A stretch of 64,000 nucleotides of DNA from Rhodobacter sp. 24-YEA-8 (GTDB taxonomy: Bacteria > Pseudomonadota > Alphaproteobacteria > Rhodobacterales > Rhodobacteraceae), in the NCBI RefSeq assembly GCF_900105075.1, contig NZ_FNSK01000001.1, positions 881,001-945,000 of the forward strand. The letters are read 5' to 3'. Numbering within the stretch: position 1 is the stretch's first letter; the number at the start of each line of letters is the position of its first letter. The notes under the pieces are model-generated. The model searched no databases. It saw only the letters and a list, made by a program, of their open reading frames with translations, and was not told the origin of the DNA. Made by a program: the position numbers and the translations under genes. This document shows, piece by piece, positions 1-64,000 of the stretch.

Positions 1-26
1 GCGGCAATCACGCGCGGAGGCCCGCA

Positions 27-1331
27 ATGGCGCAATTCCTTTCCACCCGGGATCCGGGCTTCGAGGCGGATTTCACCGCTTTTCTTGGCATGAAGCGCGA
101 GGACAGTCCCGAAGTCGACGATGTTGTCGCCGCGATCATCGCCGATGTGCGGGCGCGGGGCGATGCTGCGGTGACCGAGCTCACCGCCCGCTTTGACCGG
201 CTTGAGCTGACAGCGGATCAGCTGGCCTTCACGCCTGAAGAGATCGAGGCGGAATGCGCGAAAGTCTCGCCCGAAGATGCGGCGGCACTGACGCTCGCGG
301 CGGAACGGATCCGCGCCTATCACGTCCGCCAGATGCCGCAGGACCAGATGTGGACCGACCCGGAAGGGGCAACGCTTGGCTGGCGCTGGACGCCGGTTTC
401 AGCTGCCGGGCTTTATGTTCCGGGGGGGCTCGCCTCTTACCCGTCTTCGGTTCTGATGAATGCGATTCCGGCCCGGGTGGCAGGGGTTGAGCGCCTGGTG
501 ATCACCTGTCCGACCCCGGGCGGCGAGGTCAATCCGCTGGTGATCTATGCGGCCCGGCTTGCCGGGGTCGATACGATCTACCGGATCGGTGGCGCGCAGG
601 CGGTGGCGGCTTTGGCCTACGGCACCGCGACGATCCGCGCGGTCGATAAGATCACCGGGCCGGGCAATGCCTTTGTCGCGGCAGCGAAGCGGCGGGTGTT
701 CGGTAAAGTGGGGATCGACATGATCGCCGGCCCATCCGAGATCCTTGTGATCGCCGATGGCACGGCGGATCCGGATTTCGTGGCGCTGGATATGCTGAGC
801 CAGGCCGAGCATGACGCATCGGCCCAGGCGATTCTGGTCACGCCGGATGAGGCTTTTGCCCGTGCCTGTGTGGCGGCGCTGGAGAAGCGCCTCGAGACGC
901 TGGAGCGGCGCGAGATCGCGCAAGCGAGCTGGCGCGACAATGGCGCGGTGATCCTGGTGCGCGACCTTTCCGAGGCGGCAGAGCTTTCGAACCGTGTCGC
1001 GCCCGAACATCTGGAGATCTGCACCGAAGACCCGGAATCTGTCTCGGCGCAGATCACCCATGCCGGCGCGATTTTCCTTGGTCAATGGACGCCCGAGGCC
1101 ATTGGCGACTATATCGGCGGCCCGAACCATGTGCTGCCAACGGCGCGTTCGGCGCGGTTCTCGTCGGGGCTTTCAGTGCTGGAATTCCTCAAGCGCACCA
1201 CGATTGCGAAAATGACGCCGGCTGCGCTGGCGGCCATCGGGCCCGCGGCAGAGCGCCTGGCGAAGTCGGAAAGCCTGGAGGCGCATGGGCTGAGCGTGCG
1301 GGCGCGGCTCGACCGGCTGAACGCGGGGTGA
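27..1331 (+). CDS. hisD: Histidinol dehydrogenase
   Basis: Catalyses the last two steps of histidine synthesis, L-histidinol to L-histidine with two NAD+, in the cytosol. The 434-residue length is usual for the family. Visible signatures are the NAD-fold segment IGGAQAVAALAYGT near 187-200, GPGNAFVAAAKR near 211, and QAEHD at 259-263, where Q259 and H262 match the known zinc ligands. The catalytic Glu/His pair lies in PEHLE (326-330) and a further signature is GGPNHVLPT (364-372). A GGAGG sequence sits 7 nt before the ATG. It starts the conserved Rhodobacteraceae run toward infA. A hairpin repeat follows its stop. Confidence 0.97.
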   Translation: MAQFLSTRDPGFEADFTAFLGMKREDSPEVDDVVAAIIADVRARGDAAVTELTARFDRLELTADQLAFTPEEIEAECAKVSPEDAAALTLAAERIRAYHVRQMPQDQMWTDPEGATLGWRWTPVSAAGLYVPGGLASYPSSVLMNAIPARVAGVERLVITCPTPGGEVNPLVIYAARLAGVDTIYRIGGAQAVAALAYGTATIRAVDKITGPGNAFVAAAKRRVFGKVGIDMIAGPSEILVIADGTADPDFVALDMLSQAEHDASAQAILVTPDEAFARACVAALEKRLETLERREIAQASWRDNGAVILVRDLSEAAELSNRVAPEHLEICTEDPESVSAQITHAGAIFLGQWTPEAIGDYIGGPNHVLPTARSARFSSGLSVLEFLKRTTIAKMTPAALAAIGPAAERLAKSESLEAHGLSVRARLDRLNAG

Positions 1332-1341
1332 GGCGGCGCAG

Positions 1342-1394
1342 CTGGGGGTTTTCCACCCCCAGACCCCCGGAGGATATTCAGAGACAGATGAAAA
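1342..1394 (+). repeat. Hairpin plus GGATATT..GACAGATGAAA intergenic element, copy 1
   Basis: An 8-bp stem (1342-1349 with 1355-1362) is followed by a CCCCCGG-GGATATT-GACAGATGAAA tail at 1364-1394. The same arrangement recurs near 23020-23056, 40841-40894 and 59231-59293. It lies just after hisD and may end transcription. The function of the conserved tail is unknown. Confidence 0.7.
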
Positions 1395-1489
1395 GCGCCC
1401 GCTGACTTACGTCGGATGGGCGGGTGCTGTGCTTGCTTGTGGGCGCGCGCTCGGGCATCAAGGGGTGACGCATTTTCCGGAACGCCCGC

Positions 1490-1969
1490 ATGACCAACCG
1501 CATCTGCCATATTGAGATTGATGAGAAAGGTCTTATGCGCCCGACGCCGGAGATCGAGCAGGAGCGCAAGGTCGCGATTTTCGATCTGCTGGAGGAGAAC
1601 AGCTTCGGCCTTCCCCCCCGCGAGGGGCGCGAGGTGCCGCCCGGCCCCTATCGCCTGGCGCTGGCGATCCGGGAGGGGCGGCTGGTCTTCGGGATTGCCC
1701 GCGAAGATGAGGCCCAGGTCGGGGAATTCCATCTGAGCCTTGGCCCGTTCCGCCAGGTGGTGAAGGATTATTTCCAGATCTGCGAGAGCTATTTCGAGGC
1801 TGTGAAGCGCCTGCCGCCGAGCCAGATCGAGGCGATCGATATGGCGCGGCGCGGGATCCATAATGAGGGGGCCGCGATCTTGCAGGAACGGCTCGAGGGC
1901 AAGGCCGAGGTCGACCGCGACACGGCCCGGCGGCTCTTTACCCTGATCTGCGTGCTGCACTGGGGGTAA
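1490..1969 (+). CDS. UPF0262 family protein
   Basis: A 159-residue conserved alphaproteobacterial protein of unknown function. I recognise it by its start (MTNRICHIEIDE), the central LGPFRQVVKDYFQICESY and the ending TLICVLHWG. There is no signal peptide or membrane segment, so it is probably cytosolic. It lies between hisD and a low-molecular-weight phosphatase gene, the order expected in Rhodobacteraceae. The phosphatase TTG start follows two bases after its stop, which suggests co-translation. The family assignment is firm. No biochemical role can be given. Confidence 0.9.
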   Translation: MTNRICHIEIDEKGLMRPTPEIEQERKVAIFDLLEENSFGLPPREGREVPPGPYRLALAIREGRLVFGIAREDEAQVGEFHLSLGPFRQVVKDYFQICESYFEAVKRLPPSQIEAIDMARRGIHNEGAAILQERLEGKAEVDRDTARRLFTLICVLHWG

Positions 1970-1971
1970 GC

Positions 1972-2433
1972 TTGGTCGATTTCCCGCAGTCCATCCTGTT
2001 CTGCTGCGACCATAATGCGGTGCGCTCCCCCATGGCCGAGGGGATGGCGAAGAAATTCTACGGCCAGCGCGCCTATGTCCAATCGGCGGGCGTGAAGAAT
2101 GACATGGAGGTGGACGGCTTTTCGGTCGCGGTCTGCCAGGAGATCGGGGTGGAACTGTCGCGCCACCGCGCCCGGTCTTTCGAGGAAATGCAGGAATGGG
2201 GCGATGATCTGGGGCAGTTCGACCTGATTGTGGCGCTGTCGCCCGCGAGCCAGCGCCAGGCGCTGGAGCTGACGCGCTGGCATCATCTTGAGGTTGAATA
2301 CTGGCCGATACTTGATCCGACCGGCCTTGGCGAAAGCCGCGAGGCCAAACTTTCCGCCTATCGCCAGGCGCGCGATCAGATCCGCGACCGCATGATCCAG
2401 AGATTTGGCCCGCCCTTGCCGGTCGGGGGGTGA
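1972..2433 (+). CDS. Low-molecular-weight phosphotyrosine phosphatase family protein
   Basis: A 153-residue protein with the Cys-x5-Arg phosphate loop at C12-R18 (context FCCDHNAVRSP) and the general-acid aspartate in WPILDPTG (D115). This is the fold shared by small tyrosine phosphatases and thioredoxin-type arsenate reductases. The start is TTG, two bases after the UPF0262 stop. The loop differs from the usual CxGNxCR because DHNAV replaces GNICR-like residues, so activity on phosphotyrosine or arsenate is uncertain. It is normally followed by infA, but here the next 3 kb are foreign to that order. Confidence 0.85.
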   Translation: MVDFPQSILFCCDHNAVRSPMAEGMAKKFYGQRAYVQSAGVKNDMEVDGFSVAVCQEIGVELSRHRARSFEEMQEWGDDLGQFDLIVALSPASQRQALELTRWHHLEVEYWPILDPTGLGESREAKLSAYRQARDQIRDRMIQRFGPPLPVGG

Positions 2434-2949
2434 AGAGCCGCTCCTCCGGCGCCTGTGGATCAGGGCAGGAGTGAGACCCGACACGCCACTTTGATGTCTG
2501 CGCCGTTTGTGGAGTGGGATTGTGGCGGATTGTGCTGCTTCGCCCCGTTAAGGTCAGCCTTGCGCCGGATATGCGCCGTGGCAGCCATGGTCTCGCTGCT
2601 TGTTGCGGCAAGTTGTGTCGCCTCGCTTCCCAGCCCGTCTCTGCAGAGGCTGAGATAGCGAACACTAGTATTTCATGCGGTTTTTCGACATCGCGTCGCT
2701 GCTGGGTGCCTTTGGCTGGGCTATGACCAGATATGCGCTTCTGTCGGCCTTTCAGCCCTGCGGCCGCGCGATTGCTGTTCATAGCGTCCGGGAAACCGCA
2801 ACCGGCTTGCGGCAGAACCGGCGAAATGGGGCGAAGTGCTACGTGAAATCAGGGGCGGCGGAGAAGAAGCCGGCACTGATTCCCCTGCGGGGGCGCGGGC
2901 TGCGGCCTGATTCGGTCACCTTGTCGGGCAGGCAGCATCGCCTAGGCTA
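2434..2949. other. 516-bp stretch without a recognisable gene
   Basis: Short open frames here lack ribosome-binding sites and resemble no known protein. I see no tRNA, riboswitch or repeat. It is the left edge of a cassette that separates the phosphatase gene from infA, so it may hold decayed sequence from the insertion. Confidence 0.5.
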
Positions 2950-3390
2950 TCAGCCCCGCTCCGTTTCGCGTTCGGCCAGAGCTGCGTCACTGTCTGAGCC
3001 GTTTTTACCGGCGGCGAGAATAGTCTCCAGCTCTGCCTCGATCCAGCCGACCAGGCCGATCAGCCGCGCCGCCGCCGTCTGACCAAGGGCCGTCAGCTCA
3101 TAATCGACATGCGGCGGCACCACCGGATGCGCGGTGCGCAGCACAAACCCATCTGCCTCAAGATCCTTTAGCACCTGTGCCAGCATCCTTTCACTGACCC
3201 CCGCCACCCTGCGCCGCAATGCGGCGAAACGATGTGGCCCGGTGGCCAGCGCCACCATCACCAGAACGCCCCAGCGGCTGGTCAGATGTTGCAGGATGCG
3301 CCGCGACGGGCATTCGGCGGCAAGGACATTGCCCTCGCGCCAGCCCTGCATCAGGCGCTGTGCATCTGTCGTGATGAGGCTGTGCGTCAT
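2950..3390 (-). CDS. HxlR-family transcriptional regulator
   Basis: A 146-residue winged-helix DNA-binding protein. Family hallmarks are the N-terminal Cys (AAECPSRRILQHLTSRWGVL), FAALRRRVAGVSERMLAQVLKDLE as the helix-turn-helix and the wing, and the DYELTALGQ motif. These factors often sense reactive electrophiles or quinones through the conserved Cys and repress a divergent oxidoreductase gene. An NmrA-type oxidoreductase gene lies divergently, with a perfect inverted repeat in the 87-bp gap. I infer that this protein represses both genes. Confidence 0.9.
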   Translation of the reverse strand: MTHSLITTDAQRLMQGWREGNVLAAECPSRRILQHLTSRWGVLVMVALATGPHRFAALRRRVAGVSERMLAQVLKDLEADGFVLRTAHPVVPPHVDYELTALGQTAAARLIGLVGWIEAELETILAAGKNGSDSDAALAERETERG

Positions 3391-3394
3391 TGTT

Positions 3395-3437
3395 CCATAC
3401 TTACAAATTGGTGCGTACTTATTTTTTGTAAGTATGG
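3395..3437. promoter_or_regulatory. Putative HxlR operator, 13-bp perfect inverted repeat
   Basis: CCATACTTACAAA at 3395-3407 is repeated in inverse at 3425-3437, with a 17-bp spacer. A third partial half-site, GTACTTATT, sits in the spacer at 3415-3423. It lies between two divergent starts, the usual place for an autorepressor site of this family. Confidence 0.75.
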
Positions 3438-3477
3438 TGCTATTATTGTCCTGTCAAATCCGGAACAGGAGAAACCA

Positions 3478-4311
3478 ATGACCATCGCCATCACCGGAGC
3501 CACCGGCCAGTTGGGCCGCCTCGCCATTGCCGCGGCCAGCGCCCGTGGCGCCAGCCCCATCGCCCTTGTGCGCAGCCCGGAAAAGGCTGCTGATCTGGGC
3601 GTCGAGACTCGCGCTTTCGACTATGACAAGGCAGATCACGCCGCGCTGAACGGTGTCGATACGCTGGTGCTCATCTCGGCCAATGAGGTGGGCAAGCGTT
3701 TCGCCCAGCATAAGGCGGTGATCGATGCCGCCAAAGCCGCCGGCGTGAAGCGGATCATCTATACTTCTCTCCTGAAGGGCGACGCCTCGCCGATGAAACT
3801 TGCCGCTGAACATGTCGAAACCGAAGCGGCGCTGAAGGAATCGGGGATCACTTACACGATCCTCAGGAATGGCTGGTATACCGAGAACCTGACCGGCGCC
3901 CTGGCGCCAGCGATCGAACATGGCGCGATTATCGGCTCGGCCGGGGAGGGGCGCTATTCGGCGGCCGCGCGTGCGGATTATGCCGAGGCGATTGCGGTCA
4001 CCGCGATTGAGGCGGGCCATGAGAACAAGGTCTATGAGCTTGCCGGCGATACCGGCTTTACCGGTGCCGAACTGGCGGCCGAAGTGGCCAGACAGGCCGC
4101 GAAGCCGGTCGCCTATGTGAACCTGCCCGAGGCTGACTATGCCAAAGCCCTTGAAGGGTTCGGTCTGCCGGCGGGATTCGCCGCAATCCTTGCCGACAGC
4201 GATGCACAGACCGCGAAGGGGGCGCTGTTCGATGACAGCAAAACGCTTTCGCGCCTGATCGGGCACCCGACCACGCCGCTGACTGCTACCGTGGCCGCTG
4301 CTCTGGCCTGA
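3478..4311 (+). CDS. NmrA/QorB-type NAD(P)H-dependent oxidoreductase
   Basis: A 277-residue atypical short-chain dehydrogenase. The N-terminal Rossmann loop is ITGATGQLG (residues 6-13). Further marks are LVRSPEKA (NADP discrimination region), VKRIIYTSLLKGD and the NmrA-like stretch YTILRNGWYTENL. QorB relatives reduce quinones with NADPH. The substrate here is not known. An AGGAG ribosome site precedes the ATG. A long upstream extension of the frame runs through the regulator's operator and is not coding. It is divergent from the HxlR gene and probably its target. Confidence 0.9.
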   Translation: MTIAITGATGQLGRLAIAAASARGASPIALVRSPEKAADLGVETRAFDYDKADHAALNGVDTLVLISANEVGKRFAQHKAVIDAAKAAGVKRIIYTSLLKGDASPMKLAAEHVETEAALKESGITYTILRNGWYTENLTGALAPAIEHGAIIGSAGEGRYSAAARADYAEAIAVTAIEAGHENKVYELAGDTGFTGAELAAEVARQAAKPVAYVNLPEADYAKALEGFGLPAGFAAILADSDAQTAKGALFDDSKTLSRLIGHPTTPLTATVAAALA

Positions 4312-4426
4312 TCGCTTTCCGGGCGGCCTGTCCCCAGGGGCCGCCCGGAGACGATGAAAGGGCGTTTTCAGGCTTTCCCCTGCGCGGCAACCGGCTATCC
4401 TCGCGCCCAAAATGAAAGGGAGAGCC

Positions 4427-4837
4427 ATGTCCGCGTCCGCCACCCGTAAGCTGATCGAATCCTATTACACCGCCTTCAACGCGCTGAACCCCGAAGGGAT
4501 GACGGCGCTTGTCAGCGAGGATATCGAGCACCGCGTCAATGAAGGCGGCATCCGCCGGGGGCGCGAAAAATTCGCGGAATTTGGCTCGCATATGGGTGTC
4601 TCCTACCGTGAAGAGCTCAGGGATATTGTGATCTTCGTGACCGAAGACGGCAGCCGCGCGGCGGCTGAATTCGTCGTTCATGGCGAATATCTGAAGACCG
4701 ATCCGGGCCTGCCCGAGGCTAAGGGCCAGAAATACATCCTGCCGGCGGGGTCGTTTTTTGACGTGAATGACGGACGGATCACCCGCGTCACCACCTTCTA
4801 CAACCTCAATGACTGGATCGAACAGGTCTCGAAATGA
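4427..4837 (+). CDS. SnoaL/NTF2-like ketosteroid-isomerase-related protein
   Basis: A 136-residue single-domain protein of the NTF2-like cone fold. It begins with the typical helix (TRKLIESYYTAFNALNPEGM) and has the conserved beta ending (SFFDVNDGRITRVTTFYNLNDWI). Such proteins may be isomerases, hydratases or binding proteins. No catalytic assignment can be made. I chose the ATG at 4427, which has AAAGGGAG upstream. An ATG 15 bp earlier is possible. Its stop overlaps the GNAT start by 4 bp, so the two are co-translated. Confidence 0.85.
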   Translation: MSASATRKLIESYYTAFNALNPEGMTALVSEDIEHRVNEGGIRRGREKFAEFGSHMGVSYREELRDIVIFVTEDGSRAAAEFVVHGEYLKTDPGLPEAKGQKYILPAGSFFDVNDGRITRVTTFYNLNDWIEQVSK

Positions 4838-5421
4838 GCCTGACCGTCCGCGCGCTGAAGGGGGCCGAGCTTGAGGCCGCGCTGGACGATATGGCGCGGC
4901 TTCGCATCACGGTGTTCCGCGCCTGGCCCTATCTCTATGACGGTACGCTCGATTACGAGCGTACCTATCTTCAGGCCTATCGCGACAGTCCGGGTGCGCT
5001 GCTGGTGGCGGCAATTGATGACGGCAGGATCGTCGGCGCCTCGACCTCGGCGCCGATGGAGGATCATGCGGCTGAATTCGCCGAACCGATGCGCCAGACC
5101 GGTCTCGCGCTGGAAAAAATCCTCTATGGCGCCGAATCGGTTCTTTTGCCGGAATATCGGGGCAGGGGTGTCGGACACCGTTTCTTTGACCTGCGCGAAG
5201 AACATGCCCGCAGCCTTGGTCGCAGCCATGTCGCATTCTGCTCGGTGATGCGACCCGGGGATCACCCGCTGCGCCCTGACACATATCGCAGCAATGACGC
5301 CTTCTGGACGAAACGCGGCTATGCCCCGCTGCCGGGCGCCATCGCGCATTTCAGCTGGCGCGACCTCGGAGAAGTCAGCGATAGTGAAAAACCACTGCAG
5401 TTCTGGATCCGCCAGCTCTGA
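4834..5421 (+). CDS. GNAT-family N-acetyltransferase
   Basis: A 195-residue protein with acetyl-CoA binding motif A (EYRGRGVGHRFF, about 107-118), preceded by a beta strand (ESVLLP). The acceptor substrate is unknown. The start overlaps the stop of the SnoaL-like gene (ATGA). Together they end the cassette placed ahead of infA. An unusual C-terminal part (FWTKRGYAPLPGAIAHFSWRDL) is typical of a larger GNAT subgroup described only as hypothetical acetyltransferases. Confidence 0.85.
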   Translation: MSLTVRALKGAELEAALDDMARLRITVFRAWPYLYDGTLDYERTYLQAYRDSPGALLVAAIDDGRIVGASTSAPMEDHAAEFAEPMRQTGLALEKILYGAESVLLPEYRGRGVGHRFFDLREEHARSLGRSHVAFCSVMRPGDHPLRPDTYRSNDAFWTKRGYAPLPGAIAHFSWRDLGEVSDSEKPLQFWIRQL

Positions 5422-5509
5422 GCCGCCAGTTCTCAACTGTCAGCGCGAAGGGCAGGCCGGAGAAGCCGGCTCTTCGCGCGATCAGCCAGGCGCGCAAACC
5501 AGATAGCCC

Positions 5510-5538
5510 TTGTAAACCCCCGGCACAAAGCGCATATG
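5510..5538 (+). promoter_or_regulatory. Candidate infA promoter
   Basis: TTGTAA (5510-5515) and CATATG (5533-5538) are separated by 17 bp and lie 54 bp before the infA start. The -35 match is good and the -10 match is poor. Since the cassette cut infA from its usual upstream genes, a local promoter would be needed. Confidence 0.3.
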
Positions 5539-5592
5539 CCCAGGTCAGAAGGCCTGCGTTTCCCGCGGGTCCTTATCCTATTCGGAGTGAAC

Positions 5593-5811
5593 ATGGCCAA
5601 GGAAGACATTCTCGAATTCCCGGGTGTCGTGAAGGAACTCCTGCCCAATGCGACATTCAAGGTCGAACTCGATAATGGCCATGAACTGATCGCAACGATG
5701 GCAGGCAAGATGCGCAAGAACCGCATCCGTGTTCTGGCAGGCGACAAGGTCCAGGTGGAAATGACCCCCTACGACCTCTCGAAGGGCCGCATCAACTACC
5801 GCTTCAAGTAA
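5593..5811 (+). CDS. infA: Translation initiation factor IF-1
   Basis: A 72-residue OB-fold protein, exactly the usual IF-1 length ([20 protein letters not shown] at the start, KGRINYRFK at the end). It binds the ribosomal A site during initiation. The frame stays open upstream, but the family start is the ATG at 5593, with GGAG in front. maf follows after nine bases, then the RNase E/G and yacG genes, which appear to form one transcription unit. Confidence 0.98.
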
Positions 5812-5820
5812 GCTGTTATC

Positions 5821-6396
5821 TTGCGACTGATCCTCGGATCCGCCTCGCCGCGCCGCAAAGAACTGTTGGCGCAAATGGGGATCACACCCGATCTCATCCT
5901 GCCTCCCGATATCGACGAGGATCCCCGCAAAGGAGAGCTGCCGCGCCCCTATGCGGCGCGTCTCGCACGGGAAAAGGCGCTGGCGGTAGAAGCCGGGCCT
6001 GATGATATCGTGCTTTGTGCCGATACGACGGTGGCGCTTGGGCGCCGCATTCTCGGCAAGCCCGCAGACGCGGTCGAAGCGGCCTCGTTCCTTGCGCTGC
6101 TGGGCGGCCGCCGCCATGAGGTGATCACTGCCATCGCTTTGCGCAAAGGCGCGCGGATCTGGGCGCGTGAAAGCGTCTCGGCCGTTAAGATGAAGCGGCT
6201 CTCGGATGATGAAATGAATGCCTATCTCGCCAGTGGCGATTGGCAGGGCAAGGCCGGCGGCTATGGCATCCAGGGCCCGGCCGGCGCGTTCATTCCATGG
6301 ATTTCAGGATCTTACAGCGGAATCATGGGCCTTCCGGTCGCCGAAACCGCGCAGCTTTTGACGGCGGCCGGCTATCCGGTCTGGAGGCAGGGATGA
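5821..6396 (+). CDS. maf: Maf-family nucleoside triphosphate pyrophosphatase
   Basis: A 191-residue protein that hydrolyses non-canonical or surplus NTPs such as dTTP/UTP. Motifs are the phosphate-binding SASPRR at 7-12, the catalytic DTTVA near 68-72 and KAGGYGIQG near 145-152. The start is TTG. A TTG or other weak start is plausible because the gene follows infA by only 9 bp. The stop overlaps the next ATG (ATGA at 6393-6396). The exact nucleotide preference cannot be read with certainty. Confidence 0.93.
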
Positions 6397-7433
6397 AGGG
6401 ACGGGTTGTTCTTCTCGATCAGATAGATGGGCGCGAGGCGGCGGCTTTGCTGGTCGACGGGATCCTGGAAGAGATCGCGATTGATCCGGCCAGCGTCGAT
6501 CTGGCACCGGGCGCGATCTGCCGTGCCATTGCCGACCGGCCGGTCAAAGGGCAGGGCGGCGTTTTTGTCAAACTCCCGGATGGTGCGCGCGGGTTTCTGC
6601 GCCAGGTCTCGGGCATCGCGCCGGGCCAGCGGCTGATCGTCCAGGTGTCAGGCCCGGCCGAACCCGGCAAAGCGCTGCCGGTTTCGATCCGTGTTCTGTT
6701 CAAATCCCGTTATGCAATTCTGACGCCAGGCGCGCCGGGACTGAATGTCTCGCGCCGGATCCGCGATGAGGAGCTGCGCGCAGAGCTGGACGCCCTTGCG
6801 GGCCGTGCGATGGCCGGGGCGGCGCCTGATCTGGGGCTGATCCTCCGTTCGGTCTGTGATGCCGCGGAACCCGAAGAAATCGCCGAGGATATTGCCAGCC
6901 TGCGCGGGTTGACCGAGGCCGTGCTGGCCGATCTCAATGGCGCGCCGGAACTCCTGGTCGATGCGCCCGGGGCGCATGAGCTTGCCTGGCGTGACTGGGG
7001 TGACCCCGCACCTGATGAGGTGATCGAAGAGCCGGGAAGTTTTGCCGATTTTGGCGTGGCTGATCAGCTGGATGCGCTGACCGGGGCGCGGGTCGGTTTG
7101 CCGGGCGGGGGGCATATCTGGATCGAGCCCACCCGTGCATTGGTGGCCGTCGATGTGAATACCGGCCCCGATACCTCGCCGGCTGCCGCGCTGAAGATCA
7201 ATATCGCCGCCGCGCGGGAACTGCCGCGTCAGCTTAGGCTGCGCGGTCTTGGCGGTCAGGTGGTGATCGATTTCGCGCCGATGCCCAAGCGCGACCGCAA
7301 TATCCTCGACCAGGTGATCCGCGCGTCGTTCAAGGGTGGCGGCGAGACCAGCCTGGCCGGCTGGAGCGGGCTTGGCCTGTTCGAGCTGACGCGGCGCCGG
7401 GAGGGACTCGCGCTGAGTACGCTCTGGCCATGA
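6393..7433 (+). CDS. Short ribonuclease E/G family protein
   Basis: A 346-residue endoribonuclease-like protein. The catalytic core is visible: VAVDVNTG around 252-258 (metal-binding D254) and [13 protein letters not shown] (D293), matching the two magnesium aspartates of RNase E. It lacks the CxxC zinc-link that joins subunits of RNase E/G and has no C-terminal scaffold, so it is a small form common beside maf and yacG in this family. The start overlaps the maf stop. A full-length RNase E is presumably elsewhere. The S1 domain at the N-terminus looks degenerate. Confidence 0.88.
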
Positions 7434-7615
7434 CCTGTCCGATCTGCGGTAAAAAGACCGAAGCCGCCTCGCGCCCCTTCTGTTCAAAGCGCTGTGCCGA
7501 TATCGATCTCGCGCGCTGGCTGGGCGATGGCTACCGGATCGGCGGTGCCGAAGATGATCCCGCAGCTGACCTGCCAGAGGCAGAGCCGCCAGTACCGCCG
7601 GATCGGGCACACTGA
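7430..7615 (+). CDS. yacG: YacG zinc-binding protein, DNA gyrase inhibitor
   Basis: A 61-residue zinc-finger protein with C3, C6, C18 and C22 (context CPICGKK and FCSKRC) and the following DIDLARWL helix. YacG binds the GyrB domain and inhibits gyrase in E. coli. The start overlaps the preceding stop by four bases. It ends the infA operon. In related genomes tRNA-Phe follows, as here, about 0.7 kb downstream. Confidence 0.92.
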   Translation: MTCPICGKKTEAASRPFCSKRCADIDLARWLGDGYRIGGAEDDPAADLPEAEPPVPPDRAH

Positions 7616-8326
7616 CCGCAGAGCCTGGCTGCCCTTTGATGCGGGCCGCCGGTCGGGCTTAGATATTATGCCGCGCAATCTGTGATTCCGGCGCAGTCAG
7701 CGAGACTGCACAGCTTCGCGCGCCATCGGCTTGCCGCCCGGTCCTCTGTGCCGCCTGTAGGCCATGCAACGGGACGCAGGGGGCAAGATCAGTAGAGCCG
7801 GTTCACCGGCGAAAAGGCGAATGGCCCGATTGCTTTCTTTTCCGGCGGAAGATGTCGCGACCGCCAATTAGGCAGCCGCGACTCCTGGCTGGCTCTGAGG
7901 CGTCTCGGATGGACCAGAGCCGCCCGACACCCCTGAGTGCCCATCCCCTGCGCGCGAGGCCCATAGTGCCCTTTCATGCGCGTCCCCGGGGCGAATGTCT
8001 GTCCCTCCTATACTCGGGCCGTTTTCTGTTTCGCTTCCTCGCGGAAACCTGACTCACGGCCTGGGAGAGATTCGCATTCCTGATCCCCCTGTCTGTGGGG
8101 ATCGGCCCGGACCGGATCGCAGTTGCTGTATCCGCCCTGGTTTTCGGGTCAGCAGAGCATTCTGCGGGCGGTCGCTTGCTGCATCAGAGGCTTTGCTGTG
8201 AGAGCTGGCAGCAAAACAGCCAGTCAAAACATTGTTTCAGGACAATGATTTCGCCTTCTTGGAAACTTATTCGTTTTCCCTCTGGACAGCGCCTGACACA
8301 CTCGGTATCACCCCGCCACCAAGGTT
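7616..8326. other. 711-bp region with no recognised gene
   Basis: Only short, unconserved frames are present. There is no ribosome-binding site with a credible protein, and no riboswitch or repeat that I recognise. The last bases carry the tRNA-Phe promoter region. Confidence 0.5.
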
Positions 8327-8402
8327 GCCCGGATAGCTCAGTTGGTAGAGCAGCGGATTGAAAATCCGCGTGTCGGCGGTTCAAATCCGTCTCCGGGCAC
8401 CA
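8327..8402 (+). tRNA. tRNA-Phe (anticodon GAA)
   Basis: A full cloverleaf of 76 nt with encoded CCA. The acceptor GCCCGGA (8327-8333) pairs with TCCGGGC (8392-8398). The anticodon loop is TTGAAAA and the T-loop is GTTCAAATC. The prophage remnant that follows probably used this gene as its integration site. Confidence 0.98.
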
Positions 8403-9026
8403 TATTATCCCTTGATAACTAATAATATTTACCCACTTTAGCGCGGCGCGAAGCTACAGGGAGATGGCTGTGGGTATCGCTTGGGTATCATTAGATGCGG
8501 CCCCTGCGCTCACAGGCGATCCCGCAGTGGGCGACCGCACGGTACACCCAATCACGGTTTGGGCACCCCCAAGGTGCGTCGCAATCGGCCCAAAGCCGCC
8601 TCTCGCATCATTGATTGTTGCACTACAAACCGGCCGTTCGAGTGCAACGCAGCGAAGGGGTATGCAGCCCGCTAGTTGCCGGTTCGCCAGTCGGCCTGCT
8701 TAGACTGGCAGCCGCAGCTCGCTAAAAATCGAAACACCGTACAGGTAGGGCCGCTCGCTCAGCTGCGGACGCTCTTGTATGCATTTCCAAATTGCCGAAC
8801 CCGCTTGGCGGATGTCGGACGCACCCTGTGCCCCGCACGAGATCTCGCGTGACTTTTGTAGCTTCGCTAGCTACAACTACTTCATGTATGTTCTTCGAGA
8901 AGATATTGACAGACATGAGCCCAGTAAGGCTACATTTTGTGCAATTTTTGGGATGCTGGGTCCTTGGAACCGACATTTTCGAGTAAACTCATGAGAGACT
9001 TGGCGACAGAACCCAAGAAGGCTTAC
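8403..9026. other. Region between tRNA-Phe and the IS3 element, no firm gene
   Basis: A+T-richer than the core and with no convincing product. An ATG at 8991 opens 12 codons (MRDLATEPKKAY) that stop at the IS border. These may be the first codons of the GIY-YIG gene found on the other side of the element. No duplicate of the tRNA 3' end was seen. Confidence 0.45.
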
Positions 9027-9106
9027 TGAGCTACTCCCCGGAAATCGGACAGTGACGGAAGCTACGATCTGACGTTTGCTGGTCTCCACGGACGAGGAGA
9101 TCAGGC

Positions 9107-9403
9107 ATGCGAAAACGCAGGAACCATGACGCGGGCTTCAAGGCGCGCGTGGCACTTGAGGCCATCAAGGGCGAGCGCACTGTGTCGGAGTTGGCGGCCG
9201 AATACGGCGTGCATCCGACGATGATCCATCAATGGAAGAAATCGCTGCTCGACGGGGCTGCGGACATCTTCGAGCGCGGCGGCAAGAAGCCCGCGACGGA
9301 GGTGGATGAAGAGACGGTCCGGTCATTGCACGCCAAGATCGGGGAGCTGGCTGTCGCCAACGATTTTTTGTCACGAAAGCTCAAGCCGTGGAGCGGAAAG
9401 TGA
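9107..9403 (+). CDS. IS3-family transposase OrfA
   Basis: A 98-residue DNA-binding part of the transposase. It has a helix-turn-helix (GERTVSELAAEYGVHPTMIHQWKK) and a C-terminal helix where the leucine zipper of the family lies. GAGGAG precedes the ATG. It overlaps OrfB, which is in the -1 frame. The run of six T at 9363-9368 is a likely slippage site for making the OrfAB fusion, by analogy with other IS3 members. Confidence 0.93.
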   Translation: MRKRRNHDAGFKARVALEAIKGERTVSELAAEYGVHPTMIHQWKKSLLDGAADIFERGGKKPATEVDEETVRSLHAKIGELAVANDFLSRKLKPWSGK

Positions 9404-10254
9404 GGCGTGGGATGATCGAACGGGACCACCCTGCACTGTCGATCGGGGCGCAGTGCCGCCTGCTGTCGATCTCGCGCTCGTCGTTCTGCCACGAGCCGGC
9501 TGGAGAGACTGATCAGAACCTCGGCCTGATGCAGCTGATCGACCGGCAGTTCATGGATACGCCCTTCTACGGCGTCCGGCAGATGACCTGGCATCTGCAA
9601 AACGAGGGGCACGGCGTGAACCAGAAGCGCATCCGGCGGCTGATGCGGCTCATGCGTTTGATGCCGATTTACCAGAAGCCCAACACCAGCAAGCCGAGAA
9701 AGGGCCACAAGACCTATCCCTACCTGCTGGGCGGGCTGCGGGTCGATCGCCCCGGTCAGGTCTGGTGCGCCGACATTACCTATCTCCCGATGCGGCGGGG
9801 GTTTCTGTATCTGGTCGCCATCATGGACTGGTTCACGCGCAAAGTTCTGGCCTGGCGCATATCGAACACCCTGGAAGCGGACTTCTGCGTCGAGGCGTTG
9901 AACGAGGCCATCCACCGGTTCGGCGCGCCCACAATCATGAACACTGACCAAGGCAGCCAGTTCACGTCCTTCGCTTGGACAGATCGGCTGAAACGCGTCG
10001 GAACCCGCATCTCGATGGACGGCAAGGGGCGGTGCATCGACAATGTCTTCATCGAGCGCCTGTGGCGGTCCCTGAAATACGAATGCGTCTATCTGCATGC
10101 CTGGGAGACCGGGTCTCAGGCAAAGGCCGCAATCGGATCCTGGGTCAGCTTCTATAACCATCGGCGGCCACACACTGCCCATGGCGGGTTGCCCCCCGCC
10201 GTGGTCTACTTCAACAGCATCGAAACCGACCGGCAGGCACAGGCGGTAGCTTAA
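9388..10254 (+). CDS. IS3-family transposase OrfB, DDE integrase
   Basis: A 288-residue catalytic part of the transposase. The DDE triad is seen in WCADITYLP, NTDQGSQF and FIERLWRSLKYE, with 35 residues between the second D and E. An HTH_21 domain (GVRQMTWHLQNEGHGVNQKRIRRL) precedes it. The frame appears intact, so the element may be active. OrfB is probably made mainly as an OrfAB fusion by -1 frameshifting. Confidence 0.93.
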   Translation: MERKVRRGMIERDHPALSIGAQCRLLSISRSSFCHEPAGETDQNLGLMQLIDRQFMDTPFYGVRQMTWHLQNEGHGVNQKRIRRLMRLMRLMPIYQKPNTSKPRKGHKTYPYLLGGLRVDRPGQVWCADITYLPMRRGFLYLVAIMDWFTRKVLAWRISNTLEADFCVEALNEAIHRFGAPTIMNTDQGSQFTSFAWTDRLKRVGTRISMDGKGRCIDNVFIERLWRSLKYECVYLHAWETGSQAKAAIGSWVSFYNHRRPHTAHGGLPPAVVYFNSIETDRQAQAVA

Positions 10255-10293
10255 ACATCCTCGAAAACTGTCCAAGCATCGGGGAGTAGCTCA

Positions 10294-10800
10294 ATCAGCG
10301 TCAGATCGATCAACCACGGTGTCTATGGCTGGTGGTTCGACGGGCGGCTGCCTGCCGTACCGAGGGCTGGCTGCCGCAAGCGAGCGGGGAAAGACCTGCT
10401 ATACATCGGCATTGCATCTCCCAGCAGTCAACCGGCTCGTTCCAGATCGCCGATGGCACGTCGTATTTGGCGAAATCATCTGCAAGGAACCGTTAGGACG
10501 TCTACACTTCGTCTATCGATTGCAGCTTTGTTGCGTACGGAATTGCATCTGGAATTCTTTCGGGACGGGCAGGATCGGGTACGCATGAGCCGCCAGCATG
10601 AAGTGCAGCTGAGCACTTGGCTGCATGAGCATGCGGCAATTTCCGTTATGCAACATGATGATCCTTGGTCCGTAGAAAAGGCCCTGATCGAAGATGGCCC
10701 GCCGCTTCCACTCAACCTGAGCATGTCCATCCATTCTTTCAGAAAGGCACTAAGCGAGCTTCGGCGTTCACTTGGGCGCAAGCCCACGCTACCCGGATAG
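10294..10800 (+). pseudogene. GIY-YIG nuclease-like gene, 5' end cut by IS3
   Basis: One open frame runs from the IS border to a TAG at 10798, 168 codons without an ATG at the proper place. It begins ISVRSINHGVYGWWFDGRLP, holds LLYIGIA (the YIG half of the GIY-YIG motif), STLRLSIAALL, LSTWLHEHAAISV and PLNL near the end. This is the layout of a family of bacterial GIY-YIG catalytic-domain proteins of unknown role. The missing N-terminus may be the 12 codons at 8991-9026. Phages and defence islands often carry such genes. Confidence 0.75.
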
Positions 10801-10974
10801 TTAGCCACGTGCCGAGGGAACCGCCACAGGCCGAGCAGGACTGGCGCAGGACGACGAAATCGGGTGTTTCCGGAGGAACCCCTGCGGATTCTGTGCAAAG
10901 GGCGTAAAACTAGGGTCAGGACCCATTGATCTTGTGCTTTCAGCATGATTCAGGCTCGTCAAGGAGATCGATGG

Positions 10975-11358
10975 ATGAGCAACCTATTTTGGCTGACTGA
11001 GGCGCAGATGGCGCGTCTGGCGCCCTTCTTCCCCAAGAGCCACGGGAAGCCTCGTGTTGATGACCGGCGTGTTTTGAGTGGAATTATATTCATCAATCGC
11101 AATGGCTTGCGGTGGAGAGATGCCCCTAAGGAATATGGTCCTGCGAAGACCCTCTACAATCGTTGGAAGCGCTGGAGTGACAGGGGTATCTTCGCCTGCA
11201 TGATGCACGGCCTGGCGGCAGAGGCGGCTGTTCCGAAGACGGTGATGATCGATGCCACATATTTGAAGGCGCATCGCACGGCATCCAGCCTGCGGATAAA
11301 AAAGGGGGGGCAGACGACAGACGGGGGCGGGCAATCGGTCGAACCAAAGGCGGGATGA
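10975..11358 (+). CDS. IS5-family transposase, first frame
   Basis: A 127-residue N-terminal half of the transposase: DUF4096-type domain (MSNLFWLTEAQMARLAPFFP, GLRWRDAPKEYGP) and the first catalytic Asp in MIDATYLKAHRTASS. The start at 10975 has AAGGAGA in front. It contains the slippery A AAA AAG at 11298-11304, after which a -1 shift continues into the second frame as GGADDRRGRAIGRTKGG. The catalytic protein is therefore a frameshift fusion. Confidence 0.93.
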   Translation: MSNLFWLTEAQMARLAPFFPKSHGKPRVDDRRVLSGIIFINRNGLRWRDAPKEYGPAKTLYNRWKRWSDRGIFACMMHGLAAEAAVPKTVMIDATYLKAHRTASSLRIKKGGQTTDGGGQSVEPKAG

Positions 11359-11744
11359 ACACCAAACTGCACGCCGTGACCGACACCGCAGGACGCCCCA
11401 TCCGGTTCTTCATGACCGCAGGCCAGGTCAGTGATTACACTGGGGCCGCCGCGTTATTGAGCGGCCTGCCATCGGCAGACTGGCTGCTTGCAGACCGTGG
11501 ATACGATGCCGACTGGTTCAGAGAAGCCTTGAAAGACAAGGGGATAAAGCCGTGCATCCCGGGCAGGAAGTCTCGGAGCAAGCCCGTCAAATATGACAGG
11601 CGCCGCTACAAGCGCCGAAATCGGATCGAGATCATGTTCGGCAGACTGAAAGACTGGCGGCGGGTCGCAACGCGATACGACAGGTGCCCGAGGGTGTTCC
11701 TCTCAGCAATCGCGCTCGCCGCAACCGTCATCTTCTGGCTGTAA
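11355..11744 (+). CDS. IS5-family transposase, second frame
   Basis: A 129-residue C-terminal half with the remaining DDE residues: LLADRGYDADWFR (second D) and RRRYKRRNRIEIMFGRLKDWRR (the Y-x2-R-x3-E-x6-K signature). It overlaps the first frame by ATGA, so it could also be started separately. The full enzyme is expected from -1 frameshifting at the A6G7 run. Confidence 0.93.
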   Translation: MNTKLHAVTDTAGRPIRFFMTAGQVSDYTGAAALLSGLPSADWLLADRGYDADWFREALKDKGIKPCIPGRKSRSKPVKYDRRRYKRRNRIEIMFGRLKDWRRVATRYDRCPRVFLSAIALAATVIFWL

Positions 11745-11984
11745 AACAATAACGAGTCCTGACCCTAGCCTCCTACGCCAATTTTGAGCCTTTCTTGGGT
11801 CTGTTTGCCTCCCGAGCGATACCCGCAAGGTATCCGTCCGACTGGCCTGAAATCGTAACGATATGAATTTGCACATATTTTTTGGAGGATTGAGCGTGGG
11901 GCAGAAAGATAGATAGTCAGAAGGTCAGGCAAATGCCGCGTTCGAGTTGGTCCCAGCGTGGTTGACAGCACGTGCGCTGCCCCC

Positions 11985-12649
11985 ACCCAGAGGCGCGCGC
12001 CGGTCTTGCCTTGGGTCACATTGATCCCATCGCCCTCGATATCGCTCCAGCGCATCTTCAACACGTCCCCGATCCGCTGGCCGGTGCCGAGGGCAAGCTC
12101 GAAGATCAGCAGCGCGCGCCCGGTGGCCTTGGCGCGATAGGCGTCGATCATATCTTGCGGCCAAGCCTCGCGCGGCGGTGCGCCGGACTTCAGCAGGCTC
12201 ACGCCTTTGGCCGGGTTATCCTCGCGCCAGCCCTGGTCAATCCCATGCTCGAAAAGGATGCGCAGCACCTGGACGATGTAGTTGGCGAATCGCACTGTCT
12301 CCGCATTGGCATCACGGGCCCGGATCACGTCCTTGCGCTGCATCCCGGCAACGTCCAGCGCTCCCAGCTTGCTTTTGATCCAGACCAGCACCTTATCGTA
12401 GTCGCGGGCTGTGCGCGGGGCGAGGCCCTTGTATCGCGGGCTGGCGTGATAGGACTGGATCAGCGCCGCGAATGTGCGCCCGGCGGCGGTCTGCGGGGCG
12501 ACCAGCGCGCCGTTGAGTATCGCAGCATATTCCAGCGCGAATTCCTTGGTGCCGGGCACCGAGTTGATTTTAACCGTCTTCCAGCCTCGCCGCTGGAAAT
12601 AGAGGCCTTTCGGCTTCTGGTAGACATGGGCGGGCAGGGCGCGCTTCAA
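11985..12649 (-). pseudogene. Phage tyrosine integrase, C-terminus lost
   Basis: About 220 residues match a phage integrase: the N-terminal arm (MKRALPAHVYQKPKG), the core-binding domain (RTARDYDKVLVWIKSKLG) and the first catalytic Arg in LGTGQRIGDVLKMRWSDI (R192). The frame then runs on into unrelated sequence toward the IS5 border. The HxxR and tyrosine parts are missing, so it cannot recombine. The TTG start overlaps the stop of the upstream small gene (TTGA). It is the likely integrase of the prophage placed at tRNA-Phe. Confidence 0.85.
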
Positions 12650-12834
12650 CGTCTAAAGTCCACCATATCGAATGCGTCAGGCGTTCCGCCTTGAGGGCCG
12701 GGTGGGGTGATTTCCATGAGGCCAGTGTTCGTGTCCCACTGGACCTTGCAGCCCATGGCAACCATTTCTTTCATCACCGCCAACCGCTCGCTCGGGCGGA
12801 TAATCGGCTTCACTTCACCCATATGAACCTCCAT
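12646..12834 (-). CDS. Small phage protein upstream of integrase
   Basis: A 62-residue protein (VKPIIRPSERLAVMKEMVAM) typical of the small gene found directly ahead of integrases in Rhodobacteraceae prophages. Translation is coupled to the integrase by a TTGA overlap. A second ATG four codons in (MGEVKP) is an alternative start. It could be an excisionase-like accessory protein, but no helix-turn-helix is clear. Function unknown. Confidence 0.6.
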   Translation of the reverse strand: MEVHMGEVKPIIRPSERLAVMKEMVAMGCKVQWDTNTGLMEITPPGPQGGTPDAFDMVDFRR

Positions 12835-12906
12835 CCGATAATGTAAATTTATTGGACATAACCACCCCTGCGACCGGCGCGGCGCTTATGTGCTGATGCG
12901 CCCCTA

Positions 12907-13311
12907 TCATCCGCCCCCTTTCTCTCGCGCGGCGCGGGCGAACAGATCACCGGCCGCCTTCCTGCTGCGCCTCGTTGCTGCCGAATTCGCCGCGTGGTGC
13001 TTCGCGTCATAGCGAAGATGGCACCGCTGGCACCATGCGCGCAGGTTGGACCTGGCGCAGTTCTCGGGCTGGTGATCGAGGTGCGCGACGGTGAGGATGA
13101 TCCTGACCAGACCGCGCGTCGGATATTCAGACCCTCGCGCCATGCCCTTGTATTCGCCGGTCTCTGCGCAATGAACTTGTCCATGCATCAGCATATAAGT
13201 GCCCACTGCGAACCCCGTCCCGCGCGAGATATATTCGCCGTTCGGTGCCCCGCACTTCTCGCACTTATTGCCGGCCGCCTCGCGCACCTCACGGCTGATC
13301 CGCTTCCAATC
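12907..13311 (-). pseudogene. HNH endonuclease, N-terminus cut
   Basis: A phage-type HNH protein. It has the zinc pair KCEKCGAPNG, the core LTVAHLDHQPENCARSNLRAWCQRCHLRYDAKHH and a basic tail. The frame can begin at a GTG (13287), but homologous sequence (DWKRISREV) reaches back to about 13311, where it meets the tape-measure fragment on the other strand. The true start is gone. HNH genes usually lie near the terminase genes and assist packaging. Confidence 0.75.
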
Positions 13312-14209
13312 TGCCGGGTATCAGCTCAACGACATCGGCATGATGATGTCGCTGGGTCAGAGCCCGTTCATGCTGATGATGCAACAAGGGCAGCAGGTCG
13401 TGCAGGTCTTTGGCCAGATGCGCGCGGCTGGCATGCAGATCGGGCCGGCCATCGCCAGCGCTTTCACCTCGATGCTGAACCCGCTTTCCTTCGCCACCAT
13501 GGCGGTGATCGGCTTTGGCGCGGCGGCGCTGCAATGGTTCACCGGCGCGGGCGAAAAGGCAAAGAGCCTAAGTGAAGTGATTGACGAATTGTCGTCGCGG
13601 GTTCGGGCATACCGGTCGGCGGTCGATGATACGCTGACGCCCATGGGTCAATTGCGCAAGGAGTGGGGCCTTCAGGCGGAGCAGATCCGCGAGGTCAATC
13701 AGGCGATTGCGCTTCTCGAGCGCATCCGCGCGATCCAGTCGATGACGGAAGGTGTCGCTAAGATCCGTGAGGGTTTTTCCGGGCTGAAGAGCGACCTGGA
13801 CGAGATAGCAACGCTTCAGGAGGCCATTGAACAGCGCCAGCAAGCTACAGAGTTCGGCGGAGGCGACCCGGCCGGAGTACAATTTGCGCTCGAGATGCAA
13901 CGAGGCATCATCGAGAGCATTCGCAATGAATATGGGCTGACGGTTGTTCAGGCGCAGCAGCTGCAAACTACTCTGGAAGGCCTGAACGCGGCGAAAGGGC
14001 CAGAGGCGCAACGTGCGGCTTTGACCGCCATGCGTCAGGTGCTCGTCCAGATTATGCAGGACAGCGAGGGCCTTCCCGCGAGTTTTACCGCTGCCGCAGA
14101 GCAGATCATCACCAGCGAGATGGCGGCATGGGAGCTGGAAAAAGCGCTACGGGATGGTGATGGCTCCGCCAGGTCTCTTGCCTCGGTCAATATGGCGGCC
14201 GGGATTTCT
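13312..14209 (+). pseudogene. Phage tail tape-measure protein fragment
   Basis: About 300 residues of a tape-measure protein: GYQLNDIGMMMSLGQSPF, MQQGQQVVQVFGQM, a hydrophobic stretch (LSFATMAVIGFGAAALQWFTG) and long helices (DLDEIATLQEAIEQRQQ). The N-terminus is missing. The first 38 codons of the open frame are antisense to the HNH gene. At about 14205 the same frame passes into a tail-fibre protein, so a deletion fused the two genes without changing frame. Confidence 0.75.
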
Positions 14210-16906
14210 GCGGCCGGGGCGCAGGTGCGGATCAATGGGCGCGCCAGCAGCGCCATGCTGCCTTTCGGCACTGCAACCCTGGGCACCGTGGACGCCTATG
14301 TGCCGATTGGCGCGAACAGTTATTACACGGATGCCGATGGGGTCTATGTCCGCAGGGCGACCACGGGCGCAGGTGCAGCGGTATCGCTTCGGGCCACGGT
14401 CCCGTCTGTTGATGGGAATGTGTACCGGGTCACTGCGAAGGTAAAATCCAGTCACGCACAGACCCTGAGCCTGCGCAGCCAATGGCTGACGGCGGAAGGC
14501 ACATCCGTGACGGGGGCGCTTTACGCCGCGACCGCTGTGGAAGCCGACACGCTGACCACGATCACCATGATTTTCGGGCGGGTTTCCGGGGGGCTGGTGA
14601 CGCATAACGGCGGATCGCAGGCCCAGTGGAACAATGCTGCAATGCTGAGGTTCGGCGTCTCGGCTGCGAACGGCATTGCTGCGTCCACTATGAACGTTTA
14701 CGAAATTTTGGTGGACGATCTGACCGGGGCGGATGCTGCGGCCAGATCCGCCAGCGGCGCGGCTGGTTCCGCCAGCGCGGCCGCAACCTCGGCGTCGTCT
14801 GCCGCCGCCAGCCAGACTGCAGCCGGCACCAGCGCGTCCGCAGCCCAGATCGCCCAGACGGCGGCAGAGACCGCGCGGGGGCAGGCTCAGACCCATGCGA
14901 CCAATGCCGCAACTTCGGCCTCCAATGCCCAGGGCTCTGCCAATGCCGCCGCGATCAGCCAGGGCGCTGCCGCCACCTCGGCCACCGCTTCCGGCAACAG
15001 CGCCACCGCCGCCGCCGGCAGCGCATCGCTGGCAAGCACGAAGGCGACCGAGGCCGGCACTTATTCTGCCGAGGCGTTGGATTTCCGCAACACGGCAGCC
15101 CGCCTGATGTCGGGCGGTGTCAGCAAGAACCCGGTCTTCAACGACTGATCCAGCACCTGGCCGGCCAATATCGGTCTCAGCGCGACCGGCGGCGCGATTT
15201 CGAAGCTCACCAGCGGCATCCGCTACAACAATGCCCTCGACATGCAGGCCACCGTGCCCGGGACGAATGGTCCGACCCTGGTGCTGGGCGTCGTCAATCA
15301 GGGCCTCGACTGTTCACGCTCGCCTGCCGGCGTCATGATTCGGATGGTGATCGAATATGTCTCGGGCAATCTGGCAACCAGCGGGGCCGATATCCGCGCT
15401 GCCTGGTTCGATGGGCAGACCCGGCTCGTCGACCGCCTTCTGAAGGATCTGATCACCGCGACGACCGGCGTCGTGCAGACCATCGAGATCTACATCCCGC
15501 GCCCGGCTGCGGCGAATCCGGTGACGGCCACGGATTTTCAGCTCATCTTTCTGGCTTCGAGTACCGTTGCCGGGTCGGCGGCTTCCAATGTCCGTTTCAG
15601 GGTGCATCGCTTCGATTTCGAAGAGGTGCTGACCTCTTCCGAAACCTCGATCTACCAGCGTGCGGTCGCGGATCTCGCGGGGATCCAGTCTGCTGTGATC
15701 GGCTTCCGCGCGGTGGCGGGATCTGCCGGTGCGCTGCTGGAGCTGGTGGCGACCTCCGGCCCGACAGGCTCCACCTCTCTGGCGCGGATCTCGGCCGATA
15801 ATATCCTGCTTCAGGGCACGGTGACGGCCGATTATTTAAATGTGAACTGGCTGGTCGGCGGCAGAATCTCGGCTAGCTATCTTGATGTCGACAGCCTGCT
15901 CACCATCCTTCCGGGGGCCGGCCTCAGCTATGGCAAATCCTCGGTCGCCTCGGATGAGACGGACGGGATCTATTTCGGCCATGATGGCGGCCGCTTCGGT
16001 CTGGCGGCCAGCCGCACCAATGCAGGCAAGCGGCAATCCCTGAAACTCGCGAGCTCGACGGGGCTTCAGATCCTCAATGCCCGGCATTTCGTCTCCGGTG
16101 ACGCAGTGCCGACGCAGACGATCTATACCGCCTCGACCGCCGGCATCATCAATGTGCCTGCGGGCACCAGCCGCATGAGTTTTGATCTGATCGGCGGCGG
16201 CGGCGGCGGCGGCACAAGGCAGATCAGCGGCGGACAGTCGACCTGGGGTTATCCCGGCGCCGCGACCACCGTTTACGTCTATGACGGCGCCACGCTCAAA
16301 CACACCTTTGTCTCGGCCGGGGGGCAGGAGGGGCGAGGTCTCAACAGTAATGGCGGCACGGTCTCGACCCATGGCGCGGCCTGGGGCAGCGGCGGCAAAG
16401 GTGGCCTGAGCGGCATCGGCGGAGTTCCATCCCAGGGGGGCTGGGCAGCGGCTGCGGTTGTTACCGACTGGATCGACGTCAGCGGCTATGCCTCGCCCCG
16501 GATCAGGGTCGTTGTCGGGGCCGGTGGCCTGCCCGGGGCGGGCGGCGCCGGCTGGAATTCCGGTGACCCGGGAACGCCGGGCCGGGTGGTCATGTCCTAT
16601 AGCGCCGCGCGCGATGTGAAGGCCGATGTGCTGCCGCTGGAACCGACCGCCGTGGGCAGTTTCGTGACCACGGCCACCGGCGCCGGCAGCTTCCCTAACC
16701 TCGGGGCGGGGCTGTGGATCCTGCACCGCAACACCGCGACCAATGGCGTCGGCCTTGGCTATGTGACGCTCTCGCCAGGCAATGTGGTGCGGGCCTATCA
16801 GGATGGCTCCGCCACGCTGATCAGCAGCCAGACCCCGACTTATACAAGCGGCGAGGCCAACTGGACGGTGTTCTATTCCTTCTACGCAATGGGGAGCTGG
16901 GGATGA
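14210..16906 (+). pseudogene. Phage tail fibre/host-specificity protein with premature stop
   Basis: One reading frame interrupted by a single TGA at 15146-15148 (context PVFND-stop-SSTWPANIG, where related fibres have Trp). The first part has an Ala/Ser-rich coiled segment with repeats (about 14740-15080). The part after the stop has beta-rich segments and a Gly-rich domain (LIGGGGGGGTRQISGG, around 16180-16570), ending FYSFYAMGSWG. It overlaps the next gene by 4 bp. The last 554 residues could be re-initiated at 15242, but without a clear ribosome site. Confidence 0.75.
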
Positions 16907-17424
16907 TGCGGGTCTGGTATGACCCGGCTGATGGCCGGATCCTCTATACGATGCAGGGCGCGGCCGACCTGCCGGGCGACTATATCGAGACCGATCTGGC
17001 GGCTGAGGATCTGGGCGATCTAACCGGCTGGGCGGTGATCGGCGGCGCGCTGGTCCGGATCTCGCTGGAGCCGCTGCGGGAAGAAGCCCGGATGGCGCTG
17101 ACGGCCTGGATCACCACAGCGCGCGCCCGCCTGATAACCGCGCTTCCGGGGCAGGATATGATCTATCTCGCCAAAGAGGCCGAGGCGCGCGCCTGGGTCG
17201 GGGCCACGGATCCCGATCTCGCGACCTTCCCGCTGCTCTCGGCCGAGATCGGGATCACCGCGCCGGATGCGGATCAGCTGGCGCAGCTCTGGCTCAATAT
17301 GGCCGATCTCTGGCGGATGGCTGCGGCAGGCCTCGAGGCGCTCCGCCTCTCGACGCAGGCCGCCATCGCCGAAGCCCAGACCCCCGAAGACATCACGGCG
17401 GCGCTCGCCGTGATCACCGCTTAA
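16903..17424 (+). CDS. Putative tail-fibre assembly/chaperone protein
   Basis: A 173-residue protein starting MMRVWYDPADGRILYTMQG, with a helical C-terminal half rich in Ala and Leu. The position right after the tail-fibre gene, with an ATGA overlap, is that of a fibre assembly protein. I recognise no catalytic motif. It is intact, though the fibre it would serve is broken. The assignment rests mostly on gene order. Confidence 0.55.
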   Translation: MMRVWYDPADGRILYTMQGAADLPGDYIETDLAAEDLGDLTGWAVIGGALVRISLEPLREEARMALTAWITTARARLITALPGQDMIYLAKEAEARAWVGATDPDLATFPLLSAEIGITAPDADQLAQLWLNMADLWRMAAAGLEALRLSTQAAIAEAQTPEDITAALAVITA

Positions 17425-17444
17425 CCCCGTGAAAGGAGACAATA

Positions 17445-17627
17445 ATGGCCACGCCCAAAGACACCAACGCCCTCGACATCGCCCAACTTGACGCGCTGCG
17501 CGTCAACATCGAGGCGCTCCCGGCCGAGATCGACGGTATCGATCTTTCACAGCCCCGCCAGACTGCGCTGATCCAGCTCGATCAACTCGCAACTTCGGTC
17601 AAGATCCTTCGCAAACTCAGCACCTGA
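17445..17627 (+). CDS. Small phage protein of unknown function
   Basis: A 60-residue acidic helical protein (DTNALDIAQLDALRVNIEAL). An excellent AAAGGAG ribosome site lies 7 bases before the ATG, and it follows the fibre-assembly gene by 20 bp. No homologous family is recognised. Confidence 0.6.
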   Translation: MATPKDTNALDIAQLDALRVNIEALPAEIDGIDLSQPRQTALIQLDQLATSVKILRKLST

Positions 17628-17638
17628 AGAGAAGAAAC

Positions 17639-17917
17639 ATGGCCCGCAAACCATCGTCCGCCACGAAGCCCGACCATCCCGTCCCTCCGGGCATCGCAAT
17701 GCCGGCAGTCTATACCAACCATGCCCATGTCTCCAGGGCGGGCGGGGTGATCCGTCTCACCATGAGCGAGGCCATGGACGGCCAGATCATCCCCCGCTCT
17801 GCACTCCTGATCACCGTCGATCAGGCGCAGGAGCTGCAAAGCCTCATCGGACAGGCACTGTCGGCGCTGACGCCGAGGGCTGCCGAAGCAGTTTGTTCTG
17901 TCACTGAAGCTGGCTGA
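17639..17917 (+). CDS. Small phage/prophage protein of unknown function
   Basis: A 92-residue protein. The centre (YTNHAHVSRAGGVIRLTMSEA) resembles short beta-rich proteins with a YxNHxxV opening that are annotated as hypothetical. A GAAGAGAA sequence precedes the ATG. It is the last gene in the tail run. A weak GGCCTC/GAGGCC hairpin follows at 17941-17956. Confidence 0.5.
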   Translation: MARKPSSATKPDHPVPPGIAMPAVYTNHAHVSRAGGVIRLTMSEAMDGQIIPRSALLITVDQAQELQSLIGQALSALTPRAAEAVCSVTEAG

Positions 17918-18003
17918 AAGGCCCAGCTGATGCACTGACCGGCCTCAAGGGAGGCCAGAGGGGGCGGCAACCCGTAGCTTTGAGCCCATAGCCGCCGTTC
18001 GTT

Positions 18004-18483
18004 CTATCTCAGGAACTGAGATAAGCGATGATCCTGGAGGAGAGCTGCATCGTACATTGCAAACACCGAGTTTGCGAATGGTGTGCCAATCACATCGCTC
18101 CTTTCAGCGATTATCTTTGCCAGACCGGTCGCAGCGGGACGTTGTTGCGCGTCAATCACCATGACAGCCGGTCCATTCTCACCTTGAAAGTGGATGAGTG
18201 CGACCGCACAGCGACTTAGCGGGCCCTCCTCCTCGTCCTCTCCCCAAGGCCCTACTATTAAATCGAAATTCGCAGGATGCGTCGCGAGTGGTGCGCCGGG
18301 CGTCCATTGCATGAAATATGACGCCAGGGTTCCGGCATCTTTCAGGTGTAGATAGCCCGAGACCTGACGACTAATGCCGCCACAGCATTCACATGTTGAC
18401 ATGTGTTCTTCCAAGGGCTCTGCGATGAGATCGCCTGCCTGGATGTGTAAATTATCAAAATACTGTCGTTGCTGCTCGTTCAT
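18004..18483 (-). CDS. Hypothetical protein with CECC motif
   Basis: A 159-residue protein, convergent with the tail genes. It carries STCECCGG near residue 30, a possible metal or redox site, and is otherwise acidic with no membrane part. I chose the ATG at 18483. The frame remains open a further 12 codons. It is the right border of the prophage remnant and looks A+T-richer than the core. No family recognised. Confidence 0.5.
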   Translation of the reverse strand: MNEQQRQYFDNLHIQAGDLIAEPLEEHMSTCECCGGISRQVSGYLHLKDAGTLASYFMQWTPGAPLATHPANFDLIVGPWGEDEEEGPLSRCAVALIHFQGENGPAVMVIDAQQRPAATGLAKIIAERSDVIGTPFANSVFAMYDAALLQDHRLSQFLR

Positions 18484-18799
18484 GTGCTCTCTGGTCAAGA
18501 AGTTGCGTCTAACCTGCAAAGGTCAACGTAGCCGCACTCATCCTGAAGTAAAGGCGCCGACCGTCCACTTCGTCCCGCATAGCAGTCACGCTACCCAACA
18601 GGAACCGGGCTGACGCCGGGTGTTTAACCCTGACTTTAAGAGGGCGTTCAACCCGTGCCGGGAAGGGCGCTCAGGCCCCGGTTTCTAAAAGTCGAATGGT
18701 GCAGGTTTGGGTGTCAAACAGTGCAACTTTCGCTGTCACGCTACAACCCACATGCTTCACAAAGTGATTGATGAACCCGGGTGACATCATTGCTTGACA
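18484..18799. other. Intergenic region, prophage edge to hemP promoter
   Basis: No protein or RNA gene is evident. It may contain the right attachment junction, but no copy of the tRNA-Phe end was found by eye. Confidence 0.4.
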
Positions 18800-18814
18800 T
18801 GACAAAGTAAATCA
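18800..18814. promoter_or_regulatory. Candidate iron-rhodo-box (RirA site)
   Basis: TGA-N9-TCA (TGACAAAGTAAATCA) fits the iron-rhodo-box pattern described for RirA-regulated genes in alphaproteobacteria. It lies 65 bp before the first small gene and 196 bp before hemP, next to a TTGACA at 18795-18800. The short pattern can occur by chance. Confidence 0.45.
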
Positions 18815-18878
18815 GTCAGGAATGCCCGCAGATCAGCCAGGCTCTTCGCGAGCGCAGCCATAAACTCTCTTAGAGGCG

Positions 18879-19013
18879 ATGGAGAAGACCATGACCCGAC
18901 CTGCAACGGGCGACCGGCTTCCTTTGGCGGAGATGCTGCGCCAGGCGGCGGCCGGAACGGCCCCTTCGGCGGCACTGGAAGCTCTGATCGAACGCGTAGG
19001 GGCAGTGAAATGA
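18879..19013 (+). CDS. 44-residue ORF coupled to hemP
   Basis: MEKTMTRPATGDRLPLAEML at the start and LEALIERVGAVK at the end. Its stop overlaps the hemP start (ATGA at 19010-19013). A GAGGCG lies just before the ATG, and a second ATG is four codons on. It is likely translated so that ribosomes reach hemP. Function unknown. It could be the tail of an older gene. Confidence 0.45.
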   Translation: MEKTMTRPATGDRLPLAEMLRQAAAGTAPSAALEALIERVGAVK

Positions 19014-19180
19014 ACGCCCATACCGAGACCGCTCTGACCCCCTGGCTGCAAAATGACGCGACGCCGGTGCATGATGCGCGTGTGCTGACGGATGGTGGTT
19101 CGCTGGCCAAGATCGTGCTGGATGGCCAGGTTTACACCCTGCGCATCACGCGCCAGGGCAAGCTGATCCTGACCAAGTAA
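19010..19180 (+). CDS. hemP: Hemin uptake protein HemP
   Basis: A 56-residue protein below usual gene-calling limits. The family block is clear: HDARVLTDGG, then KIVLDGQVYTLRITRQGKLI and LTK at the very end. HemP is a small cytosolic protein of haem-uptake loci, in some bacteria an activator of the haem receptor gene. No receptor or ABC transporter genes follow. moaA is convergent. A candidate iron box lies upstream. Confidence 0.88.
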   Translation: MNAHTETALTPWLQNDATPVHDARVLTDGGSLAKIVLDGQVYTLRITRQGKLILTK

Positions 19181-19340
19181 CCTCCTGCTTTCACGGGCAA
19201 AGTCTGCGGGCTTTGGCAGATCAGACATCTATTGAGCAACCAGTCCTGAATGGCGGGGGAATCCGCCTCAGACTTTCCCTCGTCCGGCAGCTCTCCCTCG
19301 TGCTGCCGAACGGGGGAATTTTATGTGTGGCAAAGGGATA

Positions 19341-19369
19341 CCGGTGGGGACCTGGCTGGATCCCACCGG
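19341..19369 (-). terminator. Putative moaA terminator hairpin
   Basis: CCGGTGGG (19341-19348) pairs with CCCACCGG (19362-19369), directly after the moaA stop. On the minus strand only a short T-rich stretch follows, so it may be a weak terminator. Confidence 0.5.
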
Positions 19370-19370
19370 G

Positions 19371-20417
19371 TCAGCCACCGGTATGACTCATATGCCGGCT
19401 CATCTGACCCCGGATCAGACCCTGTCCCGCCTCAGGGGAGGCACTGTCTGCCTGGCGGCCATAGTCGAAATCATGGCCCTTGGGCTTGCGGGCAATCGCC
19501 TCGCGGATCGCGGCCTCCAGCGGCGCCGGATCGTCCGGATGCAGGCGCAGCGGCGCGCGCAGATCGGCCATATCCTCCTGTCCGAGGCACATGTAAAGCT
19601 CACCGGTGCAGGTCAGCCTCACCCGGTTGCAGCTTTCGCAGAAATTATGCGTGAGTGGGGTAATGAAGCCGATCTTTTGTCCGGTCTCATTGATCCGGAC
19701 ATAGCGCGCCGGGCCGCCGCTGCGTTCCAGCAGATCGGTGAGGGTGAAGCGTTCCGCCAGCCGGGCGCGCAGCGCACGCAGGCTCCAATACTGGTCGAGG
19801 CGGTTTTCCTCGCCCATCTCGCCCATCGGCATCACCTCGATGAAGGTGAGGTCATGGCCTTCGCGGGCGCACCAGTCGAGTAGCGGGAACAGTTCGTCCT
19901 CGTTAAAGCCTTTCAGGGCCACGGTATTGATCTTGACCCGCATCCCGGCGGCCTTTGCGGCAGAGATGCCGTCAAGCACCTGGGCCAGCCGCCCCCAACG
20001 GGTGATGGCGGCGAATTTCTCAGGCACCAGGGTGTCGAGCGAGACATTGATCCGCTTCACCCCCAGATCGGCCAGTGGCTGCGCGAAACGGGCAAGCTGG
20101 CTGCCATTGGTGGTCAGCGTCAGCTCTTCCAGAGCGCCGCTTTGCAAATGCCGCGCCATCGCCTCGAAAAACGTCATGATGCCGCGACGGACCAGCGGCT
20201 CGCCGCCCGTCACCCGCAGTTTCGACACGCCAAGCCTGATAAAGCCCGAACAAAGCCGGTCCAGCTCTTCCAGCGACAGAAGCTCGGCCTTGGGCAGGAA
20301 AGTCATATGTTCCGCCATGCAATAGGTGCAGCGGAAATCACAGCGATCCGTCACCGAGACCCGCAGATAGCGGATGGCGCGCGCGAATGGGTCGATGAGC
20401 GGAGCCGTGTTGTTCAT
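19371..20417 (-). CDS. moaA: GTP 3',8-cyclase MoaA
   Basis: A 348-residue radical SAM enzyme that turns GTP into 3',8-cyclo-GTP for molybdenum cofactor synthesis. The N-terminal cluster is C26-x3-C30-x2-C33 ([11 protein letters not shown]), the C-terminal cluster is C260-x2-C263-x13-C277, and the chain ends in the functional Gly-Gly (MSHTGG). The open frame runs far upstream, but the family start is the ATG at 20417. It is divergent from a lipoprotein gene. moaC is not in the window. Confidence 0.96.
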
Positions 20418-20513
20418 CTGATTAAAATAGGGGCGGCGGGCCTGTGCCACAAGCTGCAATCGCCGGCCAATCGGGGAGTTGCAGGCAAGGGGCGGGACGC
20501 CTATTCTGCCCTT

Positions 20514-20987
20514 ATGATGAAACGCGCCCTTCTCCTCCTGTCGCTGTCCCTGGCTGTGCCGGGATGTTCCGTTTTCGAAGGGTTCGGCAAAGGGCGTGAC
20601 GCCCCTGCGGCGAATCCGGGCCTTGCGACCGAATTCGCGCCCGCGGTCACGACCACCGCACTCGGGGCGAGCGGTCACAGCGCTGCGGCGCTGGACAAGA
20701 CCTCGGATGCGGAAAAGGCGGCAGCGCTTGCCAAACCGGTCGCTTCGGGCGAACGCGAACTGGGCAAGGCGGTGGTGGCTCTCGGGCCGCCCGCTGAAAC
20801 CGGCCTCTGGGTGCAAAGCGTGCTGGTCCAGACCAAAGGTCAGGGCCGGGTCGTGGCCCCTGGCGGGAAATCGCTCGCGGTCGAGCTGCGCCCGGGCAGT
20901 GGCGGCGCGCTGATGTCGCTTTCGGCCTATCAGGCGCTTGGCCTGCCGCTGACCGGCCTGCCCGAGCTGACGCTTTACGGCAACTGA
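20514..20987 (+). CDS. Putative lipoprotein
   Basis: A 157-residue protein with a lipoprotein signal ([19 protein letters not shown]), with C18 as the lipid anchor site if the first Met is used. After an Ala-rich linker comes a conserved C-terminal part ([20 protein letters not shown], then [23 protein letters not shown]). Rhodobacteraceae relatives have at times been labelled D-galactarate dehydratase, which this small protein cannot be. Function unknown, probably in the periplasm. Convergent with the regulator gene that follows. Confidence 0.8.
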
Positions 20988-20999
20988 GCCGCGCGGGCT

Positions 21000-22397
21000 T
21001 CAGTCGGCTATTTCATAGGGCAGCAGATCGCGGGTATTCGGATCGACCCTGAGCCGGCGTTCCAGCGGCGGAACCGAGCGCTGGTGGCAATTCATCCGCT
21101 CGCAGATCCGGCAGGAGATCCCGATCGGCTCGAACCGACCGCGCGGGTCAAGTCCATCAGAATAGACCAGATCCGGCGCATGCTGGATCTCGCAGCCCAG
21201 GCCAATCGCATAACGGCGCACCGGCGCGAGGAAGGCGCCGGCGGGTTTTGAGACTTCGCGTGCGAGGTTCAGATAGCGCACCCCATCCGGCGTTTCGACA
21301 AATTGGCGCAGGAATTTCCCAGGCGTTTCAAAGGCCTGGTGTACGTTCCACAAGGGGCAGGCGCCGCCGAACCGCGCGAATTGCAGCCGTGTCGCGGAAT
21401 GACGCTTGGTGATGGTTCCGGCCTGATCGACGCGGACAAAGAAGAACGGGATGCCCTTGGAGCCCGGCCGCTGCAGGGTCGAGAGCCGATGCGCCACCTG
21501 CTCGATCGAGGCACCAAAGAGATCGGCAAGCCGCTCCAGATCATGGCGTGTCTCGCGCGCGGCCTGCAAAAATGCGCGGTAGGGCAAAAGTGCGGCCCCG
21601 GCAAAGTAATTCGCAAGCCCGATCTTGGCGATATCGCGCGCCTCGGGCGTCGAGAACCGCGCCAGATCCAGCGTCGCCTCCAGCAGGTCATTCTGGGTGA
21701 TCAGCGCCAGCTGGTGCAACAGCTGAAACCGCTGCGTCGCGTCCTGGGCCTGGCCCGAGATCACCAGCCGCCGCGTTGACGGGTTGTAATGGCGGACAGG
21801 CACGCCGGCCTCATAATGCAGCGAGACGCCGCGCTGGCGCAGCAGATCCTGGGCCAGCCGTACCACATCGCGCTTTGGCTCTGCCGATCCGGCAAAGATC
21901 TCGGCGGCGCGGTCGACCGCATCGATATAGTTGTCACAATAATGGAAGAAGTCGCGGACCTCTTCCCAGGGGCTGGGTTTCAGCCCGATATCCTCGCGCC
22001 CCAATGCCTCATCCAGCGAGGCCAGCCGCTCATGGCTTTGCCGGTAGGCACGGTGCAGGTCGAGAAACGCCCGGGCTAAGGCCGGCGCATTCGAGGCCGC
22101 AAGCCGCAGATCCGCCAGCGGCGGGTTAGAGGCGGTGAAAACCGGATCTGCCAGCGCCTCGCGCATATCGGATACCAGCCGCTCGCTCTCGCCCACCGTC
22201 AGCTCGGTGACATCGAGCCCGAATTCCTGCGCCAGCGCCAGCACCACCGCTGCCGAAACAGGGCGGTGATTGTTCTCCATCTGGTTCAGATAGGGCAGCG
22301 AGACGCCAAGCTTGTCGGCAAAGGCCTTTTGCGTCAGGCTCAGCCGCCCGCGGATCTCGCGCAGCTTCACCCCGGCATAGAGTTTTTGCGTGGCCAT
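21000..22397 (-). CDS. XRE-family regulator of short-chain acyl-CoA type (ScfR/RamB/PccR-like)
   Basis: A 465-residue three-part regulator: an N-terminal HTH (SLTQKAFADKLGVSLPYLNQ, residues about 18-37), a middle IrrE/DUF955-like domain, and a C-terminal DUF2083-type domain with the Cys cluster ISCRICERMNC. Known members control propionate, acetate or related acyl-CoA pathways. Two TTTGCAAA palindromes lie just upstream, matching the half-site reported for PccR/RamB-type factors. I infer autoregulation. The ATG at 22397 fits the family start. The target pathway is not in the window. Confidence 0.9.
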   Translation of the reverse strand: MATQKLYAGVKLREIRGRLSLTQKAFADKLGVSLPYLNQMENNHRPVSAAVVLALAQEFGLDVTELTVGESERLVSDMREALADPVFTASNPPLADLRLAASNAPALARAFLDLHRAYRQSHERLASLDEALGREDIGLKPSPWEEVRDFFHYCDNYIDAVDRAAEIFAGSAEPKRDVVRLAQDLLRQRGVSLHYEAGVPVRHYNPSTRRLVISGQAQDATQRFQLLHQLALITQNDLLEATLDLARFSTPEARDIAKIGLANYFAGAALLPYRAFLQAARETRHDLERLADLFGASIEQVAHRLSTLQRPGSKGIPFFFVRVDQAGTITKRHSATRLQFARFGGACPLWNVHQAFETPGKFLRQFVETPDGVRYLNLAREVSKPAGAFLAPVRRYAIGLGCEIQHAPDLVYSDGLDPRGRFEPIGISCRICERMNCHQRSVPPLERRLRVDPNTRDLLPYEIAD

Positions 22398-22410
22398 ATC
22401 GGGCTCCGTA

Positions 22411-22438
22411 TTTGCAAATCGCAAGTTCTATTTGCAAA
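22411..22438. promoter_or_regulatory. Two TTTGCAAA operator palindromes
   Basis: TTTGCAAA at 22411-22418 and again at 22431-22438, 20 bp apart, 14-41 bp upstream of the regulator's ATG. The published PccR site is two such palindromes with a 4-bp gap. Here the gap is 12 bp. Confidence 0.7.
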
Positions 22439-22557
22439 GACAGGTGGTCAAGCGGATTCGCCGCCTGCTGGCGCTATCATCTCGCAGAATCTGGTGCTGC
22501 CCATCGCCCGACAGGCAGGGGCAGGGTGGTCTGATGATTTCCATAAAGGACCCGCCC

Positions 22558-23001
22558 ATGGCACAGATCGAAATCCGCCCGCTCCGCGCCTCGGATGAAC
22601 CCGAATGGCGCCGCCTCTGGGCCGATTACCTGACCTTTTACGAAACCTCGGTGCCGGAAGAGGTGTACCGATCCAGCTTTGAGCGCCTCCTCGGCGACGA
22701 TCCACAGGATTTCTCGGGCCTGATCGCGCTGGTCGATGGCAGGCCGATGGGGCTCACGCATTTCCTCTTCCACCGCCATGGCTGGAAGATCGAGAATGTC
22801 TGCTATCTGCAGGATCTCTATGTTGCCCCCGAAGCGCGCGGCACCGGCCTCGGGCGAAAACTGATCGAAGAGGTCTACCGGATCGCCGATGAAAAAGGCG
22901 CCCCCGGTGTCTACTGGCTGACGCAGGAGTTCAATACCACCGCCCGCCAGCTTTATGACCGCATCGCAAAAGTGACGCCCTTCATCCGCTATTCGCGCTG
23001 A
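22558..23001 (+). CDS. GNAT-family N-acetyltransferase
   Basis: A 147-residue protein with motif A (LYVAPEARGTGLGRKLIEEVYR) and the ending YWLTQEFNTTARQLYDRIA typical of the family. AAAGGA precedes the ATG. It is divergent from the acyl-type regulator and convergent with trpE. The acceptor is unknown. Confidence 0.9.
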   Translation: MAQIEIRPLRASDEPEWRRLWADYLTFYETSVPEEVYRSSFERLLGDDPQDFSGLIALVDGRPMGLTHFLFHRHGWKIENVCYLQDLYVAPEARGTGLGRKLIEEVYRIADEKGAPGVYWLTQEFNTTARQLYDRIAKVTPFIRYSR

Positions 23002-23019
23002 AGAGCCTCATTTTCTGCC

Positions 23020-23056
23020 TCTGAATACTCCCGGGGGGCGGGGGCTGGCCCCCGCC
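23020..23056. repeat. Intergenic hairpin element, copy 2 (diverged)
   Basis: GGCGGGGG (23037-23044) pairs with CCCCCGCC (23049-23056). Read on the minus strand, the tail CCCCCGGGAGTATTCAGAGGCAG at about 23014-23036 resembles the tails of the other three copies. It lies between the convergent GNAT and trpE genes and may terminate both. Confidence 0.55.
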
Positions 23057-23075
23057 TCTGCCATCATCCGGCAGC

Positions 23076-24584
23076 TCAGCCGTTGCCGCGCCGCGTGAAC
23101 AGCCCGGCATCCTGCGCTGCACGTCGCAGGGCGTTGGATTTATTGACAGTTTCCTGGTATTCCGCCTCCGGGTCGCTGTCATAGACAACGCCGCCCCCGG
23201 CCTGGATGTAGAGCTTTTCATCCTTCAGCACCGCCGTGCGCAGGGCGATACAGAAATCCATCTCGCCATTGGCCGCGAAATAGCCGCAGCCGCCGCCATA
23301 GACGCCACGCTTTTCCGGCTCCAGCTCGTCGATGATCTCCATCGCCCGCACTTTCGGTGCGCCCGAGACCGTGCCCGCAGGCAGCCCCGCCAGCAAGGCT
23401 GACAAAGCATCCTCGCCCTCGCGGATCTGTCCCACCACATTCGAGACGATATGCATCACATGCGAATAGCGTTCGATCACGAATTTCTCGGTCGGCCGCA
23501 CGGTCCCCATCTGCGCCACACGGCCCACATCATTGCGCCCCAGATCCAGCAGCATCAGATGTTCGGCCAGCTCTTTCTGATCGGCCAGCAGATCGGCCTC
23601 CAGCGCATTATCCTCTTCCACCGTCGCGCCGCGCTTGCGGGTTCCGGCGATGGGACGGATCGTCACCTCGCCATCCCTGAGCCGCACCAGGATTTCGGGG
23701 CTGGCGCCGACCACCTGATAGGGGCCGAAATTGAAGAAGAACATGAAGGGCGACGGGTTCGTGCGCCGCAACGACCGATAGAGCGCGAAGGGCGGCAGCG
23801 GGAAATCCATCGTCCAGCGCTGCGACGGCACCACCTGGAAAATATCACCGGCGCGGATATAGTCCTTCGCTTTCGCGACCGCTGCCTTATAGCCGTCATG
23901 GCTGAAATTCGAGGTCAGCTCGCCCGAGATCGCCACACCGTCGATCTCGCGCTGCACTGCCGGCGCCCGGTCAAGATCGCGCAGCGCATCCATCACCCGC
24001 TCGGCCGCCTGGGCATAGGCTGCGCGGGCAGAGACGCCCTTTTCATACCAGGCCGGCGCCACCACGATCACTTCGCCGCGCACCCCGTCCAGCACCGCCA
24101 CGACCGAGGGGCGCATCAGAACCGCATCGGGCAGGCCAAGCGGATCAGGATTCACATCCGGCAGATGTTCCACAAGCCGGATCATGTCATAGCCAAGATA
24201 GCCGAACAGCCCGGCAGATGCCGCCGGCAGATCATCGGGCATGTCGATATGGCATTCGGCGATCAGGGCGCGCAGCGTGTCGAGCGGATGGCCTTCAAGC
24301 GCGGTGAACCCATCCGGATCAAACCGCGCCGAGCGGTTGATCTCGGAGGCTTCTCCCCGGCACCGCCAGATCAGATCGGGCTTCATGCCGATGATCGAAT
24401 AGCGACCACGCACCTCGCCGCCGGTCACCGATTCCAGCATGAACGTGTCTTTGCGCGCCTCGCCAAGCTTGAGCATCAGCGAGACCGGCGTATCCAGATC
24501 CGCAGCAAGCCGGGCCCAGATCAGCTGGTTTTTCCCCTCTCCCCAGGCTTTCTCGAAGGCGTCGAAGGAGGGTTCCAGTTTCAT
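23076..24584 (-). CDS. trpE: Anthranilate synthase component I
   Basis: A 502-residue chorismate-binding enzyme that forms anthranilate from chorismate with ammonia from TrpG. Motifs are PSPFMFFFNFG, the conserved IRPIAGTRKRG, LDLGRNDVGRVA and YGGGCGYFAANGEMDFCIALR. The start overlaps the stop of the PpiD-like gene by 4 bp. trpG, trpD and trpC, which follow in related genomes, are not here: the next gene is a convergent GNAT. No leader peptide was seen. Confidence 0.97.
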   Translation of the reverse strand: MKLEPSFDAFEKAWGEGKNQLIWARLAADLDTPVSLMLKLGEARKDTFMLESVTGGEVRGRYSIIGMKPDLIWRCRGEASEINRSARFDPDGFTALEGHPLDTLRALIAECHIDMPDDLPAASAGLFGYLGYDMIRLVEHLPDVNPDPLGLPDAVLMRPSVVAVLDGVRGEVIVVAPAWYEKGVSARAAYAQAAERVMDALRDLDRAPAVQREIDGVAISGELTSNFSHDGYKAAVAKAKDYIRAGDIFQVVPSQRWTMDFPLPPFALYRSLRRTNPSPFMFFFNFGPYQVVGASPEILVRLRDGEVTIRPIAGTRKRGATVEEDNALEADLLADQKELAEHLMLLDLGRNDVGRVAQMGTVRPTEKFVIERYSHVMHIVSNVVGQIREGEDALSALLAGLPAGTVSGAPKVRAMEIIDELEPEKRGVYGGGCGYFAANGEMDFCIALRTAVLKDEKLYIQAGGGVVYDSDPEAEYQETVNKSNALRRAAQDAGLFTRRGNG

Positions 24585-26461
24585 TGCAGGCTCGAATTCA
24601 CTTGGTTGATGGCGTTTTGATTGAGGGTCATGCCCGCTTTATCCGCAACGCTGGTGGTGAAGGCGGTGAAAGCATCTTGGGCGACCGCTTGTTCAAGCTG
24701 CGAGGAAATCGCGGCTTTCAGTGCTTCGGCCTCATCGCCGGTTTCCGCTGCAGCGGTCACGTGATCCAGCCGCAACAGGCCGATAAAGCTGCCTTCCTCG
24801 ATCAGTCGGATATCACCGGCCTTCATCGCGAAGGCGGCTTCCAGCACCGAGGCCGGGATGTTTTCCGTCGTGGCCCCGTCGCGCGAGGTCTCGGCCACGG
24901 TCTCGACCGTGCCCAGCGTCGCGAAATCGGTGCCGCTTTCGGCGGCGGTTTTCAGTTCCAGCCCGCGCGCATCCAGTGCGGCGCGAAGGTTGCTTTGCTG
25001 CAGCGCCGCCAGCACTTCAGACCGAGCCTCGTCAAAGGGGATCGGCGTCGGCGGCACCATCTCGACGAATTCCAGCGCCACGACACCGCCGTCATCCAGC
25101 GTCACCGCCTCGGGGAAGTCGCCTTTTTTCAGGGCACCGGCAGCTGCGCGGAAGGCCTGATAGCCTTCGAGCTTGTTGCCGGTCTGCGCGCCCGGACCGG
25201 TGGCGATATAATCGATCTGGCCCAGTTCCATCCCGGTCTGGGTGGCAAGCTCGTCAAGGCTGGCGCCGCCGGCAAGGAGGTCGTCGATCTCGTCGATCTT
25301 ATGATTGATCTCAAGGCGTGCGGCTTCCAGCTTCACTTCCTGGGCAAGATCGTCATGCGCTTCTTCAAATGTGGTCTCTTCGCCCGGCAGCACGCCGTTG
25401 ATGCGGAAGAGGGCCGGACCAAGCGATGTTTCTGCCGAAATAACCGCGCCTTCGGCTGCGGCAAAGACCTCGGCCCCCGCCGAACCGAGTTCGGTCTCCG
25501 AGACATCGCCCATATCGACCGCAACCATCGACAGGCCGCGTGCGGTGACGAGATCTTCGAAAGTGGCCTCGCCGGCAGTCAGCCGCGCCAGCGCCGCTTC
25601 GCGCGCTGCGTCATCGGGATAGACCAGCCGCTCGACAAGGCGGCGCGGCGGGATCACGAATTCCGAAATCCGCGCGTCATACATCTTGCGAATCGCCGCC
25701 TCATCGACCGGCAGGCCAGTGGCGATGGTTTCCGGGAGCAGCACGGCATAGCGCAGCCGCTTTGATTCCCCGCGGGTGAATTCAGCGATATTGGCGTCAT
25801 ACCAGGCCTTCAGCGCCGCCTCATCGGGATCGGTCAAGGGGGCGGTGAGGCTGGTTTCCGTCAGCCGGATCAGCGAGAAGCCGCGTCGCTCTGCCACCCA
25901 TTTATAGATCGCATCGGTGGTGGCCTCGGGGGCGGCAAAGCCGCCGGTCACCGCGCCGGACAAAAGCGCGCGGGCCGCATCACGACGCAGGCTTTCCTCG
26001 AAATCGGCCTCGCGCCAGCCGGCACGGCTCAGCGCCTCACGGTAGACGGTACGATCAAAGCTGCCGGAACTGCCGATAAAGGCCCGTTCTTTCATGACTT
26101 CCTGTGCGACAGTCGCGTCGCCCACCGAAAGCCCTGCCGAAAGCGCCGCATTGTCCAGAGCTGCGCGGGTCACAAGGCCCGCAAGCGCCTGGCGATCGAT
26201 GCCAAAGCTGATCGCCTGCTGCACCTGAATTTGCGTGCCGAATTGCTGCGACAGCTTTGCCGCCTCGTCGCGTACGGCCTGGGCGTAATCGCGCACCGGA
26301 ATGTCGATCTTGCCGACCGAGCCGATGGAATTGATGGTGCCGCCGAAATTGCTGACACCAAAGCCGCCAAGCCCGAGGATCAGCATGCCGGTCATCAGCC
26401 AGGTCAGGGCCGAGGTGCCCTTGTTCTTCTTTTTCGGCTGATCATCAGGGCTTTTGGCCAT
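24581..26461 (-). CDS. PpiD/SurA-like peptidyl-prolyl isomerase
   Basis: A 626-residue membrane-anchored chaperone. It has a short cytosolic start (MAKSPDDQPKKKNKG), one membrane helix (LTWLMTGMLILGLGGFGVSN, about 19-38), a SurA-N like domain, a parvulin-type region around 250-380 and a second helical part. PpiD assists outer-membrane and periplasmic protein folding at the Sec exit. Conserved isomerase residues are hard to identify, so activity is uncertain. Translation is coupled to trpE. Confidence 0.88.
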   Translation of the reverse strand: MAKSPDDQPKKKNKGTSALTWLMTGMLILGLGGFGVSNFGGTINSIGSVGKIDIPVRDYAQAVRDEAAKLSQQFGTQIQVQQAISFGIDRQALAGLVTRAALDNAALSAGLSVGDATVAQEVMKERAFIGSSGSFDRTVYREALSRAGWREADFEESLRRDAARALLSGAVTGGFAAPEATTDAIYKWVAERRGFSLIRLTETSLTAPLTDPDEAALKAWYDANIAEFTRGESKRLRYAVLLPETIATGLPVDEAAIRKMYDARISEFVIPPRRLVERLVYPDDAAREAALARLTAGEATFEDLVTARGLSMVAVDMGDVSETELGSAGAEVFAAAEGAVISAETSLGPALFRINGVLPGEETTFEEAHDDLAQEVKLEAARLEINHKIDEIDDLLAGGASLDELATQTGMELGQIDYIATGPGAQTGNKLEGYQAFRAAAGALKKGDFPEAVTLDDGGVVALEFVEMVPPTPIPFDEARSEVLAALQQSNLRAALDARGLELKTAAESGTDFATLGTVETVAETSRDGATTENIPASVLEAAFAMKAGDIRLIEEGSFIGLLRLDHVTAAAETGDEAEALKAAISSQLEQAVAQDAFTAFTTSVADKAGMTLNQNAINQVNSSLQ

Positions 26462-26557
26462 GTCGCGGGCTCCGGTCAGAACATTTGCGCCTGTCTAAGG
26501 GCAAGCGGGGTGTGGGGCAAGGGCAGGGGCGTCACGCTTTCGCGGGAGGCGGGTGCG

Positions 26558-27751
26558 TCAGGGCCGGAAGTCTTGCAGCCGGCGGAACATTTCGGCAATG
26601 CCATCGCAATCGATATTGGCGAAAGCGATGCGGATCTGGCGGCGGCCGGCCTCGGAGCCTTCGGGCGTAAAGAAGGTGCCGGGCAGCATCAGGATGGCGC
26701 AGTCATCGACAAGCCGACGGCACAGATCATCCGAGGCGAGGTCGAACGGGTGTTCCACCCAGGCAAAATAGGCGCCGCATCCCATCAGCACCCAGTCGGG
26801 TAGCGCAGTGAAGCCCTCAACCATCGCCGCGCGCCGTTTCAGGATTTCCTGACGCTCGCCCTCGACCCAGGAGCCGAGGTTGCGCATGCCCCAAAGCGCC
26901 CCGGTCTGCCCCAGCTGGTTCGGGCAGATGGCGATGGTGTCGAGCACTTTCTCGATTTCCGTGAGAAGCGCGGCAGAGGCGACAATCGCCCCCACGCGGT
27001 GGCCGGTCATCCGGTAGGCTTTCGAAAAGCTGTAAAGCTGGATCACCGTCTCGCCCCAGGCGGGATCTTCGAAAAGATCATGCGGGCGCCCGCCGGTCTG
27101 CGGCGAATGGCGGCTGTCGAAATCGCGATAGGTCTCGTCGATCACAAGCGCGATGCCATGCGCGCGGGCAAGATCAAAAAAGGCCCTGAGCGTGGCGGAC
27201 GGATATTCGACACCGCCGGGATTGTTCGGCGTGACCAGCACGATGGCACGGGTCTTCGGTCCGATCAGCGCCGCTGCTGCTGCCGGGTCCGGGATCAGCG
27301 ATGCCCCGGTGTCCAGCACACAGGTGGTCACGCCGCTCATATCGAGCCACATTTTATGATTGAAATACCACGGCGTGGGCAGAATGACCTCATCTCCCGG
27401 GCCGGCAAGCGCGGCGAGCGTCGCGCAAAAGGCCTGATTGCAGCCCTGGGTGATCGCAACCCGGTCCGGAGCAATCGTGCCGGAATAGGCGCGGGAAAAC
27501 TGAGCCGCGATCTCTTCGCGCAGCGCCGTCATGCCCAGAACCGGCCCATAGAGATGCGCGTCAGGGTCATTCAGCGCGGCATCGGCGATGGCCTGGCGCA
27601 ATTCCAGCGGCGGGATCTCCAGCGGCGCGGCCTGGCTTACATTGATCAGCGGACGGTTCGCAGGAAAGCTCTTGCCCTGGATCCAGCGTCGCGCCTCCAT
27701 CACCGGAGGCAGTTCGGTTGCGCCAAGATTTGAATTTAGCGGAAGAGACAT
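26558..27751 (-). CDS. PLP-dependent aminotransferase, class I/II
   Basis: A 397-residue fold-type I enzyme. Key features are YGPVLGMTALREEIA, TPNNPGG, the aspartate in VIDETYRDF and the PLP lysine in YSFSKAYRMTGHRVG. The amino donor and acceptor are unknown. It is like aspartate/aromatic aminotransferases. CAGGAGC precedes the ATG at 27751. The frame stays open upstream through the gpt gene, but that part is antisense-like and not coding. It lies between gpt and ppiD, all on the minus strand. Confidence 0.92.
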   Translation of the reverse strand: MSLPLNSNLGATELPPVMEARRWIQGKSFPANRPLINVSQAAPLEIPPLELRQAIADAALNDPDAHLYGPVLGMTALREEIAAQFSRAYSGTIAPDRVAITQGCNQAFCATLAALAGPGDEVILPTPWYFNHKMWLDMSGVTTCVLDTGASLIPDPAAAAALIGPKTRAIVLVTPNNPGGVEYPSATLRAFFDLARAHGIALVIDETYRDFDSRHSPQTGGRPHDLFEDPAWGETVIQLYSFSKAYRMTGHRVGAIVASAALLTEIEKVLDTIAICPNQLGQTGALWGMRNLGSWVEGERQEILKRRAAMVEGFTALPDWVLMGCGAYFAWVEHPFDLASDDLCRRLVDDCAILMLPGTFFTPEGSEAGRRQIRIAFANIDCDGIAEMFRRLQDFRP

Positions 27752-27848
27752 GGCCGGCTCCTGTGCCTGATGGCTGATGTGGAGCGGGGGGCTGCCCGCC
27801 CCCCGGGCCCGTTTCGGGCCGCCCCCGGATGCTCTCAGGGGGTAAACA

Positions 27849-27863
27849 GCGCCTTTGAGGCGC
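27849..27863 (-). terminator. Putative gpt terminator
   Basis: GCGCCT-TTG-AGGCGC, read on the minus strand and followed by TGTTTACC, 30 bp after the gpt stop. The stem is short (6 bp). Two further G/C-rich hairpins lie at about 27785-27830. Confidence 0.45.
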
Positions 27864-27893
27864 AGGAGGGAGACGGAACGCCCCCGGTCCCGA

Positions 27894-28403
27894 TCAGTCG
27901 GTGCCGCGATAGGGCTGCACGTATTGCAGCGCCATATCCCAGGGGAAGAAGATCCAGGTGTCTTGGCTGACCTCGGTGACATAGGTGTCGACCTGCGGCT
28001 TGCCATGCGGCTTGGCATAAACGGTGGCGAAATGCGCTTTCGGGTAAAGCCTGCGCACCAGTTCCAGCGTTTTGCCGCTGTCGACAAGATCGTCGACGAT
28101 CAGGATACCGGCGCCGTCTTCCATCAGCTCGGGCTGGGGCGATTTGGTCACCACCGCCGAGGCCTGGGCCTGGTGATTGTAGCTTTTCACGCTGATCGTA
28201 TCGATCACGCGGATATCGAGCTCGCGCGCCACGATCATGGCCGGCACCAGCCCACCGCGTGTGATCGCCACAACGGCGCGCCACTGGCCGCCCGCGCCCG
28301 GGCCCTTGCCGTCCAGCCGCCAGGACAAAGCGCGTGCATCGCGGTGGATCTGGTCCCAGCTGATATGGAACCCTTTCTCATGTGGCAGGCGGTCAGCGGC
28401 CAT
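27894..28403 (-). CDS. gpt: Xanthine phosphoribosyltransferase
   Basis: A 169-residue purine-salvage enzyme that joins xanthine or guanine to PRPP. The PRPP loop is [13 protein letters not shown] (100-112), with [11 protein letters not shown] before it and the Gpt-typical ending ([15 protein letters not shown]). It follows lysE by 13 bp and is probably in the fabI-lysE-gpt unit. Confidence 0.95.
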
Positions 28404-28416
28404 TGGCGTCCTCTGG

Positions 28417-29028
28417 TCAGGTAGCGGCGATTTTAAAGCTGAGTAGGGCGAGTATGCCGCCGAAACACCGGTCGATTACGGTTTTCAGCCGGGCATAGGC
28501 GCGGCGGGTGCGTTCAAGCGAGAAGAGCCGCGCAATCAGAAGATTGAAGAGAACCTCGTTAAGGAAGACCGCGATCAGAAGCGCGGTCAGCCAGGGCCAG
28601 GTGGTGCCCGGCGGCACGGTGCCGACAAAGATGGCCCCGAAAAACACCGCCGCCTTGGGATTTGAGAACTGGGTGGCAAGCCCGAGCCAGAGCGCGGCCA
28701 GCGCGCCGCGCGGCGGCTGACCGCTGTTATCGCCCAGGGGTTCGGGCGCGTGGCGCCACATATTGAACGCGATCCACAGAAGGAACAGCGCGCCCGTGAT
28801 CTTGAAGCCCCAGAACAGCGCCGGGGCGAGTTTGAAAAGCACCGCCAGCCCGAAAAGCGCTGCCAGTGCCCAGAACACCGCCCCGAAGCCGATGCCGCAG
28901 GCGAGAAAGAAGCTCGTGCGCATGCCCTCGGTCACAGCCGTTCTCGCTGTCATCAGAACCGCCGGGCCCGGAGAGGCCGCGGCGATCAGATGCAGGAAAT
29001 AGGCTGCAAGGAATGCGCTGAGGCCCAT
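28417..29028 (-). CDS. LysE/RhtB-family amino-acid exporter
   Basis: A 203-residue inner-membrane protein with five to six hydrophobic helices. The family mark [16 protein letters not shown] lies near residues 20-35, and [16 protein letters not shown] in the middle. It is expected to export amino acids or related metabolites. The substrate is not known. Its start sits at the fabI stop with one base between (29028 and 29030). Confidence 0.92.
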
Positions 29029-29029
29029 C

Positions 29030-29851
29030 TCAGTCCTTCTTGCCGGTCACAACGTCGATATCGGGGGCATCAATCGCCTTCATGCCGACGACATGATAGC
29101 CCGCATCGACATGCAGGTTCTCGCCCGTGGTGCCGCTGCCCAGATCCGACAACAGATAGAGCGCGGATTTCCCGACCTCTTCCTGGGTCACATTGCGGCG
29201 CAGGGGCGAATTCAGCTCGTTCCATTTCAGGATATAACGGAAATCGCCAATGCCGGAAGCCGCCAGCGTCTTGATCGGACCGGCCGAGATCGCATTGACG
29301 CGGATCCCGTCACGGCCGAAATCTTCGGCCAGATATTTCACCGATGCCTCCAGCGCCGCTTTGGCCACGCCCATCACATTGTAATGCGGCATCACCTTTT
29401 CGGCGCCGTAATAGGTGAGGGTCAGCATCGCGCCGCCCCGTCCCATCATTGCGCCTGCGCGCCGGGCCACAGCGGTAAAGCTGTAGACCGAAATATCCAT
29501 CGACATTGCGAAATTGGCGCGGCTTGTATCGGCATAACGCCCGCGCAATTCGTTCTTGTCGGAAAAGCCAATGGCATGAACCACGAAATCAATCGTGCCC
29601 CATTTTGCCTTAAGCCCGTCGAACAAAGCATCGAGCGATTCTTCGCTTGCCACATCACATTCGAACAGAAGCGGCTCACCCAGGCTGGAAGCCAGTGGCT
29701 CAACCCGTTTTTTAAGCGCTTCACCCTGATAAGAGAAGGCAAGTTCGGCGCCCGCTCCTGCCAGTGCCTGGGCCACGCCCCAGGCAATCGATTTGTCATT
29801 GGCAAGGCCCATGATCAGCCCGCGTTTGCCAGCCATCAGTCCGGTTGACAT
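29030..29851 (-). CDS. fabI: Enoyl-[acyl-carrier-protein] reductase (NADH)
   Basis: A 273-residue SDR-type enzyme of fatty-acid elongation. The start MSTGLMAGKRGLIMGLANDK is characteristic, catalytic Tyr-x6-Lys is in HYNVMGVAKAALEASVKYLA, and SAGPIKTLAASGI is the usual FabI loop. An ACCAGGA ribosome site precedes the ATG. The frame stays open upstream across the pdxH gene, which is not coding. The gene is normally essential. Confidence 0.97.
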   Translation of the reverse strand: MSTGLMAGKRGLIMGLANDKSIAWGVAQALAGAGAELAFSYQGEALKKRVEPLASSLGEPLLFECDVASEESLDALFDGLKAKWGTIDFVVHAIGFSDKNELRGRYADTSRANFAMSMDISVYSFTAVARRAGAMMGRGGAMLTLTYYGAEKVMPHYNVMGVAKAALEASVKYLAEDFGRDGIRVNAISAGPIKTLAASGIGDFRYILKWNELNSPLRRNVTQEEVGKSALYLLSDLGSGTTGENLHVDAGYHVVGMKAIDAPDIDVVTGKKD

Positions 29852-29966
29852 TCCTGGTCCCTCGCACACCTTTACGGTTTGATAGCGTTGACGTTTAGGC
29901 GGAAAGGCGGTCTGCCGCAAGGGCGGGAGACCGTTACCGTTGACGTAAGAACAGGAGCGGGCATCG

Positions 29967-30605
29967 ATGGAACGGACCGGAATATTCAAAGGCGACGATC
30001 CTTTTGCGATCGCGCGCAGCTGGCTGGCCGAAGCCGAAGCTTCAGAAATGAATGATCCGAATGCGATTGCGCTGGCGACGGTGGACGAGGCGGGGCTTCC
30101 GGATGTGCGCATGGTGTTGCTGAAGGAAATCGCGGCCGAATCCTTTGTCTTTTATACAAATTATACTTCGGTGAAGGGGCGCGAGATCGAGGCTTCGGGC
30201 AAGGCGGCTTTCGTTCTGCACTGGAAAAGCCTGCGCCGGCAGATCCGCGTGCGCGGCACGGTCACGCGCGAGGAAGGCCGGGTCGCCGATGACTATTACC
30301 GGAGCCGCAGCCTGACGAGCCGGCTTGGCGCCTGGGCCAGCCGGCAATCACAGCCCTTGTCCTCGCGTGAGGCGCTGATGGCCGAAGTGGCAAAAGTTAC
30401 CGTGACGAAAGGGCCGATTCCGTCGCGGCCGCCATTCTGGGGCGGATTTCGCATCACGCCGCTGGAGATCGAGTTCTGGGCAGATGGCGCTTTCCGCCTG
30501 CATGACCGGTTCCGCTGGAGCCGTATCGGGGGCGATGACGTGGAGGGCAGCGAAAGGGTTGCAAGCGGTTCGGGCGATTGGACAGTCCTGCGGCTCAACC
30601 CCTGA
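29967..30605 (+). CDS. pdxH: Pyridoxine/pyridoxamine 5'-phosphate oxidase
   Basis: A 212-residue FMN flavoprotein that makes pyridoxal 5'-phosphate. Typical parts are [30 protein letters not shown] (FMN contacts), [14 protein letters not shown] and [17 protein letters not shown]. The C-terminus ends W-T-V-L-R-L-N-P as in the family. It is divergent from fabI across 115 bp that hold two CGTTGACGT repeats. Confidence 0.97.
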
Positions 30606-30718
30606 TAAGTGCAGAAAAAGGTAAACAATTCTGTCGGATCATACGATTTCCTCTTGATCAGGCGGGGTTAAGCCTTCATCAACCGAAAAGGGCTTAATCT
30701 GGGGAGATAGTCCTTGTT

Positions 30719-31264
30719 ATGACTGAAGAAGAGAAGGCCACGCAGGTGTTGCAGGGCCGGGTGAAGTGGTTTGATCCGGCTAAAGGCTTTGGCTTCATCG
30801 TCAGCGATATTACCAATGCCGATATCCTGTTGCACGCGAATGTTCTGCGCAACTTCGGGCAGAGTTCAGTCGCGGATGGAGCAGGAGTCACCGTACGGAT
30901 CCAGACTACACCACGCGGTGTACAAGCGGTTGAAGTTCTTGCGATTGAACCTCCGGAAGGGCCTGTTGTGCCCCTGGGGGAACTGGCGGGTGAGCTTTCG
31001 GCAGCGGATTTATCTGTTCTGCCGATGGAGCCTGCACGTGTAAAATGGTTCGACAAAGCCAAGGGATTTGGCTTCGCCAATGCTTTCGGGCGGGCGGAAG
31101 ACATATTCATCCATGTCGAGGTCTTGCGGGTCTCGGGTTTTGCGGATCTGATGTCAGGCGAGGCGGTGGCGCTCAAGGTGATTGAGGGCCGGCGTGGCAG
31201 AATGGCAGTGCAGGTGCTGAGTTGGGAACGTGCAATCGTCGCCCAGACGGGCGAAGCCGAATGA
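30719..31264 (+). CDS. Dual cold-shock-domain protein
   Basis: A 181-residue protein with two cold-shock domains: RNP-1 KGFGFIV at 22-28 in the first and KGFGFAN in the second (about 112-118), each preceded by VKWFD. The linker is Pro/Glu-rich. Two-domain CSPs are known in alphaproteobacteria and bind single-stranded nucleic acid, often in stationary phase or cold. The DUF192 gene follows it, as in many relatives. Confidence 0.93.
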   Translation: MTEEEKATQVLQGRVKWFDPAKGFGFIVSDITNADILLHANVLRNFGQSSVADGAGVTVRIQTTPRGVQAVEVLAIEPPEGPVVPLGELAGELSAADLSVLPMEPARVKWFDKAKGFGFANAFGRAEDIFIHVEVLRVSGFADLMSGEAVALKVIEGRRGRMAVQVLSWERAIVAQTGEAE

Positions 31265-31374
31265 TGGCGCGGGCGGTGGCGGTGCTGCCGCCCTGCTGTC
31301 TGGTCTTGTCGCAAACTACACATAAATCCCTGGAAAATTCGGACAGCACTCTGGCTGCAGCGCCGGAGTACTGC

Positions 31375-31914
31375 GTGTCTGGTCGCAGGCCGCGCGGGAA
31401 CGCTCGTGCGCTGCTTTCGGCCATCCTGGCCGGGGTGATCCTGAGCGGTGTGGCTGTGCCAGGCCTGCCCTTTGCCGGCGCGGCACAGGCGGCGCAAACC
31501 TGTTCCCTGTCACGCATCGACCTGCGCCCGCCCGCGAAAGCAGGGCAGGGGGAACCCCAGAGCTTTTCCGTCGAAATCGCCGATACGGCTGCCAGCCGCG
31601 CTCAGGGTCTGATGTATCGCGAAAGCCTCGCGCCCGAGGCAGGGATGCTCTTCATCTATGAGACACCGCGTCGCGCCGAGTTCTGGATGAAGAACACGCT
31701 GATCCCGCTCGACATCATTTTCGCCGATTCACGGGGGCGGGTGACGGTGGTGCATGAAAACGCCGTCCCGGGCGATGAGACGCCGATTCCGGGCGGTGAC
31801 AATGTTCTCTACGTGCTCGAGATCAATGGCGGGCTGGCAAAGAAAACCGGAATCGTTCCGGGCAGTGAGATGCGCCATCCGCTGATCAGCGCGGGTGCCT
31901 GGCCCTGTCGCTGA
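31375..31914 (+). CDS. DUF192 family exported protein
   Basis: A 179-residue protein with a signal peptide (LLSAILAGVILSGVAVPGLP, then AGAAQA cleavage) and the DUF192 core: RAQGLMYRESLAPEAGMLF, FWMKNTLIPLDIIF and VLEINGGLAKKTGI. It is expected in the periplasm. The role is unknown. I prefer the GTG at 31375, with GGAG 7 bp upstream, because it leads straight into the signal peptide. An ATG at 31261, overlapping the cold-shock gene stop, is the alternative. Confidence 0.88.
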   Translation: MSGRRPRGNARALLSAILAGVILSGVAVPGLPFAGAAQAAQTCSLSRIDLRPPAKAGQGEPQSFSVEIADTAASRAQGLMYRESLAPEAGMLFIYETPRRAEFWMKNTLIPLDIIFADSRGRVTVVHENAVPGDETPIPGGDNVLYVLEINGGLAKKTGIVPGSEMRHPLISAGAWPCR

Positions 31915-32633
31915 CCATGTCGCAGCCTCGGCCCCGTCTTTGCCTCGCGCGTAACGGCGCTATCTGCGGCCCTGCCTTGAAATCTGAGTGACGCTGCCGG
32001 CTAGAATGCGAGATCAGCCCGATCCGGACGGCAGGGTATTGCAGATCCGGATCTGGCCCCAAGCCACCTGCGGCCGCCCGTCGAAGCGGAAGTGATGAGG
32101 GCGCTGTTCTGTCGGTGCCGTGAAGCCGCGACCGGCGCGGGCTTTCCGCTGCAGGTCCGGAGAGTGAAGGCGCCCTCTGTTCGGGCCCGGTGGCGAAGGC
32201 AATTGTCAGAGCGCAGCACAGGCCCGCCCCCGGCGCTGCCAAACCCGGCAGCCGGGTCAGATGATCTGGCCGAATTTCTGACATAGTAAAAAACAACGTA
32301 CTCAGCGCCGGACTGAATCGGTTGCCCGCCGGGGCTCCGGCAGCATGAAGAAGGCCCCGCGCGGGCGGTATTATTTTTTATATTCAGCATCTTATATGGC
32401 GATCTCGCTTGGTGGTGCGGGAAGTGAAGGTCTTCGCGTATTGCCGTATGAACAGGCGACCAACAGGTGCGTGCAGAGCTTTCTGTGCCGGTTATTTCGG
32501 GTAAAGAGGTGGGGCCGTCAGGCTTCCTGTTCCGTGATTTGCGCCACAGATCGGAAGCCGATGGTGCAAAGCGCATTTTTATTGCAAACGGGGCTTTCCC
32601 TGCCGGTGGGAAACAGCTATCTGACTGCCAGTT
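31915..32633. other. 719-bp region without recognised gene
   Basis: Open frames on both strands look like chance frames in G+C-rich DNA. No riboswitch or repeat was recognised. It ends at tRNA-Pro. Confidence 0.45.
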
Positions 32634-32710
32634 CGGGGCGTAGCGCAGTCTGGTAGCGCGACGGTTTTGGGTACCGTAGGTCGGGAGTTCGAATCTCTCC
32701 GCCCCGACCA
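32634..32710 (+). tRNA. tRNA-Pro (anticodon TGG)
   Basis: A 77-nt cloverleaf with encoded CCA. The acceptor CGGGGCG (32634-32640) pairs with CGCCCCG (32700-32706). The anticodon loop is TTTGGGT, the stem is ACGGT/ACCGT and the T-loop is GTTCGAATC. A convergent integrase gene ends 40 bp downstream, the arrangement expected of a phage attachment site. Confidence 0.98.
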
Positions 32711-32750
32711 GCACTTAGCAGGTTTGCAGGTGCAGATTTTACACCACATT

Positions 32751-33725
32751 TTACAGCTTTGTTCCGGTTGTGTCCCGAAGGCGGGCCAGCTTGTCGCCAA
32801 TTCCGTCTGCCATTTGCGGTGACAGCGCGACGTAGTTTTCGATAACCTCCGCCGCATGTTTGATGGACCATCCCATCGCAACCGCGATCTCTTTGAGTTC
32901 TGCGCCGGCAGCCAGAAGCCGGGTGGCGGCCGTTCCTCGCGCGTCGTAAAGGCGGAGCTCCTTCCTCATCTTGAGCTTGTCTCGCCATTCACTGACAGAA
33001 TCACCCAGGTAGTTTTCGTGGCTGTAGGCCTCGCCCCCCTTGTTGATGATGAGGTAGGTCTGATGCTTCGGCATATCATCGATCAATGCCGCCAGGCGCG
33101 GCGTTACTGGGATCGATGCCAGTCGGCCTCGTTTGCGGGTCCGCAGTACAATCCTGCGGCCATGCGGTGTGGGTAATATGTCATCACGCGTAAGGCGGAC
33201 CAGATCGCCCGGCCGCAGGCCGGTCTCGGTTGCTACAATCAGAATCCTGCCCACTTGGGGTGGTGCACCGGCTACGAAGTCGTCGATCTCGGCCTCGCTC
33301 CACATAATCTCCGCGCGATCTGACGAATACAGGGCGGGGATATCCCGCAGATGATTCTGCAGTATCATTGCGCGGTCGATTCCGAACTTTACCAGACGCT
33401 GCAGGTGGCGCAGTCGGTCATCTCCGACTTTGCCGCCGATCTTGTCGCGCCACTCCAGGACCTTGCGTCGAATTCGAGGGTCGTCAAAGGCGTCCGCGTC
33501 GATCTTGCCAAATTTGGTATCAATCCCGTTTTTGGGATGAAAGAAACTGTTGCGCATATCCTTTTGGGTGGTCACCTTCTTGTCGGCCTCGGTTTCCTTC
33601 ATTGGTGTGCGCTTCGATTTCCGGGAGGCCTTGTCGAGGGCCTTGTTGATCCCGGCGACGGCGCCCATCGTCGTTTGGGCTTCCTCTCCGCCAGCCCGGA
33701 TGGTCATGCGCGTATCGCCGTCCAT
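32751..33725 (-). CDS. Tyrosine integrase with unusual N-terminus
   Basis: A 324-residue site-specific recombinase. Catalytic parts are R171 (TGLRPGDLVRLTRDD), Y260-D-A-R263 in the HxxR position, the W286 region and nucleophile Y298 (IENYVALS). His of HxxR is replaced by Tyr. The first ~50 residues do not resemble an integrase arm domain and may come from another phage gene fused in. AAAGGATC precedes the ATG at 33725. It lies next to tRNA-Pro and presumably served the second prophage. Confidence 0.75.
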   Translation of the reverse strand: MDGDTRMTIRAGGEEAQTTMGAVAGINKALDKASRKSKRTPMKETEADKKVTTQKDMRNSFFHPKNGIDTKFGKIDADAFDDPRIRRKVLEWRDKIGGKVGDDRLRHLQRLVKFGIDRAMILQNHLRDIPALYSSDRAEIMWSEAEIDDFVAGAPPQVGRILIVATETGLRPGDLVRLTRDDILPTPHGRRIVLRTRKRGRLASIPVTPRLAALIDDMPKHQTYLIINKGGEAYSHENYLGDSVSEWRDKLKMRKELRLYDARGTAATRLLAAGAELKEIAVAMGWSIKHAAEVIENYVALSPQMADGIGDKLARLRDTTGTKL

Positions 33726-33736
33726 GCCGGATCCTT

Positions 33737-33869
33737 TCAGCAGCATCCCGGCGGGGTGCCGGGGAAGGTGAGGTTGAGGAGGGTGGTCAGCACCGCATGG
33801 CCTGCGACCAGGGCGAGCCCGACGACTGCCAAACCAGCGCCGACCACCAACAGCGCCTTCAAGGTCTCG
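33737..33869 (-). pseudogene. Fragment of a hydrophobic phage protein
   Basis: On the minus strand, about 43 codons with a membrane-like stretch (LLVVGAGLAVVGLALVAGHA) end in TGA at 33737-33739, just before the integrase frame. The 5' part is replaced by the terminase fragment. It could be the end of a small membrane protein. Weakly supported. Confidence 0.35.
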
Positions 33870-34655
33870 AAAGAGGCGGAGCAGATCTGGGCCAGTCAGC
33901 ATCTCAACATCGAGATTGGCGTTGGTCTGGGCGGCTCGGCATGGTCAGGGGCGATGCATTGGGAAGAGGCGGTGTGCGAGGGGCTGACCCTCGATGAGCT
34001 GCTCGAGCAGAGTGAGGTTTGCACCATCGGGGTTGACTGGGGCGGTGCAGACGACCTTGCGGCCCTCGCAGTTCTCGGACGCCGCAAGGTGGATAAGGTC
34101 TGGCTACTCTGGGTTCGTGCCTGGGCGCGACCATCGGTTTTCGAACAACGGCCGAAGATTGCGCCTCAGCTGCGTGATTTCGAAGCAGATGGGGATCTGA
34201 AGGTTGTAGCGACCGGCGAGGAACAGGCCGCAGAGGCAGCGGCGATCTGCGCCCGGATCTGGGCGGCAGGAAAGCTGCCGGAGGCGTCGGGGATCGGCCT
34301 CGACAGCGCCGGCATCGCGCTGCTGTTCGACGCTCTGACCGCGTTAGAGATGACCGATCCTCTGGTGCAGGCTGTCAAGCAGGGGTGGGCCTTGCAGACT
34401 GCGCACCAGACCCTGCCTCTGAAGCTGGAGTCGAAACGCCTGCTGCACGGCAATCAGCCGCTCCTGAACTGGTCGGTTGGCAATGCGAAGCAGGAGTTGG
34501 TCCGCAACAATTATATGGTGACCAAGGAAGCCTCGGGCGCGGGCAAGATTGACCCGCTTATGGCCGCTCTGGATGCCGCGATGCTGATGTTTCTCAACCC
34601 TGCGGCGTCTGGTGGACCATCGGTCTACGAGTCGCGCGGCATTCTGATGATCTGA
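33870..34655 (+). pseudogene. Phage terminase large subunit, C-terminal part
   Basis: About 260 residues of the nuclease half of a terminase. It begins at EAEQIWASQHLNIEIGVGL, contains TIGVDWGGADDLAALAVLGRR (metal-binding Asp region), GIGLDSAGIALLFDAL and KIDPLMAALDAAMLM near the end, a pattern of the HK97-type terminases. The ATPase half is missing. Upstream in-frame codons are antisense to the integrase. The portal gene starts 8 bp after the stop. Confidence 0.8.
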
Positions 34656-34662
34656 GGTGTTC

Positions 34663-34757
34663 ATGGGCCTGTTGGACCTGTGGCGTGGCTCGCCCGCGCC
34701 GACTGCCGCCGCCCGCGTGGAGCCGGCGGTCTCTTCGATTGTCGCGCCGGCCGTCTA
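34663..34757 (+). pseudogene. Phage portal protein, first codons only
   Basis: MGLLDLWRGSPAPTAAARVE is typical of the start of HK97-type portal proteins and follows the terminase gene. After about 31 codons the frame is broken by the IS5 element. The rest of the gene is not found on the other side. Confidence 0.65.
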
Positions 34758-34819
34758 GGGTCAGGACCCATTGATCTTGTGCTTTCAGCATGATTCAGGC
34801 TCGTCAAGGAGATCGATGG

Positions 34820-35203
34820 ATGAGCAACCTATTTTGGCTGACTGAGGCGCAGATGGCGCGTCTGGCGCCCTTCTTCCCCAAGAGCCACGGGAAGCCTCGT
34901 GTTGATGACCGGCGTGTTTTGAGTGGAATTATATTCATCAATCGCAATGGCTTGCGGTGGAGAGATGCCCCTAAGGAATATGGTCCTGCGAAGACCCTCT
35001 ACAATCGTTGGAAGCGCTGGAGTGACAGGGGTATCTTCGCCTGCATGATGCACGGCCTGGCGGCAGAGGCGGCTGTTCCGAAGACGGTGATGATCGATGC
35101 CACATATTTGAAGGCGCATCGCACGGCATCCAGCCTGCGGATAAAAAAGGGGGGGCAGACGACAGACGGGGGCGGGCAATCGGTCGAACCAAAGGCGGGA
35201 TGA
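34820..35203 (+). CDS. IS5-family transposase, first frame (copy 2)
   Basis: The same 127-residue protein as in copy 1, with an identical translation. It includes the N-terminal DUF4096-like domain and the first catalytic Asp (MIDATYLKAHRT). The slippery A6G7 run at 35143-35155 allows a -1 shift into the next frame. Two identical copies point to recent transposition. Confidence 0.93.
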   Translation: MSNLFWLTEAQMARLAPFFPKSHGKPRVDDRRVLSGIIFINRNGLRWRDAPKEYGPAKTLYNRWKRWSDRGIFACMMHGLAAEAAVPKTVMIDATYLKAHRTASSLRIKKGGQTTDGGGQSVEPKAG

Positions 35204-35589
35204 ACACCAAACTGCACGCCGTGACCGACACCGCAGGACGCCCCATCCGGTTCTTCATGACCGCAGGCCAGGTCAGTGATTACACTGGGGCCGCCGCGTT
35301 ATTGAGCGGCCTGCCATCGGCAGACTGGCTGCTTGCAGACCGTGGATACGATGCCGACTGGTTCAGAGAAGCCTTGAAAGACAAGGGGATAAAGCCGTGC
35401 ATCCCGGGCAGGAAGTCTCGGAGCAAGCCCGTCAAATATGACAGGCGCCGCTACAAGCGCCGAAATCGGATCGAGATCATGTTCGGCAGACTGAAAGACT
35501 GGCGGCGGGTCGCAACGCGATACGACAGGTGCCCGAGGGTGTTCCTCTCAGCAATCGCGCTCGCCGCAACCGTCATCTTCTGGCTGTAA
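35200..35589 (+). CDS. IS5-family transposase, second frame (copy 2)
   Basis: A 129-residue C-terminal catalytic half, identical in translation to copy 1 (LLADRGYDADWFR and NRIEIMFGRLKDWRR). It overlaps the first frame by ATGA. It is made mostly as a frameshift fusion, by analogy with the IS427 group. Confidence 0.93.
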   Translation: MNTKLHAVTDTAGRPIRFFMTAGQVSDYTGAAALLSGLPSADWLLADRGYDADWFREALKDKGIKPCIPGRKSRSKPVKYDRRRYKRRNRIEIMFGRLKDWRRVATRYDRCPRVFLSAIALAATVIFWL

Positions 35590-35612
35590 AACAATAACGA
35601 GTCCTGACCCTA

Positions 35613-36185
35613 AAGGCAACAGGCATAGCAAATGGCGTCAAAGTAAAACATCTTACGGACAGGCACTTTGAGATCGCGGTAGTGGGTAGTGATGGACTAG
35701 ACCACAACATAGCTGACGTGGGGTTTGGGTGCAGTCAAGTGCTGCCGGTTCTTGTTTCTGGCTTAAAATCAATGATTAGGCAGAAGTTGCCCAGCGGGAG
35801 AGTTTCTTTTGGACATTCGACCCTAGTTGTTCAAGAGCCGGAAATTCACCTGCATCCAAATGCCCAAGCTGAACTGGGTTCATTTTTTGTTGGAGTCGCA
35901 AATAAGGGACCCCAGGTTTTCCTTGAAACTCACAGCGACAACATGGTTTTGCGTGTCGCTCGCCACATCGCAGCAGGGGACATTGATGCTGATGCTGTGA
36001 GAATATTTTACATAAGAGATGACAATGGCACGAAGAGCGTTTCACGGATAGAGTTTGATGAATCTGGAAGATTTAAACCCGAGTGGCCGGGCGGATTCTT
36101 CCCTCAACGACAATCAGAATCTTTTGAACTAGCCAAGGCCTCCGTTGCAAGGGTGAAAAAAATTGATGCCACCAACCGTAATTGA
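35613..36185 (+). pseudogene. AAA/ABC-type ATPase (OLD/DUF3696-like), N-terminus cut by IS5
   Basis: About 190 residues remain. They hold the ABC-like signature region (ADVGFGCSQVLPVLV), Walker B with the catalytic pair in LVVQEPEIHLHP, and the switch histidine in FLETHSDNMVLR. A DUF3696-like tail (QRQSESFELAKAS) follows. The Walker A half is missing, ending exactly at the IS. Such ATPases regulate nucleases in OLD, Septu and retron-type defence. The DNA is visibly A+T-richer than the core. The last 20 bp overlap the PIN gene. Confidence 0.8.
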
Positions 36186-36663
36186 TGCAAACTGCATGAA
36201 GCATTTTCAAGATGAGAGGTTAAATGGAGAGGAAGGTGCTTATCACGAAATGATTAATTGCGCATTCACAAAGGGTTCTGTTGCTATAGATTTAGATAAG
36301 CGGGCCGAGCAAGAATACTACGATTGCTGCAAGCCATCCGTTGCAGGTATCAATTTGCAAGATTGGATTAGTGATCAGCTGATTACCGGAAAATTTATTT
36401 ATTGCATCCATGATGACAGCGCAAAAAGGAAGTTGCGAGAAATGGGAGTTCCTGCAAAGGATTTGAAATGGCCAGCTATTGCCATTGGCTCAGGAGCAGA
36501 CCTGATAATAACAAATGACATAGACCTATTTGACCCTGCCGCAAAAAATTACACCTCCAAGAAGAAAGATCAGATCAAGCGAGACGGAGGTCCTGTCTCT
36601 AAGTATCTTAGGAAGAATCACAGCATAGAGGTATCAAAGGCAGAGCACTTTATTTCAACTTAG
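36166..36663 (+). CDS. PIN-like domain protein, partner of the ATPase
   Basis: A 165-residue protein with the PIN layout: the first acidic residue in TVIDANCMKHF (D7) and a late cluster in DLIITNDIDLFDP (D118, D120, D123). PIN domains are metal-dependent RNases or nucleases. The gene overlaps the ATPase gene by 20 bp, so the two were made together, probably nuclease and regulator. I chose the ATG at 36166. A TTG lies one codon before. Codon use is A+T-rich, a sign of transfer. The intact nuclease without its ATPase may be inactive or unregulated. Confidence 0.75.
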   Translation: MPPTVIDANCMKHFQDERLNGEEGAYHEMINCAFTKGSVAIDLDKRAEQEYYDCCKPSVAGINLQDWISDQLITGKFIYCIHDDSAKRKLREMGVPAKDLKWPAIAIGSGADLIITNDIDLFDPAAKNYTSKKKDQIKRDGGPVSKYLRKNHSIEVSKAEHFIST

Positions 36664-36999
36664 CCTTTTATTTTCGGATCTTTGCTTCTCGGAATCGTGG
36701 CAGCGCTTGCAGAGGGCTTGCAGGTTGTTCCAGTTCATCACTAGCGCCACGTTGCCGTGGTGGCGCTGGATATGGTCCACAACCTCGGCACCAGCACCGC
36801 AGAACGCACAAGTCGGGTGCAGGCGCAGGAACTCGGTCCGTAGGGCTTCCCACTGGCGCGTATAGCCGCGCTGGCGGCTGTTCGGGCGGGTTGCATCATA
36901 CCGGCGCTTGCGGGCGCGGATGGTATCACGCTGGCAAGCGCAAAGTTCACCAGCCGGAATAATGGCACCACATGAACAGAGACGGGGCGGCGCTGGCAT
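36655..36999 (-). CDS. Phage HNH endonuclease
   Basis: A 114-residue protein. It has an N-terminal zinc-ribbon (LCSCGAIIPAGELCAC), a basic linker and an HNH core (TCAFCGAGAEVVDHIQRHHG, then NLQALCKRCHDSEK). The ATG at 36999 fits. It converges with the PIN gene, with 9 bp overlap. In HK97-like phages such genes lie beside terminase and help packaging. Here it is on the opposite strand to the terminase fragment, so the remnant is rearranged. Confidence 0.88.
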   Translation of the reverse strand: MPAPPRLCSCGAIIPAGELCACQRDTIRARKRRYDATRPNSRQRGYTRQWEALRTEFLRLHPTCAFCGAGAEVVDHIQRHHGNVALVMNWNNLQALCKRCHDSEKQRSENKRLS

Positions 37000-37003
37000 C
37001 ACG

Positions 37004-37330
37004 TCACCAGAGCAAGGTGACGGCGACTGCATCCGTGCCGGTCGCCATAATCCGCTTGGGGCGCAAAGCGATGAAAAGCGGCTTGCAATCCAGCGTCATG
37101 CCTTGGGCAAGGATGGTCAGTTCCTCACCGTTCTGCATCACCAGCCGAAGCGGGCGCGGTGTCATTGCGTCCTGTATGACGCCGCTGCCGTCTGGCTGTT
37201 CCAGATATGGGATATGGATTGCCGAAGGGATCACCGGCAGGTCAGCGGTGTCGTTCGGGGTGACGGTCAGGGCATTGTCATAAGGCGCGCCTTCGCTGGG
37301 GGCGCGGCCTTGGAACGGGTCGTTACTCAT
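37004..37330 (-). CDS. Phage spike-base-like protein (rcc01079-type)
   Basis: A 108-residue protein. The start MSNDPFQGRAPSEGAPYDNA, the TPNDTADLP motif and the ending RPKRIMATGTDAVAVTLLW follow the short beta-rich spike-base proteins known from the Rhodobacter gene transfer agent and related tails. The HNH start lies 5 bp beyond its stop. The tail assembly gene ends 15 bp before its start. Assigned by pattern, not by alignment. Confidence 0.6.
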   Translation of the reverse strand: MSNDPFQGRAPSEGAPYDNALTVTPNDTADLPVIPSAIHIPYLEQPDGSGVIQDAMTPRPLRLVMQNGEELTILAQGMTLDCKPLFIALRPKRIMATGTDAVAVTLLW

Positions 37331-37344
37331 TGGATACTCGCTAC

Positions 37345-37989
37345 TTAACTGGTGGTGGACTTCCCGAGGAATTTTCCAATCATGCCGCCATTGCTGGCGA
37401 TGTCCTCGCGGTTGTGGATGCTCAGCGCCCCATTGATCATGGTGCCACCCGTCCAAACCCGACCATAAGCAATAGGGATGATACCCCCTTCGCGGGTTGT
37501 GTTTTGCGGGCCGGTCATGGTGAAGGACTTTTCGTTTTCCTCGGCTTTCAGCTCCGGGGCCAGCAAGGTCGCCACGCCGGTAAGCATGAGGCTGGCTCCC
37601 ATAGCGCCTGCAATGGAACCCATGCTCATACTGCCGCCCGCGAACAACGGGGCAGCAAGGGCCGCGCCACCGAGGGAGGCAAGCCCGATCAGTGCAACCC
37701 CTGCAATGATCTTGCCGAGGCCACCGCGTTTTGAACCTTTGATAACCGGGACAATGAACAGGTCTTGGGTGCCAAGTTTGAAGCCCGGCAACATGGCTTC
37801 ATCCAGTTCCATGCCGTTCTTTTGGGTCTTTCCGACAATCACCCGGAAATGGCCGTTGCGGATGGTATTGAAGAACTTGGGGAAGTTCGCTTGCAGGGCG
37901 TCAATGGCCTCTTTGACGGTATCAACCGCCAGCCTGATCTTATGGCCGAACTCACGGCCCAAGCTGCCGTGAAGATGTATCGTTCTCAT
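37345..37989 (-). CDS. Lambda gpI-like tail assembly protein
   Basis: A 214-residue protein with the gpI arrangement: a ubiquitin-like N-terminal domain (MRTIHLHGSLGREFGHKIRL), a Gly/Ala-rich hydrophobic middle (LGKIIAGVALIGLASLGGA) and a C-terminal part with IIPIAYGRVWTGGTMINGAL. In lambda-type phages it works with gpK and gpJ in tail tip assembly. Its start overlaps the upstream stop by 4 bp. Confidence 0.85.
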   Translation of the reverse strand: MRTIHLHGSLGREFGHKIRLAVDTVKEAIDALQANFPKFFNTIRNGHFRVIVGKTQKNGMELDEAMLPGFKLGTQDLFIVPVIKGSKRGGLGKIIAGVALIGLASLGGAALAAPLFAGGSMSMGSIAGAMGASLMLTGVATLLAPELKAEENEKSFTMTGPQNTTREGGIIPIAYGRVWTGGTMINGALSIHNREDIASNGGMIGKFLGKSTTS

Positions 37990-38609
37990 TGGTGCCTCGC
38001 TTTCAATGCCCGCAGCCCTTCGCGGTCAAAGGCAGGGTCAAAATCCTGTTCCTCGATCTGCCGCAGGCGCTCAGGTGTATAGTTCCCGGCAGGGGCTGAT
38101 TTGTCGGATGGGATGCCAGCAAGGCGCAGTTCGCGTTCGGCTTGCGCTTCCAGCGCCGTGACGATCTCGGCCACAGAAGCGTTCCAGACCTCGGACGGGG
38201 GCCAGTGCAGCCAGCTTGTGGCGCGGCTGAACAGTTCGGTGAAGAACCGGGATAGCGGCATGGGGTCGGATGCTGGCGCTGGTGATGGGGTTGCCTCGCC
38301 CTGCGCTGGTGCAAGGATAGCAGCGAACAGGGCGAGGCAGGCCGCTTGTGCTAATGGGGTATAGCGCACAAGCGGGATGGTAGCGGCATACGCCAGGGCG
38401 ATTTCTGCCCCCTGCCGATCGGCAGCGGCGGCGCGGATGACCGCGTAAATCGTGGTGATCTTTTGCCGGGCGATACCATCCCAAAGGGACGCGATACCGC
38501 CCGGCAGGCTTTCAAGGGCCACTGCCACCCGCAGGGATGCCCGCAGCATCACGGTATGGGGGCCGATCTGCAGCGAGATTTCCGAAGCGGGTTGCAGCGC
38601 CGAAGGCAT
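37986..38609 (-). CDS. Phage protein, probable tail assembly chaperone
   Basis: A 207-residue protein. The first half (LRASLRVAVALESLPGGIAS, IYAVIRAAAADRQ) resembles tail-tube-associated assembly chaperones of gene-transfer-agent type. The second half has WPPSEVWNASVAEIVTALEA, as in phage proteins that follow. The gene may be a fusion or a frameshift-extended form. It is coupled to the gpI-like gene. Not firmly assigned. Confidence 0.5.
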   Translation of the reverse strand: MPSALQPASEISLQIGPHTVMLRASLRVAVALESLPGGIASLWDGIARQKITTIYAVIRAAAADRQGAEIALAYAATIPLVRYTPLAQAACLALFAAILAPAQGEATPSPAPASDPMPLSRFFTELFSRATSWLHWPPSEVWNASVAEIVTALEAQAERELRLAGIPSDKSAPAGNYTPERLRQIEEQDFDPAFDREGLRALKARHQ

Positions 38610-38612
38610 GGC

Positions 38613-39446
38613 TTATGCAGCCATTTTCAGCTTGCGGAACACATCGGTGCGGACCACGCCTGCACCGACACGGCGGCGGGCATGGAAGCGGGCAAGGCCG
38701 GTGATGCGTTGCGTCAGCAGGTCGGGCATCACGTCGAGCGCCACGCGGTCATAGATGCGATAGCCCGCTTTGAAGTCGCCAAAGATGATCGGCGTTGCAG
38801 CAGCCACCACGTTCGGCATGTCCAGCGCTTCCACGACAGGACGCCCGAGGATGGTTTCCGGCTGGCCCGCCTGATAACTCGGCTGCCACAGATAGTTGCC
38901 GTTGCCGTCTTTCAGCTTGCGCACGGTCGCCAGCGTGGTGCCGTTCATCACCCATGAACCCCGGTTCCGGTAGGTGGCGGGCATCGCATAGAACAGGTTG
39001 ATAAGGGCATCCGGCGACAAGGTGGTGGCATGGCCGTTGTTCGTCTCGGCAATGCCCGCAGCGGTCATAAAGCCGGTCGGTTCGATGGCGGATGCAGCAC
39101 CAACGCCGCCGTTAACAAATGCCGTGGCCTCTTTCAGGCCGAAGTCCTCGGCCAGCGCAAGCCGGACCTCGGCCTCCACATTGGCGGAATCTTCCAGCAT
39201 CCGCAGCGACAGGTCCACATAGGTCGCCAGTTCCTTCACCGTGAACTCGGATTGGCCGAAGGTCGGTTCCGAGGCGGTGCGGGCGGTGGTTTCACCCACC
39301 CAAACAGCATTGGTGATGGTGTTCCGTTTCGGCAGAAGGATGGTGTGGCTGGTCGGCTGGTGCAGCCAGCCGGCCCCCGTGCGCGAAGCTCCGGATCGCG
39401 GCGCTCCAGTGTCGCGAGCAGAGCAAAGGCCGGACAGACGCTGCAT
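38613..39446 (-). pseudogene. Phage major capsid protein (HK97 fold), N-terminus lost
   Basis: From about 39350 downwards the protein matches HK97-type capsids: AVWVGETTARTASEPTFGQS, VDLSLRMLEDSANVEAEVRL, TAFVNGGVGA and WVMNGTTLATVRKLKDGNG. The scaffold-like part and the first capsid strand are missing. The codons at 39351-39446 are unrelated. The usual genes between capsid and tail (head-tail connectors, tail tube, tape measure) are absent, so this block has large deletions. Confidence 0.8.
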
Positions 39447-39855
39447 CAGACTGAGGGAACTTCCGGCTGAGTGGATTTCCGGGGCAGGTCAGAAGTAGCT
39501 TCTCATCCATGGGAGGGGGAGCTCATCCTGGCTTTGGGGGAAATTTCCTCAGCGCTCATCTCTGACCATCTCCAAATCCGAGTCGAGCGCCGGAACCGCC
39601 GCAGTGATGTGCTTTGCACAGCGGTGATTTGCTAGCCGATCACTCAGCGTTCCGGAACATCACGGTTGGTGCGGGGCGCTATGGCCCCGGCCGCGGCCAA
39701 GATCTGGCCGCAGACCATGCCAGCTGTGTCATCGACGTCGATGTGCTGCATGAGGCGGCGCTGGTCGCGCGCCAGATCGGCGTGGGGCAAAGGACCGCTG
39801 CCCCGGCCTATCCCGGGAGGGCCAGGCTGGGGGCGGCAATCCGGAGAGAGTGGCC
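39447..39855. other. 409-bp gap between prophage remnant and nrdF
   Basis: A + strand frame at 39614-39907 is open but has no ribosome-binding site or recognisable family and runs into nrdF antisense. No attachment-site copy of tRNA-Pro was seen. Confidence 0.45.
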
Positions 39856-40908
<1,053 letters not shown>

Positions 40909-43035
40909 TCACAGGGTGCAGGAAACGCAGCCCTGCACTTCGGTCCCTTCCAGCGCGGTCTGGCGCAGGCGGATGTAGTAGATCGTCTTGATGCCCTTCT
41001 TCCAGGCATAGATCTGCGCTTTGTTGATGTCGCGCGTGGTGGCCTCGGCCGGGAAGAACAGCGTCAGCGACAGGCCCTGATCGACATGTTCCGTCGCCGC
41101 CGCATAGGTGTCGATGATCGCTTCCGGCCCGATGTCATAGGCATCGCGGTAATATTCCAGGTTCTCATTCGACATGAAGGCCGCCGGGTAATAGACGCGC
41201 CCGATCTTGCCTTCCTTGCGGATCTCAATTTTCGCCACGATCGGATGGATCGAAGAGGTCGAGTTGTTGATATACGAAATCGACCCGGTCGGCGGCACGG
41301 CCTGGAGGTTGCGGTTGTAAAGCCCGCTCGCCATGACATCGGCTTTCAGCGCTTCCCAGTCTTCACGGGTCGGCAGCGTCACACCCTCAAACAGTTCGGT
41401 GACTTTCTCCGACACCGGCAGCCAGTCGCGGCCGGTATATTTGTCAAAAAAAGTGCCATCGGCATATTTCGACTTGTCGAAGTCTTTGAAACTCTGCCCA
41501 TGCTCGCGCGCCAGCAGGTTCGAGGTGCGGATCGCGTGATAGGCGACAGCGGCAAAATACACGCTGGTGAATTCGACACCTTCGGGCGAGCCGTAATGCA
41601 CATGCTCACGCGCCAGATAGCCATGCAGGTTCATCTGGCCCAGCCCGATGGCATGGCTTTCATCATTGCCGCGGCGGATCGACGGGACCGAGTCAATCGC
41701 CGACATTTCCGACACGGCGGTCAGGGCGCGCACGGCCGCTTCGACGGTCTTGCCCAGATCCGGGCCGTCCATTGCTGCCGCAATATTCAGCGAGCCGAGA
41801 TTGCAGGAAATATCCGTGCCAAGGTGATCATAGCTCAGATCCTCGTGGAAGGTGGACGCCTCGTTCACCTGCAGGATTTCCGAGCAGAGGTTCGACATGG
41901 TGATGCGCCCGTGGATCGGGTTCGCCTTGTTCACCGTGTCTTCGAACATGATGTAAGGGTAGCCGCTCTCGAACTGGATCTCGGCGATGGTCTGGAAGAA
42001 TTCCCGCGCGTTGATCTTCTTCTTCTTGATCCGCTTGTCATCGACCATCTCGTCATATTTCTCGGTGACCGAGATTTCCGAGAAGGGGACGCCGTAGACC
42101 TTCTGCACATCATGCGGCGAGAAGAGATACATATCCTCGTTGTTCTTCGCGAGCTCGAACGTGACATCCGGGATCACCACGCCAAGCGACAGCGTCTTGA
42201 TGCGGATTTTCTCGTCGGCATTCTCGCGCTTGGTGTCGAGGAAACGCAGGATATCGGGGTGGTGGGCGTTCAGATAGACCGCGCCCGCCCCCTGACGCGC
42301 GCCCAGCTGGTTCGCGTAGGAGAAGGAATCCTCCAGGAGCTTCATCACCGGAATGACGCCCGAGGACTGGTTCTCGATCCCTTTGATCGGCGCTCCGGCC
42401 TCACGCAGGTTCGTCAGCATCAAGGCCACGCCACCGCCGCGTTTCGACAGCTGCAGGGCGGAGTTAATCGAACGGCCAATCGACTCCATATTGTCTTCAA
42501 GCCGCAGCAGGAAGCACGAGATCAGCTCGCCGCGCGACATTTTTCCTGCGTTCAGGAAGGTCGGCGTTGCGGGCTGGAAGCGGCCCGAAAGGATCTCGTC
42601 CATGAAGGACATCGCCAGCGCCTCATCGCCACGCGCGAGCGCCAGCGCGACCATGACCACGCGATCCTCGTAACGCTCAAGGAAGCGCTGACCGTCGCGG
42701 GTCTTCAGCGTGTAGCTGGTGTAATATTTGAACGCGCCGAGGAAGGTCGGGAAACGGAACTTCTTCTCATAGGCCGCATCCCAGATCTGGCGCTGGAAAT
42801 TGCGCGAATACTGGTCCAGCACATCGGGCTCGTAATAGCCCTCATCGACCAGATAGCGCAGTTTTTCATCCAGGTTGTGGAAGAAGACCGTGTTCTGGTT
42901 CACATGTTGCAGGAAATATTGCTTCGCCGCCATGCGGTCGGCGTCGAAGCGGATTTTGCCTTCCCCGTCATAGAGGTTCAGCATTGCGTTCAGCGCATGG
43001 TAGTCCAGCGCCGGCTTCACGCCATTGTCGAGCAT
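40909..43035 (-). CDS. nrdE: Ribonucleotide reductase class Ib, large subunit
   Basis: A 708-residue catalytic subunit that reduces NDPs. It shows the short NrdE type without the ATP cone. Seen are the active-site Cys in [10 protein letters not shown], the loop [24 protein letters not shown], the [14 protein letters not shown] region and the C-terminal redox pair GCVSCTL that NrdH recharges. The ATG overlaps the end of nrdI by 19 bp. Confidence 0.96.
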
Positions 43036-43454
43036 TCCATCCCCCAGAATAGATCAAGCCCGCGCCGGACGCGGGCGATGTCGGTTTCCGTGCCGGCCAG
43101 CTCGAAGCTGTAGAGAACCGGCACATTGCATTTGGCAGCTATAACCCGGCCCGCAAGGGCATAGGTCTGTCCGAAATTTCGGTTGCCCCCGGCGATCACT
43201 CCGCGCAGACCGGCGCGCCGCTCAGGGTCATTCAGAAAGCGGATCACCTGTTTCGGGACCGCGCCACGCCCCTCGCCATCGGCGAATGTCGGGCAGATCA
43301 GAACGAAATCCCCGCCCGGATCCGGCATAGGATCCTGCGGGGATATTGGGATACGCAGCGCCGCGCCATAGCGGCCAGCGCTGACTTCTTCCAGGCGCGT
43401 GACGAAACGCAGGGTATTGCCCGAGGCAGAAGAGAAAAAGACGAGCCCGGGCAC
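43017..43454 (-). CDS. nrdI: NrdI flavodoxin-like protein
   Basis: A 145-residue FMN protein that supplies the oxidant for building the NrdF manganese-tyrosyl cofactor. Typical are [14 protein letters not shown] (FMN phosphate loop), [26 protein letters not shown] and the ending LFWGMEC. The start is GTG at 43454, 10 bp after the nrdH stop. Its presence supports a manganese-type class Ib enzyme. Confidence 0.94.
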
Positions 43455-43464
43455 GGAGACCCCC

Positions 43465-43689
43465 TCAGCTGGCGAGGCGGCCGATCATATCGGGACGAAA
43501 GCCAGCCCAATGGGCGTCACCGGCGATGACGACGGGGGCCTGGCGATAGCCGAGTGCCACGACGCGATTCATCGCATCGGCATCTTCGGTCAGATCGATG
43601 ATGGAATAGGACAAGCCTTTGGCGTCGAGCGCACGGGTGGTTGCGGTGCACTGAACGCATGCGGGTTTGGAGTAAACGGTGATGGTCAT
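43465..43689 (-). CDS. nrdH: NrdH glutaredoxin-like protein
   Basis: A 74-residue redoxin with the active site C11-V-Q-C14 and the conserved [12 protein letters not shown]. It passes electrons from thioredoxin reductase to NrdE. It is the first gene of nrdHIEF. A region of about 630 bp without another gene lies upstream and should hold the promoter. Confidence 0.94.
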
Positions 43690-44317
43690 TGCCTGATCCT
43701 TCTACTGTCCCATGTGGCTGCGGTTCACTGAGAAACGGCCAGCGGAAAGCTTCCGCCGGGTCATATTCTCGCGCCCGTCGCACGGTTTTGTTGCCTTCAC
43801 TTTGCCCTGGGATCCTGCCGCGGCTATGGTCTTCCCGAAGGTTTCCCCCCGGAGTTTCCCCTGGCCGTTCCTGCCGCTGGCTGCGCCCGGAAATGCCCCG
43901 GTTTCCCCGGATTTCGGACGCGTCGCAGGCTGCAGGTTTGCTCCCGGAACATCTGCATATTGATCCCCGATTTGCCCTGCTGTCAACATCTTGTGTTATT
44001 GAAATGCCAGCCGTGACCGGAACGACTCAGAGTTGAAAAGCTGCTGAAATCAGAGGAAATCGTTGCTTTGCCGTGGGCGCATGGCGGAAATGTGTGCCCC
44101 TAAACCCACAGAGCCGGGCTGCGCAATATTTCGCCTTGCACAATATCCAGGAGCAGGGGCGCCCCCTGGTCGGGCCGCTTCGTGGACAGAATGGTGCACA
44201 TCTCTGGGGATAAGCCGGTTGACCCAGGGGAAGGCACTGCAGCTGCCGGTCGCGCCCGCCGGGCCGTCATCAAATTGATTCGAAGGTCCCGAGTGGCAGG
44301 TCCTGGTTCGCGGTGTT
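43690..44317. other. Upstream region of nrdHIEF, with possible NrdR-like site
   Basis: No gene is recognised. CAACATCTTGTGTT at 43984-43997 partly resembles an NrdR box, and ACATCTGCATATTG lies about 37 bp before it. The spacing is not that of a normal tandem NrdR pair, so this is a weak suggestion. The right half is the downstream end of the thioesterase gene. Confidence 0.3.
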
Positions 44318-44752
44318 TCAGGCAGCCGGGGCAGGCGGGATGGAATAGGTCATATTCGCCCGAGCCACCGGATCCTCGACCCCGTCCGAGAAGATCAGCG
44401 CATCGGCCACCGCCAGCACACGGCCAAGTTTCAAAAGCCGCACATCGCAGTAAAGCCCGCGCCCGGCGGCTGGCTTGCGCATGAAATCGATGGAACATCC
44501 CGTGGTGACCGCAAGCGCCACCGGCCCGATCCTCGACAGGATGGCAAGGTAGACTGCCACATCGGCAAGGGCGAACATCGTGGGGCCGGATACGGTGCCG
44601 CCCGGGCGCAGATGGCGTTCGGCCACTTGCAGCCGCAGCCTTATGCCCTGATCTGTCACCGCATCGACGGTGAAATCCGCCGCCACCTGGCCGAAATCGC
44701 GGGTGACAAAGTCGTTCAGCGCGGCTCTGTCCATCAGGATCGGTTTTGTCAT
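44318..44752 (-). CDS. PaaI-type hotdog thioesterase
   Basis: A 144-residue hotdog-fold protein. The family region RHLRPGGTVSGPTMFALADV holds the catalytic Asp, followed by ALAVTTGCSIDFMRKP. It is likely to hydrolyse an acyl- or phenylacyl-CoA. The ATG at 44752 has GGAGAA upstream. It is downstream of the betaine demethylase genes by about 115 bp on the same strand. A functional link is only possible. Confidence 0.9.
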   Translation of the reverse strand: MTKPILMDRAALNDFVTRDFGQVAADFTVDAVTDQGIRLRLQVAERHLRPGGTVSGPTMFALADVAVYLAILSRIGPVALAVTTGCSIDFMRKPAAGRGLYCDVRLLKLGRVLAVADALIFSDGVEDPVARANMTYSIPPAPAA

Positions 44753-44868
44753 CGGTGTTCTCCCATATCTGCGCGCGGTGCCCGGCGGGGAGAGTAGCTG
44801 TCTCAGACGCACCGGCAAGGCTGCCGATGCGTCATTTCTGTCAGGATTTCTGTCAGGCCGCGCCGCTC

Positions 44869-45960
44869 TCAGACCTCAACCGTGATCTTGCCCATCGGGT
44901 TCGAGCAACAGGCGAGGATCCAGCCCTCGGCAATCTCGTCATCCGAGATGCCGCCATTATGGACCATATGCACATCACCTGCGGTTTTCTTCACCTTGCA
45001 GGTGCCGCAAAGGCCAAAGGTGCAGCCCGAGGGGATATTGAGCCCCGAGCGTTTCGCGACGGCCAGCACCGTATCGGTCTCGGAGCAGCGCGCGGTGACG
45101 TTCGACGCCGCAAAGGTGATCTGCGCGCCGGCATCCGCATCCGGGATCACATCTTCGATCACCGGCGCCTCGGCTTCGGAACTTACCGGGGCGCCAAAGC
45201 TCTCCTGATGGTAATGTTCCATATCGAAGCCAAGCGAGACCAGCATGTCGCGCACCGCCTGCATGAAGGGCTCCGGCCCGCAGCAGAAGACCTCGCGCTC
45301 CAGATAATCCGGCGCCATCAGGCCCAGCATGATCTGCGACAGGCGCCCCTGATAGCCGGACCAGGTCTGGAACGGGTCTGGCTCTTCAACCGTGAACCGG
45401 AGTTTCAGCCCCGGCACGCGGTCGGCAAAGCCTTCCAGCCGTTTCTTCAGCAGGATCTCTGACGGGCGTTTCGCGGCATGGACGAAGGTGATGTCGGGCA
45501 TCTCGCCCGAATCCCAGGCCCAGGTCGTCATCGACATCATCGGCGTGATGCCTGATCCCGCCGAGATAAAGAGGTATTTCTTTGCCGGATGCCGGTGCGA
45601 GCTGAAAATCCCCGCCGGGCCGTAAGCTTTGATCTTCATCCCCGGCTTCAGGTGATCGAGCATCCAGCGCGTGCCGATGGATGTCGCCTGGGCTTTCACC
45701 GTGACCGAGATCGACAGCGGCCGCGACGGCGAAGACGAGATCGTATAGGTGCGCTGCACATTGCCCTTCGCGCCCTTTTTCGGATCAACCGGCAGGTCGA
45801 GCGTCACGAACTGGCCCGGCTGATAGTCAAACCAGGCGCCCGAGGGCGCGCGGAAGGTGAAGGTGGCAGTATCCGGCGTCTCGGGCACGACCATGGCGCA
45901 TTCAAGATGCTCCGCATCATCCCAGGGTTTCGCGGACCAGTTAAGCTGTTGCCTTCCCAT
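44869..45960 (-). CDS. gbcB: Ferredoxin-NAD reductase subunit of a Rieske demethylase (GbcB-like)
   Basis: A 363-residue electron-transfer protein. An FAD domain (R70-TYTISSS), an NAD domain (ISAGSGITPMMSM) and a C-terminal plant-type [2Fe-2S] domain (SGCTFGLCGTCKVKK, then ILACCSNP) are in order. It feeds electrons to the oxygenase coded just upstream, with a 3-bp gap. The pair matches glycine-betaine monooxygenase GbcAB. The related stachydrine demethylase has similar parts, so the substrate is inferred. Confidence 0.88.
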   Translation of the reverse strand: MGRQQLNWSAKPWDDAEHLECAMVVPETPDTATFTFRAPSGAWFDYQPGQFVTLDLPVDPKKGAKGNVQRTYTISSSPSRPLSISVTVKAQATSIGTRWMLDHLKPGMKIKAYGPAGIFSSHRHPAKKYLFISAGSGITPMMSMTTWAWDSGEMPDITFVHAAKRPSEILLKKRLEGFADRVPGLKLRFTVEEPDPFQTWSGYQGRLSQIMLGLMAPDYLEREVFCCGPEPFMQAVRDMLVSLGFDMEHYHQESFGAPVSSEAEAPVIEDVIPDADAGAQITFAASNVTARCSETDTVLAVAKRSGLNIPSGCTFGLCGTCKVKKTAGDVHMVHNGGISDDEIAEGWILACCSNPMGKITVEV

Positions 45961-45963
45961 GAT

Positions 45964-47214
45964 TTATTCCGCCGCCAGTGCCGGGCCTGTGCCGGAAACA
46001 GGGCCAAGGCGTTGCGTCATGATGCCCGCATACCAGTCCACGAACTGCATCACCCCTTCTTCCTGGATCGGGGAATAGGGCCCTGGTTCATAGGCGGGCG
46101 AGAGAATGCCCTTCTGGTTTTCTTCGACCACCTGGCGGTCTTCGTCATTGGTGTTGAGCCAGACACGGGTCAGGGTTTCGAGATCATAATCGACGCCCTC
46201 GACCGCATCCTTATGGACCAGCCAGTTGGTGGTCACTTGCGTCTCGGTCGGGCTGATCGGCAGGATGCGGAAGACGATGGCGTGATCGCCAAGGAAATGG
46301 TTCCAGCTGTTCGGGTAGTGGAAGAACAGAAGGCTGCCGGCATCGTTGAAGGGCATGGTGCCCATGCGTTTCGCCACCGCCGCCTTTGTCGACATCGTAT
46401 AGCTTTCGGCGCCGTTGAGCAGCGGGATGCGGGCGAGCCGCCATTGCATCTGCGGATGGTTGGTGAAGCGCGAGGGCAGGCCGGCCGCCTCGCAGCGTTT
46501 CCAGTGTTCGATGATGTCGGGCGAGGCCGAATCGGGTCCCTCCATTGCCGTCATGCGCGGGTTGTCGGAATAGGTCCGGCACAAAGACGGGTGCGCGCCG
46601 CCGCAATGATAGCATTCGCGGTTGTTCTCGATCACCAGCTTCCAGTTGCCGTTTTCGACGATGGTAGAGCTGAAAGCGACCTTTGCATCCGCGAGCCCCG
46701 AGGGGGCCAGATACGACATCAGCTTCGGCGCGAGGTCGGAAATGGAAGGGGGCACATCGGCGAGACAGATGAAGACCATGCCGCCAAGATCGACACAGTG
46801 CACCTTCTTCAGCCCGAATTTCGAAGGGTCGAAATCCTCGCCCATATCGCGGGCGAAAATGAGCTTGCCTTCGAGGTCATAGGTCCATTGGTGATAGGGG
46901 CAGACAAGGTTCGTCGTCGAGCCATTGGTCTTCGCGCAAAGCCGCTGACCGCGATGGCGGCAGACATTGTGGAAAGCGCGGATGCGATTGTCTTTGCCTT
47001 TGATGATCACCACCGGATAGGCGCCGACCTGAAGCGTGGCAAAGGCGCCGGGTTTCTCCAGCTCGCAGCCCGGAATGGCAAAGAGCCATTCGCGATACCA
47101 CAGATGTTGAAGATCAGCCTCCAACACCCCGGGATCGCAATATAAATCGCGCTCTAAGGCATAGCCGCTCTGGCGTGCCAGAAGGCGGGAAAGGGTCTCG
47201 GACTGGCTCAGCAT
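45964..47214 (-). CDS. gbcA: Rieske oxygenase subunit, glycine-betaine demethylase type (GbcA-like)
   Basis: A 416-residue aromatic-ring-hydroxylase-type oxygenase. The Rieske cluster is C85-R-H87 and C105-P-Y-H108. The mononuclear-iron site appears as NRECYHCGGAH (E200, H203, H208). The end PAYEPGPYSPIQEEGVMQFV is typical of GbcA. It would remove one methyl group of glycine betaine as formaldehyde. Stachydrine is an alternative substrate. A cobalamin riboswitch and a palindromic operator precede it. Confidence 0.88.
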   Translation of the reverse strand: MLSQSETLSRLLARQSGYALERDLYCDPGVLEADLQHLWYREWLFAIPGCELEKPGAFATLQVGAYPVVIIKGKDNRIRAFHNVCRHRGQRLCAKTNGSTTNLVCPYHQWTYDLEGKLIFARDMGEDFDPSKFGLKKVHCVDLGGMVFICLADVPPSISDLAPKLMSYLAPSGLADAKVAFSSTIVENGNWKLVIENNRECYHCGGAHPSLCRTYSDNPRMTAMEGPDSASPDIIEHWKRCEAAGLPSRFTNHPQMQWRLARIPLLNGAESYTMSTKAAVAKRMGTMPFNDAGSLLFFHYPNSWNHFLGDHAIVFRILPISPTETQVTTNWLVHKDAVEGVDYDLETLTRVWLNTNDEDRQVVEENQKGILSPAYEPGPYSPIQEEGVMQFVDWYAGIMTQRLGPVSGTGPALAAE

Positions 47215-47351
47215 TCGCTGTCCTTCGCGTTAGCCCGCGCGCGCTGCGCGGGCAGGTTTGACGTGCGATGGACAACAGGCGGCGAAGGGCCCGCGCGGGG
47301 ATGGACCCGCGAGCCTGTTGCCGCTTCGCCGCCCACCGCGGCTCGACATCT

Positions 47352-47546
47352 CGTGCAAGGCTGGTTTCCGGGCTTGGCGAGCGGTCTTTTCAACCCTGGT
47401 CGCGACACCTTCCCGGGCTCCTCCGCCCAGTGGTCCTTGTCGCGCCTCTCAGCCTCTACCGTTGCGGGGGCAGCGCCGGCTTTGACCCCTTGCGGGACCG
47501 CACCGGCTTCCCAATTCTCCGCTGTCGCCAGCGGCACCTTGCGAGG
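47352..47546 (-). promoter_or_regulatory. Cobalamin riboswitch
   Basis: On the minus strand the conserved order is present: GCAAGG (start of P1), GGGAAGCCGGTG, CTGCCCCCGCAACGGTA, ACCACTGGGCGG, CCCGGGAAGGTGTCGCGA and CCGGAAACCAGCCTTGC, closing P1 with CCTTGC. The next gene on that strand is gbcA, 137 bp away. In between, CGCGGGTCCATCCCCGCG can form a hairpin that may act as the expression platform. No cobalamin transport or synthesis gene is adjacent. Confidence 0.92.
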
Positions 47547-47582
47547 CTGAATTGATCACAGTGCGGCGGCCGGGATTGTCTG

Positions 47583-47600
47583 TTTGCGACATGTCGCAAA
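47583..47600. promoter_or_regulatory. 18-bp perfect palindrome, likely operator
   Basis: TTTGCGACATGTCGCAAA reads the same on both strands. It lies 37 bp upstream of the cobalamin aptamer and about 100 bp before the TPP aptamer, between two divergent operons. A dimeric regulator is likely to bind. Which one is unknown. Confidence 0.7.
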
Positions 47601-47702
47601 GCGGAACAGACAGCGGCCCTGTAAGCAGCCTCATTCGCGCTGAAAGCGGGATTTTGCCGGTTGCCAAACGAAAATGCTCCGCTTAACGATTGGGCAACTT
47701 AC

Positions 47703-47790
47703 TCGTTGGGGTGTCCCGGGAAACCGGGGCTGAGAGGCCGCAAGGCTAACCCATCGAACCTGATCCGGTTCATACCGGCGGAGGGAACGG
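47703..47790 (+). promoter_or_regulatory. TPP (THI-box) riboswitch
   Basis: GTTGGGGTGTCCC, GGGGCTGAGAGG, AACCCATCGAACCTGATCC and TTCATACCGGCGGAGGGAA are the consensus blocks of the thiamin pyrophosphate aptamer. It is followed by about 80 bp with a GGCGGCC/GGACGCC-type hairpin and then thiD. It should shut off the thi operon when thiamin pyrophosphate is abundant. Confidence 0.96.
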
Positions 47791-47873
47791 GTGGTCTGAT
47801 CGTGTCTCTGGCGGCCCGTTGCGGCTTGCCCGGACGCCAGTCTCCCCAAATCTTTTCGCCGGTCATTGGGGGC

Positions 47874-48677
47874 ATGATGACGGCGATAGCTTTGACCATA
47901 GCGGGGTCTGATTCCGGCGGCGGCGCAGGGATCCAGGCCGATCTCAAAAGTTTCGCGGCGATGCGCGTTTACGGGGCCAGCGTGATCACCGCGATCACGG
48001 CGCAGAACACCCGCTCGGTGACAGCGGTGATGGCCCTGCCGGTGCAGATGGTCCGGGCGCAGCTTGATGCGGTGTTCGATGATCTTGCCGTGGGCGCGGT
48101 GAAGATCGGGATGCTGGGCGATCCGGAACTGGTCTCGACCGTAGCGGCGGCGCTGAAGGGGCGTAATCTGGCCCTGGTGGTTGATCCGGTGATGGTGGCG
48201 AAATCCGGCGACCGGCTGCTCGCGGCCGAGGCAGTCGCGGCGCTACGCGAGGAGCTTTTGCCGCTTGCGACGGTTTTGACCCCGAACCTGCCCGAAGCGG
48301 CCGATCTTCTGGGCGAAAGCCAGGCCAGCAGCCATGGGGTGCAGGAAATACAGGGGCGCGCGCTCCTGTCGCTTGGGCCGGCCTGGGTGTTGATGAAAGG
48401 CGGTCATGCCGGGGGGGCAGAATGCCGCGACCTGCTGATCGGCCCTGAACCCCATGTTTTCACGGCAGAACGCCAGCAGACCAAAAATACCCATGGCACC
48501 GGGTGCAGCTATGCCGCAGCGATTGCGGCAGGGCTGGCGCAGGGGATGACAATCCCCGATGCGGTGGCGCGGGCGCATCGCTGGCTCCAGGGGGCGATCC
48601 GGGCAGCGGATGCGCTGCAGGTCGGATCCGGCCATGGGCCGGTGCATCATTTCCACGCGCTCTGGCCGCAATCATGA
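47874..48677 (+). CDS. thiD: Hydroxymethylpyrimidine/phosphomethylpyrimidine kinase
   Basis: A 267-residue ribokinase-fold enzyme that makes HMP-PP in two steps. Marks are [17 protein letters not shown] at the start, [14 protein letters not shown] and the anion-hole [16 protein letters not shown]. The frame is open back through the riboswitch, but the start is the ATG at 47874. It leads the operon and overlaps thiO by ATGA. Confidence 0.96.
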
Positions 48678-49651
48678 GCAGCGTCCATATTCTCGGGGCC
48701 GGTGTCATGGGCCTTGTGATGGCCAGTGAACTTACGGCGCGCGGCCATGAGGTCACGATCTCGGACCCTGCCGGAGGCCCCGGGCCGCAGGCCTGTTCCT
48801 GGTGGGCCGGCGGTATGCTGGCGCCATATTGCGAGGCGGAATCGGCAGAGGAACCGGTCGAACGGCTGGGGGCCGGCGCGGCCGCCTGGTGGCAATCCCA
48901 TACCGGGCTGGTCACCGGGGCCGGGACGCTGGTTCTGGCCGATCCGCGTGACCGGGGCGATCTGGCGCGCTTTGCGCGGCTGACCAAAGGACATCAGACC
49001 ATTGGCGGTGATGAGATCGCACAGCTTGAACCCGATCTGGAAGGCCGATTCCGCGAGGGGCTCTGCTTCAGAACCGAAGCACATCTGGCCCCGCGCGCGG
49101 CGCTTGGCGAACTGGCCCGCCGTCTCGCGGCCCGGGGGATCGTGGTGACGCCCGAGCCGTCAGAGGCGCCGCTGACCATCGACTGCCGGGGGCTCGCGGC
49201 GCGCGACAGTCTCAGTGACCTGCGTGGTGTGCGCGGTGAGATGCTGTTGATCCGCTGCGAGGGCGTGAGCCTTTCGCGCCCGGTCCGCCTCCTGCATCCC
49301 CGCATCCCGCTTTACATCGTGCCGCGCGGCGACGGGCATTTCATGCTGGGCGCCACGATGATCGAAAGCGGCTGGCGTGGCCAGGTGACGCTGCGGTCGA
49401 TGATGGAGCTGATGGCGGCGGCCTGGACGATCCATCCCGGTTTTGGCGAGGCCGAGCTGGTCGCGACCGGGGCCGATGCGCGCCCCGCTTTCCCCGACAA
49501 TCTGCCCCGGATCCGGCGGCGGGGCGATGTAATCTTTGCCAATGGTCTCTACCGCCACGGATTCCTCCTCTCGCCCGCCTGCGCGCGGATGGTGGCGGAA
49601 CATCTCGAGACCGGCGCACAGCCCGAGTTCATGGATGAGGTGAGGACATGA
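48674..49651 (+). CDS. thiO: Glycine oxidase ThiO
   Basis: A 325-residue FAD enzyme of the DAO family that oxidises glycine to dehydroglycine for the thiazole. The dinucleotide site is [17 protein letters not shown] and the C-terminus has [20 protein letters not shown]. It is overlapped by thiD and thiS with ATGA at both ends. Use of oxygen fits an aerobic ThiG pathway, as opposed to ThiH. Confidence 0.93.
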
Positions 49652-49842
49652 GAGTTTTCGTGAATGGAGAGGCAAGGCTGACCGGGGCGCGCACCCTGGC
49701 GGCTTTGCTTGAGGAACAGGGCTTTGGCGTAGCCGTGGCGACTGCGGTGAATGAGGTCTTCATCGCCAAAGTCGCGCGGCTGGAAACAGAAATACAAGAG
49801 GGCGACCGTGTCGAAGTGCTCGCCGCCATGCAGGGGGGCTGA
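49648..49842 (+). CDS. thiS: Sulfur carrier protein ThiS
   Basis: A 64-residue ubiquitin-fold protein that ends in Gly-Gly (AAMQGG), the site made into thiocarboxylate. It starts with VFVNGEARL. It overlaps thiO by four bases and is one base before thiG. Confidence 0.95.
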
Positions 49843-49843
49843 G

Positions 49844-50608
49844 ATGCCGGTATTCTACGGAACTGCTGTTGAAAGCGCGCTGATGCTGGGCACGGCACAA
49901 TATCCCTCGCCGAAGATCCTGGAAGACGCGTTTCGCAGCTCTGAGGCCGGGATCGCCACCGTCTCATTGCGCCGCGAACAGCGAGATGGCGGTGACTTCC
50001 GCGCGCTTGTGGCAGATCTGGGCGCGAAGATCCTGCCCAATACCGCTGGCTGCCATACGGTGAAAGAGGCCGTGACCACGGCCCACATGGCGCGCGAGCT
50101 GTTCGCGACAGACTGGATCAAGCTTGAGGTGATCGGCCATACCGATACGCTGCAACCCGATGTCTTCGGACTGGCAGAGGCCGCCCGCATCCTGATTGCC
50201 GACGGGTTCAAGGTCTTTCCCTATACGACCGAGGATATTGGCGTCTGTGCGCGGCTGGTCGAGGCCGGTTGTGAGGTGCTGATGCCCTGGGGCGCGCCGA
50301 TTGGCTCGGGGCGGGGGCTGATGAACGAATATGGGCTGCGCGTGCTGCGGGCAGAGTTTCCCGATCAGGTTCTGGTGGTCGATGCCGGGATCGGGCTGCC
50401 TTCCCATGCGGCGCGGGCGATGGAGCTGGGCTTTGATGCTGTGCTTCTGAATACGGCGGTGGCCAAGGCCGGTGATCCGGCGCGGATGGCCGGGGCCATG
50501 GCCGGGGCGATCCGGGCGGGCAGGGCGGCCTATCTCGCGCAGCCGATGGAACCGCGCGATATGGCCGCGCCCTCGACACCCGTGGTGGGGAGGGCGTTTC
50601 TCGCATGA
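49844..50608 (+). CDS. thiG: Thiazole synthase ThiG
   Basis: A 254-residue TIM-barrel enzyme. It joins deoxyxylulose phosphate, dehydroglycine and ThiS thiocarboxylate into the thiazole. The Schiff-base lysine is K93 in DWIKLEVIG, with [14 protein letters not shown] as the phosphate site and [18 protein letters not shown] after. The frame is open before the start. The ATG at 49844 fits the length. Confidence 0.97.
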
Positions 50609-51201
50609 CCCTGCCGCGTTTCTATCCGATTTTCGATTCTGCTGCCTGGGTGGCGCGGATGCTGCCGCTTGGGGTCCGCCTGGTGCAGCTGCGTGTCAAG
50701 GATCGCAGCGCTGACGAGACGCGCAGTGAGATCCGCGAGGCGCTGGACCTGTGCCGCGCGCATGATGCCATCCTTGTGGTCAATGATCACTGGCAGCTTG
50801 CAATTGAAGAAGGCTGTGACTGGATCCATCTCGGACAGGAGGATCTTGATGCCGCCGATCTGGTAGCGATCCGGCGGGCCGGGCTGCGGCTCGGTATATC
50901 GACCCATGACGAAGAAGAACTGGCGCGCGCGCTGGCGCTGGGCCCGGATTACATCGCCCTGGGGCCGGTCTGGCCGACGATCCTGAAACAGATGAAATGG
51001 CATCAGCAGGGGGTGGAAAAGCTTGCCGACTGGAAGGCCCGGATCGGGGATATCCCGCTGGTGGCGATCGGCGGTCTGACCCCCGCGCGCGCGGCAGAGG
51101 CCTTTGCCGCCGGGGCGGATCTGGTTTCAGTGGTGACCGATATCACACTGAACCCCGACCCCGAGGCACAGGTGCGGCACTGGCTCGGGGTGACGGGATG
51201 A
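50605..51201 (+). CDS. thiE: Thiamin-phosphate synthase-like protein ThiE
   Basis: A 198-residue TIM-barrel protein that couples HMP-PP and the thiazole phosphate. Seen are [41 protein letters not shown] and [13 protein letters not shown] with the phosphate-binding Gly. The sequence [15 protein letters not shown] is a known ThiE subgroup variant. It overlaps thiG and thiF by ATGA. Confidence 0.93.
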
Positions 51202-52175
51202 GCCGCTATGCGCGCCAGACCCTGCTGCCCGGGATCGGGGCCGGGGGGCAGGCGGCTTTCGCCGCGGCGCATCTGCTGGTCGTGGGGGCCGGGGGGCTGG
51301 GCGTGCCGGTGCTGCAATATCTGGCCGGTGCCGGTATCGGGCGTATCACCGTGATCGACCCGGACCGGGCCGAGGAAAGCAACCTTCACCGACAGCCGCT
51401 TTATGCGGGTGGTATCGGCGCGCCGAAGGCTGCACTTGCGGCAACTGCGCTGCGGCTCCTGAACCCTGACTGTCAGGTGACGGCGCTTGTGGCGCATTGC
51501 GATCCTGCAACTGCACCCGACCTGGTGGCGGCGGCCGATCTCATCCTCGATTGCGCCGATAGTTTCGCGGCAAGCTATCTGCTGTCTGACCTGTGCCACC
51601 GCGCCCGGAAGCCGCTGATCTCGGCTTCGGCGCTGGGGCTTTCGGGCTATGTCGGCGGGTTTTGCGGGGGCGCGCCTTCGCTCAGGGCGGTGTTCCCCGA
51701 CCTGCCGGAAACCCTTGCGACCTGCGCCAGCGCCGGTGTGCTGGGCCCGGTGGTAGGGATGCTGGGCACCGTCATGGCGCAGATGGCGCTGGCGCATCTG
51801 GCGGGGATCATGCCATCGCCGCTTGGCCAGCTGATCCGCTTTGACATGGCGGGCTGGCGCTTCAGCAGCTTTCGCTTTGACACCGCGCCCGAGCCGGAGA
51901 CGGCTTTCCCTTTCATCGCCAGGGCTGCGATCCGCCCCGGCGATTACGTGATCGAGCTGCGCGACCGCGCCGAGGCGCCGCTCGCGGTCACCCCCGCGGC
52001 CCATCGCATCGCGCCTGACCAGATCACGGGGGCCACGCCCGCGCCACATGAGCGCATCGTTCTCGCCTGCCGCTCCGGCCTCAGGGCCTGGCGCGCGGCG
52101 ACGCAACTCCATCCGATTTTTCCCAATGAGATCGTGCTGATCGCCGATCCGCCCCTGACGGAGACCGAGATATGA
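51198..52175 (+). CDS. thiF: ThiF/MoeB-type adenylyltransferase with rhodanese-like end
   Basis: A 325-residue E1-like enzyme that adenylates ThiS. It has the ATP site LLVVGAGGLGVPVLQYLAGAG, ESNLHRQPLY, DCADSFAASYLL and the Cys in TCASAGVLGPVVG. The C-terminus is a rhodanese-like piece with a CRSGLR loop (VLACRSGLRAWRA), which may deliver sulfur. The first zinc CxxC of MoeB/ThiF, normally in a CxxC-LFP context, is replaced by APSLRAVFP. Confidence 0.9.
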   Translation: MSRYARQTLLPGIGAGGQAAFAAAHLLVVGAGGLGVPVLQYLAGAGIGRITVIDPDRAEESNLHRQPLYAGGIGAPKAALAATALRLLNPDCQVTALVAHCDPATAPDLVAAADLILDCADSFAASYLLSDLCHRARKPLISASALGLSGYVGGFCGGAPSLRAVFPDLPETLATCASAGVLGPVVGMLGTVMAQMALAHLAGIMPSPLGQLIRFDMAGWRFSSFRFDTAPEPETAFPFIARAAIRPGDYVIELRDRAEAPLAVTPAAHRIAPDQITGATPAPHERIVLACRSGLRAWRAATQLHPIFPNEIVLIADPPLTETEI

Positions 52176-53113
52176 CCCGTTTCGCCCTGGCCCTGCTGGC
52201 CGGTATCGCGCTGACCGGACCCGCCCGGGCAGACGACCGTATGACCCTGATCCTTGACTGGTATGTGAACCCCGACCATGGCCCGGTGATCATCGCCCGG
52301 GAAAAGGGCTTTTTCAAAGAGCAGGGGCTTGAGGTTGAGATCATCGCGCCTGCCGACCCGACGGAGCCTCCGAAACTGGTCGCGGCGGGCCAGGCCGATC
52401 TGGCGGTCTCCTATCAGCCGCAGCTGCATCTCCAGGTTCATGAAGGGCTGCCGCTGGTCCGTGTCGGCACCCTGGTCGCGACCCCGCTCAATTGCCTGAT
52501 GGTGGCGGCAGACGGGCCGGTGCAGAGCCTTGGCGATCTCAGGGGAAAGCGAATCGGCTATTCGGTTTCGGGCGTCGAATCCGCGCTGCTGTCGGGGATG
52601 CTGGCCAGCGCCGGGCTGACGGCGGGGGATGTCGAAATGGTCAATGTGAACTGGTCGCTGACGCCGTCGCTCCTGACCGGTCAGGTCGACGCGGTGATCG
52701 GGGCGTTTCGCAATTTTGAAATGACACAGATGCGGCTTGCCGGTGGCAACGGGCGCTGTTTCTACCCCGAAGAGGCCGGGATCCCTGCATATGATGAGCT
52801 GATCTTCGTGGCCCATACCGGGTTTGACCAGGACCGCGTGACCCGCTTCCTGACCGCGATCGAGCGTGCGACGGCCTATATGATCAACCATCCCGATGCC
52901 GCATTCGAGGCTTTTGCCGCCACCGCGCCGGACCTTTCCGACCCGCTCAACACCGAAGCATGGGCCGCTACATTGCCGCGTTTTGCCCATTCTCCGGCGG
53001 CGCTGGATCATGGGCGCTATGCCAGGTTCGAGGCGTTTTTGCTGCAATCGGGCCTGACGGACACGCTTTTGCCGGTTTCGAAACTGGCGGTTGATCCGGG
53101 GGCGGCAGAATGA
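52172..53113 (+). CDS. thiY: ABC transporter substrate-binding protein, thiamin pyrimidine (ThiY-like)
   Basis: A 313-residue periplasmic protein with a signal peptide (FALALLAGIALTGPARA) and an NMT1/THI5-like fold: LILDWYVNPDHGPVIIAREK, GQADLAVSYQPQLHL, KRIGYSVSGVESALL. Relatives bind formyl-aminopyrimidine. Located in a thi operon, it is likely to take up HMP precursors. ATGA overlaps join it to thiF and tenA. Confidence 0.92.
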   Translation: MTRFALALLAGIALTGPARADDRMTLILDWYVNPDHGPVIIAREKGFFKEQGLEVEIIAPADPTEPPKLVAAGQADLAVSYQPQLHLQVHEGLPLVRVGTLVATPLNCLMVAADGPVQSLGDLRGKRIGYSVSGVESALLSGMLASAGLTAGDVEMVNVNWSLTPSLLTGQVDAVIGAFRNFEMTQMRLAGGNGRCFYPEEAGIPAYDELIFVAHTGFDQDRVTRFLTAIERATAYMINHPDAAFEAFAATAPDLSDPLNTEAWAATLPRFAHSPAALDHGRYARFEAFLLQSGLTDTLLPVSKLAVDPGAAE

Positions 53114-53787
53114 GCGCCGCTGATTACGGAGCCGGATTTGCTGCCCTGCGAAGCGCCTGTCCCGATGACTGGAACGCCTATACGCGGCACGCGTTTCTCG
53201 ACGCGCTGCACGATGGCTCGCTGCCGCGCGCCGATTTTCTCAGCTATCTGCGCCAAGATTATGTTTTCCTGATCCATTTCGCCCGGGCCTGGTCGCTTGC
53301 AGTGGTCAAGGCCGGCAATCTGGCCGAGATGCAGGCGGCCAGCGCGACGGTCCATGGCCTTCTGCATCACGAGATGGCGCTGCATATCCGGCTCTGCGCT
53401 GCGGCGGGAATATCGGCGGCAGATCTTGCCGCCACCGAGGAGGCGACCGGCAATCTGGCCTATACCCGGTATGTGCTGGATGCCGGGCTGAGTGGCGATT
53501 TCCTCGATCTGCTGGCGGCGCTGCTGCCTTGCGTGCTGGGCTATGGCGAGATCGGCGCGCGGCTGATCGCAACCGCCGGTGAAACGCCCTATCGTGACTG
53601 GATCGAAACCTATGGCGGCGAAACCTATCAGCAGATCTGCCGCGAGGCGGGGGCGCTTTTTGACATGGCCATCCGCGACCGCCTGGGCGAGGCCGCGCAG
53701 ACCCTGCCGCGCTGGCGCCAGCTCGAGCGCCATTTCCGTGTTGCCACGCGGCTTGAGGCCGGGTTCTGGCGCGCGGGCCTTGCGTGA
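53110..53787 (+). CDS. tenA: Aminopyrimidine aminohydrolase TenA
   Basis: A 225-residue helical enzyme of the TenA/thiaminase II family, which hydrolyses amino-HMP to HMP. The catalytic Cys is C141 in ALLPCVLGYGEIG, with FLSYLRQDYVFLIHFARAW, and HHEMALH in the middle. Located between the transport genes, so it processes the imported product. Overlap with thiY and thiZ is 4 bp each. Confidence 0.95.
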   Translation: MSAADYGAGFAALRSACPDDWNAYTRHAFLDALHDGSLPRADFLSYLRQDYVFLIHFARAWSLAVVKAGNLAEMQAASATVHGLLHHEMALHIRLCAAAGISAADLAATEEATGNLAYTRYVLDAGLSGDFLDLLAALLPCVLGYGEIGARLIATAGETPYRDWIETYGGETYQQICREAGALFDMAIRDRLGEAAQTLPRWRQLERHFRVATRLEAGFWRAGLA

Positions 53788-54476
53788 TGCAGCTTTCAGG
53801 CGAGGCCTGGATCGGCCGCGAGCGCCTTTTCCCGCCCTTGCGGCTGGAGCTGGCGGCGGGCGAATGGCTGGTGCTGCTTGGCCCGTCGGGCGTGGGCAAG
53901 ACCACGCTTTTGCGGCTGATCGGCGGACTTCCGGTCGGAGCGGAGTTTCGCGGTCAGATCACCGGCCGCATGCCGGTCGCGCTGATGGCACAGGATCCGG
54001 GGCTGATGCCCTGGGCCACGGTGGCGGCGAATATCACGCTGGGCGCCACGCTGCGCCGCGAGACGCCGGACCGCGCGCGGCTCGCGTCAGTGCTGGAACA
54101 GACCGGCCTTGCCCCCCATGCGGCAAAGCGTCCGGCCGAGCTCTCGGGCGGGCAGCGGCAGCGGGTGGCACTGGCACGGGTTTTGATGGAGGACCGGCCG
54201 CTTGTGCTGCTGGATGAGCCGTTTTCGGCGCTGGATATCGGGCTGAGGCTCCGGATGCAGGATCTTGCGGCGCGCCTGTTGCGCGACCGGACCGTGATGA
54301 TGATCAGCCATGATCCGGTCGAGGCCGCACGGCTCGCGAACCGGATCCTTCTGATGACGCCGGCGGGTCTTGAGGACATCGCAGCCCCCGCAGGTCGGAC
54401 ACCGCGTCCGAGCGACGCGCCAGAGGTTCAGAATGCCGCGACTGCGCTGACCCGGCGGCTGGTGGCGCTGGCATGA
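53784..54476 (+). CDS. thiZ: ABC transporter ATP-binding protein (ThiZ-like)
   Basis: A 230-residue nucleotide-binding subunit. Walker A is GPSGVGKTTLL, the Q-loop is LMAQDPGLMPW, the signature is LSGGQRQRVALAR, Walker B is LVLLDEPFSALD and the switch is MISHDPVEAARLA. Belongs to the nitrate/taurine-type ABC class. Paired with thiY and thiX. Confidence 0.93.
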   Translation: MMQLSGEAWIGRERLFPPLRLELAAGEWLVLLGPSGVGKTTLLRLIGGLPVGAEFRGQITGRMPVALMAQDPGLMPWATVAANITLGATLRRETPDRARLASVLEQTGLAPHAAKRPAELSGGQRQRVALARVLMEDRPLVLLDEPFSALDIGLRLRMQDLAARLLRDRTVMMISHDPVEAARLANRILLMTPAGLEDIAAPAGRTPRPSDAPEVQNAATALTRRLVALA

Positions 54477-55204
54477 TCCGGATTTCTGTTACCGTTCTGG
54501 TTCTGCTGGCGCTCTGGCAGGGGGTGATCCTTGCCACCGGCCTGCCGCCCTTTCTGCTGCCGTCACCAGGGGCGGTGGCCCGGGCGCTCTGGACCCATCA
54601 GGGGGTACTTGCGACAGCTTTCCTGAAAACGCTGACCGAGACCCTTGCGGGTTTCGCGCTTGGCGCGGTGATCGGGTGCGGGCTCGCGCTGCAGATGGCG
54701 GCGTCCGGGCGGCTGCGGCGCTGGCTTGGCCCGGTGGTCGTGGTCTCGCAAACCATCCCGATTTTCGCGCTGGCGCCGATCCTGACGCTCTGGCTGGGAT
54801 ATGGCATGGCGCCGAAACTGGCGGTGGTGGCGCTGGTGACATTCTTCCCGGTCGCAAGCGCCTTTCATGACGGGCTGACCCGCGTACCCCAGGCGCGGCT
54901 GGATCTGGCGCGGGTGATGGGGGCAGGGCGATGGGCGATGCTGATCCGGATCCGATTGCCTTCGGCGCTGCCGGATCTGGCCACGGGGCTGCGGCTTGCC
55001 GCCGTGCTGGCGCCGGTGGGCGCGGTGATCGGCGAATGGGTCGGCGGATCAGAGGGGCTTGGCGCAGTCATGCTGCATGCGAATGGCCGGATGCGGATCG
55101 ACCTTGTCTTCGCAAGCCTCGCGCTGGTCGTCGCATTGTCGCTGGGTTTTCAGCGCCTGATCGCCGGGCAGCTTGCCGCCCGGCTGGAGCGTTATGCCGG
55201 CTGA
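54473..55204 (+). CDS. thiX: ABC transporter permease (ThiX-like)
   Basis: A 243-residue inner-membrane permease with about six helices. The EAA loop is ARVMGAGRWAMLIRIRLPSA. A GEWVGGSEGLG segment typical of this subclass follows. It starts in an ATGA overlap with thiZ and is the last gene of the operon. Confidence 0.92.
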   Translation: MIRISVTVLVLLALWQGVILATGLPPFLLPSPGAVARALWTHQGVLATAFLKTLTETLAGFALGAVIGCGLALQMAASGRLRRWLGPVVVVSQTIPIFALAPILTLWLGYGMAPKLAVVALVTFFPVASAFHDGLTRVPQARLDLARVMGAGRWAMLIRIRLPSALPDLATGLRLAAVLAPVGAVIGEWVGGSEGLGAVMLHANGRMRIDLVFASLALVVALSLGFQRLIAGQLAARLERYAG

Positions 55205-55209
55205 AAGAG

Positions 55210-55230
55210 GGCGGGGCTTTCGGCCCCGCC
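55210..55230. terminator. Bidirectional hairpin between thi operon and glmS
   Basis: GGCGGGGC (55210-55217), a TTTCG loop and GCCCCGCC (55223-55230), 5 bp after the thiX stop and 2 bp from the glmS stop. No long T-run follows on either side. Confidence 0.7.
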
Positions 55231-55232
55231 GA

Positions 55233-57056
55233 TCACTCCACCGTCACCGATTTCGCAAGGTTCCGCGGCTGGTCCACATCGGTGCCTTTCGCAATCGCGG
55301 TATGATAGGCCAGCAGCTGCGCCGGCACCGCGTAAAGGATCGGCGCCCAGACCGGGTCGACTTCGGGCAGCGTCAGCTGCGCCCAGGTGCCCTGTCCGGC
55401 ATGGGCAATGCCCGCCGCATCCGACAGCAAAAGCACCTTGCCATGACGTGCCATCACCTCTTGCATATTCGACACCGTCTTGTCGAAGAGCGGGTCCGAG
55501 GGCGCCATCACGATCACCGGCACATTGGCATCGATCAATGCGATGGGGCCGTGTTTCAGCTCGCCCGATGCATAGCCTTCGGCGTGTATATAGCTGATTT
55601 CTTTCAGCTTAAGTGCACCTTCCAATGCCATCGGATACATCGGCCCGCGCCCGAGGAAGAGGATGTCGCGCGCCTCTGCCAGCTCGTTCGACACCGTCGC
55701 GATCTGGTCTGACAGCGCCAGTGCCGCATTCAGCAGCCCTGGCAGATTGCGCAGACTGACGATGCGCGCGGTCAGCTCATCTGCCGTGATCCTGCCCCGG
55801 TCAGAGGCGGCTTTCAGCGCCATCAGCGCCAGCACCATCAGCTGGCAGGAAAACGCTTTCGTCGAGGCGACGCCGATCTCGGCGCCCGCAAGGATCGGCA
55901 GCACCAGATCGCTTTCGCGCGCGATCGAGGAGGTCGGCACATTCACGACCGAGACCACCTTCGCCACTTTTTCCTTCACATAACGCAGGGCGGCCAGAGT
56001 ATCGGCGGTCTCGCCCGACTGGCTGACAAACAGTGCCATCGAGCGATCCGAGAGCACCGGCTCGCGGTAGCGGAACTCGGATGCGACGTCGATTTCCGCC
56101 GGGATGCCGGCGATCTGCTCAAACCAGTATTTCGCGACATGGGTGGCATAGCTTGCCGTGCCGCAGGCCACCATCACCACCCGGTCGATATTGGTGAAAT
56201 CGAGGCCCTCGGGCAGGTTCAGCGCCGGGCTGGCGCTTGATCCGGTATAATGGCGCAAAGCATCGGCCAGCACGACCGGCTGTTCGGCGATTTCCTTGGC
56301 CATGAAATGCTTGTAGCCGCCCTTTTCCACCCGGGTGGCGCCCAGCTGGATGCGGGTCTCGGCCCGGTTGGCGCGGCGGCCTGCGGCGTCGAAAATCTCG
56401 GCGCCTTTGCGGGTCAGAACCGCCCAGTCACCCTCTTCGAGATAGGTGATGCGATCGGTCATCGGCGCCAGCGCAATCGCGTCTGATCCGACAAACATCT
56501 CGCCTTCGCCGCGCCCGATGGCGAGCGGGCTGCCCTTGCGGGCGCAGATGATCAGATCATCCTCACCCTCGAACAGCATGCAAAGCGCGAAGGCGCCATC
56601 GAGCCGGGGCAGGGTCTCACGCGCGGCCTCGATGGGGGTCGCGCCCTTGTCCATGCTGCGTTTCAGCAGCAGCGCAACCGTTTCGGTATCGGTCTCGGAT
56701 TCCTGGACATAACCGTCTTCCGCCAGCTCGCTGCGCAGCGCGCGGAAATTCTCGATAATGCCGTTATGAACCACCGCCACGCCACCTGCGCGGTGGGGAT
56801 GCGCATTCACCACTGTCGCGGCGCCATGGGTCGCCCAGCGGGTATGGCCGATGCCGGATTTCCCTGCCAGCGGCTCATGCACCAGCAGATCCGAGAGGTT
56901 CACCAGCTTGCCCACCGCGCGGCGGCGGTCCAGCCGCCCGCTGTTCACCGTGGCGATCCCTGCGGAATCGTAGCCGCGATATTCCAGCCGCTTCAGCCCC
57001 TCGACCAGCAGCGGCGCCACTTCGTTATTGCCCAGAACACCAACTATGCCACACAT
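55233..57056 (-). CDS. glmS: Glutamine-fructose-6-phosphate transaminase (isomerizing)
   Basis: A 607-residue enzyme that makes glucosamine-6-phosphate. The N-terminal glutaminase begins with the catalytic C2 (MCGIVGVLG) and has GYDSAGIA and HTRWATHG. Two SIS sugar-isomerase domains follow (ACGTASYATHVAKYW and SQSGETADTLAALRYVKE), ending PRNLAKSVTVE. It lies after glmU by 4 bp, the two forming one unit toward UDP-GlcNAc. No glmS ribozyme is expected here. Confidence 0.97.
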   Translation of the reverse strand: MCGIVGVLGNNEVAPLLVEGLKRLEYRGYDSAGIATVNSGRLDRRRAVGKLVNLSDLLVHEPLAGKSGIGHTRWATHGAATVVNAHPHRAGGVAVVHNGIIENFRALRSELAEDGYVQESETDTETVALLLKRSMDKGATPIEAARETLPRLDGAFALCMLFEGEDDLIICARKGSPLAIGRGEGEMFVGSDAIALAPMTDRITYLEEGDWAVLTRKGAEIFDAAGRRANRAETRIQLGATRVEKGGYKHFMAKEIAEQPVVLADALRHYTGSSASPALNLPEGLDFTNIDRVVMVACGTASYATHVAKYWFEQIAGIPAEIDVASEFRYREPVLSDRSMALFVSQSGETADTLAALRYVKEKVAKVVSVVNVPTSSIARESDLVLPILAGAEIGVASTKAFSCQLMVLALMALKAASDRGRITADELTARIVSLRNLPGLLNAALALSDQIATVSNELAEARDILFLGRGPMYPMALEGALKLKEISYIHAEGYASGELKHGPIALIDANVPVIVMAPSDPLFDKTVSNMQEVMARHGKVLLLSDAAGIAHAGQGTWAQLTLPEVDPVWAPILYAVPAQLLAYHTAIAKGTDVDQPRNLAKSVTVE

Positions 57057-57060
57057 GGGA

Positions 57061-58410
57061 TTATCCTCTGCTCTTCGCGGCTTTGATCGCGCGAAGCTTT
57101 TCCATCAGTTTCAGCGCGAGACCGGGCTTGCTGACCTGTTTCGCGCGGCCCAGAGCCACGGCACCGGCGGGCACGTCTTCGGTGATCACCGAACCCGATC
57201 CCGTCAGCGCATCATCGCCTACCGTAACCGGCGCGACCAGCATCGTGTCCGATCCGATAAAGGCGCGTTTGCCGATCCGGGTGCGATGTTTCATCACGCC
57301 GTCGTAATTGCAGGTGACGGTGCCTGCACCGATATTAGTGAACTCGCCAACATCGGCATCACCGATATAGGTCAGGTGGCCGACCTTGACGCCTTCATCG
57401 AGAATGGCGTTTTTGATCTCGACAAAATTTCCGACATGAACATCTTCCGCCAGTTCGGCACCGGGGCGCAGGCGCGCAAACGGCCCGACATCGGCCCCGC
57501 GCGAGACATGGCAGCCCTCAAGATGGCAAAAACCCTTGATTTCCGCGCCGGATTCGATGGTGACACCGGGGCCGAACAGAACATTCGGGCCGATGATCGC
57601 ATCGCGGCCAATGATGGTGTCGAGCGCGAAGAACACGGTCTCGGGCGCGGTCAGGGTGACGCCGGTCTCCAGCGCCTCTGCTCTTGCCCGGGCCTGGAAG
57701 GCGGCTTCGGCTTCGGCCAGTTGCGCGCGGGTATTGACGCCCAGCGTCTCGGCCTCGTCGCAGACAACCACAGTGGCGGTGAGGCCTTTCGCGCGCGCGA
57801 TCCCCACCACATCGGTGAGGTAATATTCGCCGCTGGCATTCGCATTGCCGATTTCCGCGATCAGCGCGAAGAGGTCTTTCGCCGAGGCGCAGATCACGCC
57901 CGAATTGCACAGGGTGACCGCGCGTTCGGCCTCATTCGCATCCTTATATTCAACGATGCGTTCCAGGCTTTCGCCCTCGGTGATCAGGCGGCCATAGCGG
58001 CCGGGATCTGCGGCCTGGAAGCCGAGCACCACCACGGCATTCCTTGCCCGCGCCTCAAGCATCGCCTCGAGCGTTTCTGCGCGGATGAAGGGGGTGTCGC
58101 CGTAAAGCACGATCACATCGCCCGGTTGGCCTTCCAGCGCAGCACGGGCCTGGTCGACCGCATGGCCGGTGCCTTTCTGTTCCTCCTGGCGGGTGATCAC
58201 CACATCAGGGTCGAATTTCAGTGCAGATGCGGCGACCTCGTCACCGCCATGGCCCACCACAACGATGGTCGCGACCGGAGAGAGCGTGGCGCCCGTTGCC
58301 ATCGCGTGATGCAAAAGTGGCGCGGCGGCGACCTTATGCAGGACCTTCGGAAGATCCGAATTCATGCGCGAGCCCTGGCCTGCCGCCAGGATGATGAGCG
58401 AGACCTGCAT
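57061..58410 (-). CDS. glmU: Bifunctional UDP-GlcNAc pyrophosphorylase / GlcN-1-P acetyltransferase
   Basis: A 449-residue two-domain enzyme. The uridylyltransferase starts with LIILAAGQGSRMNSDLPKVL and has YGDTPFI and the KGTGHAV loop. The C-terminal left-handed beta helix has hexapeptide repeats (IIGPNVLFGPGVTI), the acetyltransferase His in VGHLTYIGDADVGE and CNYDG. It precedes glmS on the same strand. Confidence 0.97.
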   Translation of the reverse strand: MQVSLIILAAGQGSRMNSDLPKVLHKVAAAPLLHHAMATGATLSPVATIVVVGHGGDEVAASALKFDPDVVITRQEEQKGTGHAVDQARAALEGQPGDVIVLYGDTPFIRAETLEAMLEARARNAVVVLGFQAADPGRYGRLITEGESLERIVEYKDANEAERAVTLCNSGVICASAKDLFALIAEIGNANASGEYYLTDVVGIARAKGLTATVVVCDEAETLGVNTRAQLAEAEAAFQARARAEALETGVTLTAPETVFFALDTIIGRDAIIGPNVLFGPGVTIESGAEIKGFCHLEGCHVSRGADVGPFARLRPGAELAEDVHVGNFVEIKNAILDEGVKVGHLTYIGDADVGEFTNIGAGTVTCNYDGVMKHRTRIGKRAFIGSDTMLVAPVTVGDDALTGSGSVITEDVPAGAVALGRAKQVSKPGLALKLMEKLRAIKAAKSRG

Positions 58411-58495
58411 TCTGCCCCTTCCTTTTGTTTAAGGGCCGTTCTACCGAAGCCAGACAGGCCCGCCAAGGGGGGCGGCGGTCACAGAGGATTGCGGC

Positions 58496-59230
58496 ATGTT
58501 GCAAGATCGGCTTTCGCCCGGGAAAGCGCCGGAAGGCGCCCGCAGGCATCGAATGCGTGACGATGGCGCCTGCGTGGTCTTTGACCTTGATGGCACGCTC
58601 GCCGATACCAGCGCCGATCTGCTGGCGGCGGCCAATGCCTGTTTCACCGAAATGGGGCAGGGCGCGCCGCTGACATCGGCTGACAGTCTGACGGCGTTTC
58701 ATGGCGGGCGGGCGATGCTGCGGCTCGGCTTCGGGCGGCTGGGACAGGTGGTGCCGGAGGGCGCGGCGATGGAGCGGCTTTATCCCGAGCTGTTGCGCCA
58801 TTACCGCGACGCGATTGCGGTGCAGACGCGGATGTATCCCGGCGCGGTCGAGACGGTCGAGGCGCTGCGCATGGCCGGCTATAAGGTTTCGGTCTGCACG
58901 AATAAGCCCTACGCGCTGGCAGAAGAGCTTCTGCGCCAGCTTGGAGTGCGCGATCTGTTCGGCGCGCTGGTGGGCGCGGATACTTTGCCGGTGCGAAAGC
59001 CCGATCCGGCGCCCTATCATCTGGCGGTGGATCGGGCGGGCGGGGTGGTCGGGCGCTCGCTGCTGATCGGGGATACCGAGACCGATCTGCTGACCTCGCG
59101 CGCGGCGGGGGTGCCTTCGGTTCTGGTGACATTCGGGCCGGAGGGCGCGGGGATTGCGCGGCTGGCACCGGATGCGCTGCTCGATCACTATGAGGGTCTG
59201 CCGGGGATCGTGGCGCGGCTGATCGGGTAG
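58496..59230 (+). CDS. gph: HAD-family phosphoglycolate phosphatase-like
   Basis: A 244-residue HAD hydrolase with VVFDLDGTLADTSADLLAA (DxDGT near 29-34), a cap domain, SVCTNKPYALAEELLRQLG, and VRKPDPAPYHLA plus LIGDTETDLLTSRAAG. The N-terminus carries about 19 extra residues. The first ATG has AGAGGA 7 bp upstream and was chosen. The ATG at 58553 is the alternative. The likely substrate is 2-phosphoglycolate, known from family resemblance only. Confidence 0.88.
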   Translation: MLQDRLSPGKAPEGARRHRMRDDGACVVFDLDGTLADTSADLLAAANACFTEMGQGAPLTSADSLTAFHGGRAMLRLGFGRLGQVVPEGAAMERLYPELLRHYRDAIAVQTRMYPGAVETVEALRMAGYKVSVCTNKPYALAEELLRQLGVRDLFGALVGADTLPVRKPDPAPYHLAVDRAGGVVGRSLLIGDTETDLLTSRAAGVPSVLVTFGPEGAGIARLAPDALLDHYEGLPGIVARLIG

Positions 59231-59293
59231 AGGGGGCCAGCCCCCTCGCGGCTTTGCCGCTCACCCCCGGGATATTTAAGGACAGATGAAAGG
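59231..59293 (+). repeat. Intergenic hairpin element, copy 4
   Basis: AGGGGG-CCAG-CCCCCT (59231-59246) directly after the gph stop, then CCCCCGGGATATTTAAGG and ACAGATGAAAGG at 59264-59293. The tail is very close to that of copies 1 and 3. Confidence 0.7.
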
Positions 59294-59403
59294 CGGGAGG
59301 AGGGACCGGCTTTTATGTTGCCGGAATGGGGGTGGCTGTGGAAGATTGCCGGCGAGCGCGGTCTTTTGGCAGGGGCGATCCTAGAGGGCTGCGTTTCAGG
59401 CAG

Positions 59404-59429
59404 AAAAAGGCCCGGCGCGGGGGCCGGGC
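59404..59429 (-). terminator. rho-independent terminator of rpoH
   Basis: Read on the minus strand, GCCCGGC (59429-59423), a loop, GCCGGGC (59416-59410), then a T-run from the A5 at 59404-59408. It follows the rpoH stop by about 24 bp. Confidence 0.8.
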
Positions 59430-59452
59430 ATTTGTCAGTGGGAAGTCAGGGA

Positions 59453-60349
59453 TCAGGCCGGGATCGCCATGCCTTTTCCGCGGGCGAGATCGCGCATTTT
59501 CGCCTGGAGTTTTTCGAAGGCGCGGACCTCGATCTGGCGGATGCGTTCGCGCGAGACGCCGTAGCTTTCCGACAATTCCTCGAGCGTGACCGGCTCGTCG
59601 GCGAGGCGGCGCTGCATCAGGATGTCTTTCTCGCGGTCATTCAGCACCGACATCGCCTCAGTCAGCATCTCGCGGCGGGTGTCGAGCTCGTCCTTTTCGG
59701 CATAGGCGCCGGCCTGGTCGCTGTCTTCATCTTCGAGCCAGTCCTGCCATTGCGTGGCGCCATCGCCATCACCGCCGATCTGGGCATTGAGCGAGGCATC
59801 TGAGCCGGAGAGGCGGCGGTTCATCTGAACCACCTCATCTTCGCTGACCGACAGATCCTTTGCGATCTGGGCGAGATTTTCGGGGCGCAGATCACCCTCT
59901 TCCAGCGCGCCGACCTTGGCCTTGGCCTTGCGCAGGTTGAAGAACAGTTTCTTCTGCGCCGAAGTGGTGCCCATTTTCACGAGGCTCCAGGACCGCAGGA
60001 TATATTCCTGGATCGCGGCGCGGATCCACCACATCGCATAGGTCGCGAGACGGAAGCCCTTTTCCGGATCAAAGCGTTTGACCGCCTGCATCAGCCCGAC
60101 ATTGGCCTCGGAGATCACTTCGGCCTGGGGCAGACCATAGCCGCGATAGCCCATGGCGATCTTGGCGGCGAGCCGCAGATGCGAGGTCACCAGCTGGTGT
60201 GCTGATTTCGGATCCTGGCGTTCGGTCCAGGCCTTGGCCAGCATATATTCCTGCTCGGGTTCGAGGAGCGGGAATTTTCGGATTTCCTGGAGATAGCGGT
60301 TCAGGCCCTGTTCAGGGCTCGGTGCGGGAAGGTTGGTATAGGTGCTCAT
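59453..60349 (-). CDS. rpoH: Heat-shock sigma factor RpoH (sigma-32)
   Basis: A 298-residue group 3 sigma factor. Region 2 (LRLAAKIAMGYRGYGLPQAEVISEANVGLMQAVKRF, with FRLATYAMWWIRAAIQEYIL) is plain. The RpoH-specific middle (TTSAQKKLFFNLRKAKAK) and region 4 (LEELSESYGVSRERIRQIEVRAFEKL) follow. The ATG at 60349 has GGGGGC upstream. It is near DUF6476 and rluD, as in relatives, and a hydrolase gene is placed between. Relatives often carry two rpoH genes, and I cannot tell which this is. Confidence 0.95.
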   Translation of the reverse strand: MSTYTNLPAPSPEQGLNRYLQEIRKFPLLEPEQEYMLAKAWTERQDPKSAHQLVTSHLRLAAKIAMGYRGYGLPQAEVISEANVGLMQAVKRFDPEKGFRLATYAMWWIRAAIQEYILRSWSLVKMGTTSAQKKLFFNLRKAKAKVGALEEGDLRPENLAQIAKDLSVSEDEVVQMNRRLSGSDASLNAQIGGDGDGATQWQDWLEDEDSDQAGAYAEKDELDTRREMLTEAMSVLNDREKDILMQRRLADEPVTLEELSESYGVSRERIRQIEVRAFEKLQAKMRDLARGKGMAIPA

Positions 60350-60615
60350 GCATTTGCCCCCTGTTTTCTCTTCCGGTGCCATCAGCCCCCGGAGGATGAT
60401 TTCACTTATGATCCGGGGATCCTCCTTACAAGGGAGCGATCCGTGGAAGATGAACGTGAGATGGGGCGTTTGGATCCCGATAATAAGAATTGTGTCGATC
60501 GGTTCACGGGAATGTCAGGGCGCGGGCAGTGGGCGCGCGCAGTATGGTGTCTCGCGGCGCGCCGGGGCAGAACCCGGGGGCAGAAAATCCGGCAAACCTG
60601 GGAGGAGCCGTCAGA

Positions 60616-61383
60616 ATGGAGAAGCCGCGCATTTCAAAGGTGATGCTGCCCGCAGGCGAGCCGGGGGTGGAGCTGGAGCTTGTCGTGGCGCGACCATCGC
60701 GGCCCGGGCCCTATCCGGTGATGCTGTTCAACCATGGCTCGACCGGCAGCGGGCGGAGCCCGGCCATGTTCCGGCGCAGCGTCAGCCCGGCGGTGATCAG
60801 CAACTATTTTACGGCCCGGGGCTGGATGGTGGTTTTCCCGCAGCGGCGCGGCCGGGGGAAATCGGGAGGGGGCTACGGGGAAGGGCTTGCGGCCGATGGT
60901 TCGGGCTATTCCTGCGAGGCGGAGATCGCGCTTGCGGGGTTCGAGCGGGCGGTCGAGGATCTTGACGCGGTGATGCGCGGGCTCTTGCTCTGGCCGGATG
61001 TCGACCAGGGGCGGCTGGTGACTGGCGGCGTGTCGCGCGGCGGGATCCTCGCGATTGCATTCGCCGGAATGCGGCCAGGCCTGTTTCGCGGCGCGGTCAG
61101 TTTCAATGGCGGCTGGCTGGGGCGGGCCTGTCCGGCGCTGGACCAGGTCAACCCGATGCTGTTTGCGCGTGGGGCTGGCGGGGCGCATGAGACGCTGTGG
61201 CTGCATGGCAATCAGGACCAGTATTACCGCATTACTCACTGCCGCAGCAATTTCGAGGTCTTTCGGGCCGCAGGCGGGCAGGGGCGGTTTGTGGCTTTGC
61301 AGGCCGGTCATGCGCTGATGTTCAGGCCCGCGCTCTGGCAGCCGCATATGGATCTCTATCTTGAGGCGCTGGTGGCGGAATGA
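60616..61383 (+). CDS. Dienelactone-hydrolase-like alpha/beta hydrolase
   Basis: A 255-residue hydrolase. The nucleophile is S140 in TGGVSRGGI, with D and H candidates in LHGNQDQYY (about 207) and LQAGHALMF (about 236). YPVMLFNHGSTGSGRS is the oxyanion region. No signal peptide. The ATG at 60616 has GGAGGAG upstream. It is divergent from rpoH and convergent with DUF6476. The substrate is unknown. Confidence 0.85.
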   Translation: MEKPRISKVMLPAGEPGVELELVVARPSRPGPYPVMLFNHGSTGSGRSPAMFRRSVSPAVISNYFTARGWMVVFPQRRGRGKSGGGYGEGLAADGSGYSCEAEIALAGFERAVEDLDAVMRGLLLWPDVDQGRLVTGGVSRGGILAIAFAGMRPGLFRGAVSFNGGWLGRACPALDQVNPMLFARGAGGAHETLWLHGNQDQYYRITHCRSNFEVFRAAGGQGRFVALQAGHALMFRPALWQPHMDLYLEALVAE

Positions 61384-61418
61384 TCCTTTCGCCCCGCCCT
61401 ACCGCTACAGGGCAGTGG

Positions 61419-61754
61419 TCAGGGGGCGGGAGTGACCTCGATCTTCTGGCGCAGGCTGCCATCCTGGTTGAAGATGAGGATGCGGCCTGCGCCAGTGACA
61501 ACGCCGATCCAGTCCGGGCCGGGCACAACCGAGGCCGCAATCTCGCCCGCGGGCAGCTGCAAGGCTGCGGGCAGGGGCGCTGTCACCGCAGGTGTATCGG
61601 ATAAAGGCGCGCGCAGGCGCGTGACAAGCAGCAGGGTCACGGTTATGACACCCGCGATCATGCTCAGCATCAGCACGATCACCAGCGCCTTCAGGAAACG
61701 CAGCGAGGGCGGCAGCGCAATTTCTTCCGCATTCTCCTTCGGGGCCTGAGCCAT
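61419..61754 (-). CDS. DUF6476 family membrane protein
   Basis: A 111-residue protein with one N-terminal membrane helix (FLKALVIVLMLSMIAGVITVTLLL, split by charged ends). The rest is probably periplasmic, ending IFNQDGSLRQKIEVTPAP with a beta-propeller-like strand (IGVVTGAGRILIFNQ). Its start overlaps the rluD start on the other strand by two bases (CATG). Function unknown, common in Rhodobacteraceae beside rluD. Confidence 0.8.
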   Translation of the reverse strand: MAQAPKENAEEIALPPSLRFLKALVIVLMLSMIAGVITVTLLLVTRLRAPLSDTPAVTAPLPAALQLPAGEIAASVVPGPDWIGVVTGAGRILIFNQDGSLRQKIEVTPAP

Positions 61755-62859
61755 GACTGAACCTTTCACACCTGAATCTTTTCTCGACGACGACGATCTT
61801 GCGGCTATGGCCCCGGAAGGCCCGGCTCAGGGCGGGCTGATCACCGTCACCCTCGGCCCGGATGCCGCGCCGCGCCTTGATAAGGCGCTCAGCGCCGCTG
61901 TGCCAGAGGAAGCGGCATTGTCGCGCTCGAGGCTCGCGCGTCTGATCGAGGCGGGCGCTGTGAGCCGCGCGGGCGTGGTGGTCACCGATCAGAAGGCGAA
62001 GACCGCATCAGGCGAGGTCTGGGAGATCCGTATAGGCCCGGCCGAGGCGGTGGAAACCCTTGCCGAAGCGATTCCGCTGACGGTGATCTGGGAAGATGAC
62101 GATCTGATCGTGATCGACAAGCCGGCGGGGATGGTGGTGCATCCGGCGCCCGGCACGCCTTCGGGCACCCTGGTCAATGCGCTTTTGCATTATTGCGGCG
62201 ACCGCATTTCGGGGATCGGCGGCGAACGCCGCCCCGGCATCGTGCACCGGATCGACAAAGAGACCTCGGGGCTGATTGTCGCGGCGAAATCCGACCGGGC
62301 GCATCACGGGCTCGCGGCACAGTTCGAGGCCCATACGGTCACGCGCCATTACCTCGCGATCTGCAACGGGGTGCCGGAAGGGTCGGATCCGAGGCTGCGC
62401 GGCACGCGCGGGGTCAGTTTTGAACCCGGCGGCGTGATCCGGATCGCGACGAACCTCGCCCGACACCGCACCGACCGTCAGAAACAGGCAGTGACCTGGC
62501 CGCCAGAGGGGCGCCATGCCGTGACCCGGACCCGGGTGGTCGAGGGGTTTTCAGGGCAGGCGGCCCTGGTCGATTGCTGGCTCGAGACCGGGCGCACCCA
62601 TCAGATCCGCGTGCATCTGACCTGGGCAGGCCATGGTCTGATCGGCGATCCGACCTATGGCGGGCGGCGTAAACTGTCGGAGAAACTTCTCGGTGAGGCC
62701 GCACTGGCCGCCGCCGCCTTTCCGCGCCAGGCGCTGCATGCGGCAAGCCTTGGCTTCGATCATCCGGTGACAGGTGAGCGGCTGGAGTTTCGCTCCGACC
62801 TGCCCGAAGATATGGCGGCACTGCTCGGTGCGCTGCGCGCGGCGGGGGCGCCCGGCTGA
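61753..62859 (+). CDS. rluD: 23S rRNA pseudouridine synthase RluD
   Basis: A 368-residue RluA-family enzyme. It has an S4 RNA-binding domain (LDKALSAAVPEEAALSRSRL), the catalytic D168 in VHRIDKETSGLIVAAK, and the KPAGMVVHPAPG loop. The end is HQIRVHLTWAGHGLIGDPTYGG. RluD modifies helix 69 of 23S rRNA. The ATG at 61753 is a guess. A later Met near residue 19 could be used. Confidence 0.93.
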   Translation: MTEPFTPESFLDDDDLAAMAPEGPAQGGLITVTLGPDAAPRLDKALSAAVPEEAALSRSRLARLIEAGAVSRAGVVVTDQKAKTASGEVWEIRIGPAEAVETLAEAIPLTVIWEDDDLIVIDKPAGMVVHPAPGTPSGTLVNALLHYCGDRISGIGGERRPGIVHRIDKETSGLIVAAKSDRAHHGLAAQFEAHTVTRHYLAICNGVPEGSDPRLRGTRGVSFEPGGVIRIATNLARHRTDRQKQAVTWPPEGRHAVTRTRVVEGFSGQAALVDCWLETGRTHQIRVHLTWAGHGLIGDPTYGGRRKLSEKLLGEAALAAAAFPRQALHAASLGFDHPVTGERLEFRSDLPEDMAALLGALRAAGAPG

Positions 62860-63131
62860 GGGCGGCTCCGCATCCCCGAAAGAACCGGCGGTGGGAGGCG
62901 GATGCTATTCCTCTTTCCAATCAGGTTTGCGGCGATTAGAAAAAGGAAATTCCGGTTTCTTTCAGGTTTTGCGCCTGAGGCCTTTTCCCGGCCAGAGACT
63001 GACGCTTTGGCGCAGAAAATGCGGCAGGAGCAGACTGACCGGGGCAGGTGGAACGCGGATCGAAATTCTGCGGCCGGCCCCGTTCCTGTCGTCAGATCAC
63101 CGGCGGGACGCCCCCGCAAACGCGAGGACAG

Positions 63132-64000
63132 ATGCGCACCATTACCACGACCGAAGAGCTTGCGTCATTTTGCGCAGCGGCCAAATCAGCCCCCTATGTC
63201 ACCATCGACACCGAATTCCTGCGCGAGCGCACCTATTGGTCAAAACTCTGCCTGATTCAGATGGCGCTTCCGGGCAAGGACGGCGACGCGGTTCTTGTTG
63301 ATCCGATCATCGGCGAAGAAATGTCGATGGAGCCGCTTTATGACCTCTTCCGCCATGAGGCGACGGTGAAGGTCTTTCATGCGGCGCGCCAGGATCTGGA
63401 GATCTTTTTCGTCGAAGGCGGCGTCTTCCCGGTGCCGCTGTTCGATACGCAAATCGCCGCGATGGTTTGCGGTTTCGGCGAGCAGGTCGGCTATGAAACG
63501 CTGGTGAGGAAGATCGCGCGGGCCAATCTCGACAAGACCTCGCGGTTCACCGACTGGTCGCGCCGGCCTTTGTCTGACGCACAGAAGGAATATGCCCTGG
63601 CCGATGTCACCCATCTGCGGGTGATCTATGAATGGCTGGCGGCGCAGCTTAAGAAGAACGGCCGCGCGCCCTGGGTCGAAGAAGAGCTGGCGGTGCTGAC
63701 CGATCCGGCGACCTATACGGTGCATCCGGATGAGGCCTGGAAGCGGATCAAGACCCGCACCTCGTCCGGGCGGTTCCTGGCCATTGTGCGCGAACTGGCG
63801 AAGTTCCGCGAAAGCTGGTCGCAAGGGCAGAACGTACCGCGCTCGCGGGTGATGAAGGATGACGCGCTGCTGGAGCTTGCCTCGACCCGCCCGACCTCGA
63901 TGGAGGAGCTCGGTCGCTCGCGACTCCTGCTGCGCGAGGGCAGAAAGCCCGAGATCGCCGAAGGAATTCTTGCCGCGATCCAGGCCGGGATGGAGGCGCG
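63132..64000 (+). CDS. rnd: Ribonuclease D (start only)
   Basis: The first 289 codons of a 3'-5' exoribonuclease, cut by the window end. DEDD residues are visible: TIDTEFLRERTYW (D/E), HAARQDLEIF (D), and YALADVTHLRVIY (Y...D). An HRDC domain begins after 200 (DEAWKRIKTR). It trims tRNA 3' ends. A GAGGACAG sequence is just before the ATG. Confidence 0.95.
   Translation, partial: MRTITTTEELASFCAAAKSAPYVTIDTEFLRERTYWSKLCLIQMALPGKDGDAVLVDPIIGEEMSMEPLYDLFRHEATVKVFHAARQDLEIFFVEGGVFPVPLFDTQIAAMVCGFGEQVGYETLVRKIARANLDKTSRFTDWSRRPLSDAQKEYALADVTHLRVIYEWLAAQLKKNGRAPWVEEELAVLTDPATYTVHPDEAWKRIKTRTSSGRFLAIVRELAKFRESWSQGQNVPRSRVMKDDALLELASTRPTSMEELGRSRLLLREGRKPEIAEGILAAIQAGMEA

Follow-up and report, generated by a model that had tools for sequence, protein, structure and literature searches.

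The account we favour, with moderate confidence, is that the stretch of DNA analysed here (64,000 nt, hereafter the window) carries a decayed, prophage-borne copy of an ATPase-PIN module that is sister to the candidate system HEC-03, and that in this module the ATPase senses phage and unleashes a PIN ribonuclease. A sequence-only reading of the region had described a truncated OLD/DUF3696-like ATPase gene overlapping a complete PIN-like nuclease gene by 20 bp, and the open reading frames, Pfam matches and translations all agree with this description (Table 1). The right end of an IS5-family element marks the start of the ATPase remnant, which is open throughout, with neither a stop codon nor a start codon of its own. 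The remnant passes the Pfam cut-offs for AAA_15 (2.9e-11), AAA_21 (7.3e-10) and DUF3696 (5.3e-06), and matches the PADLOC defence-ATPase profiles NsnB (6.1e-34), HEC-03B (7.4e-24) and AriA (1.6e-13). Compared with intact homologues from four other loci (L001-L004), to which it is identical at 109-115 of 174-181 aligned residues, the remnant retains GFGCSQVLP, VVQEPEIHLHP and ETHSD, which we take to be the signature-like, the Walker-B-like and the histidine stretches, respectively, and lacks the P-loop half. The PIN gene starts 20 nt inside the ATPase frame, and a putative ribosome-binding site, AAGGGTG, was seen by eye to end 10 nt upstream of its ATG.

Table 1. Features of the prophage remnant and of the ATPase-PIN pair, in window coordinates.
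Feature	Position	Strand	Evidence or remark
tRNA-Pro	32634-32710		adjoins integrase
Phage integrase	32754..33902	-	phrog_1 1.5e-22; beside tRNA-Pro
Terminase large subunit, partial	33798..34652	+	phrog_9 2e-35, profile positions 438-678 of 812
IS5-family insertion sequence, 853 bp	34758..35610	+	transposase Pfam matches; exactly at ATPase break
Two-frame transposase of IS5-family element	34790-35203 and 35200-35589	+	Pfam
ATPase C-terminal remnant, ABC/OLD-type DUF3696, 190 aa	35613..36185	+	ORF list, translation, Pfam
Longest ORF with a start inside remnant (GTG, 167 aa; not the whole ATPase)	35682..36185	+	ORF list
Complete gene of predicted PIN-fold protein, 165 aa	36166..36663	+	ATG 36166, stop 36663; translation, model, alignment
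D7 codon, PIN acidic residue 1	36184..36186	+	D in 60/60 rows having a letter
E50 codon, PIN acidic residue 2	36313..36315	+	E in 62/65 rows
D99 codon, PIN acidic residue 3	36460..36462	+	D in 63/65 rows, E in 2
D118 codon, PIN acidic residue 4	36517..36519	+	D in 65/65 rows
Phage HNH endonuclease	36658..37032	-	phrog_144 1.6e-22; convergent with PIN gene
Phage tail assembly protein	37348..37989	-	phrog_32 4e-45
Phage major head protein, C-terminal part	38616..39446	-	phrog_10 1.2e-59, profile positions 404-637 of 752

The pair had also been placed in a prophage remnant of foreign base composition, and both statements hold. Integrase, terminase, HNH, tail assembly and major head matches lie near a tRNA-Pro gene, which together with the integrase is taken as one end of the remnant; a search of the window for another copy of this tRNA-Pro end gave none, leaving the other end of the prophage unplaced. 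The GC content is 44.6% at 35611-36663 as against 62.4% for the whole window, and none of 1259 stretches of the same size (step 50) is as low. Between the partial terminase gene and the insertion sequence lies a short coding start of 31 codons (34664-34757), possibly the beginning of a cut phage gene, which had no PHROG match.

The IS5-family element is present in three copies genome-wide, the window copy included, which are 100% identical, indicating that it moved recently. CTA flanks the window copy on both sides, the right-hand C being common to the terminal repeat of the element. A second copy lies in the window at 10913-11765 (C1:891913-892765) in the same orientation, and among the matches listed the element at 34758-35610 has about 75-80% identity to plasmid elements of Rhodobacteraceae and relatives. 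It had been proposed that the element removed the ATPase N-terminus. The element does sit exactly at the break, and the P-loop half was not found elsewhere in the genome, where a search with residues 1-245 of a homologue gave a single other match, to an NsnB gene (32% identity over 84 residues); removal by the element itself is not proven, as the order of events, deletion by the element or its later arrival, cannot be read from one genome.

Lacking the P-loop half of its ATPase, the window copy cannot be a working module; it is inactive, with an orphan and probably silent PIN gene. Very likely it is now mere debris with no present function, which agrees with the explanation we favour as far as this copy is concerned: besides the missing ATPase half and the recent transposition, the terminase and head genes are partial. 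Against this stand the PIN frame, intact with its four acidic residues, and the stop-free ATPase remnant, from which we take the decay to be recent at most. The earlier reading of the locus as a candidate defence module is partly supported; as this copy is broken, it is in intact relatives that the function is to be studied.

A profile search with the 165-aa protein, suggested as a check on its PIN assignment, gave no significant family match in Pfam, NCBIfam, PADLOC or PHROG. Weak matches in Pfam (DUF6355, 0.044; DUF7916, 0.07) and PHROG (0.27) were taken as chance, as were TsFerB (E 0.015) and a ferritin (0.73), obtained when PDB sequences were searched with the alignment of its relatives (A2, which omits its own copy, P0003, and a fragment, P0047). 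The assignment instead comes from these relatives and from structure prediction, by which the protein is of the PIN fold: the predicted structure has a pLDDT of 97.9, and its leading PDB matches are mostly VapC/PIN toxins, although both structure-match lists also have the CbCas9-PcrIIC1 complex (8wmm, chain G) among their top ten. The PIN catalytic residues are present on alignment, with the acidic quartet D7/E50/D99/D118 whole in 57 of 65 aligned rows; of the others, five are cut N-terminally and three vary at E50, two of them also having E for D99.

Homologues of the PIN protein keep an ATPase partner, the point fixed beforehand on which the pairing was to be judged. A full-length ATPase lies directly upstream at 20 of 21 distinct homologous loci outside this genome, with open frames of 431-500 residues; at the four loci named above the ATPase is 459-469 aa long and its junction to the PIN start ranges from a 4 nt overlap to a 4 nt gap. 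Five of the loci (L007, L008, L009, L010 and L018) were added by genome searches with alignment A2 or A3, and four of these have the ATPase directly upstream. The fifth, L008 (E 4.6e-5), is the lone exception of the 21 and holds a different PIN-like gene, whose neighbour was read by eye as RpoN. The HEC-03A model, searched against 299 genomes, gave matches in 13, and at each of these 13 loci a full-length ATPase gene precedes the PIN gene on its strand; four of the matches are weak (L029-L032; E 1.5e-8 to 7.8e-5), and A3 misses them at E<=0.01. One locus found twice (L025, the same place as L009) was counted once among the 21, and the model used to recognise the upstream ATPase was built with eight of the paired loci, the other 12 being independent of it. 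An apparent ATPase-PIN fusion at L024 (524-aa frame) was rejected, as it consists of two overlapping frames.

Two further comparisons bear on the pairing. Twenty-four of 66 PIN relatives lie on contigs exactly equal in size to one bearing an ATPase relative (comparison with the 120 ATPase relatives listed of at least 807), whereas shifted sizes gave 1.0 on average and at most 6. The distances among PIN proteins and among ATPases also co-vary, with r = 0.79 over 25 pairs in the window clade (0.81 without the window row) and r = 0.89 over 13 pairs in the HEC-03-type loci, values reached in none of 5000 permutations; shared ancestry inflates these correlations and the trees disagree on the window row, so that the co-variation supports the pairing and does not prove it. 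The window-clade value uses 20 of the 24 equal-size pairs, leaving out P0006, P0011 (the same as L002 and L003), P0030 and P0055, the last of which equals P0026 in contig size but is from a different source and is probably a chance match. The HEC-03-type value uses 13 of 15 loci, L023 and L024 being left out and L018 being placed there by the tree only. We conclude that the ATPase-PIN pairing is real.

The PIN family is rare, occurring in 3 of 385, 2 of 398 and 2 of 198 genomes (this genome included each time) and in 2 of 146 genomes of the genus of L003. None was found in the phage or plasmid records searched, nor in scans of viral contigs with three subgroup alignments. In a scan of genome contigs the single 165-aa sequence recovered no relatives and the alignment recovered three. 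Two of the intact pairs (L002 and L003, the latter from Mesorhizobium sp. YC-39) sit among ordinary chromosomal genes, judging by eye from their neighbours. ATPase relatives, at least 807 at E<=1e-20, outnumber the 66 PIN relatives at E<=0.01, so the ATPase may work with other partners as well; the only match when 240 genomes were searched for the ATPase at E<=1e-60 was the remnant described here, which gives no frequency for ATPases lacking a PIN partner.

The sequence-only reading could not name the pairing, which does have described counterparts. PADLOC-DB lists the candidate HEC-03 (HEC-03A, PDLC04147; HEC-03B, PDLC04148), with the same two-gene plan, and a 2026 survey of BREX and BREX-related loci reports OLD-ABC proteins paired with HNH, PD-(D/E)XK or PIN nucleases in 594 taxa altogether (PMC12839542). 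This kind of pair is thus already known. In the excerpt available of the survey, endoRNases and standalone endoDNases, many of them OLD-ABC-linked, are proposed to be backup suicidal effectors; its OLD-ABC and PIN pairs share the general pairing with the window clade, but are described for BREX-type loci (PMC12839542). HEC stands for 'Hma-embedded candidate', and several HECs are reported to have shown activity, HEC-06 among them, HEC-03 not being among those named in the available part of that source (PMC12988326).

The window pair resembles HEC-03 in having a DUF3696-type ATPase gene followed on the same strand by an overlapping or abutting PIN-like gene, and in the D-E-D-D pattern of the PIN proteins. 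Aligning A2 with the alignment of HEC-03-type PIN proteins (A7) by hhalign gave a probability of 97.2 and an E of 3.8e-11 over 124 columns, with the four acids in register. However, the window PIN protein has no HEC-03A match, and neither have 66 of the other 68 rows of A3; the two rows that match both come from HEC-03-type loci. L011 and L012 cover the same places as L009 and L010, respectively, in longer stretches; their PIN proteins match HEC-03A (7.7e-28 and 4.8e-30), and the ATPase of L011 matches HEC-03B (3.7e-127). For the four intact window-clade ATPases, HEC-03B (1.4e-39 to 8.2e-37, 125-134 bits) is not the top-scoring family, Menshen NsnB giving 201-205 bits and PDC-M55A 168-192 bits. 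The HEC-03-type loci form one branch in both the PIN and the ATPase tree, adjoined by L013, with the window-type rows outside, so that both genes of the window clade branch apart from them, although the two trees disagree on the position of the window's own row. The HEC-03A misses, the profile-profile match and the tree branches together mark the window pair as a sister clade rather than HEC-03 as modelled.

The HEC-03-type pair of L011 (6107-10446) lies inside an Hma-like operon, accompanied by genes for an RNA ligase (PF09414) and for a GmrSD protein; with the neighbours of L001-L004 judged by eye, no such setting was noted outside the HEC-03 side. The ligase gene overlaps the PIN gene by 8 nt at this one locus, and the combination of nuclease and RNA ligase suggests RNA cutting and repair. 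The case for a defence role is one of association, made by single loci beside prophage genes or within a defence operon. A literature search, covering sources other than the HEC source paper and supplementary files, found no description or activity assay of the window clade.

Intact relatives of the ATPase have an ABC head fold, as indicated by invariant P-loop and PEIHL columns (alignment A8), Pfam and the fold matches of the predicted model, which is nearest to PtuA, GajA and Rad50/SMC heads. These proteins are all linked to DNA, and the module might then resemble Septu or Gabija in targeting DNA, with the ATPase as a clamp or sensor on DNA and the PIN protein cutting phage DNA. We think this improbable, because the nuclease has as its leading structural matches VapC-type PIN proteins, which are ribonucleases, and because the RNA ligase gene beside the PIN gene, at a single HEC-03-type locus, points to RNA. 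The Septu and retron PtuA-PtuB systems likewise join an ABC ATPase, among the best structural neighbours of ours, to a small nuclease, but there the partner is an HNH protein (titles of 9n6b and 9n69; for Septu, the part of PMC10952713 available) and here a predicted PIN protein. The HNH gene of the window, which runs towards the PIN gene from the opposite strand and has its matches among phage HNH families, is not taken as the partner of the ATPase.

The likeness in predicted fold and acidic pattern to VapC would also suit a toxin-antitoxin or prophage-maintenance module serving the stability of the element rather than defence, in which a VapC-like PIN toxin is neutralised by the ATPase; the overlapping or abutting genes recall toxin-antitoxin operons, and carriage by a prophage fits as well. 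Yet the upstream gene at 20 of 21 loci encodes the long ABC-type ATPase frame and no small VapB-like antitoxin, an intact PIN gene beside a broken ATPase would hardly be tolerable for a freely active toxin unless silent, and the L011 pair sits within the Hma-like operon, all of which make this reading unlikely. Phage defence that requires a PIN ribonuclease, in the absence of a classical antitoxin, is on record for DS-3 and DS-5, found with DefensePredictor. These differ from the window clade in that DS-3 is one protein and the DS-5 partner has DUF5830 and an AcrIF4-like domain, the available part of that report naming no ATPase partner (PMC13092281). Against a defence reading, one archaeal OLD-family ATPase, Cran1, is reported, in the portion of its paper available, to have a cell-cycle role instead of a defensive one (PMC12796447).

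For an intact copy of the sister module we infer sensing, regulation, an RNA target and defence along the following lines. An ABC/OLD-type ATPase of ~460 aa without a Toprim domain, encoded directly before and often overlapping a PIN gene of ~165 codons, would keep the PIN protein inactive. Through its ATP-bound state, the ATPase would detect a trigger made by the phage, and would then free or activate the PIN protein, as in PARIS. The PIN protein would then act as an RNase, its substrate probably being tRNA or some other translational RNA, and would stop both cell and phage from growing, from which the resident prophage or neighbouring cells would profit. PARIS shares with the window clade a separate nuclease and a sensor-type ABC/OLD ATPase, AriA, in one operon (the part of PMC12409363 available), whereas its nuclease AriB is a Toprim protein and the partner here has a predicted PIN fold. 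In PARIS, AriA forms a hexamer to which three AriB are bound (PMC12409363). No Toprim family was found on the four intact ATPases or among the Pfam domains of the 120 ATPase relatives listed. The AriA match of the remnant is weaker than those to PDC-M55A, NsnB or HEC-03B, and AriA is not among the best 50 structure matches of the ATPase in either list, which excludes nothing.

The ATPase is also related to NsnB of the Menshen system (NsnA-NsnB-NsnC), which the four intact relatives match at 9.5e-61 to 1.3e-59. Unlike in Menshen, no NsnC lies beside the window pair, the genome's single NsnC match being at C1:2482136, and no PIN row of A3 matches the profiles of NsnC or of PDC-M55B, which are 305 and 315 positions long. 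Read together, these sequence comparisons suggest that one ATPase superfamily has been combined with different partners. The place of the NsnC match (L043, C1:2474000-2492000, at 1800-11396) holds a complete Menshen set, with consecutive matches to NsnC, NsnB and NsnA, convergent to a CBASS set with matches to a cyclase, E1-E2, JAB and a SAVED-HNH effector; an identical copy of the window's insertion sequence adjoins the CBASS genes. Since the three Nsn matches stand side by side and NsnB belongs to the same superfamily, another ATPase of the cell, such as this NsnB ~1.57 Mb away, might have recruited the orphan PIN protein. That is highly improbable: NsnB has only the short 32% match already mentioned to the lost ATPase part and already has its own partner, NsnC, and the distance correlations suggest specific partners. 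Three loci carry further relatives of the ATPase, with no neighbour found by either PIN model: L055 and L056 (3764-7058), on IMG/VR viral contigs, hold three-gene sets of 410, 395/414 and 298 aa, Menshen-like by size and order, whose middle gene matches the ATPase model, and in L057 (1-1924) a related ATPase is followed by a 252-aa gene, another possible partner of the superfamily.

What is new here is a divergent clade whose PIN protein has no profile match, together with the fold predicted for this protein, the partner that stays with it and a copy carried by a prophage. A protein without a database match is now assigned to the PIN superfamily and has a conserved partner in the ATPase, in a lineage of ATPase-PIN pairs beyond the reach of the HEC-03A model of the PADLOC release used, and the locus exemplifies a module that is carried by a prophage and broken, yet has its effector gene still whole. 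If the proposed function is confirmed, the PARIS plan of a sensor ATPase and a released RNase would extend to another nuclease fold, and intact pairs from named strains would allow a test of whether a single ATPase superfamily exchanges partners. More tentatively, and with the balance of our judgement somewhat against it, the window clade may be an immune system of its own, spread by prophages after an early split from HEC-03, with its own trigger and RNA target and missed by HEC-03A, in which case surveys would undercount partner-swapped ATPase-RNase immunity. The partners swapped around the one DUF3696 ATPase superfamily would then be NsnC, PDC-M55B, the HEC-03A-type PIN protein and the window-type PIN protein.
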